Shown: positions 1 through 46,513 of the stretch, in pieces
Numbering within the stretch: position 1 is the stretch's first letter
Layout: the number at the start of each line of letters is the position of its first letter
From: a virus
Virus record (IMG/VR): IMGVR_UViG_3300015371_000071
Coordinates: 1 to 46,513 of that record
Strand: one strand, 5' to 3'
Length of the DNA: 46,513 bases
The notes under the pieces: generated by a model
The model's database searches: none
Told to the model about the DNA's origin: nothing
The model's input: the letters and a program-made list of their open reading frames with translations, nothing else
Position numbers and translations under genes: made by a program

Positions 1-4
1 CCCA

Positions 5-20
5 CCGAACCTGCCGCCAC
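5..20. repeat. Left arm of an end-spanning 16-bp inverted repeat
   Basis: CCGAACCTGCCGCCAC at 5-20 is the exact reverse complement of GTGGCGGCAGGTTCGG at 46492-46507. If the two ends are joined, the arms flank a 10-base loop made of 46508-46513 plus 1-4, giving a perfect 16-bp hairpin just upstream of the leader of the gene at 63. Other leaders of the plus-strand unit are also preceded by a hairpin, so a continuous sequence across the ends is the simplest reading. A true inverted terminal repeat of a linear genome is the alternative. Confidence 0.85.
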
Positions 21-62
21 GCCACCAGCAATGACAACCAGATAGATCACAAGGAGAAAGAG

Positions 63-440
63 ATGGAACGTGAATGGAAGGGCGAAGAACTCGCCGTCTA
101 CGAGTACCTGGAGTGTGGCGCCCTCGGCCACGCCTGGGACCTGGTGGACTCCAACCACTGGTCGGCGAGCTTCGGCGAGCCGTTCACCGTGCGCTGCATG
201 CGCTGCTTGATGGAGCGGCGTGACCAGGTGATGCGTGACAGCAGATCGCTGCTGGCGCGTCGCTACGTCCAGCCACCGGGCTACAAGTTCGCCCGAGGTG
301 AACGACCGAGCCGGCTCGACTTCGTGCTGATGTCGATCGACACCGGTCGGCGTCGGCGCAAGACGCGAGACACCACGCTCACGACCACGGTGCCGACGCA
401 GGCCGCCCGCAGGGAGGTGAAGGTCAATGGCAAAGGATGA
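63..440 (+). CDS. Small zinc-binding-like phage protein
   Basis: A 125-residue basic protein. Residues 18-50 show C-x4-H-x-W followed by C-x2-C-x3-R-x-D, then R-x-Y and P-x-GY near residues 67-73. This arrangement recalls a small family common in phages of actinobacteria, which probably binds one zinc; that resemblance is from memory. The C-terminal 30 residues are rich in Arg and Thr and probably disordered. The start is fixed by AAGGAGAAAGAG directly before the ATG. It overlaps the next gene by 14 bases. If the genome closes, it follows the zinc-finger gene at 46266 across the terminal hairpin. Its function is unknown; a nucleic-acid-binding or host-takeover role is only a guess. Confidence 0.75.
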   Translation: MEREWKGEELAVYEYLECGALGHAWDLVDSNHWSASFGEPFTVRCMRCLMERRDQVMRDSRSLLARRYVQPPGYKFARGERPSRLDFVLMSIDTGRRRRKTRDTTLTTTVPTQAARREVKVNGKG

Positions 441-1071
441 CGACGACACGATCCGCGGCATCGTGTTCGGTTTGGGCGACTTCTCGCCCAAACCTGACTT
501 CATGGCTGCGGCGCTGGTCGACTTCGGGCCCGGCTTCGATGAGTTCTTCGAGACTTCGGCTCAGGTGGCACGCGAGATCAAGGAAGCCATCACCATCAAC
601 GGGCCCGAGGACATACCGATCCTGGTCACCGTGATCACCGACACCGGCAGCATGGAGCTACCGGTGCAGCAGATGTGCGATCAGATGGACATGCGTCCAC
701 CTGAGGTGCTGGCGATCAACCTCAAGATCTCGCGCCAGGTGGTCGGTATGCCGATCGCCGTGATGTGCCTGATGGAGACGGTGTACGTCAAGCTCCGCGA
801 TGAGCACGAGGAGTACGAGCGGGGAGCGTTGGCCGACCGCTTCTACCGAGGTGACCGCACCGTGGCCGAGGCACTGGTCATGACGATCGCCACGCGCGAT
901 CGCTACGCCAGTGAGTTCATGCCCTTCCACTACGGGGACGGCTCCGTGGTGTGGGATGAGGGAGCGCGCACCGAGATCGAGGGATGGCCCGAGGTCGAGT
1001 TGCACGAGCGGATAGCCGAAGCGATCCAGATCGCTTTCAGACAGGAAGGAGGACCAGATGGACCTGAGTGA
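427..1071 (+). CDS. Hypothetical protein, 214 residues
   Basis: I do not recognise this protein. It is acidic and appears to be a mixed alpha/beta soluble protein, with no signal peptide, membrane segment or cysteine cluster. The start is supported by GGAGGTGAAGGTCA just before the ATG. The gene overlaps its upstream neighbour by 14 bases and its downstream neighbour at 1058 by 14 bases, so the three genes 63-1252 are probably translated together. Shadow frames on both strands here are weaker and lack ribosome-binding sites. It lies in the small-gene accessory part of the rightward unit, where phages usually keep early host-modifying genes, but no specific role can be assigned. Confidence 0.75.
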   Translation: MAKDDDDTIRGIVFGLGDFSPKPDFMAAALVDFGPGFDEFFETSAQVAREIKEAITINGPEDIPILVTVITDTGSMELPVQQMCDQMDMRPPEVLAINLKISRQVVGMPIAVMCLMETVYVKLRDEHEEYERGALADRFYRGDRTVAEALVMTIATRDRYASEFMPFHYGDGSVVWDEGARTEIEGWPEVELHERIAEAIQIAFRQEGGPDGPE

Positions 1072-1252
1072 CTCCGAGCTCGAGCTCATCGCCAAGTCGG
1101 TCGGCATCACGGTCGACTCGCTCGCACGCAAGGTGCGACGGGTGCCGGTGTCGATGATGCAGGCGGCGAGCCAAGAGCTCGACGAGAACGAGGCGCTGTT
1201 GCGTCGCGTTCGTGATGAGCAACGAGAAAGGCGCTTCAAGGCCTCGGCCTAG
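1058..1252 (+). CDS. Hypothetical small helical protein, 64 residues
   Basis: A short, charged, probably all-helical protein. Residues 1-35 could form two short helices (LSDSELELIAKSVG then SLARKVRR), and the C-terminal half is rich in Glu and Arg, ending in RERRFKASA. It has one of the best ribosome-binding sites in the region, AGGAAGGAGGACCAG ahead of the ATG, inside the end of the previous gene. It is the last gene before the hairpin at 1259-1293, so it closes a three-gene block. The N-terminal half faintly resembles a helix-turn-helix, but I would not claim DNA binding. Confidence 0.65.
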   Translation: MDLSDSELELIAKSVGITVDSLARKVRRVPVSMMQAASQELDENEALLRRVRDEQRERRFKASA

Positions 1253-1258
1253 CAACAG

Positions 1259-1293
1259 CACGACCCGCCCGATCATGAGTCGGGCGGGTCGTG
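1259..1293 (+). terminator. Hairpin between gene blocks
   Basis: A 14-bp perfect stem CACGACCCGCCCGA / TCGGGCGGGTCGTG with a 7-base loop lies 7 bases after the stop of the 64-residue gene. There is no clear T-run after it, so it may be a weak terminator, an RNA-stabilising hairpin or a processing site. The leader with GCCAGAAGGAGACAACAGAC and the gene at 1331 follow. It is one of a series of hairpin-plus-leader cassettes in this unit. Confidence 0.6.
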
Positions 1294-1330
1294 GCGCCTC
1301 TCAACCACTAGCCAGAAGGAGACAACAGAC

Positions 1331-1705
1331 ATGATGACACGAGACGAACTGATCATCAAGATCGCTGATCTGTTCATCGACAACAGCGATTCGGACGGCA
1401 GCTGGGAGCCCTACGACATCACCGAGGCAGTGATGAGCCTGATCGCCAGCGAGGGCAACCAGGGTCAGCAGCTGCTCGGCCAGTGCGGTCACTGCTCGAC
1501 GTGGTACCCGTACCGCAGCTGGGACAGCTGCCCGTACTGGGACAGCCACCCGTGCGATGGTGGGTGCGGGGAGACCAACGAGAACTGCACCTGTGACTGC
1601 TGCGAGTACTGCGGTTGCTACGAGTGCGAGTGCCCACGCTGTCGTAAGTGCGGCGAGGTGCGCGCTGACTGCGGGTGCCCCGAGGAGGAGGCGGTGTTCG
1701 CATGA
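1331..1705 (+). CDS. Cysteine-rich metal-cluster-like protein
   Basis: This 124-residue protein has a helical N-terminal part (1-50) without cysteine and a C-terminal part with 17 cysteines between residues 52 and 116. Many are in C-x2-C, C-x-C or CC spacings, for example CTCDCCEYCGC and CPRCRKCG. The density suggests several zinc-ribbon-like clusters or a metallothionein-like fold rather than disulfides, because there is no signal peptide and the protein should be cytoplasmic. The start follows AGAAGGAGACAACAGAC; a second ATG lies one codon in. It overlaps the next gene as ATGA. I do not recognise a family with this cysteine pattern, so the metal-binding role is inferred from composition only. 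Confidence 0.75.
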   Translation: MMTRDELIIKIADLFIDNSDSDGSWEPYDITEAVMSLIASEGNQGQQLLGQCGHCSTWYPYRSWDSCPYWDSHPCDGGCGETNENCTCDCCEYCGCYECECPRCRKCGEVRADCGCPEEEAVFA

Positions 1706-1815
1706 GAGGCGACCCCGAAGTCCTCGGGCGGCTGATCGGCGTGGTCCTGATGCTGTTCGTCGCGCTCATCGCCGACGTCATCTGGGAGATACGCAAGTGG
1801 CTCAAGAAGAAGTGA
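1702..1815 (+). CDS. Small single-span membrane protein, 37 residues
   Basis: It starts at an ATGA overlap with the preceding stop. Residues 9-27 (GRLIGVVLMLFVALIADVI) form one convincing hydrophobic span, followed by a basic tail ending WLKKK, which predicts an N-out/C-in orientation. It is too short for most gene finders. The overlap and the classic positive-inside tail make it likely to be real. It could be a small inner-membrane regulator, an accessory lysis protein or a superinfection-exclusion peptide; the sequence does not decide. Confidence 0.6.
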   Translation: MRGDPEVLGRLIGVVLMLFVALIADVIWEIRKWLKKK

Positions 1816-1949
1816 AGGAGTGGAACGCCCCCATCGACCAAGTGCAGGCGGACTGCATGACACTGCGTGCGATCATCAGAGGCTGGATCACCCAAGCCCG
1901 CGATGAGGTCGCTCGATGGGAGCCACGTCCCTGCCCCAGGAAGCGCTGA
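1797..1949 (+). CDS. Hypothetical small protein, 50 residues
   Basis: The GTG start at 1797 lies inside the end of the membrane-peptide gene, with GGGAG a few bases upstream. The product is amphipathic and probably one long helix (EEVKEWNAPIDQVQADCMT and on), with a Pro/Arg-rich C-terminus. It is the last gene of the rightward unit; its stop is 5 bases before the terminator stem. In-frame ATG or GTG starts further up would run through the neighbouring genes, so the short form is preferred. No family is recognised and the start is not certain. Confidence 0.45.
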   Translation: MAQEEVKEWNAPIDQVQADCMTLRAIIRGWITQARDEVARWEPRPCPRKR

Positions 1950-1951
1950 GC

Positions 1952-2176
1952 TCAAGCCCCCGGATCTGGTCCCACGACCAGATCCGGGGGCTTTTGCGCG
2001 CCCCGGTGCCACGAGAAGATGTTCTCGATCGGCAGCACGCCGACCATCACCATCCCGACGGCCAGCTGGCCGAGTCGTTCTTCCGGGTTGACCAGCGCGT
2101 TGCCGATGACCCAACAGCCGAGACCGAACACGACGAAGCGTCGGACGTAGGTGAAGACGATCTCGACCGTGCCCAC
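1952..2176 (-). CDS. Putative holin, 74 residues, two membrane spans
   Basis: It starts with GTG 5 bases after the endolysin stop and is the last gene of the leftward unit. The protein has two hydrophobic segments, about residues 6-28 and 36-52, separated by a short charged loop (NPEERLG), as in small class II holins. The C-terminal tail from about residue 60 is polar, and its last codons are written by the terminator hairpin at 1955-1992. Size, topology and position beside the lysin support a holin that would form the membrane lesion releasing the endolysin. No family motif is recognised, so the assignment rests on context. The 30-residue membrane protein at 3024-3116 is an alternative or a partner. 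Confidence 0.6.
   Translation of the reverse strand: MGTVEIVFTYVRRFVVFGLGCWVIGNALVNPEERLGQLAVGMVMVGVLPIENIFSWHRGAQKPPDLVVGPDPGA
1955..1995 (+). terminator. Strong intrinsic terminator where the two units converge
   Basis: A perfect 17-bp stem, AGCCCCCGGATCTGGTC (1955-1971) and its complement (1976-1992), with a 4-base CCAC loop, followed on the plus strand by a TTTT run. It comes 5 bases after the last plus-strand stop. Its stem also encodes the last codons of the minus-strand gene at 1952-2176, so it lies inside the tail of that gene. The minus-strand side lacks a good T-run, so termination should be strongest for rightward transcripts. Confidence 0.9.
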
Positions 2177-2181
2177 ACTGG

Positions 2182-2937
2182 CTACTTGCCTACCTTGGCG
2201 TACCGGGCAGCCGCGGTCTGGTTGCCGTAGATCCCGTCGACCGTGACGTTCAACGCCAGCTGCATCACACGCAGCGCGGCGTCGGTCTTCGTGCCGAACT
2301 GTCCGTCGGGCACGATGGTGAACACGTACTCGTCACGCAGGATCGTCTGCAACCAGGTGACCCGGCCATCAGGTGCACCACTCATCTTCGTCGAGGAGTC
2401 CGTCGCCCCCTTGCGGAACGACGGACTCCCCGGCGGTGTCGCCAACACTTCCGGCGGGTGCGGCGCATGTCCGGGCAGCGTGAACGGGGGCAGTATCCAC
2501 GGCTCGGTGCGCCACCGCCGTGATGCCGGGATCTCTACCGGCTGCACATGCCACGGCTCGTTGTTGATGTACTTGAACGACCGCAACCCGTAGGCCGCCA
2601 GGTTCTTCTCCATCCACGGCCACGAGATGTTCGGCACCGCGTCGATGGCGACGGCGCCGCCGCTGACACCGTCGGCAGGGAAGCCTTCGTGGTTGGAGTT
2701 GCCGGGCGCGGCGAAGCCAGTCGGTGGAGGGCTCGGTTGTACCCGCCAGCCGGTGCCGGTACCGAGGGGCACACCACTCGCGGCGCCGTACTCCATCAGG
2801 GCCGAGTAGCGACGCCAGAACTCGGAGTTCAGCTGGTACACCGTCTTCTTGGCGCGGTACTGCTCCATCGTGAGCATGGTGCCCATGCCCTGCACCCCAC
2901 TGGCGTCGGCGGCGTAGCCATACGGGTAGGTGGTCAC
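2182..2937 (-). CDS. Endolysin: M15-type peptidase plus peptidoglycan-binding domain
   Basis: A 251-residue lysin with two domains. Residues 20-135 resemble the D-Ala-D-Ala carboxypeptidase/VanY-like M15 metallopeptidases that cut peptide cross-links in peptidoglycan. The likely zinc ligands are H83 in GNSNHEGF, D99 in AVAIDA and H130 in EPWHVQP. The gap between H83 and D99 is 16 residues, longer than the 7 usual for the H-x2-G-x-A-x-D motif, because of a Gly-rich insertion. A Pro-rich linker (about 145-185) leads to a peptidoglycan-binding domain at about 188-248 (PDGQFGTKTDAAL, VDGIYGNQT). It starts with GTG overlapping the previous stop and is followed directly by the putative holin. There is no signal peptide, consistent with holin-dependent release. 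Confidence 0.9.
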   Translation of the reverse strand: MTTYPYGYAADASGVQGMGTMLTMEQYRAKKTVYQLNSEFWRRYSALMEYGAASGVPLGTGTGWRVQPSPPPTGFAAPGNSNHEGFPADGVSGGAVAIDAVPNISWPWMEKNLAAYGLRSFKYINNEPWHVQPVEIPASRRWRTEPWILPPFTLPGHAPHPPEVLATPPGSPSFRKGATDSSTKMSGAPDGRVTWLQTILRDEYVFTIVPDGQFGTKTDAALRVMQLALNVTVDGIYGNQTAAARYAKVGK

Positions 2938-3014
2938 TCGTCGTCGTCCTCGGGGATGTCGTCTTCGTCGTCGTCGACCTCCGGGTCGGGGACATCGGGA
3001 TCAATGTCGGTCAT
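2934..3014 (-). CDS. Very acidic peptide, 26 residues
   Basis: An open frame with an ATG at 3014 and a stop overlapping the lysin GTG as GTGA. The product is almost entirely Asp, Glu and Pro (MTDIDPDVPDPEVDDDED and on). The GTGA coupling to the lysin and the similar acidic gene at 7816-7914 suggest it is translated, if only to couple lysin expression. It is short and of simple composition, so it may be only a leader peptide. No function is known. Confidence 0.4.
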   Translation of the reverse strand: MTDIDPDVPDPEVDDDEDDIPEDDDE

Positions 3015-3023
3015 GTCACCCCC

Positions 3024-3116
3024 TCACACGCGTCGGATCAGGTAGATGATCCCCAAGATGATGAGGACCAGGATCAGGATCCCGATCGCCCCGTTGAGGA
3101 CAACGTCAGCGAACAT
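3024..3116 (-). CDS. Single-span membrane peptide, 30 residues
   Basis: The product is MFADVVLNGAIGIL followed by a run of Ile, Leu and Val to about residue 27, then RRV. It is one strong membrane span with a positive C-terminal end. It lies just upstream of the lysin block on the same strand. Its position makes it a candidate second holin, an antiholin or a pinholin-like peptide acting with the protein at 1952-2176. The ribosome-binding site is weak to see (GCTGATG at the start), so confidence is moderate. Confidence 0.5.
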   Translation of the reverse strand: MFADVVLNGAIGILILVLIILGIIYLIRRV

Positions 3117-3125
3117 CAGCGGCCG

Positions 3126-3515
3126 CTACTTCTGTTCCTTGCCGGATGATGTCGGACCTTCCTGCTTCACGTTGCCCTTCGCTGCCTCACTGATGGCATC
3201 GGAGTGGGCCTGCACCGCACCGACCTCGCGGATCTTCTCGCCCCAGGCGCGTGCTGTCTCTGACGGGGGCGGGTTCTCGGGGAACTGATCCTGATAGTCG
3301 GGCCGCGACTTCGGCGTCTGACCACCCTGGCCTGACGGCGGGGTGGCCGTGCCCCTGCCCGCAGCCGAGTCGTCCGGGTACTTGGCGGTGTCGATGTCCT
3401 TGACGTTGCCGTACTCGTCGGGCATCGCCTCGATCGGGTGCTCCTCGCGGTTGGCACTGCGCTTGTTCGAGTCGCGGGCCACCTGATTCTGCGTCGTGTC
3501 CTTCGGATTCGTCAT
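3126..3515 (-). CDS. Hypothetical hydrophilic protein, 129 residues
   Basis: A polar, low-complexity protein rich in Lys, Glu, Ser, Pro and Gly, with no membrane span and no cysteine. Residues 1-30 and 95-120 may be helical, and the middle (about 45-85) is Pro/Gly-rich and probably disordered. A good AAGGAGAACAAATATC lies just before the ATG. It sits between the large modular fibre and the lysis genes, so it could be a minor virion component or a late cytoplasmic protein. No family is recognised. Confidence 0.7.
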   Translation of the reverse strand: MTNPKDTTQNQVARDSNKRSANREEHPIEAMPDEYGNVKDIDTAKYPDDSAAGRGTATPPSGQGGQTPKSRPDYQDQFPENPPPSETARAWGEKIREVGAVQAHSDAISEAAKGNVKQEGPTSSGKEQK

Positions 3516-3542
3516 GATATTTGTTCTCCTTGTTGTGAGATT

Positions 3543-6500
3543 TCAGGGCCACATCTTGGTGTCACCGACGTAGAGCTCGGTGACGGGCGTGGTCCCAAGG
3601 TAGACGGTGGTGATCGGGGTGGTGCCCATGAAGGCACCGCTCGGGTAGACGATGCCGCCCGCTGTCGGTATGTCAGCGACGAGAACGTAGTCAGCAGTCG
3701 AGTCGCCGCGAGTGGCCGGCATGGTGACGGTGCGCGCTGCCTGCTGCGCCTCGGACGTGGCGATCGTGATGAAGGTGCCGGTCGCCGGGTCGTACCAACG
3801 GAGCCGGACGTTGTCGATGCCGGGGAAGATCGTGGTGTCGACCACGACGCCACGATTGTGCGGGAAGTAGGCGATCGCCGCCGTGTTCGACGCACCGATC
3901 GCTGCCTTGGCGCCGCCGCTGTCCTGACCGGCCGTGACGAAGGTGTTCGACCGATCCCATGTCGGGTCCTTGCAGTAGGCCTCGATCAGGTTCCAGCAGT
4001 ACCTCGCGTCGAGCGTGGCCGGGTCGGACACCACGTCCTGCCACGACATGCCGCCGACCGGGTACAGCGTCGGCTCGTCCATCGGCCAGAACGCTTCGTG
4101 CCCCCAGTTCATGAGCGATCCACCCTCGAGGAACACCGAGTACGGACGCTCGCGTAGCTCCTGTCGGTTGAGGCCGTACGAGTCGGTGTTGCCGACGTAC
4201 ACCGGCTCGCAGTCACCGATCGGACCCGACACCTCGCTGTACACGCCTTCGATCGAGTCGGTGGCGCTGCCACCCCAGGTGTACATGCAGTTGACCGAGA
4301 AGCGGGTGTCGGTCGACGCCCCCGTCGGGTCGTACCACCCCTGCGAGCTCGTGCTGACACCGTTGTCCGTCTCGCACCACCGGATCGGACGCGTTGACGC
4401 ACCCTCGGTGTCGTTGATGCCGTCGAACAGACTGCGGATGCGGACACCGGCCGGGTCGGTGGGCCTCGTCGGCGAGTCGAACATGACGTGCCACACGATG
4501 TTGTGTGCGCTGGCATAGCGGGTGGCGACCGCCACCCCGACGTTGTACATGTCGGCGTTGGTGGCACTCACCCAGTCGGCGGCGCAGCCGTTGCCACCCC
4601 AGCCGTGACAGAACGACAAGTGCAGCACCAGTCCGAGGCGTGCGCACTCGGCGACGATCCAGTCGACCGTCACCCACGCCGGTCCGAGGCTCGACGCCCA
4701 CGGTGTGCCAGACCAGAAGTTCTGGCCGGCGAGGTTCGTGTACTTGTTCCCGAACCCGAAGCGATCCTCGGTGCCGCCACACCACACCGTCACCCCGTTG
4801 AACCCGTTGGCGCGGACGTCGGTGAGGGCGTGGGTGATGTCGACGTTCGACAGGTGCGTCAGGAACCACGACGACATCGACTTGGCGAGGTAGACGTTGC
4901 CGACCTGGTCGAGCAGCTTGCGCCCCGAGATCGACGCCGGGTACAGGGTGGGTTGCGGGGTGACCACCGTGTCGCGGGCTTCGACGATGGCACCGCTGCC
5001 GGTGCGATCGGAGCCGAGGATCGAGCCGACACCGACGACGGTGTCGTGCCGCTCGGTGATGACACCCGAGTTGAGCGGGACGGTGGAGACGGCGATGAGC
5101 TCCCAGCCGATGAGGACGTAGTCCCATGTCGTCGTGCCGACAAACGACAGGTCATCCCACAGCACCGTCGGCGACAGGTCCCCGGTGCGGGTCTGCACCT
5201 GCGACACGAGGGCAACGGGCGGCGTCGGACCTGTGCTGGCGTGGTTCGACTGCTCCGTCCAGCCGGTGCCGCCGACGGCGTGGTCGTTGCCGCTGTTGTC
5301 ACCCGCGTACACACCGATGCGCCACGAGTTCGACGCCGGGGCGGACGGCAACGAGATCAGCCGCGAGCCAGGGTCGTTCGGTGACGACGTGACCCCGGTG
5401 TAGAAGGTGGCCGGTGTCTTCGTCTGCGCCAGCGCGGCGGCTGCCCCGGTGAACTCGCCGATCCACACGTCGAGCGTGTTGATGCCGGTCAGCCAGTTGC
5501 CCGAGCCTGACATCGTGAACGTCTTCGACCCGGCGGTCGGGTTGTTGGCGACGTAGATGAGGGCGTTCGCCGAGAACTGGTTGCTGGCACAGCCAAGCAT
5601 CTCGGCCCTCTTCACCCATGTCAGCCCGGTGGTGGTCGGCAGCGGGATGCTGGTCGGGGTGAGGATGTCCTGGTTGTCGATGGTGACGACGGCGACGAGC
5701 AGCGTGCCCGCTGCCGTCGTGAACGGGGCCGAGGTGAAGTTGCCCGAGCCTGCGCCAGCACCAGCAGAGTTGACGACCGCTCGCACGTCGAGGCGTTCGA
5801 CCATCGTGATGGTGGCGCTGCCACCACCGCCGCCCGGCCCGGCGAACGTGCCGACACCGAACGCCGTGTCGCGTCCTTCGGTGACGGCGCCCGACCCGGT
5901 GAACCTCGGCTGCGACACGACGATGTCGCGCGCCTCGATGATGTCACCCGAGCCGGTCGGCGGGATGATGACCCCGGCGGTGAAGGTGTTGTACCAGGCT
6001 TCGCCAGCGGTGCCGCCGATCCAGCAGTTCAGCCCGACGTAGTGGCCGTGCAGTTCACTGTCGAATGCCTCGATGTTGAGGATGTCGTCGACGTAGAAGC
6101 GGATGCGGTTGCCGATCGCTTCGAGGCGCAGCTTGCCCACCAGTCCGGGGCTGTTGGCGACGGTGAAGGCACGACCGAGCACGGTGTAGCTGCCGTCGGC
6201 GTGGATGATCCCCATCTCGCACCGGTTGGTGTAGTTGCCGCCACCTGTCTCGGTCGTGTTGATGCCCGCCTCGTAGACACCGAACGGTGGGCCACCGGTC
6301 ACGATGTTGTTGGCTGCCCGGATGTGGAACCACATGAAGTTGGTGGTCTTGTCCCACGGGATCTCGACTTCGACGAACTGGTCTTCGTGTGACAGCGGCG
6401 TAGCCCAGCGGGTGTAGTGGTCGCCGGGTGTCTTCGTCGCGTGGTTGCCCGAGATGTAGAAGGTGTTCGTCGTGTTCACCCAGTTCGGTCCGAGTCCCGC

Positions 6501-7415
6501 TCCCCCTGGGGGCGGGGTCGTGTCGGCACGGTCGAAGTCATCGACGAAGGTGGTGGCGACGATCGGTATGTGACCCGCACCGGCCGAGGTGTCGCGGCGT
6601 TCGGCGACAGCACCGGACCCGGTGCGTGGCACGTTGATCGTGGCGACGCTGGCCGCGGTGTCTCGCTGTTCGGTGATCGCCGCTGACCCGGTCTTGTTGA
6701 TCGACGCGACGAACGTGCCCGCACCGGCAGCAGTGTCGGCGCCCCCGGTGATGGCACCACTGCCAGTCGCGCCACCGTCGAACGTGACGGTGCCGTTGAC
6801 CGTCAGGTGCCGGGCGTTGCCCGACGCGTCGAGGGCGTCCCCTGTCAGCGGGTAGTAGGCCCACGCCCCTGACTTGACGATCGCCGTCGGCGATGCCCAC
6901 TCGGCGTTCATCTCGGCCTGGGTTAGCGCCGTGTTCCAGATGCGCACCTCTTTGACGGCACCGTTCCACCAGTTGCCGTAGGTGTTGGTGCCGATCATCA
7001 GCGGCGCGGTGCCGTTCTTGCCCGCAGCGTGACTGGTGGTTCGCATCTCGGCCGACGAACCGGATTCGCCGACGCCGAACATGGCGATCTCGATACCGTT
7101 CGTCGAGTTGTACGACCCGGCGACGAAGTACCACGTCGACCCGGCCGTCATGCCCGAGAACGCACCACCCGAACTGCCGGGCAGGCCGAGGACACCCGTC
7201 TCGTTGTCGAAGAAGCACGGAGATGTTCCGTTGCTGTCGGTGCCCAGCCCGAGGTAGAGGGGGTTGCCGGTGCCAGGGTCGAACGTCGGACCGTACGACG
7301 AGTAGTCGTTGCGGTCGACCGCCAGTTGGACGAGGGCACAGAACGTCCACGACCCCGACCGCGCTGCGGCGGCCAGGGTGAGACTGTCTGTGGACGCGTC
7401 GAAATGTGCGGCCAT
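3543..7415 (-). CDS. Modular tail fibre with LamG-like and apiosidase-like glycoside hydrolase domains
   Basis: A 1290-residue protein built of domains joined by repeats. Residues about 20-180 form a LamG/concanavalin-like lectin domain (TWYFVAGSYN, VKEVRIWNTALTQAEM). Residues 286-485 form a second jelly-roll-like domain and 533-777 another beta domain. Residues 826-1150 resemble the DUF4038/apiosidase-like (GH140-type) catalytic domain (GFNGVTVWCGG, NIVWHVMFD, R-x2-Y-x2-FLEGGSLMNWGHEAFW). They are followed by a PF12904-type beta domain at 1155-1250, the usual partner of that catalytic domain. The C-terminus ends in VYLGTTPVTELYVGDTKMWP, a tail often seen on fibre proteins of actinobacterial phages. 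It should bind and cut a host surface glycan. The substrate is unknown, and the catalytic acids are not certain because the usual GGD motif is altered to MFD. Confidence 0.85.
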   Translation of the reverse strand: MAAHFDASTDSLTLAAAARSGSWTFCALVQLAVDRNDYSSYGPTFDPGTGNPLYLGLGTDSNGTSPCFFDNETGVLGLPGSSGGAFSGMTAGSTWYFVAGSYNSTNGIEIAMFGVGESGSSAEMRTTSHAAGKNGTAPLMIGTNTYGNWWNGAVKEVRIWNTALTQAEMNAEWASPTAIVKSGAWAYYPLTGDALDASGNARHLTVNGTVTFDGGATGSGAITGGADTAAGAGTFVASINKTGSAAITEQRDTAASVATINVPRTGSGAVAERRDTSAGAGHIPIVATTFVDDFDRADTTPPPGGAGLGPNWVNTTNTFYISGNHATKTPGDHYTRWATPLSHEDQFVEVEIPWDKTTNFMWFHIRAANNIVTGGPPFGVYEAGINTTETGGGNYTNRCEMGIIHADGSYTVLGRAFTVANSPGLVGKLRLEAIGNRIRFYVDDILNIEAFDSELHGHYVGLNCWIGGTAGEAWYNTFTAGVIIPPTGSGDIIEARDIVVSQPRFTGSGAVTEGRDTAFGVGTFAGPGGGGGSATITMVERLDVRAVVNSAGAGAGSGNFTSAPFTTAAGTLLVAVVTIDNQDILTPTSIPLPTTTGLTWVKRAEMLGCASNQFSANALIYVANNPTAGSKTFTMSGSGNWLTGINTLDVWIGEFTGAAAALAQTKTPATFYTGVTSSPNDPGSRLISLPSAPASNSWRIGVYAGDNSGNDHAVGGTGWTEQSNHASTGPTPPVALVSQVQTRTGDLSPTVLWDDLSFVGTTTWDYVLIGWELIAVSTVPLNSGVITERHDTVVGVGSILGSDRTGSGAIVEARDTVVTPQPTLYPASISGRKLLDQVGNVYLAKSMSSWFLTHLSNVDITHALTDVRANGFNGVTVWCGGTEDRFGFGNKYTNLAGQNFWSGTPWASSLGPAWVTVDWIVAECARLGLVLHLSFCHGWGGNGCAADWVSATNADMYNVGVAVATRYASAHNIVWHVMFDSPTRPTDPAGVRIRSLFDGINDTEGASTRPIRWCETDNGVSTSSQGWYDPTGASTDTRFSVNCMYTWGGSATDSIEGVYSEVSGPIGDCEPVYVGNTDSYGLNRQELRERPYSVFLEGGSLMNWGHEAFWPMDEPTLYPVGGMSWQDVVSDPATLDARYCWNLIEAYCKDPTWDRSNTFVTAGQDSGGAKAAIGASNTAAIAYFPHNRGVVVDTTIFPGIDNVRLRWYDPATGTFITIATSEAQQAARTVTMPATRGDSTADYVLVADIPTAGGIVYPSGAFMGTTPITTVYLGTTPVTELYVGDTKMWP
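6561..6770 (-). repeat. Tandem linker repeats inside the fibre gene
   Basis: Three consecutive copies of a roughly 23-residue unit (TGSGA-x-x-x-x-RDT-x-x-GAG type) occupy residues 216-285 of the fibre. Two more copies are at 5838-5957 and two at 4959-5072, making seven in all. Each group lies exactly between folded domains. The core is [T/N]-x-SG-[A/D/V]-[I/V]-x-E-x-R-[D/H]-D-T. They probably act as uniform spacers and could serve as recombination points for domain exchange. Confidence 0.8.
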
Positions 7416-7426
7416 CCGAAGGTGGC

Positions 7427-7813
7427 CTAGGAGTTGCCCTCGGTGATCGTCAGTGACGTGACGGAGACGGTGCCCCCAGAGACGAAGGTCACCGAGTCGA
7501 AGTTGATGTCGGAGCTACCGAGGCCGACGGTCATGTCAGCCTGGGCGGTGCCGCCCGAGTTCGTCAGCCGTGCCCACGTCGCCGTGCCGCTGGCTGCCGC
7601 GCTGGCAGTCATCGGCGTGTTGAACGTCAACACACCCGACGCCACCGTGCCCGCCGTCGCCTGCAACGGGATGTGTGCCAGCCGGGTGGTGGCGGTGCCA
7701 CCGACTGCCGGCTTGGTGCCGTCGTAGATGTCGAGGAACCCGGACGTGCCGATCGCCGTCAACAGGGCGGTGATGCGGGTGGTGCGGAGCGACGTGATGT
7801 ATCCGATTGCCAT
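7427..7813 (-). CDS. Conserved phage beta-rich structural protein, 128 residues
   Basis: A Thr-, Ala- and Gly-rich beta-strand protein that begins MAIGYITSLRTTRITALLTA and contains DIYDGTKPA, LAHIPLQ and ATWARLTNSGGTAQADMTVG. This pattern matches a small structural family found near fibre genes in many tailed phages, typified by a YDG-x-x-P motif and a G-x-A-x-W-x-R-x-x-x-x-x-G-x-x strand; the match is from memory. It lies 11 bases before the fibre gene and 2 bases after a small acidic gene, so it is probably made together with the fibre as a base, collar or decoration subunit. It has no catalytic motif. Confidence 0.75.
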   Translation of the reverse strand: MAIGYITSLRTTRITALLTAIGTSGFLDIYDGTKPAVGGTATTRLAHIPLQATAGTVASGVLTFNTPMTASAAASGTATWARLTNSGGTAQADMTVGLGSSDINFDSVTFVSGGTVSVTSLTITEGNS

Positions 7814-7815
7814 GG

Positions 7816-7914
7816 TTAGTTGTCCTTCTCTTCGTCGTCGTCCGGTTCGTCGGGCGGCGGCGTGAATGTCCCGGTGCCTTCGATGACATCGGGTTCGGTT
7901 TGCGGGTCGCTCAC
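7816..7914 (-). CDS. Small acidic peptide, 32 residues
   Basis: It starts at GTG with an excellent AGGAGGAATCAA upstream, which decides the start against longer in-frame possibilities. The product is acidic and Pro-rich, ending PDDDEEKDN, with no hydrophobic core. It lies between two structural genes with gaps of 2 and 10 bases. Its composition resembles the 26-residue acidic peptide before the lysin. It may be a real small protein or a translational relay; no function is known. Confidence 0.55.
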   Translation of the reverse strand: MSDPQTEPDVIEGTGTFTPPPDEPDDDEEKDN

Positions 7915-7924
7915 TTGATTCCTC

Positions 7925-8335
7925 CTAGGCGGTGACGCAGTACAGCGTGTTGGCGTTCTTCGGACTGATGGCTGCGTACTCGGCGGCGGTCCCCTTCCAC
8001 ACGGCGACGAGACCGTTGAGCGCGGCCGGGACTCCGAGCGTGGTGCGCATCTGTGCTGTCGATGTGGCAGCGAGCAGAGTCCTGGCAATGTTGGTGACGA
8101 CGGTGTTGTCGAACGTCCAGATCGACCCGGAACCGGTCACGATGATGTCGCCCTTGTCGCCGTTGGTGACCCCGGTGCCACCGGTGCCACCACCACCACC
8201 GCCACCACCGACAGCGAGGTCAGCGGCGATGGCCTTCTTGGTCACCCCCGCCTGCTGCACGATGATCAGGTCACTCGGACCGAGGGGCAGCGCAGCGGGC
8301 GGCAGGGCATCAATCGTGGTGGTGGGCGTGGCCAT
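7925..8335 (-). CDS. Small tail appendage protein with Gly-hinge, 136 residues
   Basis: The start at 8335 follows AAGGAAGTAACG, 2 bases after the end of the giant gene; the longer frame upstream would lie antisense-like inside that gene and is rejected. Residues 1-45 (DLIIVQQAGVTKKAIAADL) match an N-terminal pattern common in tail fibres and spikes. A poly-Gly hinge at about 43-52 and a GDKGDIIV segment follow. The C-terminal half contains AEYAAI-x6-NTLYCVT, a short motif often found at the end of small fibre or base proteins. It is probably a short tail appendage or adaptor for the larger fibre. Confidence 0.7.
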   Translation of the reverse strand: MATPTTTIDALPPAALPLGPSDLIIVQQAGVTKKAIAADLAVGGGGGGGGTGGTGVTNGDKGDIIVTGSGSIWTFDNTVVTNIARTLLAATSTAQMRTTLGVPAALNGLVAVWKGTAAEYAAISPKNANTLYCVTA

Positions 8336-8337
8336 CG

Positions 8338-11300
8338 TTACTTCCTTGCCAGTTCGGCTTGGGTGCGACGAGCGTCGCGGCGAGCGTAGTAGTTGCGCCG
8401 TCGGGTGGATTGCCGCAGCGGATCGGTCAGCTGGTACACGGGTGCGCCGGCGGCGCGCAGCCACGTCTCGTCGGTGCGCCCCTCGCGCACGCCTCTGTTG
8501 TCGGTGAGTCGCTCGATCAGGTTGAGGGTGGGGATCGTCGAGCGCGCCATGTGGGCATAGCGATCGTCGAGCAACTCGTGTCCGGTGGTGCCACCGGGCT
8601 TGGTGCCACCGAGCAACCGGAACAGTGGCATCAGCGCGCGCATCGCTGCTGATGGCTCCTCGTAGTTCTCCTCGACCGGGGCTCCGGTGTACAGCTTCTG
8701 GTTGAAGCCGAACGCTTCGAGCGGAGCAGCGATCATCGGGTTGATGTTGACGCTGCCACCGATGGCACGGCCGAGGTCACCCTGAGACAGCGCCACGAAG
8801 GGCTCGGCTACCCGCAGGTGCGGCAGGGCGGGGGCCAGGTACCACGGGGCGTCAGATCCCTCGGCGTCCTGGTTCATCGTGAACGCACCCTGGCTCAGCC
8901 AGTAGTCAGGGGTCAGAGGATCAGCGGCCTCGGAGAAGTTGCGCACGAAGTGCTGGTACTGCAGGTAGGTCCGCGGGCGCAGCCACATCGACTCGATCTG
9001 CAGTGGGATGTTGCGGCTGATGTAGGTCCAGAACGGGATCAGCCGGCGGGCCTGGTGGTCGAGGGACGACAGCGAGTTGTAGTCGAAGTGGTAGCGGGCG
9101 ATGCGCTCCATCGCTGCGCCGAGGGTCTGGCCCTTGGTCATCGAGTCGAGGGCCATGCCGAGACGCAGCGCACCTTCGACCGACGAGCCGGTGCGCTGGT
9201 TCCACCGCGTCAGCGGGTTGTTGAGGAGGCGCCCCTTCTCGCGGTTGGCCACGTCGGTGAACACGCCGGCCGCACCCGAGCCGAACACCGCTTGCAGTGC
9301 ACGCTGCACGTCGGGCGGTGCGTTCTGCGTGTACTCGAAGGGGTTGGCGACGAAGTCCTTCCAGATGCGCCGGGCCCGTGTCATCTCACCGATGCGCACG
9401 TTGTCGACCAGGTTCATGAAGATGCCACTGATCAGGTTGCGCACATGGAACCCAGGCGTGGCGGTGGCATAGGTCTTGAAGAACTGGGTGTAGTAGTCGC
9501 CGATCACACCCCAGGTCTGCGGCTTGCGCATCGCCGTGTTCATGTTGTTGATCGAGCGGTAGAGCTCGGAGCGGATGAGCATGCCGTCCGAACCCTGGGC
9601 CAGCTTGGGCAGCATCGGCACCCAGCCGTCGTTGATCTGCCACTTCATCACGTCGGCCACCGATGCCGCACCGGAGGCGAAGTCGGCGAGGCGCTTGGTG
9701 ATGTCAGCGTGGCTGAGCTCGAGCCCTTCCAGCTGGCGCAGCTGGTCGTCGGCACCAGCGAGCAGGCTCTCGATCATGTCAATGCTGGCCTGGTCCTCGG
9801 CTGGCACCAGCCTGCGCTGAGCGTTGATCTCGCGCAGGTCCTTGATGTGAGCCTTGAAGTCCGGGCCGCGGATTCCTTGGAAGTCGAGGGCCGCGGCGCG
9901 CTCGAGCCGCTTGTTGGTGATCTCGAGGCCCGCCTCGGTGTCGAGGATGCGAGAGCGCACGGCAGCCAGGCCGCGGTCGGCCGAGGCCACGGCGTCGGTG
10001 TAGGTGCGCTGCGCCGCTTCCCACTTCTGGCGCTGCGCCACCATCGCCTCGCCGGCAGCCTGGTCTGCGGTGGCGGCAGCGGCATCGGCCTCAGCCATCC
10101 GCTTGTTGACGTCTTCGGTCATCGTCGCTGCCGTGGCGGCGCCCGGCTCCCCGGACAGGAACGCCTCGGCCTCGGCGCGCTCAGCCTCTTGGGCTGCGAT
10201 CTCGGCGTCGATGTTGCGGCCCTGGTAGGTGTCGGCCAGGGTCTGCAGCCGGGCCCGCTGCGCGTTGGCGTCGTCACGCGCGCCACGCAGGGCCCGGCGC
10301 ATCGCCTCGACCGGCTCGAGCTCGGCCTCCAAGCGGGACTCGATCTGGGGCAGCGCGCCCTGGCGGAACGGACCCGACAGCGCCGAGCGCACGCCGGTCA
10401 CGTCGGCGACGACGTTGCCGATCTTGCCGACCGACGCGCCGCGCTCGACCATGCCGGGGGAGGGGATGCCCCGACCGCGGCGCAGCACGTCGGCCGATGG
10501 TGTGCCCTTGGTCAGCACCTGAGCCCACTGCCAGGTCACCGCTCGCTGAGGCACCGTCGCACCCTCGACCACGCGTGCGGTGAGTGCCTCGGCGGTGGCG
10601 GCACGGCGTGCAGTGGCGAGGCGTGCCTTCTCTGCCGGCCACATGTCGGCGCGCTGAGTGGCCAGCTTGCGCACCCGCGCTGCCACCTGTGCCCGTGCCT
10701 GCTCGAAGGAGTCGGTCGATGCTGCGATCGCTGCCTCGCGTTCGGAGACGGGCAGGTTCATCAGGTCGGGCAGGTCGGGCGGGCCCTGGGCGTCGAGCCC
10801 TTCCAGCTGGCGCACCGCGGCGTCGTACTCCTGGTTGAGCGTGGGCCAGTCGAGCGCCTGGTCGGGGTCCTCGGCACGCAGCGAGGCGTCGACCTCACCG
10901 AGGCTGTCGGCTGGCGTGTCGGCCGGCACGGTGTGGGCCGGGCCCTCCTGGCGCAGCTTGTTCAGCGCAGCCTCAGCCTCATCCGCGGCCGCCTGGGCCT
11001 GGTCGAAGGCCTGCTGCGCGGCGTCGAGTTGGTTGGTCGTGCGGGCCGGCGCGCCCTCACCGCGCATCGCTGCGGCGTAGGCATCGCTCGCCGCCTTCTG
11101 CGACTGCTTCGGCTCGCCCTCCCACTTGCGCCGCATCAGGTCCTGGAAGTCGTTGAGCGCCTGCTCCTCGGCCTGCGGGTTGCCGGCCGCTGCTTCCATC
11201 GCTGCATCGAACTGCGTGGTCGCACGCAGGATCTCACCCTGAGACAGCTGGTCCTCGGGCGTGTCGGGGTGGCGGGCAAGCTCGGGGATGGACTCGAGGT

Positions 11301-14300
11301 CGACCGGGCCCGTGGCCTGCGCCCCGGCCTGGGTCTCCTTGGCCTGGCTCAGTGCGTGCTGGGCGCGGTTCAGCTGGTCGCGGGCGTTGGCCGCTGACGT
11401 CTCGGCGCTGGCCACCTGGGCCTCGTAGGCCACCTGCGGGTTGGCTTCGGGCGTGGGCTGCACCGTGGACACCGGCGCCGTGGGGTCGGTCATCACCCGG
11501 CCGTCGAGCTCGCGCTGCATCTGCGTGATCTCGTTGATGCGGTCGTAGTCACCGGCTTCGACGGCGCGCTGCATCTGGTTCTCGAGCTCGGCGGCGCGGG
11601 CGTTGATCGTCTCGACGACACCCTCGGGCAGCACCGAGCCAGAGAACGATGCCATCTGGCGGTCGATGTCGGCGACGGCATCCATCGTGTGGTGGCCGAG
11701 CATCTCGAAGGGCTCGCGTGGGTCGGTGAACTTGAGGTCCTTCATCACCGCACCGAGTCCGATGCGCATGTTGTCGACCCGCTGCTTGCGCATCTGGCGC
11801 ATCAGCAACCGCTCGCGTGCTGTCTCGTCAGCGACCAGTCCGATCTTGCTGAACCCGTCGACCACGAAGCGGCGCAGCTTGGTGCGGTCGAGCTCCTGGC
11901 GGGACATGGCGTAGCCCAGCGACTGCAGCTTGCCGTTGAAGCCGGGCGTGCCGGGGGAGAACCCGAGCCCGAGCATCGACACCAGGTCCACCGACTTGCG
12001 GAGCTCGTCGTTGTGGTGCGCCTTGGCTGCCGAGCGCAGCTGCTCGCGGAAGGCGTCACGCAGGGTGTCGTCGGTGACGAGCTCGCCGGCTGCGGTCGCA
12101 TCCATCACCACCCGCTCGGCGTTGTGCAGCAGTGGCAGGTCGCTGCCGAGTGCGGTGCCCAGGCCGCGGAACACGTCGGCCACCTCGTCGGCAGTGAACG
12201 TGCGGGAGGTGTCGAGCTTGGGGTGCAGCAGATCGTCGAGGCCAGCGAGCCAGCCCTCGCGGCTGGCCATGCGCACCTCGTCCAGCTGCTCGCGCGGGAT
12301 CATCAGGATCGCCTCACGCAGCTGGCGCAGGTCCTCGAGGCTGGGGTCGACGGTGCCGAACAGCAGCGACCGTGCCTGGCCGGTGACCGGGGGCATGTTG
12401 AAGCGATTCTGCAGCAGCCGCAGATCCTCGCGGGTGGGCACACCCTGCACCCCGAGCATCTCGTGCAGCATGTTGACGAACTGGCCGACCGCTTCGCCCT
12501 GCTCGGGGCCGTAGAGCAGGTGCAGGGTCTCGGCCCCGCGGGCGGTGAGCTCCATCTGCCCGCTGAGCAGGTCGGTGAGGAACTGTGCCCCGCCGTCAGC
12601 GGTGGCAGCAGCCAGGTCGAAGTGGTCGCCGAGCATGGCCCGCGTGTCGTCGACCGCCTTGGTCAACTCGTCGAGGTAGTTGCGGGCATCGGTCAGCTGC
12701 TCGGGTGTCATCCGCTGGAACTGGTTGAGGGCGTCGATGCGACCCTGCGTGAGCTCGACGAGCTCGCGCTCGTGCGGCAGCAGCTTGCCCGACAGCTGGA
12801 TGTCAGCGGCGTGCTCGGCCGCAGCCAGGGCCTGGGGCAGTTCCTCGAGGCGCACCGCATCGCCGGGCTTGCGCCGTCGCTTGGCCCGGTTGGTGACCTC
12901 GCGGATGGTGGCCTGCAGCTTCTCCACGTCGGGGAGCTCGGGCCCCATCTGGTCCATGATGATCTGACGCTGCAGGCGCAGGTCCTTGTTGATCGAGCCG
13001 TCGAGCGCGGACAGTCGGGTGCGGCGCTTGGACAGCGCAGCACGCAGCGAGTTGATGGCGTTGTCGTTGCCCTGTGCCAGCTTGCGGGCCTCCTCGAGAG
13101 GGATCTCGGCCACGTCCTTGCCCTCGCGCAGTACCCGCGACGAGATGACGTGGGTCGGCTCGACCCCGTGCAGCTGGGCGTAGGCCTCGATGGCTGGGCT
13201 GGTCACCTTGCGTCGGCGCTTGGGGGCACGGGCAGCACGCTCAGCCTGGCCGGCGGTGCGCTGGTCCTCGGCAGCGAGCAGGCGTCGCGCCTCGGCCAGG
13301 TCGCGCTGCTCGGACGTGGTGAGGCGAGCCTTGTCCTCGAGCCTGGCCACCGTGTTGTCGGCTTCGATCAACTCGCTGGCGCGTCCCTCGAACGAAGCGA
13401 TGCGCTGCTCGAGTCCACGCAGGCGGGCCCGAGCCTCGGGGGTGGTGACCCCGGCAGCGCGCAGGCGCTCGGCCTCGGCACGCACCCGCTGGATGTTGGT
13501 GGTGATGACGTTCTCTTGGCCCCGCTCGACACGGGCGATCGCCGCCTCCAAGCTCGGCCGCAGATAGGCGGGGATGTCACCGGAGTCCAGGGCAGCACGC
13601 GCCTGGTCGGTCGTCATCATGAACTCGTCCTGCACCACCGGCTGGTAGCGCACGATGCCCGAGCCGTTCGACTCGGCCTCACCGATCGCATCCTGCAGCC
13701 GGCGTGCGCCCTGCTCGAAGGTGCGGATCTCCGAGTCGGCACGTCCGATGCCAGCCTCCAGCCGGACCCGGTGCTCGCCGATCGACTGGGCGTCGCGCAC
13801 CATGTGGCGGGCATCGTTGAAGTCGGTGACCGACCAGTCGAGCTCGTGGACCTGGGCCTCGATCTCGTTGACCACCCGGTCGATGACCTGGTTGATCGTG
13901 CCGTTGCTGGTCGGGCGCTGCTGTTCCAGCTGGGTGAGCGTGCTCCGGTTGCGGTCGATGCGCTTGCGCGCCGTGGTCATGCGGCCCTTGTCCTCGGACG
14001 TGAACGTGCCATCGAGGCGCTTGGCATCGAGCTCGGCGATCAGGCGCTGGTCGTTGGCGATGGAGTCCTCGAGCGGGATCACCTTGGAGAGGTGGCGGAG
14101 CTCGTCCATCTGCTCGCCGGTCAGGCGGGCGGCCGCCAACTCGGGGGGTAGCTTGGTGCCGAACGTGGCCTGCCAGCGCCGGTACATGGCCGAGGGCTCG
14201 GTGCTCGCCAGCGCAGCCTCGGCCCGGCTGATCTGCTTGGCCAGGATCTCGGACTCCTGGCCCAGCCCGACGCTGAGGATGTACGCCGCCACCGAGTCCG

Positions 14301-17300
14301 AGGGCTCGATGCCCTGCGACATCGCCCGGCTGTAGCGGACCATGAACTCCGCCATGCGATTGACGTCAGCGGCCTGCTGCTCCAGCTTGTTGACGGCGAA
14401 GCTGGTGGGGTTGGCTCCGTAGCGCTCGAGTGCCTGGCCGAGCCCGGCGATCGAGTCGTTGATGTACCCGGCCACGTCGACGCGCCTGAGCTCACGGTCA
14501 GCCACCGGCAGCGCACCGCGCTCCACCAGGTCGGGCATGGCGGTGTCGCGCAGGTAGCGGGCCAGGCGGTAGGACTTGCGGGCCCGGTCGGCGATCTCGT
14601 AGCTGGGGTTGCGCTTGCCGCCCTTGCCGGCACCACGGTCGAGGGCGCGCATCGCCTCTTCACGCGGCTGCATCCGGCCACGCCGTAGCTCGGCGAGCGG
14701 CAGGTTCTCCTCGTACTGGGTGACACCCTCGGGCAGCTGGACCCTGCCCTCGATCGCCTTGCGCTGTACCGCCGTCGGATCGAAGGCCCCGCGTGCCTCG
14801 GCCAGCAGGTCCAGCTGGTCGTACACCCGCTCGAGCCGGCGCTCGCCCAACTCGTCGACCGCGCCGAGGCCATTGCGCATGGCACCCCGCAGGTCCTTGA
14901 TCGTCTGGCGAGCCTTGGCCACGATCGGGTTGCGGACCCCGCCCGTGAAGTTGTGACGCTCGCGGATGATGGCGGTGGCGTTGTTCCAGGCGATGCGCTC
15001 GTCAGCGCTCAGCCCGCGCAGGCCGAGCGCCTCGGCCTCGGTGATCTGCGGCACGTCGTTCCAGCGCGTGTGGTAGCTGAGGAGCCGCGCCGAATCCGAC
15101 AGGGCCTTCGACTCGTCGGCGTTGATCCGCCGGGCCTGGCGCTCGTAAGGCCCGACGCCCTCGCCAGTGAACGGGTTGCGTGGCCTCGGGGCTGCCTCGG
15201 CGGCGCGCACTGCGTCGGCGTAGGCCTGGTCCCGGCCCTTGCGCTCGGCGATCTCGCGGCTGTGGGTCGACAGCTTGCTGACCATCTGGTCCAGCTGCTG
15301 CTCACGCTCGACCACCTGGGAGTAGTGGGTCAGCTTGGTATCGAGCTCGCTCATCACCGACTCGAGGCGCTTCGAGCGCAGCCCCGCCTTGGTGATGGCG
15401 TCGTACTGGCGCTGGGTGAGCTCGACGTCGGGCCGGAAGTGACGCTTCTCGAAGGCGGCCATCGCTTCGTTGGCCTTCTCGAGGCGCTCGGCGGCGGCGC
15501 GCGCCGTGGCATCGAGACGGCGAACCTCGGCGTTGGGCTTGACCGGTCCCGCCCCGCCTTCCAGCTTGGCCTCGCGCAGCTTGGCATTGGCTGCCTCGAC
15601 ACGCCGCCGAGCAAGCTGCCACTCGCGCTCGGCATCGGTCAGTTCCTGGGCCAGCCCATAGCCCTCGAGGTCGTTGACCTCACGCAGGCGGACGTTGCCG
15701 TTGGCATCGAAGACGTACTCCTTGCCGGGCCCGGTCGTGTCGGCGAGGAACTGCTCGAGCCGCGCCTTCTCGGCCTCGGCCTGCCCGCGCTGGGTGCGCA
15801 GCACGAGGTACTTGCCGCCCTCGGTCGACTGCATGAACTCGCCCTGCTCGGCACGCAGGCGGGCGTGGTCGGCACGCATCGCCGCCGCCTGCTCGGGTGT
15901 CATCGACAGTGGCGGGTGGACCGGGACCATCGGCTCGACGGAGTTGCGTGCGGCAGTCGTCGAGCTCCGGTCGATCTCGCGGGCGATGCGCACGAGCTCG
16001 GTGTGCTGCTCAGCCAGAGCGCGGGCGTCGGCCTCCGCCGCCTCGCGCAGTTGGTTGAGCTCACCGCGCAGGTCCTCGTACGCCTGGCGGGACTGGGCGT
16101 ACAGGCCCGTCTCGAACTCGCTCATCATCGCCCGGTGGGCGTTGAGCTCGTCACGCTTGGCGGCGACGCCGATCAGGTCCTGCTCGCGCATACGGTAGGT
16201 GGCGAGCGTGTGGGTGTCGGCCTCGAGCTTGAGCTTGGCCCCCTCCAGTGCGCCAGCGTGGGTGTAGACGTAGTCCTCGAGGTTGCGCCGCGACTGCACG
16301 AAGTTCCGTGACGCCGCCTCGATGCGCTTGACCTGAGCGGAGGCCTGCTGGTTGGCGGCGAAGGCGGTGCGGCGCTCCTTGTTGTGGAACCTGGTCACCG
16401 CGTCGGCCGACATCTCGGGACGGTCGTAGACCCGGTCACGCAGACCCTGCTCGGCGGCTATCGCCTTGCGCTGGGCGAGCACCTCACCCTGTCGGGCCTC
16501 GGCTGCACCGGGCAGGAACAGCGACAGGAACCCGTTGTCGTCGGCCAGCTGATCGGCGGACTCCGCCTTGATCCGGGCCTCGGTGATCATGTCGTGCAGC
16601 GAGCCGATCGCCGAGCGGTCACGCTGCAGGCGCAGCATCCGCAACTCGGCGTCACGCTTGCGCGTGCGCGCTGCGGTGCGGGCATCCTGCTCCAGGTTGC
16701 GCGCCGTCACCGGGATCTTGGAGAGCTCATCGTTCAGCTGGTCGTGCGACAGCGCCAGCACGCGGGCGGCCTCAGCCCGCTCCGCACCGAGGCGGTTGAG
16801 CTCGCCGGCGGTGTCGTTCCAGATGTTCTCGAGGGCAGCATCGAGCGTGCCGAGCGATGGGACGGTCTCGGCGGGCGCACCGTAGGGCACCCGCCCGAGC
16901 AGCTGGGAGAAGCGCTCGTCCTGATCCAAGGCCGTGTGCAAGGCGGCGCGCTGGGCCGCGGACAGGGCGGTCATCTCGTCGATGGAACCCTGCAGGCGTG
17001 GCTTCAAGAAGCCCGACGACACCGCGTGCAGGCCCTTGGCCATCTCGATGCGGGCCTCGTCCATCTGCGACCCGAGGTCGTTCAGCTGGTCCTTGAGGCG
17101 CAGCTGCTCCTGCTCGTTGGCGAGCTTGGTCCCGACGTCGTCGACGATCTCGCGCATCGCCTCGTGGTCACCCTTGTTGCGCAGCAGCCCGCCCTTGGAC
17201 TGCAGCAGCCGGTTAGCCCCCGTCTTCTTGCCGACATCCTCGGCCAGGTTCTGGATGTAGCGCAGGCTGACCTTGTCGAAGTCCTCCTCGAACAGGTTGA

Positions 17301-18846
17301 AGGACTTGCCGGTGACGCGGCGGAACTCGGTGTTGATGTCGCGCGTCGTGGCGTGCTCGGGGAGGTGCAGCTTCACCCCGCCGATCTCGATGTCGCCGCC
17401 GCTGATGTGGCGGGTCATGACCGAGGGCGAGTACTCGTCGAGGCTGTGGCCGGCCCCGAAGATGTTGCCGCCGGCCGACTCATCGATGCCCGAGTACCAA
17501 CCCTTGCCTTCCTTGGTCATGTAGCGCGGGAAGTAGTGCACCCCGCCGGCGGTCTCGGGCCCGACGCGACCGTGCTTGATGCGCACGTCCTCGAGCATCT
17601 TGGCCATGCTCTCGTAGAAGGTGTTGCCGGCCTGGCCGCCCTGTCGCTCGACGAGCTCGGTGTAGTCGGCCATCGACATGCCCTTGGGCACCTCTTGCAG
17701 CGTGCGATGGAGTTGGGCCTCGGCGGTGCGGGCGGCGAAGCGCTTGCCCATCTTCTCGGCCTGGGCGTAGTTGATCGTCTCGAGGGCGGTCGACAGTTCC
17801 ATCGTCCCGCGCCCCGACAGCACCCGATCAGCGGCTTGGACGAGGCCCTCCTCGACGCGACGAGCACGCACCCAGCTGCCGAGCGGGCTGGCTGCCAGCG
17901 TGGCGCGACCGCGTGACGCCGTCCCACCAAGGACACGATCGACCGTCGCTGATGCCGGCAGGCGGAACTCGTGCTCGGTGAAGGGGAAGCGGAAGTAGTA
18001 GCCAGCAGGCTTGATCTTCTCGGCCCCCTCGGCGAACATGCCGCCGGCCGCCTCGCTGGCTGCACGCACGGCGGCGCGCTCGGAGTCCTTCAAGCCGTGG
18101 ATGCCGTAGCGGGCAGCGCGCTCGGCCAGCGCCTGGTCGCCGGTGAGCTCGAGCACCCGAGCCGACAGTCCGAGGCGGGCCTCACGACCAGCGCCATGGA
18201 GGATGCCCGCCCCACTGACGTAGGTCAGCGGGTCGAGAGCGAGGTCGCCGACGAACCCAATGGCGTCATCGAGCCAGATGTTGCCGGTCGAGGGAACGAT
18301 GTCGCCGAAGCCGATGTGCTCGTTGGTCTGGCGAACGAAGTCAGACCAGCTGGCATCGCCACCGTTGAACACGTCGGCGATCTCGTTCACCCCCGAGACG
18401 ATGGCGCTGTGCCCGTAGTCGAGCAGGTTGAGCGGGGCCATGATCGCCCGGCCGACCGGGTTGTTGACCACGGTGCCGAGGGCCCGGCCGAACGTCTCCT
18501 TGAGCATGCCGTGCAAGCCCTGCTCGCCAGGCCCACCTCCGCCCTGCTGGGGCGTGGGCGCCATCGTGTGGGCCAGCATCTCGTCGAGCGAGCGCACCGG
18601 GGGAGCGGTGTTGGGCATCGCCGGCTGCCGTGCCTGGCCCACCTGCGGTGCGCTGACCTGTGGCGCCTGGTACCCACCACCACCGAAGCTCTGCTGCTGA
18701 CGGGGCTGGTACTGCGCCGGGGCAGCGCGCGACTGCAGGATGCGCTGCGCGGTGCCGGCGTTGGCCCGCGGCCGGTCGAGCACGCGCGTCGGCGAGTACG
18801 CCGTGACGGCGTTGCGTCGGCTGACAACCTCCTGGAGGTTGGCCAC
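8338..18846 (-). CDS. Giant internal virion/ejection-type protein, 3502 residues
   Basis: This one gene takes over a fifth of the window. The N-terminal 110 residues are Pro/Gln/Gly-rich and flexible. Residues about 110-230 contain hydrophobic helices, including IGFVGDLALDPLTYVSGAG, a motif I associate with giant structural proteins of phages. A folded part near 435-500 holds VHYFPRYMTKEGKGWY. From about 550 to 3000 the sequence is almost continuous Ala/Glu/Arg/Gln coiled coil. The C-terminal part has PGFHVRNLISGIFMNL (about residue 3130) and RYHFDYNSLS with RRLIPFWTYISRNIPL (about 3247-3275), typical of the C-terminal region of large polyvalent phage proteins (LPD38-like, from memory). It starts with GTG in a TAGTG overlap. 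The context suggests a capsid-borne protein ejected with DNA, comparable in role to T7 gp16. No lytic transglycosylase motif was found. Confidence 0.85.
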   Translation of the reverse strand: MANLQEVVSRRNAVTAYSPTRVLDRPRANAGTAQRILQSRAAPAQYQPRQQQSFGGGGYQAPQVSAPQVGQARQPAMPNTAPPVRSLDEMLAHTMAPTPQQGGGGPGEQGLHGMLKETFGRALGTVVNNPVGRAIMAPLNLLDYGHSAIVSGVNEIADVFNGGDASWSDFVRQTNEHIGFGDIVPSTGNIWLDDAIGFVGDLALDPLTYVSGAGILHGAGREARLGLSARVLELTGDQALAERAARYGIHGLKDSERAAVRAASEAAGGMFAEGAEKIKPAGYYFRFPFTEHEFRLPASATVDRVLGGTASRGRATLAASPLGSWVRARRVEEGLVQAADRVLSGRGTMELSTALETINYAQAEKMGKRFAARTAEAQLHRTLQEVPKGMSMADYTELVERQGGQAGNTFYESMAKMLEDVRIKHGRVGPETAGGVHYFPRYMTKEGKGWYSGIDESAGGNIFGAGHSLDEYSPSVMTRHISGGDIEIGGVKLHLPEHATTRDINTEFRRVTGKSFNLFEEDFDKVSLRYIQNLAEDVGKKTGANRLLQSKGGLLRNKGDHEAMREIVDDVGTKLANEQEQLRLKDQLNDLGSQMDEARIEMAKGLHAVSSGFLKPRLQGSIDEMTALSAAQRAALHTALDQDERFSQLLGRVPYGAPAETVPSLGTLDAALENIWNDTAGELNRLGAERAEAARVLALSHDQLNDELSKIPVTARNLEQDARTAARTRKRDAELRMLRLQRDRSAIGSLHDMITEARIKAESADQLADDNGFLSLFLPGAAEARQGEVLAQRKAIAAEQGLRDRVYDRPEMSADAVTRFHNKERRTAFAANQQASAQVKRIEAASRNFVQSRRNLEDYVYTHAGALEGAKLKLEADTHTLATYRMREQDLIGVAAKRDELNAHRAMMSEFETGLYAQSRQAYEDLRGELNQLREAAEADARALAEQHTELVRIAREIDRSSTTAARNSVEPMVPVHPPLSMTPEQAAAMRADHARLRAEQGEFMQSTEGGKYLVLRTQRGQAEAEKARLEQFLADTTGPGKEYVFDANGNVRLREVNDLEGYGLAQELTDAEREWQLARRRVEAANAKLREAKLEGGAGPVKPNAEVRRLDATARAAAERLEKANEAMAAFEKRHFRPDVELTQRQYDAITKAGLRSKRLESVMSELDTKLTHYSQVVEREQQLDQMVSKLSTHSREIAERKGRDQAYADAVRAAEAAPRPRNPFTGEGVGPYERQARRINADESKALSDSARLLSYHTRWNDVPQITEAEALGLRGLSADERIAWNNATAIIRERHNFTGGVRNPIVAKARQTIKDLRGAMRNGLGAVDELGERRLERVYDQLDLLAEARGAFDPTAVQRKAIEGRVQLPEGVTQYEENLPLAELRRGRMQPREEAMRALDRGAGKGGKRNPSYEIADRARKSYRLARYLRDTAMPDLVERGALPVADRELRRVDVAGYINDSIAGLGQALERYGANPTSFAVNKLEQQAADVNRMAEFMVRYSRAMSQGIEPSDSVAAYILSVGLGQESEILAKQISRAEAALASTEPSAMYRRWQATFGTKLPPELAAARLTGEQMDELRHLSKVIPLEDSIANDQRLIAELDAKRLDGTFTSEDKGRMTTARKRIDRNRSTLTQLEQQRPTSNGTINQVIDRVVNEIEAQVHELDWSVTDFNDARHMVRDAQSIGEHRVRLEAGIGRADSEIRTFEQGARRLQDAIGEAESNGSGIVRYQPVVQDEFMMTTDQARAALDSGDIPAYLRPSLEAAIARVERGQENVITTNIQRVRAEAERLRAAGVTTPEARARLRGLEQRIASFEGRASELIEADNTVARLEDKARLTTSEQRDLAEARRLLAAEDQRTAGQAERAARAPKRRRKVTSPAIEAYAQLHGVEPTHVISSRVLREGKDVAEIPLEEARKLAQGNDNAINSLRAALSKRRTRLSALDGSINKDLRLQRQIIMDQMGPELPDVEKLQATIREVTNRAKRRRKPGDAVRLEELPQALAAAEHAADIQLSGKLLPHERELVELTQGRIDALNQFQRMTPEQLTDARNYLDELTKAVDDTRAMLGDHFDLAAATADGGAQFLTDLLSGQMELTARGAETLHLLYGPEQGEAVGQFVNMLHEMLGVQGVPTREDLRLLQNRFNMPPVTGQARSLLFGTVDPSLEDLRQLREAILMIPREQLDEVRMASREGWLAGLDDLLHPKLDTSRTFTADEVADVFRGLGTALGSDLPLLHNAERVVMDATAAGELVTDDTLRDAFREQLRSAAKAHHNDELRKSVDLVSMLGLGFSPGTPGFNGKLQSLGYAMSRQELDRTKLRRFVVDGFSKIGLVADETARERLLMRQMRKQRVDNMRIGLGAVMKDLKFTDPREPFEMLGHHTMDAVADIDRQMASFSGSVLPEGVVETINARAAELENQMQRAVEAGDYDRINEITQMQRELDGRVMTDPTAPVSTVQPTPEANPQVAYEAQVASAETSAANARDQLNRAQHALSQAKETQAGAQATGPVDLESIPELARHPDTPEDQLSQGEILRATTQFDAAMEAAAGNPQAEEQALNDFQDLMRRKWEGEPKQSQKAASDAYAAAMRGEGAPARTTNQLDAAQQAFDQAQAAADEAEAALNKLRQEGPAHTVPADTPADSLGEVDASLRAEDPDQALDWPTLNQEYDAAVRQLEGLDAQGPPDLPDLMNLPVSEREAAIAASTDSFEQARAQVAARVRKLATQRADMWPAEKARLATARRAATAEALTARVVEGATVPQRAVTWQWAQVLTKGTPSADVLRRGRGIPSPGMVERGASVGKIGNVVADVTGVRSALSGPFRQGALPQIESRLEAELEPVEAMRRALRGARDDANAQRARLQTLADTYQGRNIDAEIAAQEAERAEAEAFLSGEPGAATAATMTEDVNKRMAEADAAAATADQAAGEAMVAQRQKWEAAQRTYTDAVASADRGLAAVRSRILDTEAGLEITNKRLERAAALDFQGIRGPDFKAHIKDLREINAQRRLVPAEDQASIDMIESLLAGADDQLRQLEGLELSHADITKRLADFASGAASVADVMKWQINDGWVPMLPKLAQGSDGMLIRSELYRSINNMNTAMRKPQTWGVIGDYYTQFFKTYATATPGFHVRNLISGIFMNLVDNVRIGEMTRARRIWKDFVANPFEYTQNAPPDVQRALQAVFGSGAAGVFTDVANREKGRLLNNPLTRWNQRTGSSVEGALRLGMALDSMTKGQTLGAAMERIARYHFDYNSLSSLDHQARRLIPFWTYISRNIPLQIESMWLRPRTYLQYQHFVRNFSEAADPLTPDYWLSQGAFTMNQDAEGSDAPWYLAPALPHLRVAEPFVALSQGDLGRAIGGSVNINPMIAAPLEAFGFNQKLYTGAPVEENYEEPSAAMRALMPLFRLLGGTKPGGTTGHELLDDRYAHMARSTIPTLNLIERLTDNRGVREGRTDETWLRAAGAPVYQLTDPLRQSTRRRNYYARRDARRTQAELARK

Positions 18847-21344
18847 TACTTGCCACCCATCGTCGAGCGCAGTGCTCCGGTGCGGCTGGCCAAGGTCACC
18901 TGGGTGGGCGTGATCCCGAGCTCGCTCAAAGCATCGAAGTAGCCGCGGGCACGGTAGTAGTCGTGGTTGTAGACCACGTTCGAGGTGTTGACCTGCTGGT
19001 CGTGCAGCTTGCGCTGCTCAAGGTCGTCGCGTCGGGCACGACCCCGCGCCGTGGCGACCTCGGTCTGCTGGCGGTTGGCCTTGGGGGCGGCGCGCTCGCG
19101 CTCTTTGTAGTTGCCGTAGCGCAGCGGGTTGGTCTGCGGGAACAGCTGGTCCCACCACGAAGTAGGCGCACCGGTCCTGCTGGTCTGAGCGTCGAGAGCA
19201 CGCCGGGGTCCGACCGGTCCGTTCGACCTGCTGGTCTGGGCATCGAGAGCACGCCGGGGTCCGGCCGGACCGTTCGACCTGCTGGTCTGAGCGTCCAGGG
19301 AGCGTCGAGGCCCGGCAGTCTCGGAGGGTTCGGGCCCGCCGCGCCGAGAAGCATTGCCGCTCACCTGCTGCTGACCCATGATCGACAGCAGCATCTGTTG
19401 GGTCAGCGCCGGGTGCACGCCTTCGGATGGCTCGGGCCCGGTGCGTGGGTTCGGCATGTACCCCATCAGCTGGTCGTGGCCGTTGAAGATCGCTCCGTTG
19501 TGGATGTAGTAGCCGTCAGGCAGCGACGACAGCAGGCTCTCGCCGATCCGCGGCGTGGTCACCGTGTTGGTGTTGTACTGCCCGGTCACCGGGGTGGGCT
19601 CGGCGGTCGAAGGGAGCCGGGTGATGTCGATCTGCCCGCCGGCTCCGGGGTTGGAGGTCACGGTGTTGGTGTTGTAGTCGTAGTGCTGAGGCACACCGCG
19701 GTTGCCAGTCGCCTGGGCGAGTTCGGCAGGGTTCAGGTTCGCCAGCGGACCGGCACTGAAGATGGCTGCCAGGTCCTGGGTGTTCAACGGCGGCAGCGGC
19801 GTGCCCGGTGTCGCCCCCATGCCCTGGTTCCGCTGCGCTAACCACTGGTCGTACGACAGCCGGCCGGGACCGGCCGACAAGACGTACTCGAGATAGCTAT
19901 TTGGATCGCCGGGCCCCGGAGGCACCGGCTGGCTCTGCGCTAGAGCACCAGCGGCGAGCGAGCGCGGCCCGCCCTGGCCACCCGCACCCCCGCCGCCGAC
20001 CCCGGCAGCCTCGGCCTGTGCTATCGCGCCCGCGGGAACACCGACCGGCGCACCCGCTGCTGGGTCGGTGTTCTGAGCCTGGTTGTCCACGCCGATGATG
20101 TTCTCGATCGCGCCGCGGATACCGCCGGTAGCAACGTTGATCCCGTGACCGATCCCGCGAGCTCCCTGCAGGGCCAGGATCGCGCTGATCAGTCCGACGT
20201 CGCCTGCGCCGGTCTGGACCCGGTCACCGATGTTGCTGAGGATGGCGCTGCCGATATCGCCGACCGGGCTGGACGGATGAGGGGTGACGTGATCCATCGG
20301 CGCGCTCACCCCAGGAATCACCCCGGCATCGGGCTCGAACAGGTCCGGCGACAGCTGACCGAGCGTGGTAGCTCGCTCATTGGCCCAGTCGAGGTCCTGC
20401 TGCAGCGCGGCGTACTGGTCCTCGAACGCCGGGATGGAGGCGTTGTAGGCGTCCTCGGCGTTCTGCCAGTCAGGCCCGAGCAGGTCGGCCGGGGAGTATT
20501 CCTCGGTCGGTAGCGGGATGCCAGCCTCACGGTAGGCCTCGGCCAGCGGCGAGGGTTCGCTGGTCTGGCGGTACAGCTGGCCGTCGATCTCGACGATCTC
20601 GCCACCGGGGGTGGACTCGCCGGTCTCGGGGTTGTAGGTCGCCCCGGTCGGGCCCAGCTGCACCGACTGCTCGGCGAGGTAGGGGTCGGCCAGGTCCTGT
20701 GCCTGGCGCAGCACCTGGCCCCAGTCGATCACCTGGACCGTCTCGAAGGTGTCGGGGTCGCGCTCGTTGGTGGTCTGCAGGTAAGGGCGCAACTCGTCGG
20801 CGTCAGCCTGGGCCTGCTCGTCGTCAGGGTGGGCGTCGGCGAACTCGATGACCCGGCGCATCTTGGCCACGGCATCGGACACGGTGCCGTTGTTGGCCAC
20901 GACATTGGCCACGCGCCCCTCGAAGGTGCCGGCGTTGGCCGGGTCCAGGTAGCGCTGGAACTGCTGCGTCGCCGGCTGGGCAATGAGCTCGTTGGTCACC
21001 GTCGGCGCGAAGGCGTCGCTCGAGTAGCCGCCCAACCCACCGAAGGCCGGCAGCCCGATATCGCCGAGCCCGGTCAGGTCCATGACGTCCTGGGTGTAGT
21101 TGGCCTGCTTGTTCCCCTCCTCGACCGAGCCCACCTGGCGGTCGTTGTAGGTACCGGGAACCGTCGGGAAGGACTGGGCCTGCGCGCCGGTGGGGTCGAA
21201 GCCGAAGCTGAGCGTGTCGAGGGCGCCGACCGGCAGCAGCCCGTTGAGCGCACCACCCTGGGCGCTCTGGGCGATGAGCATCATCAGCATCTGCTGGGTG
21301 ACGGGATCGAGTCCGCCGCCGGGAAGAACGTAATCGTCGCTCAT
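18846..21344 (-). CDS. Internal virion-type protein with tandem repeats, 832 residues
   Basis: An acidic, Gln/Asn/Pro/Gly-rich protein with no cysteine and few hydrophobic stretches. The N-terminal part has a short hydrophobic helix (TQQMLMMLIAQSAQ, about 15-28). A helical region with DLADPYLAEQ and YAALQQDLDWANERATTL covers about 210-330. The C-terminal third is low complexity, with NTNTVT repeats (about 575-625) and three 17-residue tandem repeats of RRALDAQTSRSNGPVGP type. It overlaps the gene above as ATGA and the giant gene as TAGTG. Its place between the 349-residue protein and the giant one suggests the middle member of an ejection-protein set; this is inferred from position and composition. 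Confidence 0.7.
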   Translation of the reverse strand: MSDDYVLPGGGLDPVTQQMLMMLIAQSAQGGALNGLLPVGALDTLSFGFDPTGAQAQSFPTVPGTYNDRQVGSVEEGNKQANYTQDVMDLTGLGDIGLPAFGGLGGYSSDAFAPTVTNELIAQPATQQFQRYLDPANAGTFEGRVANVVANNGTVSDAVAKMRRVIEFADAHPDDEQAQADADELRPYLQTTNERDPDTFETVQVIDWGQVLRQAQDLADPYLAEQSVQLGPTGATYNPETGESTPGGEIVEIDGQLYRQTSEPSPLAEAYREAGIPLPTEEYSPADLLGPDWQNAEDAYNASIPAFEDQYAALQQDLDWANERATTLGQLSPDLFEPDAGVIPGVSAPMDHVTPHPSSPVGDIGSAILSNIGDRVQTGAGDVGLISAILALQGARGIGHGINVATGGIRGAIENIIGVDNQAQNTDPAAGAPVGVPAGAIAQAEAAGVGGGGAGGQGGPRSLAAGALAQSQPVPPGPGDPNSYLEYVLSAGPGRLSYDQWLAQRNQGMGATPGTPLPPLNTQDLAAIFSAGPLANLNPAELAQATGNRGVPQHYDYNTNTVTSNPGAGGQIDITRLPSTAEPTPVTGQYNTNTVTTPRIGESLLSSLPDGYYIHNGAIFNGHDQLMGYMPNPRTGPEPSEGVHPALTQQMLLSIMGQQQVSGNASRRGGPEPSETAGPRRSLDAQTSRSNGPAGPRRALDAQTSRSNGPVGPRRALDAQTSRTGAPTSWWDQLFPQTNPLRYGNYKERERAAPKANRQQTEVATARGRARRDDLEQRKLHDQQVNTSNVVYNHDYYRARGYFDALSELGITPTQVTLASRTGALRSTMGGK
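19177..19316 (-). repeat. 51-bp tandem repeat inside the internal virion gene
   Basis: Two full copies (19177-19227 and 19228-19278) and a partial third (from 19279) of a 51-base unit beginning CTGCTGGTCTGAGCGTCGAG on the plus strand. The copies keep frame and encode 17 residues each. The first two copies differ at only a few bases, so the duplication is recent or maintained by selection. There are no spacers, so it is not a CRISPR. Confidence 0.9.
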
Positions 21345-22390
21345 GCTGCCCGTCCTTGCAGCGCTGACATCAGCGCTGACATGTTGAGCCCAGGAACACC
21401 ACGGGACTGGGCGATCAGGTCGAGGATCGGCTGTAGGCGAGCCTGCAGGGTGGCGTTCTGCTGCTGCCAGTTGGCCTGGGCCGTGGCCTGCTGGCCCTGG
21501 GCGTTGCTCAGCTGGGTCTGGTAGGCCATCAGCTGGTTCTGGTAGTCGCGCTCAGCCTGCTGCTGACCGTAGGCCTGCTGGGCATTGGCCTGGTTGGTGG
21601 CGATCCCGCCCTCCATCCCAGCCACCTGGGCCTGCGCGGTCTGGCGCCCGTAGTTGGCGTCCATCGCCACCTGGCCCATGCGGCTGTTCTGGCTGGCCTG
21701 CTGGCTGGCCGCCAGCACGTTGAGCAGGTCCTGGAACGAGCCCTGGTTGGCGGCGTTGGCGGCGTTCGCCTGATTCGCCATCGCCGGGTCGACGGTGCCA
21801 CCGACCGAGCCCATCACCCCTCCGCCGATCACCGGGGTGGCCGGGCCCGACGTCACTCGGGCGGTGGCGTAGGGGTTGGAGTACGCCCCCTGCACGGCCT
21901 GGGTGGTGGCTGCCTGGTTGGTGGCGAAGTTGGCCTGATCGCGTGCTGCCGCCGCGCCCAGCTGCTGACGTTGGGTGTCATAGGCAGCGGTGCTGAACGC
22001 CGGCAAGCCCTGGCCCTGGAAGGCGGGGGCTGGGGTATAGGTCAACTGCGGCACCGTCGCCCCGAGGGCCTGGGCCATGGCGTCGATCATCGCCTGGGTG
22101 ACTGCCGGGCCACCGCCACCACCGCCGCCGCCGCCACGCCCAAAGCCACCACCACCACCACCACCACCACCACCCGTGGTACCGCCACCGGGTTGCTGTT
22201 GAGCAGCCTGAGCAGCCAGAGCGGCGGCCCGGCCAGCGTTGTAGTCAGCGACGCCATTGAGGGCCTGCGCGTGGCCATAGTCGATCTTGCGGTACACCGG
22301 CGCCTGCGGCTTGCGCGTTATACGACCACCGCTGCGACTACCGCTACTGCTGCTCACGCCACTAACTGGCGTGCCATAGACCTTGCCCAT
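21341..22390 (-). CDS. Gly-tract, Gln/Ala-rich internal virion-type protein, 349 residues
   Basis: The N-terminal 70 residues are basic and Ser/Ala-rich. Two poly-Gly runs separated by FGR span about residues 69-94. The rest is Gln-, Ala- and Asn-rich and probably long helices (about 130-170 and 205-330), including YGQQQAERDYQNQLMAYQTQ. It starts in a TGATG overlap and ends in an ATGA overlap with the next gene. The composition, lack of cysteine and position upstream of the giant gene fit a small ejection protein packed inside the capsid. No sequence family is recognised. Confidence 0.7.
   Translation of the reverse strand: MGKVYGTPVSGVSSSSGSRSGGRITRKPQAPVYRKIDYGHAQALNGVADYNAGRAAALAAQAAQQQPGGGTTGGGGGGGGGGFGRGGGGGGGGGPAVTQAMIDAMAQALGATVPQLTYTPAPAFQGQGLPAFSTAAYDTQRQQLGAAAARDQANFATNQAATTQAVQGAYSNPYATARVTSGPATPVIGGGVMGSVGGTVDPAMANQANAANAANQGSFQDLLNVLAASQQASQNSRMGQVAMDANYGRQTAQAQVAGMEGGIATNQANAQQAYGQQQAERDYQNQLMAYQTQLSNAQGQQATAQANWQQQNATLQARLQPILDLIAQSRGVPGLNMSALMSALQGRAA
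22110..22195 (-). repeat. Poly-glycine codon tract
   Basis: Near-uninterrupted runs of CCACC/CCGCC triplets on the plus strand, read as GGT/GGC glycine codons on the minus strand, with one interruption encoding Phe-Gly-Arg. The block ACCACCACC from about 22147 to 22173 is a pure trinucleotide run and should be prone to slippage in multiples of three. Confidence 0.85.
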
Positions 22391-22830
22391 CAGGTACCTC
22401 CCCAGGATTGCCGCAGCGCCTCGATGTTCTGCGCGGCGTAGGCGATGTCACGCGCCTTCTGTAGCTCGAGTTCGGCGAGGCTGTTCGATCGCTGTGCACC
22501 CAGCTGAGTGCTGGTCAGGTCGTACTGGCGCAGCTGCGAGGTGAGGTCGTTCTGGGCCTGACCGAAGGACTGCGTGTAGTCGCCGAGGTAGTTCTGCATC
22601 GAGCGTTGCACCACGCCCGAGCGCACGCCGCCCCCGAATCCCCGCCGCCCGAAGTTGGACAGGAAGCTCGGCGTCTGGCGCTTGAACCCCTGCGTCATCA
22701 TCGACAGGTCGCGGTTGCCGCGGGTCTGGGCGAGCGTGCGGGCGAAGGTGTTGGACGCCAGCTGCGCGGCGTACTGATCGTCGAGTCCGCGGCGCTGCTG
22801 CTCGTAGTAGCCAGAGTCGACGTAGGGCAT
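22390..22830 (-). CDS. Small helical virion-associated protein, 146 residues
   Basis: It begins MPYVDSGYYEQQRRGLDDQY in a TGATG overlap with the gene above and ends in a TGATG overlap with the next. Helical segments cover residues 5-45 and 80-140, and a Gly/Arg-rich turn (NFGRRGFGGGVRSG) lies near 58-72. It is rich in Gln, Arg and Leu and has no cysteine. It is the first of four genes leading to the giant protein and resembles them in composition, so it is likely part of the same ejection complex or a plug at the portal-hub junction. The function is inferred from position. Confidence 0.7.
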   Translation of the reverse strand: MPYVDSGYYEQQRRGLDDQYAAQLASNTFARTLAQTRGNRDLSMMTQGFKRQTPSFLSNFGRRGFGGGVRSGVVQRSMQNYLGDYTQSFGQAQNDLTSQLRQYDLTSTQLGAQRSNSLAELELQKARDIAYAAQNIEALRQSWGGT

Positions 22831-22976
22831 CAGTCGACCTGGCGCTCGTTGAGGCGGACGAGGAGTTCGATGTTCTCGGCCATCAGCAGGCCGAGACGGT
22901 TGGCGAGGTTCTCGCGCACGATGCGTTCGCGGCGCAGGTCGGCTTCGAGTTCGTCGGTGCGGTCGGTGTCGCTCAT
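22830..22976 (-). CDS. Small coiled-coil protein, 48 residues
   Basis: It starts at ATGA overlapping the S74 fibre stop and ends in TGATG overlapping the next gene. The product MSDTDRTDELEADLRRERIV continues as one amphipathic helix with heptad-like Leu spacing through NERQVD. It is too short to classify. The double overlap makes expression very likely. A role as a fibre chaperone or small virion linker is only a guess from its place directly after the fibre. Confidence 0.65.
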   Translation of the reverse strand: MSDTDRTDELEADLRRERIVRENLANRLGLLMAENIELLVRLNERQVD

Positions 22977-24412
22977 GCGTCCTCCAGCGCGGTGACGCGC
23001 TCGGCAAGCTCTTGCATGGCGGCGGTGAGCAGCGTCGTCAACCCGCCGTAGTCGATCCCCTGGCCTTCGATGGCGCCGTTGTCGGTGACGGCGTCCTTCT
23101 CGCCGACGACCAGGTACGGCACGACCGGGTCGGCTTCGTGGGCGATGAACCCCTCGAACTCCTCGCCGGACGCCTTCCAGGCCAGACGCTTCGGTTGCAG
23201 CTGCATCACCCGGTCGAGCGCCCCGGTGACCGGGCCGAGGTCGTCCTTCCACCGATAGTCCGACGGCGCCGTCGCGACACAGTTGGGGAAGAGGACACCG
23301 TTGCGAGAGCCGTTCTGGCGGATCTCCGACATCAGGATGTCGTTGCCACTGGCTGCCGTCCCGGCGAAGAACCCGATGAACCCGGCGTTGACGACATCGA
23401 CCCCACCGATGTGGCGACAGCTGAAATTGTTCCTGTCGGACGTCGTCGACTCGACCCGCCCGGCAGCGACCTCGACGCCTTGGACGTAGCCGTTCGATGA
23501 CGTCTTGCCCCACAGGAAGTAGCCACCGTAGACCCGGCCGAACTCGATACCGCCGTTGTAGAACAGGGTGGCGACACCAGAGTTGAGGCCGATCGACCCG
23601 CTGGGGCCAGCGGTCAGGGTGACGCTGCCACTACCACCGGCGGCGAATTGAATCCAGTTGTCGGTGCCAGAGTTGACGGTGAAGGCACCGGATGCCTGGC
23701 TAAAGCCACCATCCATCGCGAGGCCACCGTGCAGGTAGTTCGGCCCGGCCGCCACGTTGAGGCAGTAGCCACCCGCACCAGCCGAGGCGATGTTGAGGCC
23801 GTCGTAGACGTTGAGGCCACCGTGGATGTAGTTCGGCCCGGACGCCACGTTGAGGCCGTAGCCGCCCGGTCCGGTCGACCGGATGTTGACACCGTTGTCG
23901 ATTTCGGTGCCGCTCACCCCGACAAGCCGGACGGTCTTACCGCTGCCGTTGGCGACGATGACGGCCGTGCCGGTGTCGGAAACGAGATACATGTCGTCGT
24001 TGGGGTCGATACCCACCCACCCGCGCCGGGTCAGCTGGTCTTCGTCCATGAAGGCCATGTAGGTGTAGGTGGCGGCGGCATTCTTGTAGAGCCGGATCGG
24101 GTCGTCGGTGGGGATCTTGAAATTGAGGGGGCCGGTGATCGTGTCGCCGGCCTTGGAGACCTTGAGCGCCACGGCGGCGTCGGTGTACGCCTTGTCGGCG
24201 ACGACCTTGGCGTCGACGTAGTCCTTGTTGACGGCATGGTTGGCCGCCGACGGGTCGCCCGACAGCAGCAGCGGCTGGCTCATCGCCACCGAGCCATCGC
24301 GGTTGACGAGCTCGTTGTTGACGTAGCTCTCGATGAGTTGGTAGTTCTGCTCGATGGGTACGGCGTCGGCGTTCTGACCGTTGATGAAGTCGTTGGGCAG
24401 GATCATGGGCAT
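22973..24412 (-). CDS. Tail fibre with C-terminal S74 auto-processing chaperone
   Basis: A 479-residue fibre. Residues 1-45 (NDFINGQNADAVPIEQNYQL) match the virion-attaching N-terminus of many podovirus fibres. About 100-370 is Gly-rich beta structure with a duplicated segment (LNVASGPNYIHGGL and LNVAAGPNYLHGGL). The last 100 residues form a Peptidase_S74 intramolecular chaperone, with the Ser-Lys dyad in SDYRWK (S384, K389) and a terminal coiled coil (MQELAERVTALEDA). S74 domains help the trimer fold and then cut themselves off just before the dyad. It lies between the tail hub gene and the internal-protein genes. The receptor is unknown. Confidence 0.85.
   Translation of the reverse strand: MPMILPNDFINGQNADAVPIEQNYQLIESYVNNELVNRDGSVAMSQPLLLSGDPSAANHAVNKDYVDAKVVADKAYTDAAVALKVSKAGDTITGPLNFKIPTDDPIRLYKNAAATYTYMAFMDEDQLTRRGWVGIDPNDDMYLVSDTGTAVIVANGSGKTVRLVGVSGTEIDNGVNIRSTGPGGYGLNVASGPNYIHGGLNVYDGLNIASAGAGGYCLNVAAGPNYLHGGLAMDGGFSQASGAFTVNSGTDNWIQFAAGGSGSVTLTAGPSGSIGLNSGVATLFYNGGIEFGRVYGGYFLWGKTSSNGYVQGVEVAAGRVESTTSDRNNFSCRHIGGVDVVNAGFIGFFAGTAASGNDILMSEIRQNGSRNGVLFPNCVATAPSDYRWKDDLGPVTGALDRVMQLQPKRLAWKASGEEFEGFIAHEADPVVPYLVVGEKDAVTDNGAIEGQGIDYGGLTTLLTAAMQELAERVTALEDA
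23724..23872 (-). repeat. 93-bp-period duplication in the fibre gene
   Basis: Two segments of about 55 bases (from 23724 and from 23817) share most bases, including the exact block GTAGTTCGGCCCGG. The period is 93 bases, or 31 residues, and keeps frame. It encodes repeated rungs of the fibre shaft. Confidence 0.8.
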
Positions 24413-24421
24413 GGTCGACTC

Positions 24422-26131
24422 CTAGTGGAAGCGTCTCATCACGAGCTTGAGCACGATGGCGTCGATCCCCCATCGAGCACCCGGTGTGAGCCCGACCAGA
24501 CGTAGCTGCATGGACTTGCACAGCCCGAGCCCGCCACCGCGCACGATCTTGTTGCCGGCGACGGCACCCGCACCCCACGTCGTCCCATCGCCCCAGTCGA
24601 ACTCCCCCCAGACCGAGATCCCCGACCCGTCGATCTGCAGGGTGTGCTGACGACGGGGGCTGATCTCCTCGTAGTCGCGGAAGCTCTGGATCTGCAGGCG
24701 ATGGGTGATCCCGGTACGGCGGCAGACGAAGTCGGGACGGCGGAAGGACTTCTTGCGCGTCGGCCAGCCAGCGGTGAGCCACGGCGTGCGGTAGGCAGTG
24801 CGGAACGGGAAAGCGCCCGCCGAGCCCGAGGCGATGATCAACTCGCCGAGATCGTTCATCAGCGCAGGCGGCTCCCACACGTCGCCGGCGCTGCCGGTGG
24901 CAGCGATCGCCGAGATGTCGGTCACCCGGTCGAGCGCCTGGGCCTCGTTGGCATCGAGCATCACGATGCACGGTGACTCGGTGTTGCGCAGCACCCCCAT
25001 CGGGCGCAGCGCCGAGTCGATGTTGGAGCCACCGACCAGCGGGCCGAGCCCGCCGGCCATCGAGGTGTAGAACATCCAGCACCCGGCGTCGCCGACGGCG
25101 GGGTCGTACACGAACACCCCGGCCGAGTCGTTGGCGGCACCCTCGTAGCTCCACGGCACGGTGACCCACAGCTTGCGCTGCAACCAACCAACCCAGACGA
25201 GCTCGCGATGGACGATCTCGTTGATCGAACCCCGCAGTTGCTGGGCGATCTCCTCGGGCATCTCGCCGGTGTAGGCGTAGATCCCCCCGTGGTCGGAGGC
25301 CGAGTAGAAGAACACCGCGGTCTCCGAACGGGTCACCGCCTGCGGGCCCGGCACACCGAGCGTCGTCGACTTCTTGATCACCTGCCAGGAGTCGGCGTCG
25401 TAGCCGTAGATCGCCCAGACCCCGCTGGTCTTGAACACCAGCAGGTGGTCCTGGAACGACATCAGGGCGGTGATGCGGTCACCCTCGGAGGCGATGTCGA
25501 TGAAGTCGAGCGCCGCCCAGTCCTCGGTGCTCGTCGGGTGCGACCAGCGGATGCGGTTGGGCTGGTCGACGCCGTCCTCTTCGAGGTTGGCGACGAACAG
25601 GTAGCCACCGTGGCTCTCGCAGACCTCGGCCTTGGGCATCTTGCCGCCGACCGGGGCGGTGTAATCGTCGTTCCAGTTGGCCGCTCCCGAAGCAGTGAGC
25701 GCCGTCGGGGCGGCCGTGCCCACGCGCTTGTGGCTCTGGAACTCCCGCCCGCAGGCGATGTAGACGGTGTCGCCGAGAGCAGCGAAGTCGACGAGGTGGG
25801 TCTCGGCGCCGCAGGGAATCACGAGATCGTCGACCGCCTGGCCCCCGTGCGAGCCGTAGACGGTGTCGTTGGCGGCGACGTAGACCACCTCGTCACCCGA
25901 GCTCAGCGAGTGCAGGTAAGCCCGCCGGGGGTCCCACGCCTCGAGCTCGGACCACGGATCGTTGGTCGTCCACAGATCCCAGCCAGCGCGGCTGTAGATC
26001 CCGCCGAGGCGGTCGGCCGAGACGTTGAGCGTCTCGGGGGTCTCGTTCTCGCCCAGCTGGAACGGTGAGGCGCGGGTGTTCAGCCCGCCCGAGAAGTCGA
26101 CCATGTTGATGGGGTCGAGACGGTTGGCCAT
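24422..26131 (-). CDS. Tail hub/nozzle protein, beta-rich (T7 gp12 or P22 gp10 role)
   Basis: A 569-residue protein starting in a TGATG overlap with the adaptor gene. It begins MANRLDPINMVDFSGGLNTR, the FSGG-L-N-T start typical of podovirus tail tubular B/stabilisation proteins. Repeated strands such as VVYVAANDTVYG, DTVYIACGREF, LLVFKTSGVWAIYGYD and AVFFYSASDHGGIYAYTG suggest a beta-propeller, and the C-terminal 170 residues look like a beta domain (HTLQIDGSGISVWGEFDWG). It would form the lower tail tube or nozzle below the adaptor ring. The assignment rests on the start motif, strand pattern and position right after the adaptor. Confidence 0.75.
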   Translation of the reverse strand: MANRLDPINMVDFSGGLNTRASPFQLGENETPETLNVSADRLGGIYSRAGWDLWTTNDPWSELEAWDPRRAYLHSLSSGDEVVYVAANDTVYGSHGGQAVDDLVIPCGAETHLVDFAALGDTVYIACGREFQSHKRVGTAAPTALTASGAANWNDDYTAPVGGKMPKAEVCESHGGYLFVANLEEDGVDQPNRIRWSHPTSTEDWAALDFIDIASEGDRITALMSFQDHLLVFKTSGVWAIYGYDADSWQVIKKSTTLGVPGPQAVTRSETAVFFYSASDHGGIYAYTGEMPEEIAQQLRGSINEIVHRELVWVGWLQRKLWVTVPWSYEGAANDSAGVFVYDPAVGDAGCWMFYTSMAGGLGPLVGGSNIDSALRPMGVLRNTESPCIVMLDANEAQALDRVTDISAIAATGSAGDVWEPPALMNDLGELIIASGSAGAFPFRTAYRTPWLTAGWPTRKKSFRRPDFVCRRTGITHRLQIQSFRDYEEISPRRQHTLQIDGSGISVWGEFDWGDGTTWGAGAVAGNKIVRGGGLGLCKSMQLRLVGLTPGARWGIDAIVLKLVMRRFH

Positions 26132-26814
26132 CAGGGGTTCACCGGGGGTCCCCAGACCGCGGTCTGATGTCCGAGGCCACCGAGGGGCAGGCCCCCGGCA
26201 TAGATCAGCGGGCGGTTGTGGCGTGGGTTGCAGATGGCATTGCGCGCCGCCGCGAAGCCCGCCTGGAACCGCTTCATGTAGACGTCCTCGAGGACCTCGT
26301 CCTCCTGCTGGGCGTAGCACAGGGCGATGGCGAAGTGGGCGAGCAGGATGTGCAGCCGCGGGTCGGCGTCGATGACCGCGCCAGCACCGCCGGCGACCCA
26401 GTTGGAGGGGTAGCGGTAGCCACGCAGGCGGATGGTGCGGCCGGTGTCGGGGTCGGGGCTGAGGCGCAGCACCCCGCCCCAGATCGTGTAGTAGACGGGG
26501 ATCGTCGTCGTGGCGATCTGGGAGAAATTGTCCTCGGCCTGCTCGTTGGAGACCTGCACCAGGCGCATGCCGTTGTCACCGTCGACCACCGAGAACAGCC
26601 CCGACGGATCGCAGTCGGCGGGCAGGGCGATGTCAGGGGTGCCGGGCTCCTTGACGATCTCCCAGCGCGACTCGAGGCTGGGCCAGCGGTTCTCCATCGA
26701 CATCATCCGGGTGTAGCCCTCGGAGATGTAGGAGTCGAGCATGGCGTTCGGGAGCTCCTCGCTGTCCATGTCGAGTTGCATGCGGATGTAGTCCCGCAGG
26801 TCCTGCAGGTTCAC
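26131..26814 (-). CDS. Head-tail adaptor (tail tubular protein A-like)
   Basis: A 227-residue protein with a GTG start overlapping the previous stop as GTGA; a start 54 bases further up is possible but would overlap the zinc-finger gene. Residues 1-50 contain LRDYIRMQLDMDSEELPNAM and YISEGYTRMMSMENRWP, a helical N-terminus shared by podovirus adaptor proteins that bind below the portal. Beta strands follow (LRLSPDPDTGRTIRLRGY), then a helix (LAHFAIALCYAQQEDEVLE). It lies between capsid and tail hub genes, as expected for a gatekeeper ring protein. Confidence 0.75.
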   Translation of the reverse strand: MNLQDLRDYIRMQLDMDSEELPNAMLDSYISEGYTRMMSMENRWPSLESRWEIVKEPGTPDIALPADCDPSGLFSVVDGDNGMRLVQVSNEQAEDNFSQIATTTIPVYYTIWGGVLRLSPDPDTGRTIRLRGYRYPSNWVAGGAGAVIDADPRLHILLAHFAIALCYAQQEDEVLEDVYMKRFQAGFAAARNAICNPRHNRPLIYAGGLPLGGLGHQTAVWGPPVNP

Positions 26815-27098
26815 TCCGTGTCGCCGATCCGATCTGGACGGGCCTGACCCGGCGAGTGGAACACGCACAGGTCGGTGCCGCGGATCGGGCGGGCCTTGCA
26901 GGTGTCGCCCTTGGCCTTGCAGAAGTCCACGCGCTGGCGCAGCGGCGGGACGTAGGGGGCAGTGGAGAACCCAGCCGCCGAGCCGAACACGGCGTTCTCG
27001 CGGATCGAGCCGGCGCGCTCGCCGACCAGTTCGTCGGCGGTGATGCGCTCGGCGTCGGCGTTCTGGGTGACCCCGTACGGGGAGATGTCGTTCATCAT
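26811..27098 (-). CDS. Small zinc-finger-like virion-region protein, 95 residues
   Basis: Residues 60-81 hold C-x6-C-x10-C-x2-H (VDFCKAKGDTCKARP, DLCVFHSP), which can bind one zinc. This kind of C-x-K-x3-TC-x-A motif recurs in small genes next to capsid genes of actinobacterial phages, by memory. AGGAG stands so close to the first ATG (27098) that the second ATG, one codon in at 27095, may be the true start. It follows the hairpin after the capsid gene and overlaps the adaptor gene as GTGA. It may be a head-completion or minor virion protein; no function is established. Confidence 0.7.
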   Translation of the reverse strand: MMNDISPYGVTQNADAERITADELVGERAGSIRENAVFGSAAGFSTAPYVPPLRQRVDFCKAKGDTCKARPIRGTDLCVFHSPGQARPDRIGDTE

Positions 27099-27110
27099 TC
27101 TCCTGGTGGT

Positions 27111-27148
27111 CCGACGCGGGAGGGAATTGCGGCGCCCTCCCGCGTCGG
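27111..27148 (-). terminator. Hairpin just downstream of the capsid gene
   Basis: A perfect 14-bp stem CCGACGCGGGAGGG / CCCTCCCGCGTCGG with a 10-base loop lies 8 bases after the capsid stop. It has no T-run, so it is better read as a partial terminator or a 3' stabiliser that keeps capsid mRNA abundant relative to downstream tail genes. Confidence 0.7.
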
Positions 27149-27156
27149 GAACGAGG

Positions 27157-28179
27157 TCAGGGGGCCGCGCTGACAGCGGTCAGCTTGAAGTGGCGGCGAC
27201 GCTGACGGGTGGTCAGGTTGCCGTACGCCGTGATGAACGAGTACCTCGCGTCGACCGAGGACCCGAGGCCGGACGTGGCGTGGGCAGACGCCATGTTCTC
27301 CGACAGCCCCTTGCTGAACGGGGTCTGGGCGAAGAAGCGCCCGGAGTGGAACACCAGCCCGACGTACTTCGAGTTGATGCCGTACATCACCCCAGCCGGG
27401 CAGTCGAAGTCCCAGTACACGGGGGTCTGCTTGAACAGCAGGTTCATGAACCCGAGGTTCGCCGACTTGGTATCGGTGTAGCGGACCTGCGGGGTCAGCG
27501 TCGACTCGTAGAACTCGTAGACACCCTGGCCGGTGAAGATGGCATCGACGCGGTCGCTGCCCGAGTCCGAGCTCGAGTGGTACGCCGCCGACATGGCGCG
27601 CTCCAGGCCGGTGGCATCGACGGCGCCGACGCTGGTCTCGATCGACTTCCAGAACTCGCTGCCAGCCGTCGCCGGGTTGATCCCGCCGATCGCTCCGGTC
27701 GAGTCGATGATGGCGTCGAGGGACAGGAAGTCCTTGGTCGCGTCGGGTGCCGACTGGGTGCCGTAGAGCATCTTGCTCATCCGGTTCTTCAGCGTCTCCT
27801 CGGCCTGCATCACCTTGGCTTCGAGCAGGCTGAGCACCTGTTCCTTGCCATTGTTGATGGCCTCTTCGAGACCCGAGATGGCGATGGTGGCGTACACCTG
27901 GCGCCACGGGAACTGGGCTGCCGAGATGCCTTCCTGCGGCGTGATCGTCAGCTGCTGCCATTCGGAGTAGCTGCCGGACTCGCCCTCGGCGTAGATCAGC
28001 GGCTCGACGATGGAGACGCCGCCGTTGATCTTGCGGACACGCCCCTTCGACATCATGTAGTTGAGGAGCGGCCGACCGTTAAAGATGTTGTCGGTCAGCT
28101 GCTTGTGGTAGTTGTGCATCGTCGTCGTCAACATGTCGTCCCAGTTGACGGGGAGATGCGATGGGTTGGCTGCGGCCAC
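27157..28179 (-). CDS. Major capsid protein (HK97-type fold)
   Basis: A 340-residue protein starting at GTG. The N-terminal part (MLTTTMHNYHKQLTDNIFNG, PLLNYMMSKGRVRKINGG) and PWRQVYATIAISGLEEAINN match the pattern of podovirus and siphovirus HK97-fold capsid proteins, with the long helix LSLLEAKVMQAEETLKNRM as spine. Later segments VDAIFTGQGVYEFYES and DFDCPAGVMYGINSKYVGL fit the peripheral and axial domains. It follows the scaffold gene directly and is followed by the hairpin at 27111-27148, both typical for a highly expressed capsid gene. The ribosome-binding site sits in a small hairpin at 28184-28196. Confidence 0.9.
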   Translation of the reverse strand: MAAANPSHLPVNWDDMLTTTMHNYHKQLTDNIFNGRPLLNYMMSKGRVRKINGGVSIVEPLIYAEGESGSYSEWQQLTITPQEGISAAQFPWRQVYATIAISGLEEAINNGKEQVLSLLEAKVMQAEETLKNRMSKMLYGTQSAPDATKDFLSLDAIIDSTGAIGGINPATAGSEFWKSIETSVGAVDATGLERAMSAAYHSSSDSGSDRVDAIFTGQGVYEFYESTLTPQVRYTDTKSANLGFMNLLFKQTPVYWDFDCPAGVMYGINSKYVGLVFHSGRFFAQTPFSKGLSENMASAHATSGLGSSVDARYSFITAYGNLTTRQRRRHFKLTAVSAAP

Positions 28180-28183
28180 GGGA

Positions 28184-28196
28184 ACCCCTTCGGGGT
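28184..28196 (-). promoter_or_regulatory. Mini-hairpin over the capsid ribosome-binding site
   Basis: On the minus strand ACCCC-GAA-GGGGT forms a 5-bp hairpin. Its 3' arm contains the only purine-rich ribosome-binding site (GAAGGGG), 5 bases before the capsid GTG. It could tune capsid translation or make it depend on ribosomes arriving from the scaffold gene, which ends 8 bases upstream of the hairpin. Confidence 0.4.
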
Positions 28197-28203
28197 GTGC
28201 GGC

Positions 28204-29064
28204 CTACGGCTTGCGACTGAGCTCGCGCTCCGCTTGCTCGAAGGCCTCGGCGATGGTCATGGGACCAGCGTTGGCCGGGGCGGGTGAGGTGCCTGCGCGT
28301 GTTGCAGATCCACCGTTGCCGATCAGCTGCTGAGCGTTCTGGCCCGCCGCCTGGCGCTGCTGGTTGGCAGCCGCCTGACGCGCAGCATGCTGCTGCTGGA
28401 CCGTCATCGCTCGATCGAAGGCGATGTTCTTCCAGATCATCTCGAAGCTGTCGGGGCCCATGCCCCGCTCTAGTGCCGACGAGACGACCTCGCGAACATC
28501 GTCCTGACTCAGCTGGTACCGCTGCTGTAGTTGGCCGACCGTGGTCCGCAGGTGCTCGTTGGCCTGACGTTCCTCCCACTGCTGAGCCAGGGTTTGGTTC
28601 TGGCGCTCCAACTGGGCGATGCGTCGCTCGGTCGGATCGGCGTAGGGGTTGTCGTCCTCGTCCTCGTAGCTCGACTCCCGTGAGGGTGCCGCCTGCTGAC
28701 CGAAGTCCACGCCGTACTGCTGAGCAAGGATGCGGAGGGTCTCCGCCGGCTGAGACTGCAGTGCTCGCTCGAGAGTGAGTGCGTACTCGGCCTGCTGACG
28801 CTGTTGCGCTAGCTCCTGTGTCTTGCGGGTGTAGTCCGCGGTGCGGCTGTAGCCCGAAAGCGCTTCTCGCAGTGGAACCTCTTCGTCCTGGCCGTCAACC
28901 TTGACGCGGACGTAGCGGTTGGCCACGTCATCGTCGAGCTCTAGGTACGAACGCTCTGGTTCTGGTGGTGCCTGGTCGGCGTTGTCTCCATCCCAGCCGA
29001 TGTCTCCGCTTGGCGCGGGATCAGGTGGTTCGGAATCCCCGCTGAGGGGGTAGGGGTCCGACAC
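28204..29064 (-). CDS. Scaffolding protein
   Basis: A 286-residue, very acidic, Gln-rich protein with a GTG start. Residues about 48-95 contain RYVRVKVDGQDEEVPLREAL followed by GYSRTADYTRKTQELAQQRQ, the signature of a scaffold family found between portal and capsid genes of many podoviruses. The rest is mostly helix (about 85-120 and 145-240), ending in an Ala/Pro-rich linker and a short helix (TIAEAFEQAERELSRK) that would contact the capsid protein. It acts inside the procapsid and leaves before DNA packaging. Its position between portal and capsid genes supports the call. Confidence 0.85.
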   Translation of the reverse strand: MSDPYPLSGDSEPPDPAPSGDIGWDGDNADQAPPEPERSYLELDDDVANRYVRVKVDGQDEEVPLREALSGYSRTADYTRKTQELAQQRQQAEYALTLERALQSQPAETLRILAQQYGVDFGQQAAPSRESSYEDEDDNPYADPTERRIAQLERQNQTLAQQWEERQANEHLRTTVGQLQQRYQLSQDDVREVVSSALERGMGPDSFEMIWKNIAFDRAMTVQQQHAARQAAANQQRQAAGQNAQQLIGNGGSATRAGTSPAPANAGPMTIAEAFEQAERELSRKP

Positions 29065-29116
29065 GATCGAGTCCTACTTCCTGGTTGCTCTGTGTCGAGC
29101 GCCATTGAACCACAGA

Positions 29117-31015
29117 TCACCCGCCTAACTGTGCAAGCAACTCCGGTGGAATCTGTGGGGCGGTCCCCATGGGCATCTGCTCGATCGGCGGGCCCGCGCC
29201 GGCCAGGTCGGCCGGCACGGGCATCGCATCCGGTGGCGGTGGGCCGCCTTCGGGTGGCAGCGGGCCCTGAGGCTGGGCATTCGGGTCGACCTGCTGCTGC
29301 TGCATCTGCTGTTCCATCGGCCCGTTGAGCAGGGACGAGGTGTCCTTGATGCCGAAGCCGTACTGCAGGATGTAGCGCGCCAGCCCGTTGGGGTTGACCA
29401 CCCCGACCTCCACGAACGGGGCCATCGCGTCGACCAGCTGCAGCGCTGACTGACGCCGGAAGGCCTCGTTGCGGGGCTCGGTCGAGCCACCCTCCACCTC
29501 GTAGTCGTAGTCGCCCTGGAGGTAGTCGGCGTCGTAGTTGACCCACGCTCGACCGGCGACCGAGGTGATGCGCGCCACCTGCTCGCCGGTCAGGAACTGC
29601 TGCATCAGGCCGATGATCTTCTCGCCGCACTCCGACAGGTACGACTCGATCTTGGCCAGCTTGTCCCGGCTGCGGGAGTTGGCAGCGTCCTGGATCATCG
29701 CCGCCTCGGTGGCGGTGCGCCGGATCGCCGACTCGGGCTGGCCGCGGGCGTAGTCGCTCACGCCGCTGACCGTGTTGATGTCGTCCTCGATCAGCTGGGA
29801 CTGGTTGTAGAAGTCGGGCGGGGTGCCGACCGAGGGCAGCGGGGCGATCGAGCGGCTGGGGTCGGCGTCGCCCATCACCGGCACCATCGAGTTGTCGACG
29901 TCGGACTCGAGGGCCCGCACCCCGTCCTCGTCGAACAGGTCCCGCGCGTAGATCCACTTGCGAGCGAACCGCTTGCGGTGGTTCAGCATCTGGTTGCGGG
30001 TCTCGTTGAGCTCCAGCTGCAGCGACTCGACCGACTCGATCTCACCCATCGGGTAGAAGTGGTCGGGCACCTCGTAGTTGCGCAGCATCAGGAACGGGTG
30101 CCCGCTGCCGTAGGGGATCGGGGCCGGCTTGATCAGGTAGCTGTCGTTGACCGCCGAGCCCTCGTTGACGGCATCGCCAGCGAGGGCGAACGTCGACACC
30201 TCGTTGCGCTTGAGGTCGTAGAACTCGATGATCTCGCAGTAGCTGATCGCCCCCTCGTCGGCGGCATCGATGTCGCTGCGCCCATCGCTGTCACCCTGGC
30301 CGGTGCTCACGAAGCGGGTCGTGGTCGACACCGCCTGGCGCGCCTTGCGGTCGTAGCGAGAGTCGACCCGGACGTCTTGGACGGGTCGCCAGATGCGTTG
30401 AGCGATCCATCGCATTTCCCGAGGCAGTCGGGCGTCCGGGTCGACGAACATGTCGAAGATGCTGATGCGTTCGAGGTAGGGGCGATCGGCCACGACGGCG
30501 GTCGACTCCGACTCGACGTTGCCCGGCATCGGCAGCCGGTCATCGATGCCCTCGCTGTCACCGGTCTCGATCGAGTTCTCGCCACCACCGAGCTCGCCGG
30601 TCGCCTTGACCTCAGGGGGCTTGGTGAAGCGGTAGCCGCACTTGGTCCAGCCGTGGCCGGCGAGGATCCAGTCGTCGACGGCGAGGCGGATCTCATCCTG
30701 GTAGTGGTGACAGCGCCAGAGGTAGTTGAGCACCTCCTCGACGATCACCGCGTTGGGGGCGTTGTCGGGCTTGCGGGCGTTGACCACGAAGCGCGGGTTG
30801 TTGATCGCCACGGCCGGGGCGATCACGTTCTTGGTGGCGAACACCAGGTTGATCACCAGGCGGTCGTTCTTGTCGGCGGCGGCGTACTGTTTGCCCCGGT
30901 AGAGCTCGATCATCCGGTGCCACAGGTCGTCGTAGTGGTCCGATCGCCAGCGCTTCGAGCGCTCCACTTCGTCGCGGTTGAACTGCAGCTTGTCAGTCAG
31001 CTTCATCGGCGGCAT
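29117..31015 (-). CDS. Portal protein
   Basis: A 632-residue protein at the expected place between terminase and scaffold. The N-terminal region (WHRMIELYRGKQYAAADK, VIAPAVAINNPRFVVNARKP, EEVLNYLWRCHHYQDE) matches portal proteins of podoviruses. The middle has PYLERISIFDMFVDPDARLP and the long helix FYPMGEIESVESLQLELNET, and the C-terminus is Pro/Gln-rich. Twelve copies should form the DNA channel at one capsid vertex, binding the terminase and later the adaptor at 26131-26814. The ATG at 31015 is 4 bases after the upstream stop; a second ATG three codons in is possible. A 52-base gap with no clear hairpin separates it from the scaffold gene. Confidence 0.88.
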   Translation of the reverse strand: MPPMKLTDKLQFNRDEVERSKRWRSDHYDDLWHRMIELYRGKQYAAADKNDRLVINLVFATKNVIAPAVAINNPRFVVNARKPDNAPNAVIVEEVLNYLWRCHHYQDEIRLAVDDWILAGHGWTKCGYRFTKPPEVKATGELGGGENSIETGDSEGIDDRLPMPGNVESESTAVVADRPYLERISIFDMFVDPDARLPREMRWIAQRIWRPVQDVRVDSRYDRKARQAVSTTTRFVSTGQGDSDGRSDIDAADEGAISYCEIIEFYDLKRNEVSTFALAGDAVNEGSAVNDSYLIKPAPIPYGSGHPFLMLRNYEVPDHFYPMGEIESVESLQLELNETRNQMLNHRKRFARKWIYARDLFDEDGVRALESDVDNSMVPVMGDADPSRSIAPLPSVGTPPDFYNQSQLIEDDINTVSGVSDYARGQPESAIRRTATEAAMIQDAANSRSRDKLAKIESYLSECGEKIIGLMQQFLTGEQVARITSVAGRAWVNYDADYLQGDYDYEVEGGSTEPRNEAFRRQSALQLVDAMAPFVEVGVVNPNGLARYILQYGFGIKDTSSLLNGPMEQQMQQQQVDPNAQPQGPLPPEGGPPPPDAMPVPADLAGAGPPIEQMPMGTAPQIPPELLAQLGG

Positions 31016-31018
31016 GGA

Positions 31019-31267
31019 TCACCCCCAGCCGTACGTCGAAGCTGGCTCGACGTCGACGCCGAGCACGCGATCGCCCAGGATTTCTGACCGTCGTTCCGCG
31101 TTGGTGTAGTCGTGGAAGGAATCGCGGGTGTAGCCGCCACCGCCACGGAATGAGAACCCGACCGAACTGACGCGGCACAGGAAGCAGGTCTCGGAGCCGT
31201 TGTCCTCGGCGGTGCGCACCATGCATTCGCGGCACAGCGTCGGTCCGTTGGGGTCGCGGGTGCTCAT
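31019..31267 (-). CDS. Small zinc-finger protein next to portal, 82 residues
   Basis: Cysteines C12, C15, C28 and C31 form a C-x2-C-x12-C-x2-C zinc ribbon in the first third. The rest contains SFRGGGGYTRDSFHDYTNAE, a Gly-Arg turn before a charged helix. It starts at an ATGA overlap with the Ig-like gene and ends 3 bases before the portal start. Small zinc proteins beside terminase and portal genes may help packaging or be early cytoplasmic proteins; the sequence does not say. No named family is recognised. Confidence 0.7.
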   Translation of the reverse strand: MSTRDPNGPTLCRECMVRTAEDNGSETCFLCRVSSVGFSFRGGGGYTRDSFHDYTNAERRSEILGDRVLGVDVEPASTYGWG

Positions 31268-31632
31268 GTGATGGTGAGGCTGCGCGGCGTGGTCGACAGC
31301 AGCGTGTTGTTGCGCACGTTGACCGACACCACCTTGGCCGCCGGCACGCTGGCCAGCGGGTAGGGGGCAGTCACCGAGGTGGCGCTGACGAAGGTGGTCG
31401 GCTGGTCGATGCCGTCGAAGGTCACCTTGGTCGCACCGGACACGAACAGGGTGCCGGTGCAGGTGATCGTGATGTTGGCCGCCCCGTGCACAGCGGTGGT
31501 CGGGCTGATCGACGCCAGCGTCGGGCGCGACGTCGTGGTCGTGCCACGCAACACGATCTTCTGGTTGGTGTAGCGAGCCTTGTTGGCGCCGCGCGTCACC
31601 CGGCGGGCCTTCTGGTAGCGGGCAACGGTCAT
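31264..31632 (-). CDS. Ig-like (IPT/TIG-type) small virion protein, 122 residues
   Basis: The start at 31632 is chosen for its AGGAGCTCGAC and ATGA overlap with the terminase stop. Residues 1-30 are strongly basic (ARYQKARRVTRGANKARYTN). Residues 38-122 look like one immunoglobulin-type IPT/TIG domain (LASISPTTAVHGAANITITC, GATKVTFDGIDQPTTFVSAT, VVSVNVRNN). Such domains decorate capsids or tails and bind surface glycans weakly. A basic tail on a decoration domain could contact the capsid or DNA. It lies between the large terminase and zinc-finger genes. Confidence 0.7.
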   Translation of the reverse strand: MTVARYQKARRVTRGANKARYTNQKIVLRGTTTTSRPTLASISPTTAVHGAANITITCTGTLFVSGATKVTFDGIDQPTTFVSATSVTAPYPLASVPAAKVVSVNVRNNTLLSTTPRSLTIT

Positions 31633-33239
31633 GTCGAGCTCCTGACGTAGTGGCGGCCGATCGGCTCGCGCTCGGTCCTGGTGCGAGTGGCCTGATCGAG
31701 CTTGCCGAACATCATGCGCTCCATGTGGCCCCAGGTGCCAGGGGGTGGCTCGTTGACGGGCTGGTATTCGCGCAGCCAAACGTACTTCAACATCTGCACC
31801 GTGATCGCCAATGCCATCACGCGGTCGTCGAAGGGCGTGCCGTGCATCTTGCCGTCGCCCTCACGGATGAACGAGCGGAGCTCCTGGATGCAGTCGGCGT
31901 CGAAGCAGCGCAGCCCCTCACGCAGCGCCGAGTTGAGCTCGTCGATGGCGAGGGGCTTGGTGATCGTAGTGGTGCGCCAGCCCAGCGTCTCGCTCGGCTG
32001 GGCCCTGGCCTTGGACTGGGTGCGCAGGTGGTACAGCGGCGAGTAGGCCATGCGCGCCAGCGCCTTGTTGGTGGTCAGCCCGTGGTTGTTGGACTCCACG
32101 CCGACGAGTGCGTTGTTGTACCAACGACCAAGGTTGAAGACGACATCGGTCCCCAATAGGTCAGCATCCACCCGATCGTGGAAACAGGCGACCACGTCAC
32201 GGTCCTTGGCGTCAACGACGTACGCCACCGAGTAGTCCCCGTGCTCAAGTCCCTCGGCGACGTCCACACCGATGACATATCTCGCTCCTTCGGTCGGGAA
32301 CCGCCACACCCGCAGCGGCCCGTTGCGTTGCTCCTCGAACTCGCGCCCCTCGAGCCCCGAGACCAGCCGGCCACGCATCGGCTCGACAGCCTGCATCGAG
32401 CGCAGCGTCTCGACGTTGAACACCGGGTGACCGGAGCGCAGGAACGCTTCGTCGGGATCGTTGGGGTACTCCTGGGCCAGCTGCCAGTCGGGCAGGTCGC
32501 GGCGCTTGGACTCGTACCAGTCCTCGTCGCGGTCACCTGACCACCACGGGAAGAAGATGCCCTTGAACCGATTGGTACGGTTCTGGCTTCCGACCCACAG
32601 CTTGTGGAAGAGGTTCCCTTCACCGTGAGCAGTCCCGAGCATGATCACCCGGCCGCCGACATCGGCGATGGGCTCGATGGCGGCCCACGCCTCGTCCGAG
32701 TTGGGGAGCAGCCCGAGCTCGTCGACGACAACCGTATATACCGTCTCTCCGCGCGCCGGGTCGGACGCACTCGGGAGAGACTCGAGATAACTCTCGTTGC
32801 TCATTGCCATCCGCGTCTGGTTGACCTGAACGACCGGTCCCCGGTACTTCATCCAAGCCGGGAGGAAGCGGCTGCCGTACTTCGCCTTGTCGAGGAGCTT
32901 CACCGCATCGCGCTCCGTCTTGCTCAACATCACGATGGCCCGGTCGCTGTAGAAGAACGTGAGCCAGAAGCAGAAGGTCGAGATCAGGGTGGAGAACCCG
33001 ATCTGGCGGGCCTTGAGGGCGACGGTGTAGCGCTCGGAGAGCCATAGGTAGACCGCCTCGACCTGGGCGTCGAAGAGCTCGAAGTTGATGCGGCCCCGCT
33101 CGGGGTGCCTGATCCACCAGTAGTTAGCGCAGAAGTAGCGGAACCCCTCGAGCTTCTCGTCGTCGCTGGCCTTCCAGCTGGGAGCGATCTTGCGCCACTC
33201 CCGCTCCTGCACGAGCTCCTCGAGGTTGTAGTCGTTCAT
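31629..33239 (-). CDS. terL: Terminase large subunit
   Basis: A 536-residue packaging motor. The ATPase domain has the Walker A-like ALKARQIGFSTL (about 74-85) and Walker B VYTVVVDE (D173, E174). The C-terminal RNase H-like nuclease has GVDVAEGLEHGDYS (D326), VESNNHG (E382) and FDDRVMALAI (D471/D472). All catalytic residues expected for a working enzyme are present. It pumps DNA through the portal and cuts the concatemer. The start at 33239 overlaps the upstream stop as ATGA. The subtype, and therefore the end structure of the genome, cannot be told without a tree. Confidence 0.95.
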   Translation of the reverse strand: MNDYNLEELVQEREWRKIAPSWKASDDEKLEGFRYFCANYWWIRHPERGRINFELFDAQVEAVYLWLSERYTVALKARQIGFSTLISTFCFWLTFFYSDRAIVMLSKTERDAVKLLDKAKYGSRFLPAWMKYRGPVVQVNQTRMAMSNESYLESLPSASDPARGETVYTVVVDELGLLPNSDEAWAAIEPIADVGGRVIMLGTAHGEGNLFHKLWVGSQNRTNRFKGIFFPWWSGDRDEDWYESKRRDLPDWQLAQEYPNDPDEAFLRSGHPVFNVETLRSMQAVEPMRGRLVSGLEGREFEEQRNGPLRVWRFPTEGARYVIGVDVAEGLEHGDYSVAYVVDAKDRDVVACFHDRVDADLLGTDVVFNLGRWYNNALVGVESNNHGLTTNKALARMAYSPLYHLRTQSKARAQPSETLGWRTTTITKPLAIDELNSALREGLRCFDADCIQELRSFIREGDGKMHGTPFDDRVMALAITVQMLKYVWLREYQPVNEPPPGTWGHMERMMFGKLDQATRTRTEREPIGRHYVRSST

Positions 33240-34390
33240 GTCGGCAGCGTGGTCGCCAGGGGTGGCGGGTCTTCGGCCCAGATCTCCGACAGCGCAGTGA
33301 TCTCGACGCGGAACCCCTTGTCGGAGGCGACACCGGACACGACCTTGATCGGCACGGTGTAGTAGTTGGCGGTCCTGGTCACCTTGCCGTTGGTGAGCAC
33401 CTCGAAGACGGAGCCGGTGGCGCCGCGGACACGGAACCGGCACGCCTTGGGGTTGGCAGCAGTGAACGCCACGATGGCGTCGAACGTCGACGCCCGGTTG
33501 TAGCCGTTGTCGTCGTTGACGTGGATGTACATCTCGGTGAGCGCGGCGTTGGTGCGCACCTGCCCGGCACCGGGGGGCGCGGTGATGGTGTTGGAGTACT
33601 GCCAGAAGGCGGTCAGCTGGCGGGTGTAGAAGATCTCGACGCGCAGGGCGGCGAGGTCGGCGCCGTGGCCGGTGCCTGCCTGCTGGAGGGCGGCGATCTG
33701 GGCGGCCTGGGCGGCGACGGTGCCTTCCAGCGCGGTGATGCGGGCGCCGTAGTCGTCGAGGGTGTCGCCGCGCTGCTCGATCGTGGCGTCGAGGGTGCGC
33801 AGCGCGGCGTGGAGGATGGGGGTGAGCTTGGAGTGATCCATCATCCACGCCTGCCAGACGCCGGGCGGGGTGGTCTCGTTGCCGTGGTCGTCCCAGGTGC
33901 GATCGTGGACGTTGCCGTGGCCGGGCGAGACGACGCCGTTGGAGATGCCGTTGGGCCATTGGGCGGCGACGCGTTGGGCGCAGTAGCCGACGTGGCGGAT
34001 CTCGGGGACGCCCTTGTAGTTGAAGAAGTACGGCTCGATGGTGCGCATCCACTGCATCGCCAGGTCGTCGTCGATGTTGACGATGTTCTCTTTGAGGTCT
34101 TCGTCGGAGGTGGTGAGGAACCCGGCGGTGGTGGAGGTGGCTCGGGTGATGCGGCCGATCTCGGTGCCGGCCGAGCGGATCGACATGTGGATGGCGCCGT
34201 CGACGTTGCCGCTGCCGGTGCGGTTGGAGATGAAGTTGGGGTCGGTGCTGTCGTCGATGTCGACTTCGATGGTGCCGGTGAACCCATCGGGGTCGCTGTA
34301 GATGACACCGATACGGCGCTGCGAGTCGAAGAAGGCGCGGCGTTCGGCCGGCGTGTTGCGCGGCTGGAAGCCACCCTTGGCCATGCCCAT
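33236..34390 (-). CDS. Fibre-like protein with internal S74 chaperone and C-terminal extension
   Basis: A 384-residue protein located between the small and large terminase genes. Residues 25-90 are beta-rich (TGTIEVDIDDSTDPNFISNR). An S74 domain begins near 93 with TTSDEDLKENI (S95, K100) and contains YFFNYKGVPEIRHVGYCAQR. A helix at about 190-236 (ITALEGTVAAQAAQIAALQQ) resembles the usual terminal coiled coil. Unusually, another 145-residue beta domain follows (240-384), although S74 is normally the C-terminus. The start at 34390 overlaps the small terminase stop as TGATG; an ATG two codons in is also possible. It is probably a short fibre or surface protein. Confidence 0.75.
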   Translation of the reverse strand: MGMAKGGFQPRNTPAERRAFFDSQRRIGVIYSDPDGFTGTIEVDIDDSTDPNFISNRTGSGNVDGAIHMSIRSAGTEIGRITRATSTTAGFLTTSDEDLKENIVNIDDDLAMQWMRTIEPYFFNYKGVPEIRHVGYCAQRVAAQWPNGISNGVVSPGHGNVHDRTWDDHGNETTPPGVWQAWMMDHSKLTPILHAALRTLDATIEQRGDTLDDYGARITALEGTVAAQAAQIAALQQAGTGHGADLAALRVEIFYTRQLTAFWQYSNTITAPPGAGQVRTNAALTEMYIHVNDDNGYNRASTFDAIVAFTAANPKACRFRVRGATGSVFEVLTNGKVTRTANYYTVPIKVVSGVASDKGFRVEITALSEIWAEDPPPLATTLPT

Positions 34391-34806
34391 CAGGCGTCTG
34401 CTGTCATCGTGCGCCTGATGATCACATCGAGCTCGGCGTCGGTGAGCATGCCGATCGCCTTGGCTCCTGACTCGCGCTCGGGGCTCATCTGCTTGATCGC
34501 ATCGAGGTACAGCTTGGCGGCGGCGACGTGGCGTGGGTTGCGCGGATCGCTGGCCGCTAAGTAGAGGGTGTCGAGCACGGCCTGGCGCTTGTCGAGATCG
34601 CCGATGACCTGGTCGGTCTCGCCCTGCCAGGCCTCGCGGAACTCCCGGTCGTGCTTCCAGTTGTAGAGCGTCTTGACGTGGACGTCGATCATCCGGGCGA
34701 ACTCGGCCTCGGTCGGCGGTTCGCGCTGGGTCGGCGGCGTGGTCAGCCACTCGATGAAGCGCATCTTCTCGGGGTCCTGGCGCACGGGGACGTAGGGCTT
34801 GGACAC
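34390..34806 (-). CDS. terS: Terminase small subunit
   Basis: A 138-residue protein at the head of the leftward unit. Residues about 32-60 (TEAEFARMIDVHVKTLYNWK) form a helix-turn-helix of the small terminase type, used to recognise the packaging site. The C-terminal part (YLAASDPRNPRHVAAAKLYL) is the helical oligomerisation region with the typical N/D-P-R-x-x-x-A-x-K-L-Y-L pattern. It starts at GTG, apparently on a leaderless transcript, because a likely -10 lies only 6 bases upstream. The packaging site is usually in or near this gene, but I see no obvious cos sequence. Confidence 0.85.
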   Translation of the reverse strand: MSKPYVPVRQDPEKMRFIEWLTTPPTQREPPTEAEFARMIDVHVKTLYNWKHDREFREAWQGETDQVIGDLDKRQAVLDTLYLAASDPRNPRHVAAAKLYLDAIKQMSPERESGAKAIGMLTDAELDVIIRRTMTADA

Positions 34807-34812
34807 GCGGCC

Positions 34813-34821
34813 ATTGTGGCA
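34813..34821 (-). promoter_or_regulatory. Probable extended -10 promoter for the leftward unit
   Basis: On the minus strand TGCCACAAT fits an extended -10 (TG-n-CACAAT). It ends 6 bases before the GTG of the small terminase, so the transcript would begin at or next to the start codon. There is no good -35 at the right distance, which an extended -10 can offset. This is moderate evidence only. Confidence 0.4.
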
Positions 34822-34827
34822 GACCCC

Positions 34828-34856
34828 TTGACGCGGCGCGTGCGATGGTGTAGCAT
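34828..34856 (+). promoter_or_regulatory. Sigma70-type promoter of the rightward unit
   Basis: TTGACG at 34828-34833 and TAGCAT at 34851-34856 are separated by exactly 17 bases, a near-ideal housekeeping promoter. The start codon of the first gene is at 34863, 6 bases after the -10, so the mRNA is predicted to be leaderless, as is common in actinobacteria. There is no purine-rich ribosome-binding site between them, which agrees. Confidence 0.75.
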
Positions 34857-34866
34857 GACATCATGC
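34853..34866. promoter_or_regulatory. Operator-like palindrome over -10 and start codon
   Basis: GCATGA-CA-TCATGC is a perfect 6-bp inverted repeat with a 2-base centre. It covers the last bases of the -10 and the ATG of the ribbon-helix-helix gene. A protein bound here would block RNA polymerase. Arc/CopG-type proteins bind such short palindromes, so autoregulation by the neighbouring gene is likely. A related palindrome, TGCATG-AC-CATGCA, lies at 44611-44624. Confidence 0.55.
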
Positions 34867-35018
34867 CATTCCGCTCCTCAGACACCGAGCCCGAGAACTT
34901 GAAGGTCTCGCTGAACGTGCGGGTCACCTGGCGACAGCGAGAACAGCTGCGCCAGGAAGCGATCGACAGGAAGATCTCGCTCAACCAGCTGATCCTCGAC
35001 GCCCTGGACCTGTCGTGA
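34863..35018 (+). CDS. Ribbon-helix-helix (Arc/CopG-type) regulator, 51 residues
   Basis: MPFRSSDTEPENLKVSLNVR and on gives a beta strand (KVSLNVRVTW) followed by two helices (RQREQLRQEAIDRK and SLNQLILDALDL), the minimal ribbon-helix-helix fold. Such proteins dimerise and place the strand pair in the DNA major groove. It is the first gene of the rightward unit, lies 6 bases from a strong -10 and has a palindrome over its start. It is therefore probably an autorepressor controlling early rightward and perhaps leftward transcription. It overlaps the resolvase gene as GTGA. The family fold is clear from the pattern; the target is inferred. Confidence 0.7.
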   Translation: MPFRSSDTEPENLKVSLNVRVTWRQREQLRQEAIDRKISLNQLILDALDLS

Positions 35019-35497
35019 AGATCATCGGCATCGACCCCGGCCTCACCGGAGCCATCGCCGTGCTCGGCGAGACGGCCGAGGTCTACGACATGCCCCGCGA
35101 CATGGACGGCGTCGCCGGGGGCACGATCTACCGGCTGCTCGCCGAGTTGGCGCCCGACGAGGTCTACATCGAGCGCACCCACGCCATGCCGACCAACGGC
35201 TCGAAGGCGGCCTACAGCCTCGGCGACTCCAACGGGTGCCTGCGCACGGCGGTACACATCGTCAAGCGGCCGCTGATCTGGGTCACTCCACGCCAGTGGC
35301 AGAGCCAGTACGGGCTGTTCGGCGGGGGCTTCACCGACAAGGATCGCAAGGACCGCTCGCGCTGGCGGGCCCAGGAACTGTGGCCCCACCTGGCTGACAA
35401 ACTGGGGCGGGTCAGGGATCACAACCGTGCCGAAGCGCTGCTCATCGCTGAATACGGACGCCGCACCTCGATCACCCAGGCGGTGCTCAATGGCTGA
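35015..35497 (+). CDS. RuvC-like Holliday junction resolvase
   Basis: A 160-residue RNase H-fold nuclease. KIIGIDPGLTGAIAV holds the first catalytic Asp (D7), VYIERTHAMP holds E53, and DHNRAEALLIAEYG supplies the C-terminal acidic residues (D135, E140). The region RQWQSQYGLFGG resembles the DNA-contact loop of phage RuvC-like enzymes. It would resolve branched DNA made during replication and recombination before packaging. The GTG start overlaps the regulator stop. Length and motifs agree with a working enzyme. Confidence 0.88.
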   Translation: MKIIGIDPGLTGAIAVLGETAEVYDMPRDMDGVAGGTIYRLLAELAPDEVYIERTHAMPTNGSKAAYSLGDSNGCLRTAVHIVKRPLIWVTPRQWQSQYGLFGGGFTDKDRKDRSRWRAQELWPHLADKLGRVRDHNRAEALLIAEYGRRTSITQAVLNG

Positions 35498-35666
35498 CCG
35501 CGTGATGACCGACGCCGAGCACGCCGCCGAACGCGACGCCGGGATGTACGTCTGCGGCTGCCTGATCCCCGAACCGACCCCGATCGGACTGTTCGCCACC
35601 GTGCAGTGCAAGCGCTGCTACAAGCCCCTACCCCGTCACACCCACCAGTCAGGATCAAAGCGATGA
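35490..35666 (+). CDS. Small CxC...CxxC protein, 58 residues
   Basis: It starts at ATG within the end of the resolvase gene (8-base overlap). The protein has VCGC at 22-24 and CKRC at 40-43, enough for one zinc ribbon, and a His-rich basic C-terminus (PRHTHQSGSKR). It ends in an ATGA overlap with the next gene. Longer upstream starts would run deep into the resolvase and are rejected. It may bind nucleic acid in the replication module; no family is recognised. Confidence 0.6.
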   Translation: MADRVMTDAEHAAERDAGMYVCGCLIPEPTPIGLFATVQCKRCYKPLPRHTHQSGSKR

Positions 35667-35884
35667 ACGAATCGATGAACGAACAAGTGCTCGACACCGA
35701 CTACGCCCTGGTGATCGTCCACAAGTGGCACAACGTGATCGACGAGTTGGCCAACGCCCGAGCCCGCAAGACCGAGCTCGGCGTGCAGATCAAGAACCTG
35801 GTGGCCGAGCGTCAGAAGCTGGTGCCGTTGGTGCGCCTGGTGGCGCCGGGCCTGCTCGAGCGCAACGGTGACCGCGATGAGTGA
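35663..35884 (+). CDS. Small helical protein, 73 residues
   Basis: It starts at ATG in an ATGA overlap, with AGGATCAAAGCG upstream. The product is mostly two long helices (YALVIVHKWHNVIDELANAR and TELGVQIKNLVAERQKLVPL), probably a helical hairpin or coiled coil. It ends inside the start of the nuclease gene. It may be a structural partner of the adjacent nuclease, a guess from the overlap. No motif is recognised. Confidence 0.65.
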   Translation: MNESMNEQVLDTDYALVIVHKWHNVIDELANARARKTELGVQIKNLVAERQKLVPLVRLVAPGLLERNGDRDE

Positions 35885-37130
35885 GGGCGTCTCCCTCGAG
35901 GACTTCGGGGACCCGATCACCCGCGACTTCCGCCGGGCCAACGGCGCACCGATGGTGGTGCGCCTCGACGACAAGACGCGCTGGGAGCGCTACAGCCGGC
36001 CGTCGGGCTGGGGCAGCGATCTCGACGACGAGTCAGCCTTGACGCTGTGGAAGATCGACCGGGCGATGGAGGGGGTGGCCTGCGACCCGTCGATCGCGGC
36101 GATGGTGGCCGCCCACCTGAACGATCGCGAGGGCGCCAAGGAACGGCGCGAGCGCGCCATCCAGCGCGGTCGCGGTGAGGAGGCCGCCGATCTCGGCACG
36201 GCCCTGCACCGCATGACCGAGCGCGTCGAGCGGGGTGACGGGTTCTGCGCCCCTCCCCCGTTCGACGCTGACATCGCCGCCTACCTGTCCAAGCTGGACG
36301 GGGCGGGCCTGGTGTCGGAGTTCATCGAGTGCAAGCTGTGCAACGACGAGTGGCGCGCGGCTGGCACCGCAGATCGCATTTATCAAGCAAATCGTGAGAT
36401 CCCGGTCGCCGGGTGCCCGCCGATCCTGCCTGGCCAGCTAGTCCTCGGCGACTTGAAGACGGGGAAGCGACTCGACTACAGCCTCCCCGGCTACTGCATC
36501 CAGCTGGCCCTCTACGTCGACAGCGTCTTCTACGACGTCGAGACGAACGAGCGCTCGCCACTTCCGCCAGAACTTCGCACCGACGTCGGGCTGCTCGTCC
36601 ACATGCCGGCGGGCACGGGCTCCTGCTCGTTCCACTGGGCTGACCTCCAGGTCGGGCGCGAGGGCTGCCGGATCGTGCGCGACGTGCGGCACTGGCGCAA
36701 GCGCTCGGACTTTCTCATCGACTTCACCCCACCACCCTCCGACGAGGAAGCGATCCTTGCCGCCCCGACGCCAATGGAGTCGCTTCAATTCGGGGAGTTC
36801 GTCCCTCACGACCCTGAGCTACCCACCGGCGTCGACGCCGATGCATGGGTGGCGGCGATGAGCGAGTTCGCCCAGTCGCGGATAAACACCATCGGAACCA
36901 GCGCCGAGGCTCGAGCCCTCCTGCTTCGGCGCTGGCCCGACGCCACGCCAACCCTTCGCCAGGGCGGCATCACGCCAGCCCAACTCTCGGCGGTGCTCGA
37001 CCTGCTCGACGCCATCGAGGGGGCATTCAGCCTGCCCTTCCCGCCGGGTGACCCGCGGGTGGAGTGGGACCAGGGCCTCCACTCGGATGCCCTACCACGC
37101 AACAACGAACCCAGGAGCACAGTGCTATGA
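35877..37130 (+). CDS. PD-(D/E)XK nuclease (RecB/Cas4-like exonuclease)
   Basis: A 417-residue protein with the PD-(D/E)XK order: GTALHRMTE (H111), a GTAD motif after ECKLCNDEWRAAGTADRI (D166), LVLGDLKTGKR (D192, K194) and IQLALYVDS (Q209, Y213). The last 130 residues are extra and partly helical. I do not see the four cysteines of an iron-sulfur cluster, so it is closer to RecB/lambda-exonuclease-like phage nucleases than to a classical Cas4. It probably processes DNA ends for recombination together with the SSB-like protein downstream. The ATG at 35877 is preferred; an in-frame GTG is 9 bases upstream. Confidence 0.8.
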   Translation: MSEGVSLEDFGDPITRDFRRANGAPMVVRLDDKTRWERYSRPSGWGSDLDDESALTLWKIDRAMEGVACDPSIAAMVAAHLNDREGAKERRERAIQRGRGEEAADLGTALHRMTERVERGDGFCAPPPFDADIAAYLSKLDGAGLVSEFIECKLCNDEWRAAGTADRIYQANREIPVAGCPPILPGQLVLGDLKTGKRLDYSLPGYCIQLALYVDSVFYDVETNERSPLPPELRTDVGLLVHMPAGTGSCSFHWADLQVGREGCRIVRDVRHWRKRSDFLIDFTPPPSDEEAILAAPTPMESLQFGEFVPHDPELPTGVDADAWVAAMSEFAQSRINTIGTSAEARALLLRRWPDATPTLRQGGITPAQLSAVLDLLDAIEGAFSLPFPPGDPRVEWDQGLHSDALPRNNEPRSTVL

Positions 37131-37609
37131 CCGTTTCCAAGGACGCCAACGACTTCTTGATGCAGGCGGGGGGCAAGTCCTTCCCCTTCGAGAAGGTCAA
37201 CGACACCATCATCGGTGACGTGATCTCGGTCGAGGTCCGCCAGCAGACCGACGTCGAGACCGGCGAGAAGCTGTTCTGGACCGACGGGTCCCCGCGCAAC
37301 CAGCTGGTGATCACGCTGCAGACCTCGCTGCACACCACCGACGAGGACGACGGCATCCGCTCGATCTTCGCCAAGGGCGGCAAGTACGACGTCGCCGACG
37401 GCGAGGGCCAGTCGATGAAGGACGCCATCGCCAAGGCGGTGCGCGACGGAGGCGGCACCGGACTCAACCCCGGCGACCACCTGGCCGTGGCCTACACCGG
37501 CAACGGGGTGAAGAAGAACCGGGCCTACTCGGCACCCAAGCTGTACAGCGCCTCGTGGAAGGCGGCCACCCCGGCCAGCGTGTCGGGCAAGGACCTCTTC
37601 GACGACTGA
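37127..37609 (+). CDS. Single-stranded DNA-binding-like protein
   Basis: A 160-residue protein with AGGAGCACAGTGCT before the ATG. Segments IIGDVISVEVRQQTDVETGE, LVITLQTSLHTTDEDDG, DAIAKAVRDGG and GDHLAVAYTGNGVKKN suggest an OB-like barrel with a helix. They match a protein often found next to the Cas4-like nuclease in actinobacterial phages, where it is called ssDNA-binding; this is from memory. The acidic C-terminus (GKDLFDD) is like the SSB tail that recruits partners. It overlaps the nuclease as ATGA. OB-fold identity needs structural confirmation. Confidence 0.65.
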   Translation: MTVSKDANDFLMQAGGKSFPFEKVNDTIIGDVISVEVRQQTDVETGEKLFWTDGSPRNQLVITLQTSLHTTDEDDGIRSIFAKGGKYDVADGEGQSMKDAIAKAVRDGGGTGLNPGDHLAVAYTGNGVKKNRAYSAPKLYSASWKAATPASVSGKDLFDD

Positions 37610-37800
37610 TGGACGACGAGGACGAGACCATCTTCGAGGCCTGCCTGGATGCCACCGATGACATCTGGGACGACCGCGAGGGCTACATCAGGGCCGTGCT
37701 GGCCAAGCTCGAACTCAACCCTGACTTCGACTACGGCCAGTACCTCGCCGACATCCGCGGCTTCGGACTGCGGGTCTGGCCGGCGCGACTGAGCCGCTAA
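37609..37800 (+). CDS. Small acidic protein, 63 residues
   Basis: It starts in a TGATG overlap with the SSB-like gene and ends in a TAATG overlap with the HNH gene. It is rich in Asp and Glu (MDDEDETIFEACLDATDDIW) with a mixed helix-strand second half (YGQYLADIRGFGLRVWPARL). The coupling on both sides makes it likely to be real. It could be a DNA mimic or a nuclease inhibitor because of its charge, but nothing specific supports this. Confidence 0.6.
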   Translation: MDDEDETIFEACLDATDDIWDDREGYIRAVLAKLELNPDFDYGQYLADIRGFGLRVWPARLSR

Positions 37801-38468
37801 TGGGGTGGGGTGACAGCCAGGGCGGGCGACCGCGCAAGCTGTACGTTCGGCGGCGGGTGGACTACCCGCCGCCGAACCCCCAGCCGACGCCGTGTCGGAT
37901 CTGGCAGGGCAGCGTCGACCGCTACGGATACGGCCGGGTGCTGGTGCACACCACCGACGACAAGCGCCGCCAGATGACGGCCAGCCGCTGGATCTGGACG
38001 ATGGCCAACGGGCCGATCCCGAAGGGCATGGTGGTCAGGCACAAGTGCGACAACCCGCCGTGCTTCCGCCTGTCGCACCTCGAGCTCGGCACGGTGGCCG
38101 AGAACAACAACGACGCCGCCGAGCGCGGCCACCTCGGAGCGCCCTCAGCGCTCAAGCCTTCGCTGATCGAAGCGGTCAGACTGGGCCGCGCGGCCGGGCT
38201 GTCCTACCCCAAGATCTACGACGACTGGCCCGAGATACGGGCCGCAGTGACGATCCGCGGCCTGCGCTGGATCGGCAAGAAGCTCGAGAAGGGGTGGGCG
38301 CCCGCGGCCCCCCTGCCCGAGGGCTACAGTCCCCTGACACCCGCCTCTGCCAAGCGACGGGTGAACCCTGCCAAGGAAGCCGCGGCAGCGAAGTACGCCG
38401 CCTGGCGTGAACAACGAGTAGGAGCAACCGATGACAACGGAGCCCCAGGGCCACCTGTTCGACCCTGA
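37800..38468 (+). CDS. HNH endonuclease with C-terminal DNA-binding region
   Basis: A 222-residue protein. The HNH core contains CRIWQGSVDRYGYGRV, then WIWTMANGPIPKGMVVRHKC, DNPPCFRLSHLELGT and ENNNDAAERGH, matching the HNH_3-type (homing-like) nucleases with R-H-x-C-D-N-P-x-C and H-L-x-x-G-T blocks. Residues 120-165 look like a helix-turn-helix (SLIEAVRLGRAAGLSYPKIY). It lies within the replication operon rather than inside a split gene, so it is either a free-standing homing endonuclease or a packaging/replication nickase. The last 38 bases overlap the next gene. Confidence 0.85.
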   Translation: MGWGDSQGGRPRKLYVRRRVDYPPPNPQPTPCRIWQGSVDRYGYGRVLVHTTDDKRRQMTASRWIWTMANGPIPKGMVVRHKCDNPPCFRLSHLELGTVAENNNDAAERGHLGAPSALKPSLIEAVRLGRAAGLSYPKIYDDWPEIRAAVTIRGLRWIGKKLEKGWAPAAPLPEGYSPLTPASAKRRVNPAKEAAAAKYAAWREQRVGATDDNGAPGPPVRP

Positions 38469-38724
38469 CGAGTACGGACCAGGAAGCGCCCGCCGAGCGG
38501 CGCGACCAGAGCGCATCCAGCCGCCGACCGAGCCACTGATGCCGGGGTGGACCTACATGCGGGACCGCCTGGGGATGATCCCCTACGCCCACCTGATCGC
38601 CGGGGTCTCGACCAACTCGGCGGCCACCACCCTGTGCGGACGGACTGGCACGCGGATCACCAACGCTGGCGTCACCGAGATGCGGCGCTGCCCCGGCTGC
38701 GATATCGCACTGCAGCTGCAGTGA
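38431..38724 (+). CDS. Small hypothetical protein, 97 residues
   Basis: It begins within the end of the HNH gene, with TAGGAGCAACCG before the ATG. The N-terminal half is polar and Pro-rich, the middle contains PYAHLIAG, and the C-terminus has TLCG then CPGCD, a possible single zinc site with C69, C88 and C91. It ends as TGATG with the primase gene, suggesting coupled translation and possibly a partner role in replication. No family is recognised. Confidence 0.65.
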   Translation: MTTEPQGHLFDPDEYGPGSARRAARPERIQPPTEPLMPGWTYMRDRLGMIPYAHLIAGVSTNSAATTLCGRTGTRITNAGVTEMRRCPGCDIALQLQ

Positions 38725-41000
38725 TGGGCGCCGCCATCGAGGCGGCCGTGCTCGACGCCCATCGGGCCGGCCTGTCGACCATCCCCATGCGGGCCAACAA
38801 GCGTCCCGCCATCTCCACCTGGAAGCCGCGTATCGACGAGTTGCCCGACGAGCTCACCGTGCGCCGCGAGGCCCAGATGCACGACGGGTTCGCCATCACC
38901 TGCGGCGGGCCGACACGACTGCAGGTACTCGACTTCGAGGGCCGCTTCACCGAGCACATCCCCGAGCTCAAGGTGCGCCTCGGATCCTTGGCCCCGGTGT
39001 TCGAGTCGTGGCTCGACGGCTACATGGTGACGACGCCGGGCGGCGGGTTCCACGTCGCCGTGCACGTCGAGGGCGACGGCGACCAGGACGGCAACACCCA
39101 GCTGGCGATGGACGGCGGCCGCCAAGTCCTCGTCGAAACCCGCGGCCACGGAGGCTACGTTGTGGCCGCACCATCGAACGGCACGACGCATCCCAGTGGC
39201 GGAGCCTGGGTACAGCGGCGTGGCAGTTTCGCCGAGATCGCATGGGCCACCGTCGAGCAATGGCGGGGAGTCTGCTCAGCGATCTCATCATTCGACGCTG
39301 TGGCAGCGGCGTCCGAGACCCCGCCCGAAGCGCTTCCTCCTACGGCGCTGCCGGGCGGGGTCTCAATCTCTCGGATCGAGCACACGTCCAGCTGGCTGGA
39401 CAACGTGCGGATGCCGCCGATGGCGGTGTTCCTGGAGAACAACGGCTGGACGTACAGCCATTCTGACCCCGATCACAGCTACTGGGCCAGACCCGGCAAG
39501 GACGTGCGCGAGGGCCACTCGGCGACGATCAACCGCAGCGACCGGCTGTTCGTGTTCTCGACGAGCGCCCACCCGGTACCGTCGTCCCAGCCATCGGGCC
39601 AGACCTACGACGTCACGGACCTGATCGGCTGCTATCGCTTCGGCCATCTCCCCACATCGGACGAGCGAGTGGCGATCAAGCGGGAGTTCGCCGGGCTCTC
39701 CGCACAGCATCCGCCGGCTGTACGCGAGAGCCCGGCACCCGACAGCGGATGGTTGTCGGACGACTTCTGGGATGCCCGGCCATGGCTGTCGGCCATACGC
39801 GAGGCAGCATGGGCGGCACAGCGTTGCCCGGAGGCGTTCCTCGGGGCGGTGTTGTCGACCTACTCGGTCAGGATTCCGTCGTCGATCCGCCTGGAAGCCC
39901 TGGTAGGTGGCAACGAATCGCCGCTGAACACGTTCGTGGCGATGGTCGGCCAGACGGGGGCGGGCAAGTCGGGGGCGATCGGGGTCTCGCGCCAGCTGTG
40001 CGGGGTGACCAACTCGGAGTCGTACCACTACGGCAAGACGCTGCGCTCGGGCGAGGGCCTGGTCACAGCGGTGATCATCCCGCAGGGCAAGCGCCGCGAC
40101 GAGGCGCCGCTGACTCCGCTGTACCGCAACGGTGTGCAGATCATCTACGACGAGGGCAACACGCTGGCGGCGCAGAACGACCGCACCGGCTCGACGGTGA
40201 TCTCCAACTTCTGCACGACGTGGTCGGGAGTAGCTGGCTCGATGGTCGGTGGTGTGCTGGCTGGAGGAGAGGTGTCCTATCCAGCGGACGCGGTGCGCGT
40301 CAGCCTGATCGTGGGCATCCAGTTCGGAGTGGGCGGTGCGCTGTTCACGGGCAGCGTGGCCAGCCAGGGATTCCCTGGTCGCCTGCTGTACTTCGCCATG
40401 GACAGGCCGGGAGACCGATCGCTCAGGCGGCGCGGGACGCCTCGAGTTCTGGACCTGCCGACCTACCATCCGAACTCACGCTCGCCGATCACGATGACCT
40501 TCCCGTCCAGCGTGGAGGACGATGTCTCGGCGTGGGACGAGGCTCGCCAGATACACGGTGTGCACCCGCTGGACGGGCACAAGATGCTCGTTCGCATGCG
40601 TACGGCCGGCCTCCTGGCCCTGATGGACGATGCCGCGCAGGTAGAGCCCATCCACTGGGAACTGGCCGGCGAGATCGAGAAGCACTCTCTCGCCACGAGA
40701 AGCAGGGTTCTCGCTGGGATATCCGAGCTCTCCACTCAGAGCGCCCGTGCTGCTGGGCGGAACGACATGGTGCGGGAGGCGGCACGCCACCAAGCGTGGG
40801 TCGAGGACAGAGCTCGGGCCCTGGCGCAAGCCGTGCACCTTTCGCCACTTACCGCCCGCCAGGTGAAGGACAAATTCAACCGGGACAAGCGCCAGTACCT
40901 GTCGGAAGTAGTTGGATACGCCCTGCAGCGGAACTGGGTCGTATATGGCACCGAAGGTCAGGCAAAGCTGCTCCTGCCGGGCGAGAGCCGTCCTTCGTAG
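38724..41000 (+). CDS. Primase-polymerase/helicase fusion
   Basis: A 758-residue replication protein. Residues 1-180 form a bifunctional Prim-Pol (AEP) domain: VLDFEG gives the metal-binding D70 and E72, GGGFHV gives H110, and VETRGHGGYVVAAPS supplies E138 and nucleotide contacts. A middle part (230-310) with YWARPGKDVREGHSAT is typical of such fusions. The C-terminal half is a P-loop ATPase with Walker A GQTGAGKS (409-416) and Walker B IIYDEG (about 473-478), most like helicases of the DUF3987 type. It probably primes, and perhaps copies, DNA at the adjacent repeat region (41001-41165). No other polymerase is seen in the window. Confidence 0.85.
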   Translation: MGAAIEAAVLDAHRAGLSTIPMRANKRPAISTWKPRIDELPDELTVRREAQMHDGFAITCGGPTRLQVLDFEGRFTEHIPELKVRLGSLAPVFESWLDGYMVTTPGGGFHVAVHVEGDGDQDGNTQLAMDGGRQVLVETRGHGGYVVAAPSNGTTHPSGGAWVQRRGSFAEIAWATVEQWRGVCSAISSFDAVAAASETPPEALPPTALPGGVSISRIEHTSSWLDNVRMPPMAVFLENNGWTYSHSDPDHSYWARPGKDVREGHSATINRSDRLFVFSTSAHPVPSSQPSGQTYDVTDLIGCYRFGHLPTSDERVAIKREFAGLSAQHPPAVRESPAPDSGWLSDDFWDARPWLSAIREAAWAAQRCPEAFLGAVLSTYSVRIPSSIRLEALVGGNESPLNTFVAMVGQTGAGKSGAIGVSRQLCGVTNSESYHYGKTLRSGEGLVTAVIIPQGKRRDEAPLTPLYRNGVQIIYDEGNTLAAQNDRTGSTVISNFCTTWSGVAGSMVGGVLAGGEVSYPADAVRVSLIVGIQFGVGGALFTGSVASQGFPGRLLYFAMDRPGDRSLRRRGTPRVLDLPTYHPNSRSPITMTFPSSVEDDVSAWDEARQIHGVHPLDGHKMLVRMRTAGLLALMDDAAQVEPIHWELAGEIEKHSLATRSRVLAGISELSTQSARAAGRNDMVREAARHQAWVEDRARALAQAVHLSPLTARQVKDKFNRDKRQYLSEVVGYALQRNWVVYGTEGQAKLLLPGESRPS

Positions 41001-41165
41001 GGTGGGGGACAGGTGGGGGACGCCGTCCCCCACCTGGCGCGCGCGAGCCGATATATCGCTAACGCATAACACCAGGTAGATGAGATACTGCTTCAACGTT
41101 ATCGGAGGCCTGTCCCCGGGTGTGCCGGGGGACGGTCCCCCACCTGTCCCCCAGTAGCGTCCCCC
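41001..41165. repeat. Clustered GGGGGAC/GTCCCCC repeats, candidate origin iterons
   Basis: GGGGGAC or its complement occurs at 41004, 41015, 41025, 41127, 41135, 41146 and 41159. The second and third copies sit in a perfect palindrome with 13-base arms (CAGGTGGGGGACG at 41010-41022 and its complement at 41024-41036). Between the two clusters is an AT-rich stretch (about 41049-41105) with the palindrome CGATATATCG at 41049-41058. The block starts right after the primase-helicase stop. Iterons flanking an AT-rich stretch fit a replication origin; a rho-independent terminator or repressor site is less likely. Confidence 0.6.
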
Positions 41166-41325
41166 ATACTCCACTGAACCGAGTATCCGCTGCCGGACGC
41201 CTCGCTATCCCGAATATCAGCGGCAAGCTGGACTGGTGTGATCTGCAATCTAATGGTTCACGAAATGGGGCCCCCTCAGGCCCGAATTTGACCTGCAGTG
41301 ACATGGCTTGGGACCCGAACGACAC

Positions 41326-41353
41326 CGCCCTCTCTGCATGATCACGGAGGGCG
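41326..41353. repeat. Inverted repeat in the control region
   Basis: CGCCCTC (41326-41332) and GAGGGCG (41347-41353) form a 7-bp stem around TCTGCATGATCACG. The loop contains GCATGA, the half-site of the palindrome at 34853-34866. It may be a protein-binding site or a small hairpin. Confidence 0.4.
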
Positions 41354-41468
41354 CCTCGTGGCCGGGGTAGGCAGGGCGGGTCCCCTGAACCCGGAGGCAA
41401 AACCCCAGCGTATGGGCCATGTCAGCCGACGAAAGGCCACATAAGTCCTGGTCGGAGCACTATGTGAG

Positions 41469-41491
41469 TCGATAGGGATGGTCCCTATCGA
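41469..41491. promoter_or_regulatory. 10-bp inverted repeat before the 256-residue gene
   Basis: TCGATAGGGA-TGG-TCCCTATCGA, perfect 10-base arms and a 3-base centre, ends 21 bases before the ATG at 41513. The leader GAACAGACAGGAGACAGTC with its ribosome-binding site follows. As RNA it is a tight hairpin; as DNA it could be an operator. It matches the hairpin-plus-leader arrangement found before other blocks of this unit. Confidence 0.6.
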
Positions 41492-41512
41492 TCGAACAGA
41501 CAGGAGACAGTC

Positions 41513-42283
41513 ATGTCAGATACCACCACCACCACCGTGCCGACAGTGTCCGAAGCGGTCAAGGCCAAGGCCAAGGCGGCGGTCGGAGCGATCGGAGTCT
41601 GGTCGGAGTGGCGCCACGACGAGGGCAACCGGTACTTCACGGAGATCCTGACCAACGCCGATCAGGCGTTGGCACAGGTCAAGCCGCAGATCGCGGCCAC
41701 CCGCGCGGCGTGGGCCAAGGCGGAGGCCAAGGCGGAGGACAAGTTCACGTTCGACGACTTCGTGGGCATCACGAAGATCCTGGTCGACGGGTGGACGCCT
41801 GACGCCTTCGAGATCGAGCAGGTCCGCGATCTCTACCTGCTCGCCACGAACGACCACTCGGCCAGCACGAAAGCGCACTACCTCAAGGTCGTGGCGAACG
41901 ATCCGGCATCGTTCACGCTGGACCTCCCCTACTACCTCGGTTGGTTGCCGAAGCGCGGCGAGTATGTCAACGGCGTGCGCACACAGGCCGCCATCGACGC
42001 CGATGAGGCCAAGCGCGATGCCAACGCGGCTGAGCGCGTTGCCAAGCGCAATGTCGTGCTCTGCTCCGACCACTCATGGGCAGGGCTCGTGACCAACGCG
42101 GCTACTGACCGCGACCGGGTGAAGCGCTTGCTCGCACTGGCGCACGACTTGGTGGGCTACGCGGAAGGCGAGGCGGACAAGCTCGGCGATGAGGGCAAAG
42201 CGGTCGCCCGCGAGGTGGCCAAGCAGGTCAGCGACAAGATCAAGGCCAACGGCAAGGCCAAGACCTCGCGCAAGGCCAAGTGA
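41513..42283 (+). CDS. Hypothetical Lys/Ala-rich protein, 256 residues
   Basis: It has ACAGGAGACAGTC before the ATG. The protein has a Thr-rich start, an Ala/Lys helix at 12-25, a mixed folded core (about 28-200: IGVWSEWRHDEGNRYFTEIL, DLYLLATNDHSASTKAHYLK, YYLGWLPKRGEYVNGV) and a strongly basic tail (ANGKAKTSRKAK). The basic tail suggests contact with DNA or RNA. It stands alone between an inverted repeat and a strong terminator, so it is transcribed as a single gene and perhaps expressed highly. It is the first gene after the origin-like region. I do not recognise a family. Confidence 0.75.
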   Translation: MSDTTTTTVPTVSEAVKAKAKAAVGAIGVWSEWRHDEGNRYFTEILTNADQALAQVKPQIAATRAAWAKAEAKAEDKFTFDDFVGITKILVDGWTPDAFEIEQVRDLYLLATNDHSASTKAHYLKVVANDPASFTLDLPYYLGWLPKRGEYVNGVRTQAAIDADEAKRDANAAERVAKRNVVLCSDHSWAGLVTNAATDRDRVKRLLALAHDLVGYAEGEADKLGDEGKAVAREVAKQVSDKIKANGKAKTSRKAK

Positions 42284-42288
42284 GCTAG

Positions 42289-42323
42289 AAGGGCCGCGAT
42301 CCCTAGGGATCGCGGCCCTTTCG
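42289..42323 (+). terminator. Strong palindromic terminator
   Basis: A perfect 32-base palindrome with arms AAGGGCCGCGATCCCT, followed by a short T-run (CCCTTTCGG). It begins 6 bases after the stop of the 256-residue gene. It should end transcription efficiently, at least on the plus strand, and probably isolates that gene from the small-gene block downstream. Confidence 0.85.
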
Positions 42324-42366
42324 GCCGTTCTGCCGCGTCCCCAACGAGGGCGCGGCATCGTCGCGT

Positions 42367-42421
42367 CCCGACCCATGAGGCTCATGGGGTCGGGGTGCGC
42401 GGGTGGGCAATTTCGGCCCAC
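42367..42421. repeat. Two further hairpins before the 139-residue gene
   Basis: The first, 42367-42394, pairs CCCGACC(C)ATGAG with CTCATGGGGTCGGG, with one bulged base. The second, 42403-42421, pairs GTGGGC with GCCCAC around AATTTCG. The block TTCGGCCCAC in the second also occurs at 46503-46512, at the right end of the window. With the terminator at 42289 they fill the 188-base gap and precede the leader CAACCAGACAGGAACC. Confidence 0.6.
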
Positions 42422-42471
42422 ACAACACGCTCATGAGCCATCAGCAATCACAACCAGACAGGAACCAAACC

Positions 42472-42891
42472 ATGACCATGACCATCACGGCCACCTTCGA
42501 GTGCGCCGACCTCGCAGAGTTCACCGAGTGCATGAGCTTCGTGCGCGACAACGAGCCCACCTCGATCACCATCGAGGGCACGTTCACGTTCGACTACTCG
42601 GACATGGACCTCACCCCAGCGCATGGGATCGAGCGCATCAGCGAGCGCGACATGACGATGAACCACGCCGTGCAGCACTACATCGCCGCGTTGGTGGCGT
42701 GGACGCGTGAGCACATCACCGAGGGCCCGATCAGCCAGGTGTCCGACGCGCAGCTGCGTGGTGCCTACGACGACATGATCACCTACGGGCTCGACACCGA
42801 TATCGAGGACTCGTGCGACCTCACGCTCGAGCAGGCACAGTGCATCCGCGGCGCCTTCCGTGACGCCACAGCGGGCATGGTGCCGCTGTGA
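42472..42891 (+). CDS. Hypothetical acidic protein, 139 residues
   Basis: The start is after the conserved leader CAACCAGACAGGAACCAAACC. It is acidic, with beta strands first (TMTITATFECADLAEFTECM, SITIEGTFTFDYSDMD) and helices after (MNHAVQHYIAALVAWTREHI, LTLEQAQCIRGAFRDA). The strand-helix order could be a small ferredoxin-like fold. It ends in a GTGA overlap with the next small gene. No family is recognised; it belongs to the accessory block. Confidence 0.7.
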   Translation: MTMTITATFECADLAEFTECMSFVRDNEPTSITIEGTFTFDYSDMDLTPAHGIERISERDMTMNHAVQHYIAALVAWTREHITEGPISQVSDAQLRGAYDDMITYGLDTDIEDSCDLTLEQAQCIRGAFRDATAGMVPL

Positions 42892-43034
42892 GGGGCGTGT
42901 GCGAGCAGGAGAACCGACATCAGGACTACGAGGCCGAGACGGTGCATGAGGGCAACCTCACCTACCTGATCCTGCGCTGCACCGAGTGCGGCCGTGTCCG
43001 CGGCAAGCGCCTCGTGCGCAAGGCGGGTGCATGA
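42888..43034 (+). CDS. Small zinc-ribbon-like protein, 48 residues
   Basis: It starts at GTG overlapping the previous stop and ends in ATGA with the next gene. RCTECGRVRGKRLVRKAG contains C-x2-C near residues 31-34, with further possible ligands C5 and H11. The C-terminus is basic. It resembles half of the C...C-x2-C-x-R pattern of the protein at 63-440, so the two may be distant relatives. Nucleic-acid binding is a guess. Confidence 0.6.
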   Translation: MRGVCEQENRHQDYEAETVHEGNLTYLILRCTECGRVRGKRLVRKAGA

Positions 43035-43159
43035 TCGCTAACAGCCTCGACGACTTCATGGACGTCGCGCTACTGATCATCGTGCTGTTCGCCGCTCTCG
43101 CGGTGGTCGGCCTGGTGGTCGAGTTCATCGTGCGGCGCGCTCAGCAGCGCAAGCACTAG
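43031..43159 (+). CDS. Small membrane protein, 42 residues
   Basis: It starts in an ATGA overlap. Residues 10-34 form a long hydrophobic helix (MDVALLIIVLFAALAVVGLV), followed by a basic tail (RRAQQRKH). The topology is like the 37-residue protein at 1702-1815. It ends 12 bases before a hairpin. Small single-span proteins of this kind in early phage regions sometimes act in superinfection exclusion, but nothing specific is visible. Confidence 0.65.
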   Translation: MIANSLDDFMDVALLIIVLFAALAVVGLVVEFIVRRAQQRKH

Positions 43160-43171
43160 ACCATTCACCCA

Positions 43172-43207
43172 GACAAGCCCTATCCGCCGCCGCGGATGGG
43201 GCTTGTC
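43172..43207 (+). terminator. Hairpin between accessory blocks
   Basis: GACAAGCCCTATCCGC pairs with GCGGATGGGGCTTGTC, a 16-bp stem with one G-U or T-G wobble and a 4-base centre. There is no strong T-run after it. The leader CAACCAGACAAGGAGAAACC and the gene at 43246 follow. Confidence 0.65.
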
Positions 43208-43245
43208 GTCGTTCCCCAGACCAACAACCAGACAAGGAGAAACCA

Positions 43246-43557
43246 ATGGACCAGACACTCTCAGAACTGATCGAGGTGAGCGAAGCCGTCTACGGCGACA
43301 TGCCGCCCGACGTGCGCGAGGCCCTCGATGAGATCATCGCCGGCATCACCCGCGATCTCGGTGAGTCACCCGAGGCGTGGCGCGGTGCGGCGCGCGTGGT
43401 GCTCGAGATCATGCGCGGCATCATCGAGTCGAACAGCGTGATGGAGCTCGACAGCACCGGACGCTTCATGCTGCTCGTGCTCAGCCGCTTCGTCGCCCTG
43501 CCGTGGGCGAACCAGGCGCTCGAAGCGATGCGCATGGCGCACGAGGCGGCGTCATGA
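43246..43557 (+). CDS. Hypothetical helical protein, 103 residues
   Basis: It has AAGGAGAAACCA before the ATG, one of the clearest ribosome-binding sites here. The protein is acidic and all-helical by pattern (LSELIEVSEAVYGDMP, VREALDEIIAGITRDL, AARVVLEIMRGIIESN, FMLLVLSRFVALPWANQALE). It has no cysteine and no membrane span of full length. It overlaps the next gene as ATGA, and the two probably form a pair. The function is unknown. Confidence 0.7.
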   Translation: MDQTLSELIEVSEAVYGDMPPDVREALDEIIAGITRDLGESPEAWRGAARVVLEIMRGIIESNSVMELDSTGRFMLLVLSRFVALPWANQALEAMRMAHEAAS

Positions 43558-44132
43558 CCACCATCGACCATGACAGCCACATCGCCGCGCTGCGTGAGCG
43601 CTTCGACCTGCCCACCTACATCCGCCGTGCCATCGCCAACAAGATCAACGATCAGTGGGCGCTGTCGGCGCGTGCTGAGCAGGCTGATCGGGCCGATGCC
43701 ATGGAGGCGATCATGCCGAGCACCGAGTTCTACGCCATGCGTCGCATCCTCACGCCGGTCGAGCGTGACAAGGTGCGTGACGCGTTGGCCGAGGTACCGA
43801 ACAACATCCGCAGCGATCTCGAGTCGCAGGCCGGCGTGCTGCGTACCTCGGTGTACGCACACCTCGGTACCGAGCAGCGTCGGCGCATCGCCGAGGTGCG
43901 CTGCATGATCAGCGATGCGCTGGCGATGCTCGATGGGCTCGAGTTCTGGGAGGCCAAGCGCCTCATCGCTGAGGCCGAGCACGCCATCAACTTCCTGCTC
44001 ACGCGACACACCGAGGCAGAGCGACCGGTCCGACGCAAACTCGAGACCGATCACATGCTGCGTGAGCGGCTGAGCAAGGTGGCTCAGCACCTGCGTGCTG
44101 ATGCCATCGCACTGGCGGGGGTCAGCGGATGA
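43554..44132 (+). CDS. Hypothetical helical protein, 192 residues
   Basis: It starts at ATG in an ATGA overlap with the previous gene. The sequence is nearly all helix, rich in Ala, Arg, Glu and Ile (IAALRERFDLPTYIRRAIAN, EVRCMISDALAMLDGLEFWE, AKRLIAEAEHAINFLLTRH). It has one cysteine and no membrane span. It ends as ATGA with the next gene. No family or catalytic motif is recognised; a helical scaffold or DNA-associated protein would fit the composition. Confidence 0.7.
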   Translation: MTTIDHDSHIAALRERFDLPTYIRRAIANKINDQWALSARAEQADRADAMEAIMPSTEFYAMRRILTPVERDKVRDALAEVPNNIRSDLESQAGVLRTSVYAHLGTEQRRRIAEVRCMISDALAMLDGLEFWEAKRLIAEAEHAINFLLTRHTEAERPVRRKLETDHMLRERLSKVAQHLRADAIALAGVSG

Positions 44133-44347
44133 ACTACTACGTCATCTCAGCACCGACGGGCATGGACGAGTACGCCACATGGGCGCCGTTCGCCGATGAC
44201 ACCGGCGCCGGATACCGCGGCGTCGACATCGACGGCAACGAGTGCGTGGTCATGCTGCGCCCTGGCGACGAGGGGCTCATGCTCATCGTCGACGGCGTGC
44301 TCATCCGCACGTACGTGGTCGGGCCCACACAACCACCACCACCATGA
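44129..44347 (+). CDS. Hypothetical beta-rich protein, 72 residues
   Basis: It starts in an ATGA overlap. The product MNYYVISAPTGMDEYATWAP, then GYRGVDIDGNECVVMLRPGD and LMLIVDGVLIRTYVV, reads as a small beta barrel or sheet with a Pro-rich tail (TQPPPP). It ends as ATGA with the next gene. It could be an SH3-like or similar small fold. No family is recognised. Confidence 0.6.
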   Translation: MNYYVISAPTGMDEYATWAPFADDTGAGYRGVDIDGNECVVMLRPGDEGLMLIVDGVLIRTYVVGPTQPPPP

Positions 44348-44505
44348 GCAGCAATGAGAGCCACACGCCCGGCTGGGTGCAGCTGATCATCTACCTGATC
44401 ATCATCGCCGCACTCGGCTCGGCCACCAGCGGCCACAGCACCGAGCGTCACATCGATGACGATGGCTGCTCGAGCGGTGTGCCGCAGATGGGGTGCTTCC
44501 CCTAG
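44344..44505 (+). CDS. Small membrane-anchored protein, 53 residues
   Basis: It starts in an ATGA overlap. Residues 11-26 (WVQLIIYLIIIAALGSA) form a single hydrophobic span, followed by a polar tail with two cysteines (DDDGCSSGVPQMGCFP). The tail may face the periplasm or cell surface if the N-terminus is cytoplasmic, allowing a disulfide. It is the last gene of this block before a perfect hairpin at 44520. The function is unknown. Confidence 0.6.
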   Translation: MSSNESHTPGWVQLIIYLIIIAALGSATSGHSTERHIDDDGCSSGVPQMGCFP

Positions 44506-44519
44506 ACCAACAACCCAAT

Positions 44520-44551
44520 CGAGCCCCTTCCCGGCAACGGGAAGGGGCTCG
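44520..44551 (+). terminator. Hairpin after the accessory block
   Basis: CGAGCCCCTTCCCG and CGGGAAGGGGCTCG pair over 14 bp around a GCAA tetraloop, a very stable GNRA loop. It lies 15 bases after the stop of the 53-residue gene. No T-run follows, so it may act as an RNA stabiliser or processing boundary as much as a terminator. Confidence 0.75.
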
Positions 44552-44561
44552 TGGTCGTTCT

Positions 44562-44610
44562 CCGCCACGGCCACACGGGGTGCCTGCCTCACTCCGTGTG
44601 GCCTTGGCGG
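44562..44610 (+). repeat. Second hairpin before the AAA+ gene
   Basis: CCGCCA-C-GGCCACACGG pairs with CCGTGTGGCC-T-TGGCGG, 16 pairs with one mismatch, enclosing a 15-base loop. Together with the hairpin at 44520 it fills the 147-base gap before the AAA+ gene. Confidence 0.65.
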
Positions 44611-44624
44611 TGCATGACCATGCA
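44611..44624. promoter_or_regulatory. Operator-like palindrome before the AAA+ gene
   Basis: TGCATG-AC-CATGCA is a perfect 6-bp inverted repeat with a 2-base centre, the same layout as GCATGA-CA-TCATGC at 34853-34866, with five or six bases in common per half. It lies 28 bases upstream of the ATG at 44653. It could be a second site for the ribbon-helix-helix protein. No clear promoter is visible next to it. Confidence 0.3.
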
Positions 44625-44652
44625 TCGCATCAACCAACCAGAAGGACAACCA

Positions 44653-46269
44653 ATGCCAACAACACAAGAAGTCGCCCGCGCCCAGATCGTGGCGATGATG
44701 GCAGCCGCCCGTGGTCAGATCGTGACCGCGGACGAGTCGATCCTCTACCACGGCGAGCCCAACCGGGCGATCTACCTGGCCGACAATCCGAAGCAGTCCA
44801 AAGAGGACGCCATCACCGTCCTCCAGGAAGCTGTCGCGGCCGACAACGAGTACAACTCCACGAGCCGCGTCTTCCACCACCGCCCCGGCGATGGTGCGGT
44901 CGCCGTGAACTGGGTGATGCACGACCTGTTCGGCCAGCTGCTCGGGCACAAGACCTGGGTGCAGGACCCTCAGCAACTCGATGTCGAGATCAGCTACGGA
45001 GTGCACAAGCAGGTCCCCTACGGGCTGTGCAAGCTGCCCCCCGAGTTCGGCCGCAAGGCGCTGCTGTCGATCGGGGCCACCATCGACCCGGTCTACGGCC
45101 CGGTGTTGAAGCTCGAGGCGTCGTCGGTGCTCAAGGCACTGCCGGCGCTGGAGAACCTGTTCGACCGCGTGCAGGAGCGACTCGAGACGCACTCGATCTA
45201 CCGCGGCCAGGCGATCTACGCCTCCGAGGTGCCCAAGTTCATGGACGTGCAGAGCCCGTCGCGCGAGGTGGTGTTCACCGAGCGCACATCACGGCGTCTC
45301 GACTTCAAGCTGTTCAGCTTGATCGAGAACGAGCACATCCACCTGGAGTTGGGCAACGACGGCAAGATCATCATCTGGCTGCACGGTGACTTCGGCACGG
45401 GCAAGAGCGAGCTCTTGGCCAAGCTGTCGCGCATGGCCCAGCGCCATGGGTTCAGCGTCATCCAGGTGCGACCGGGCATCGACTCGTGGGACTTCGCCAT
45501 GCAGTTGGTCAAGATGCTGGCACCACGCTGCTTCTGCATCGTGGAGGATGCCGAGTCGGTGACCGGGGTCGACAACCCCGGCCAGGTGGCCAAGATGCTC
45601 GACCAGCTGGACGGCACCGATGCCAAGACGATCCCGCAGTCGACGTTCGTGTTCACCACCAACTACATCGACAAGGTGCAGAAGGCGGCGACGCGGCCGG
45701 GCCGAGCGGATGCGATCATCCGCTTGGGCAACCTCGATCGGCCGGGCTGCGAGCGCTTGGCCGAGTTGGAGCTCGGCGACCAGGTCAGCGACGACATCGA
45801 CTACGACCGCGTCTACGCGGCGTGCGGTGGCGTGGTGCTCGACGACGGAGGGCTGCCCGCCCTCAACGACGACGGCGGGCTGATCTTCAAGGCCGAGGCC
45901 GACATCACCCCGGCGTTCATGCGACAGGCCTTCAACATCGCCAAGACCGCAGCCGCGCTCGAGCGTGGGCTGCACGCCAAGGTGACGACGGAGAACCTGC
46001 TCGCCGGCATCGAGGACCTGCAGGAACAACTGCTGATCCACAACGCCGCACCCGAGCCCAAGCCGCGTGAGCAGCTGAACGTGGCGCTGGCCCAGGCGCT
46101 GTCACCGATGGTCAATCAGGTCATCGCCAAGCAGTTGGAGAGCTACACCTCGACCATCTACGAGCAGGCCCGTGAAGCAGCAGACTCGGTCGTGGAGACC
46201 CGCATCCACGGGGCGAACATCGTGCGCGAGACCGATGGCGAGACGTGGGCATCGGTGCGTACTCAATGA
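44653..46269 (+). CDS. AAA+ ATPase
   Basis: A 538-residue protein with CCAGAAGGACAACCA before the ATG. The first 235 residues are a distinct N-terminal part with no recognised domain (YGLCKLPPEFGRKALLSIGA). The AAA+ module has Walker A GDFGTGKS (245-252), Walker B FCIVEDA (E298, D299), sensor-1 in TFVFTTNYID (N337) and a likely arginine finger in TRPGRAD (R348/R351). A C-terminal helical part (about 430-538) follows. The R-P-G-R pattern is like FtsH/Cdc48-type unfoldases. No partner such as a protease or VWA protein is adjacent. It may remodel a host or phage complex; the role is unknown. Confidence 0.85.
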   Translation: MPTTQEVARAQIVAMMAAARGQIVTADESILYHGEPNRAIYLADNPKQSKEDAITVLQEAVAADNEYNSTSRVFHHRPGDGAVAVNWVMHDLFGQLLGHKTWVQDPQQLDVEISYGVHKQVPYGLCKLPPEFGRKALLSIGATIDPVYGPVLKLEASSVLKALPALENLFDRVQERLETHSIYRGQAIYASEVPKFMDVQSPSREVVFTERTSRRLDFKLFSLIENEHIHLELGNDGKIIIWLHGDFGTGKSELLAKLSRMAQRHGFSVIQVRPGIDSWDFAMQLVKMLAPRCFCIVEDAESVTGVDNPGQVAKMLDQLDGTDAKTIPQSTFVFTTNYIDKVQKAATRPGRADAIIRLGNLDRPGCERLAELELGDQVSDDIDYDRVYAACGGVVLDDGGLPALNDDGGLIFKAEADITPAFMRQAFNIAKTAAALERGLHAKVTTENLLAGIEDLQEQLLIHNAAPEPKPREQLNVALAQALSPMVNQVIAKQLESYTSTIYEQAREAADSVVETRIHGANIVRETDGETWASVRTQ

Positions 46270-46466
46270 GCACCCGCATCTGGGGCGATGACAAGCCCCG
46301 CATCTGCTGCCTGTGCGGCGAGACGTTCATCGGCTTGGGCAACAACCCCGAGCCGCTGGACTCCGACCCCGAGCGTTGTTGCGATCCGTGCAACGACACC
46401 AGGGTCATCCCGGCCCGCATCTGGGCGATCAAGGGCAAGTGGGCGGTCAAGGGCAAGGACAACTAG
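46266..46466 (+). CDS. Small zinc-finger protein, 66 residues
   Basis: It starts in an ATGA overlap with the AAA+ gene. Cysteines in ICCLCGETF (C-C-x-C) and RCCDPCND (CC-x2-C) can form one zinc ribbon, and the C-terminus is basic (KGKWAVKGKD). The overlap suggests it is co-translated with the ATPase and could be its adaptor. It is the last gene before the right end of the window; the zinc protein at 63 would be next if the ends join. Confidence 0.7.
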   Translation: MSTRIWGDDKPRICCLCGETFIGLGNNPEPLDSDPERCCDPCNDTRVIPARIWAIKGKWAVKGKDN

Positions 46467-46491
46467 ATCGCGCGCATGGGCGCGTGAGCCA

Positions 46492-46507
46492 GTGGCGGCA
46501 GGTTCGG
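46492..46507. repeat. Right arm of the end-spanning inverted repeat
   Basis: GTGGCGGCAGGTTCGG is the exact reverse complement of bases 5-20. It begins 26 bases after the stop of the last gene, about where the hairpins at 1259, 43172 and 44520 lie after their genes. A smaller stem (CGCGC...GCGCG) at about 46470-46485 precedes it. Confidence 0.85.
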
Positions 46508-46513
46508 CCCACC

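Follow-up and report, generated by a model that had tools for sequence, protein, structure and literature searches.

The phage analysed here has its closest described counterparts in three records. One, IMGVR_UViG_3300014326_000367 (G003), is 31,471 bp long, with same-sequence copies in samples 3300025941 and 3300005356. Another, IMGVR_UViG_3300005544_000011 (G016), carries an exact 80-bp direct repeat at its ends (L095 1–80 = L097 6297–6376), lying within an ORF that is open across the join, and therefore closes in silico into a circle of 46,296 bp. The third, Podoviridae sp. ct52p938 (MW202803.1), is recorded as circular, at 42,055 bp, and shows the same layout of two opposed gene units that is described below.

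The window, by which we mean the whole stretch of DNA under study, is deposited as a virus record 46,513 bp in length, from a tailed phage with a P22/SU10-type portal. Its rightward genes run from ~34.9 kb to the window end and continue from position 1 to ~1.95 kb, while the leftward genes extend from ~34.8 kb down to ~2.2 kb. The two units converge at an 18-bp hairpin with a 4-nt loop followed by TTTT (1954–1993), a likely terminator; the layout is that given in the preliminary description, one rightward and one leftward unit meeting at a single terminator. Among the proteins encoded on the minus strand, one of 1290 residues in the virion region (3543–7415) shows laminin-G-like, apiosidase-like and collagen-binding-like domains and is possibly a glycan-degrading tail protein. 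Another, of 3502 residues (8338–18846), has no Pfam or PHROG match, and in relatives it is mostly its C-terminal part that is conserved, plus pieces of the N-terminal part. The virion RNA polymerase of phage N4 is of this size; an enzyme of that type acting with hairpin promoters was considered on account of the size and rejected, as it finds no support in Pfam or PHROG matches. A 7975-bp contig from sample 3300015374 (L002, IMGVR_UViG_3300015374_000377) is 99.975% identical to window positions 31711–23737.

Gene order across the window ends

Relatives were gathered through a scan with the portal protein, and the records behind the longer ones were searched with two proteins from opposite ends of the window: an AAA-family ATPase at the right end (44551–46269, plus strand, start codon tentative; Pfam AAA, 8.7e-05, and synteny) and the hypothetical protein g2 at the left end (427–1071, plus strand). 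The portal scan found some relatives, whereas single-protein scans of viral contigs with the ATPase and with g2 found none. Annotated phages gave no matches in a megablast search with positions 1–8000 or in a tblastn search with g2, and no relatives of the major capsid protein (MCP) appeared in bacterial or archaeal genomes, so that no prophage copy or host was found. Homologues of the ATPase, 28–30% identical, occur in Gordonia, Mycobacterium, Salmonella and Erwinia phages.

In G003, G016 and a further relative, G013, the ATPase gene and g2 adjoin, with g2 3′ of the ATPase gene, and gene order is continuous across what are the ends of the window. G003, for which most of the larger window proteins were mapped, is colinear through the junction in the order f8, f9, f10, f11, ATPase, g1, g2, g3, g4, followed by the convergent, endolysin-like gene r1. 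There, the ATPase gene lies at 14993–13338, g1 at 13068–12700 and g2 at 12710–12051, and the same 1.2-kb sequence is also present in samples 3300025941 and 3300005356. The first gene past the junction in the window, g1 (63–440, plus strand), encodes a hypothetical protein with a 64% identical counterpart beside the ATPase module of G003; on the other side, a small ORF, f12 (46266–46466, plus strand), stands between the ATPase gene and the window end, where G003 has a different small ORF. The G016 circle, in turn, runs through the region homologous to the window junction. The window itself has an end overlap of only 6 nt, too short for closure in silico, as compared with the 80 nt of G016. Nevertheless, the synteny, the G016 circle and the circular MW202803.1 together argue that the window ends are neighbours, in keeping with the earlier proposal that the genome closes at its joined ends, and the placing of both ends side by side in one circular phage gene map is well supported by these sequence comparisons.

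A conserved hairpin at the junction

The left arm of the hairpin, 46492–46507 (GTGGCGGCAGGTTCGG, plus strand), is the exact reverse complement of the right arm, 5–20 (plus strand), as previously noted and recomputed here. When 60-nt stretches of the same window were paired at random 3000 times, the longest reverse-complement match was 13 bp, and therefore a 16-bp match at both window extremes is not due to chance. Direct end-to-start joining gives a 16-bp stem with a 10-nt loop, the structure originally proposed. The stem stands; the loop requires correction. The motif CCCACC is found at both ends (1–6 = 46508–46513, plus strand; probability of an overlap of at least 6 nt, 0.0013) and is the sole direct end overlap longer than 2 nt in the window. 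Two length comparisons bear on it. The corresponding frame of G003 measures 15 + 6 + 15 = 36 nt, a length that the window hairpin (16 + 4 + 16) shares when CCCACC is taken as a single copy and not otherwise. Likewise, TTCGGCCCAC and GCCAYCAGCAATSACAACCAGA stand 15 nt apart both in the collapsed junction and in an internal copy near 42413. From these comparisons it follows that CCCACC is one copy read twice, made up of the loop plus the first two nucleotides of the right arm, and that the true loop is CCCA, 4 nt (1–4, plus strand). With CCCACC counted once, the window would map as a circle of 46,507 bp, with a hairpin of 16-bp stem and 4-nt CCCA loop; this collapsed structure has a folding energy of −23 kcal/mol as DNA and of −35.7 kcal/mol as RNA. 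The window as deposited, with its ends unjoined, has no match to known RNA families above the gathering score (Rfam 15), and a scan of viral contigs returned no exact match to the joined hairpin sequence. A scan for the 15-mer motif GCAATSACAACCAGA returned mostly unrelated contigs, as expected at that length.

G003 has a hairpin, CGCGGCGGCAGGTTGG-ATTTGC-CCAACCTGCCGCCGCG, at the same place, between the small ORF past the ATPase gene and g1, and it is followed by CCATCTGCAATCACAACCAGACAAGGAG and then by the g1 start codon. Fifteen base pairs correspond between the two hairpins: 13 are the same, two are changed on both sides (compensatory) and none is broken, while the loops are unrelated. G016 and G013 also show strong hairpins, with G-U pairs, directly 3′ of the ATPase gene. 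Pairing kept despite sequence change, including the G-U pairs, points to a structure selected in RNA. Past the right arm the window reads GCCACCAGCAAT and G003 reads CCATCTGCAAT; as no U-run stands there, this is no intrinsic terminator of the canonical type.

Next comes a leader, GCCACCAGCAATGACAACCAGA..AAGGAG, the latter being a Shine-Dalgarno motif (21–62, plus strand, 5′ of g1), which recurs at 42439–42474, in G003 and in the contig G033; within it begins the cassette CAACCAGAT..AAGGAG..ATG (35–65). The preliminary description had remarked on the same cassette inside the rightward unit, and four comparable combinations of hairpin and CAACCA..AGGAg..ATG cassette could indeed be located between rightward genes (~1259–1333, 42289–42474, 43167–43248 and 44520–44655). 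The junction hairpin can be described as a family-conserved intergenic hairpin preceding a leader/Shine-Dalgarno cassette. In the transcript it may act in processing, stability or partial termination.

Assembly break or physical terminus

A second phage is broken at the equivalent place. Contigs G004 and G033, both from sample 3300043499, overlap exactly over 127 bp at one end each, within the scaffold gene (L100 end/L111 start), and therefore adjoin in one assembly graph, as one genome of 46,541 bp. Their other ends both lie at the homologous junction, where the first base of G033 is the homologue of window position 1; joined directly, these ends also form a hairpin, weaker and bulged, and they presumably abut.

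To what extent hairpins coincide with breaks was scored on relatives, 66 of whose contig ends could be placed within other contigs, counting perfect hairpins of at least 9 bp. Three of the 66 ends fell in such hairpins versus 0.42 expected (P = 0.009), an enrichment that rests on three ends. Two of these three start at the loop edge or within the loop and, like the window ends, carry a single arm (P = 0.013). Both lie in coding sequence, by position and reading, the first in an apparent terminase nuclease region, the second inside the terminase match of G013, close to where that contig begins. Since no terminus is expected at those coding sites, assemblies of these phages can be cut by hairpins. 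Miscalls in Illumina data have been reported after inverted repeats and GGC (PMC3622629). On the other hand, the window contig was assembled through its own 18-bp hairpin at 1954–1993, which is as stable, and through several 14-bp hairpins, and in three samples assembly passed through the G003 hairpin, which is just as strong; a hairpin is therefore no sufficient cause, and strength alone does not decide where a break occurs. For the window ends, an assembly break associated with the hairpin is the most likely cause; that the hairpin itself stopped the assembly, as the earlier suggestion had it, is plausible, with modest statistical support.

The best-surviving alternative, which we consider unlikely, is that the packaged DNA of this uncultured phage group has cohesive (cos-like) ends cut within the conserved 16-bp hairpin, ~12 kb from the terminase genes. 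On this reading, library preparation would have filled in a 5′ overhang of ~6 nt, CCCACC, and the circular map would represent intracellular circular or concatemeric DNA. The end overlap of exactly 6 nt, improbable by chance, is compatible with such a short complementary overhang; a fixed terminus would also give the break of G004 and G033 at the homologous base, with ends nearly abutting, and hairpins of equal or greater strength elsewhere in the window were assembled through. However, the site is continuous in the circular G016 and in the three samples of G003, the terminase small-subunit gene (34390–34806) is ~11.7 kb away, the 6-nt overlap sits one base off the dyad centre, and relatives break at hairpin loops in coding sequence as well.

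It is considerably less probable that the window ends are not adjacent, with sequence missing between them and the hairpin match arising by chance or from two separate repeats. In favour of this, relatives carry different small genes between the ATPase gene and the hairpin, so gene content is variable here. Against missing sequence stand the exact 16-bp complementarity at the extreme ends, the hairpin length shared with G003 and the similar totals of 46,296 bp (G016), 46,541 bp (G004 + G033) and 46,507 bp (window). Finally, a linear genome ending in inverted terminal repeats or in covalently closed hairpin telomeres, as one palindrome-like arm at each end might suggest, is scarcely credible, since the terminal bases form no inverted repeat for any k from 1 to 199 (4 and 6 nt separate the arms from the ends), the loop lacks palindromic symmetry, relatives have the complete hairpin within an uninterrupted gene map, and the proteins scanned, covering part of the ORFs, gave no match to a protein-primed polymerase or protelomerase.

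A circular map and its relatives

All together, we favour, with a probability of roughly 80%, an essentially complete tailed-phage genome with a circular gene map, cut by assembly in the intergenic hairpin between the ATPase block and g1. Assembly would have stopped inside this strong hairpin, hence the deposit as a linear contig; each contig end probably ran through its own arm and the loop, leaving CCCACC as an overlap too short for the assembler to join. This reading draws on closure by synteny, on the hairpin found here in relatives and on the equivalent break in a second phage, which together suggest an ordinary phage genome of ~46.5 kb rather than a linear molecule with special ends. An open-ended record would thereby become an essentially complete circular map, with loop and length corrected by 6 bp, and two IMG/VR records, G004 and G033, become pieces of one phage genome. 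In this phage group, hairpins can cut contigs of similar size, which can then be miscounted as incomplete or linear.

Compared with the known systems, the window is closest to G003, with which it shares the gene order at the junction, the 16-bp hairpin at the same place, and portal and MCP proteins that are 86% and 94% identical, respectively; G003 differs in being unbroken at the hairpin, in its 6-nt loop and in the small ORF preceding the hairpin. G016 is alike in architecture, approximate size and the hairpin right after the ATPase gene, and it differs in its ATPase (42–44% identical), in the hairpin sequence, which is unrelated, and in that no g1 was detected. MW202803.1 is a distant relative with a smaller genome and a portal protein 40% identical, in which a rightward unit with an ATPase-like gene and a primase likewise faces a leftward structural and packaging unit.
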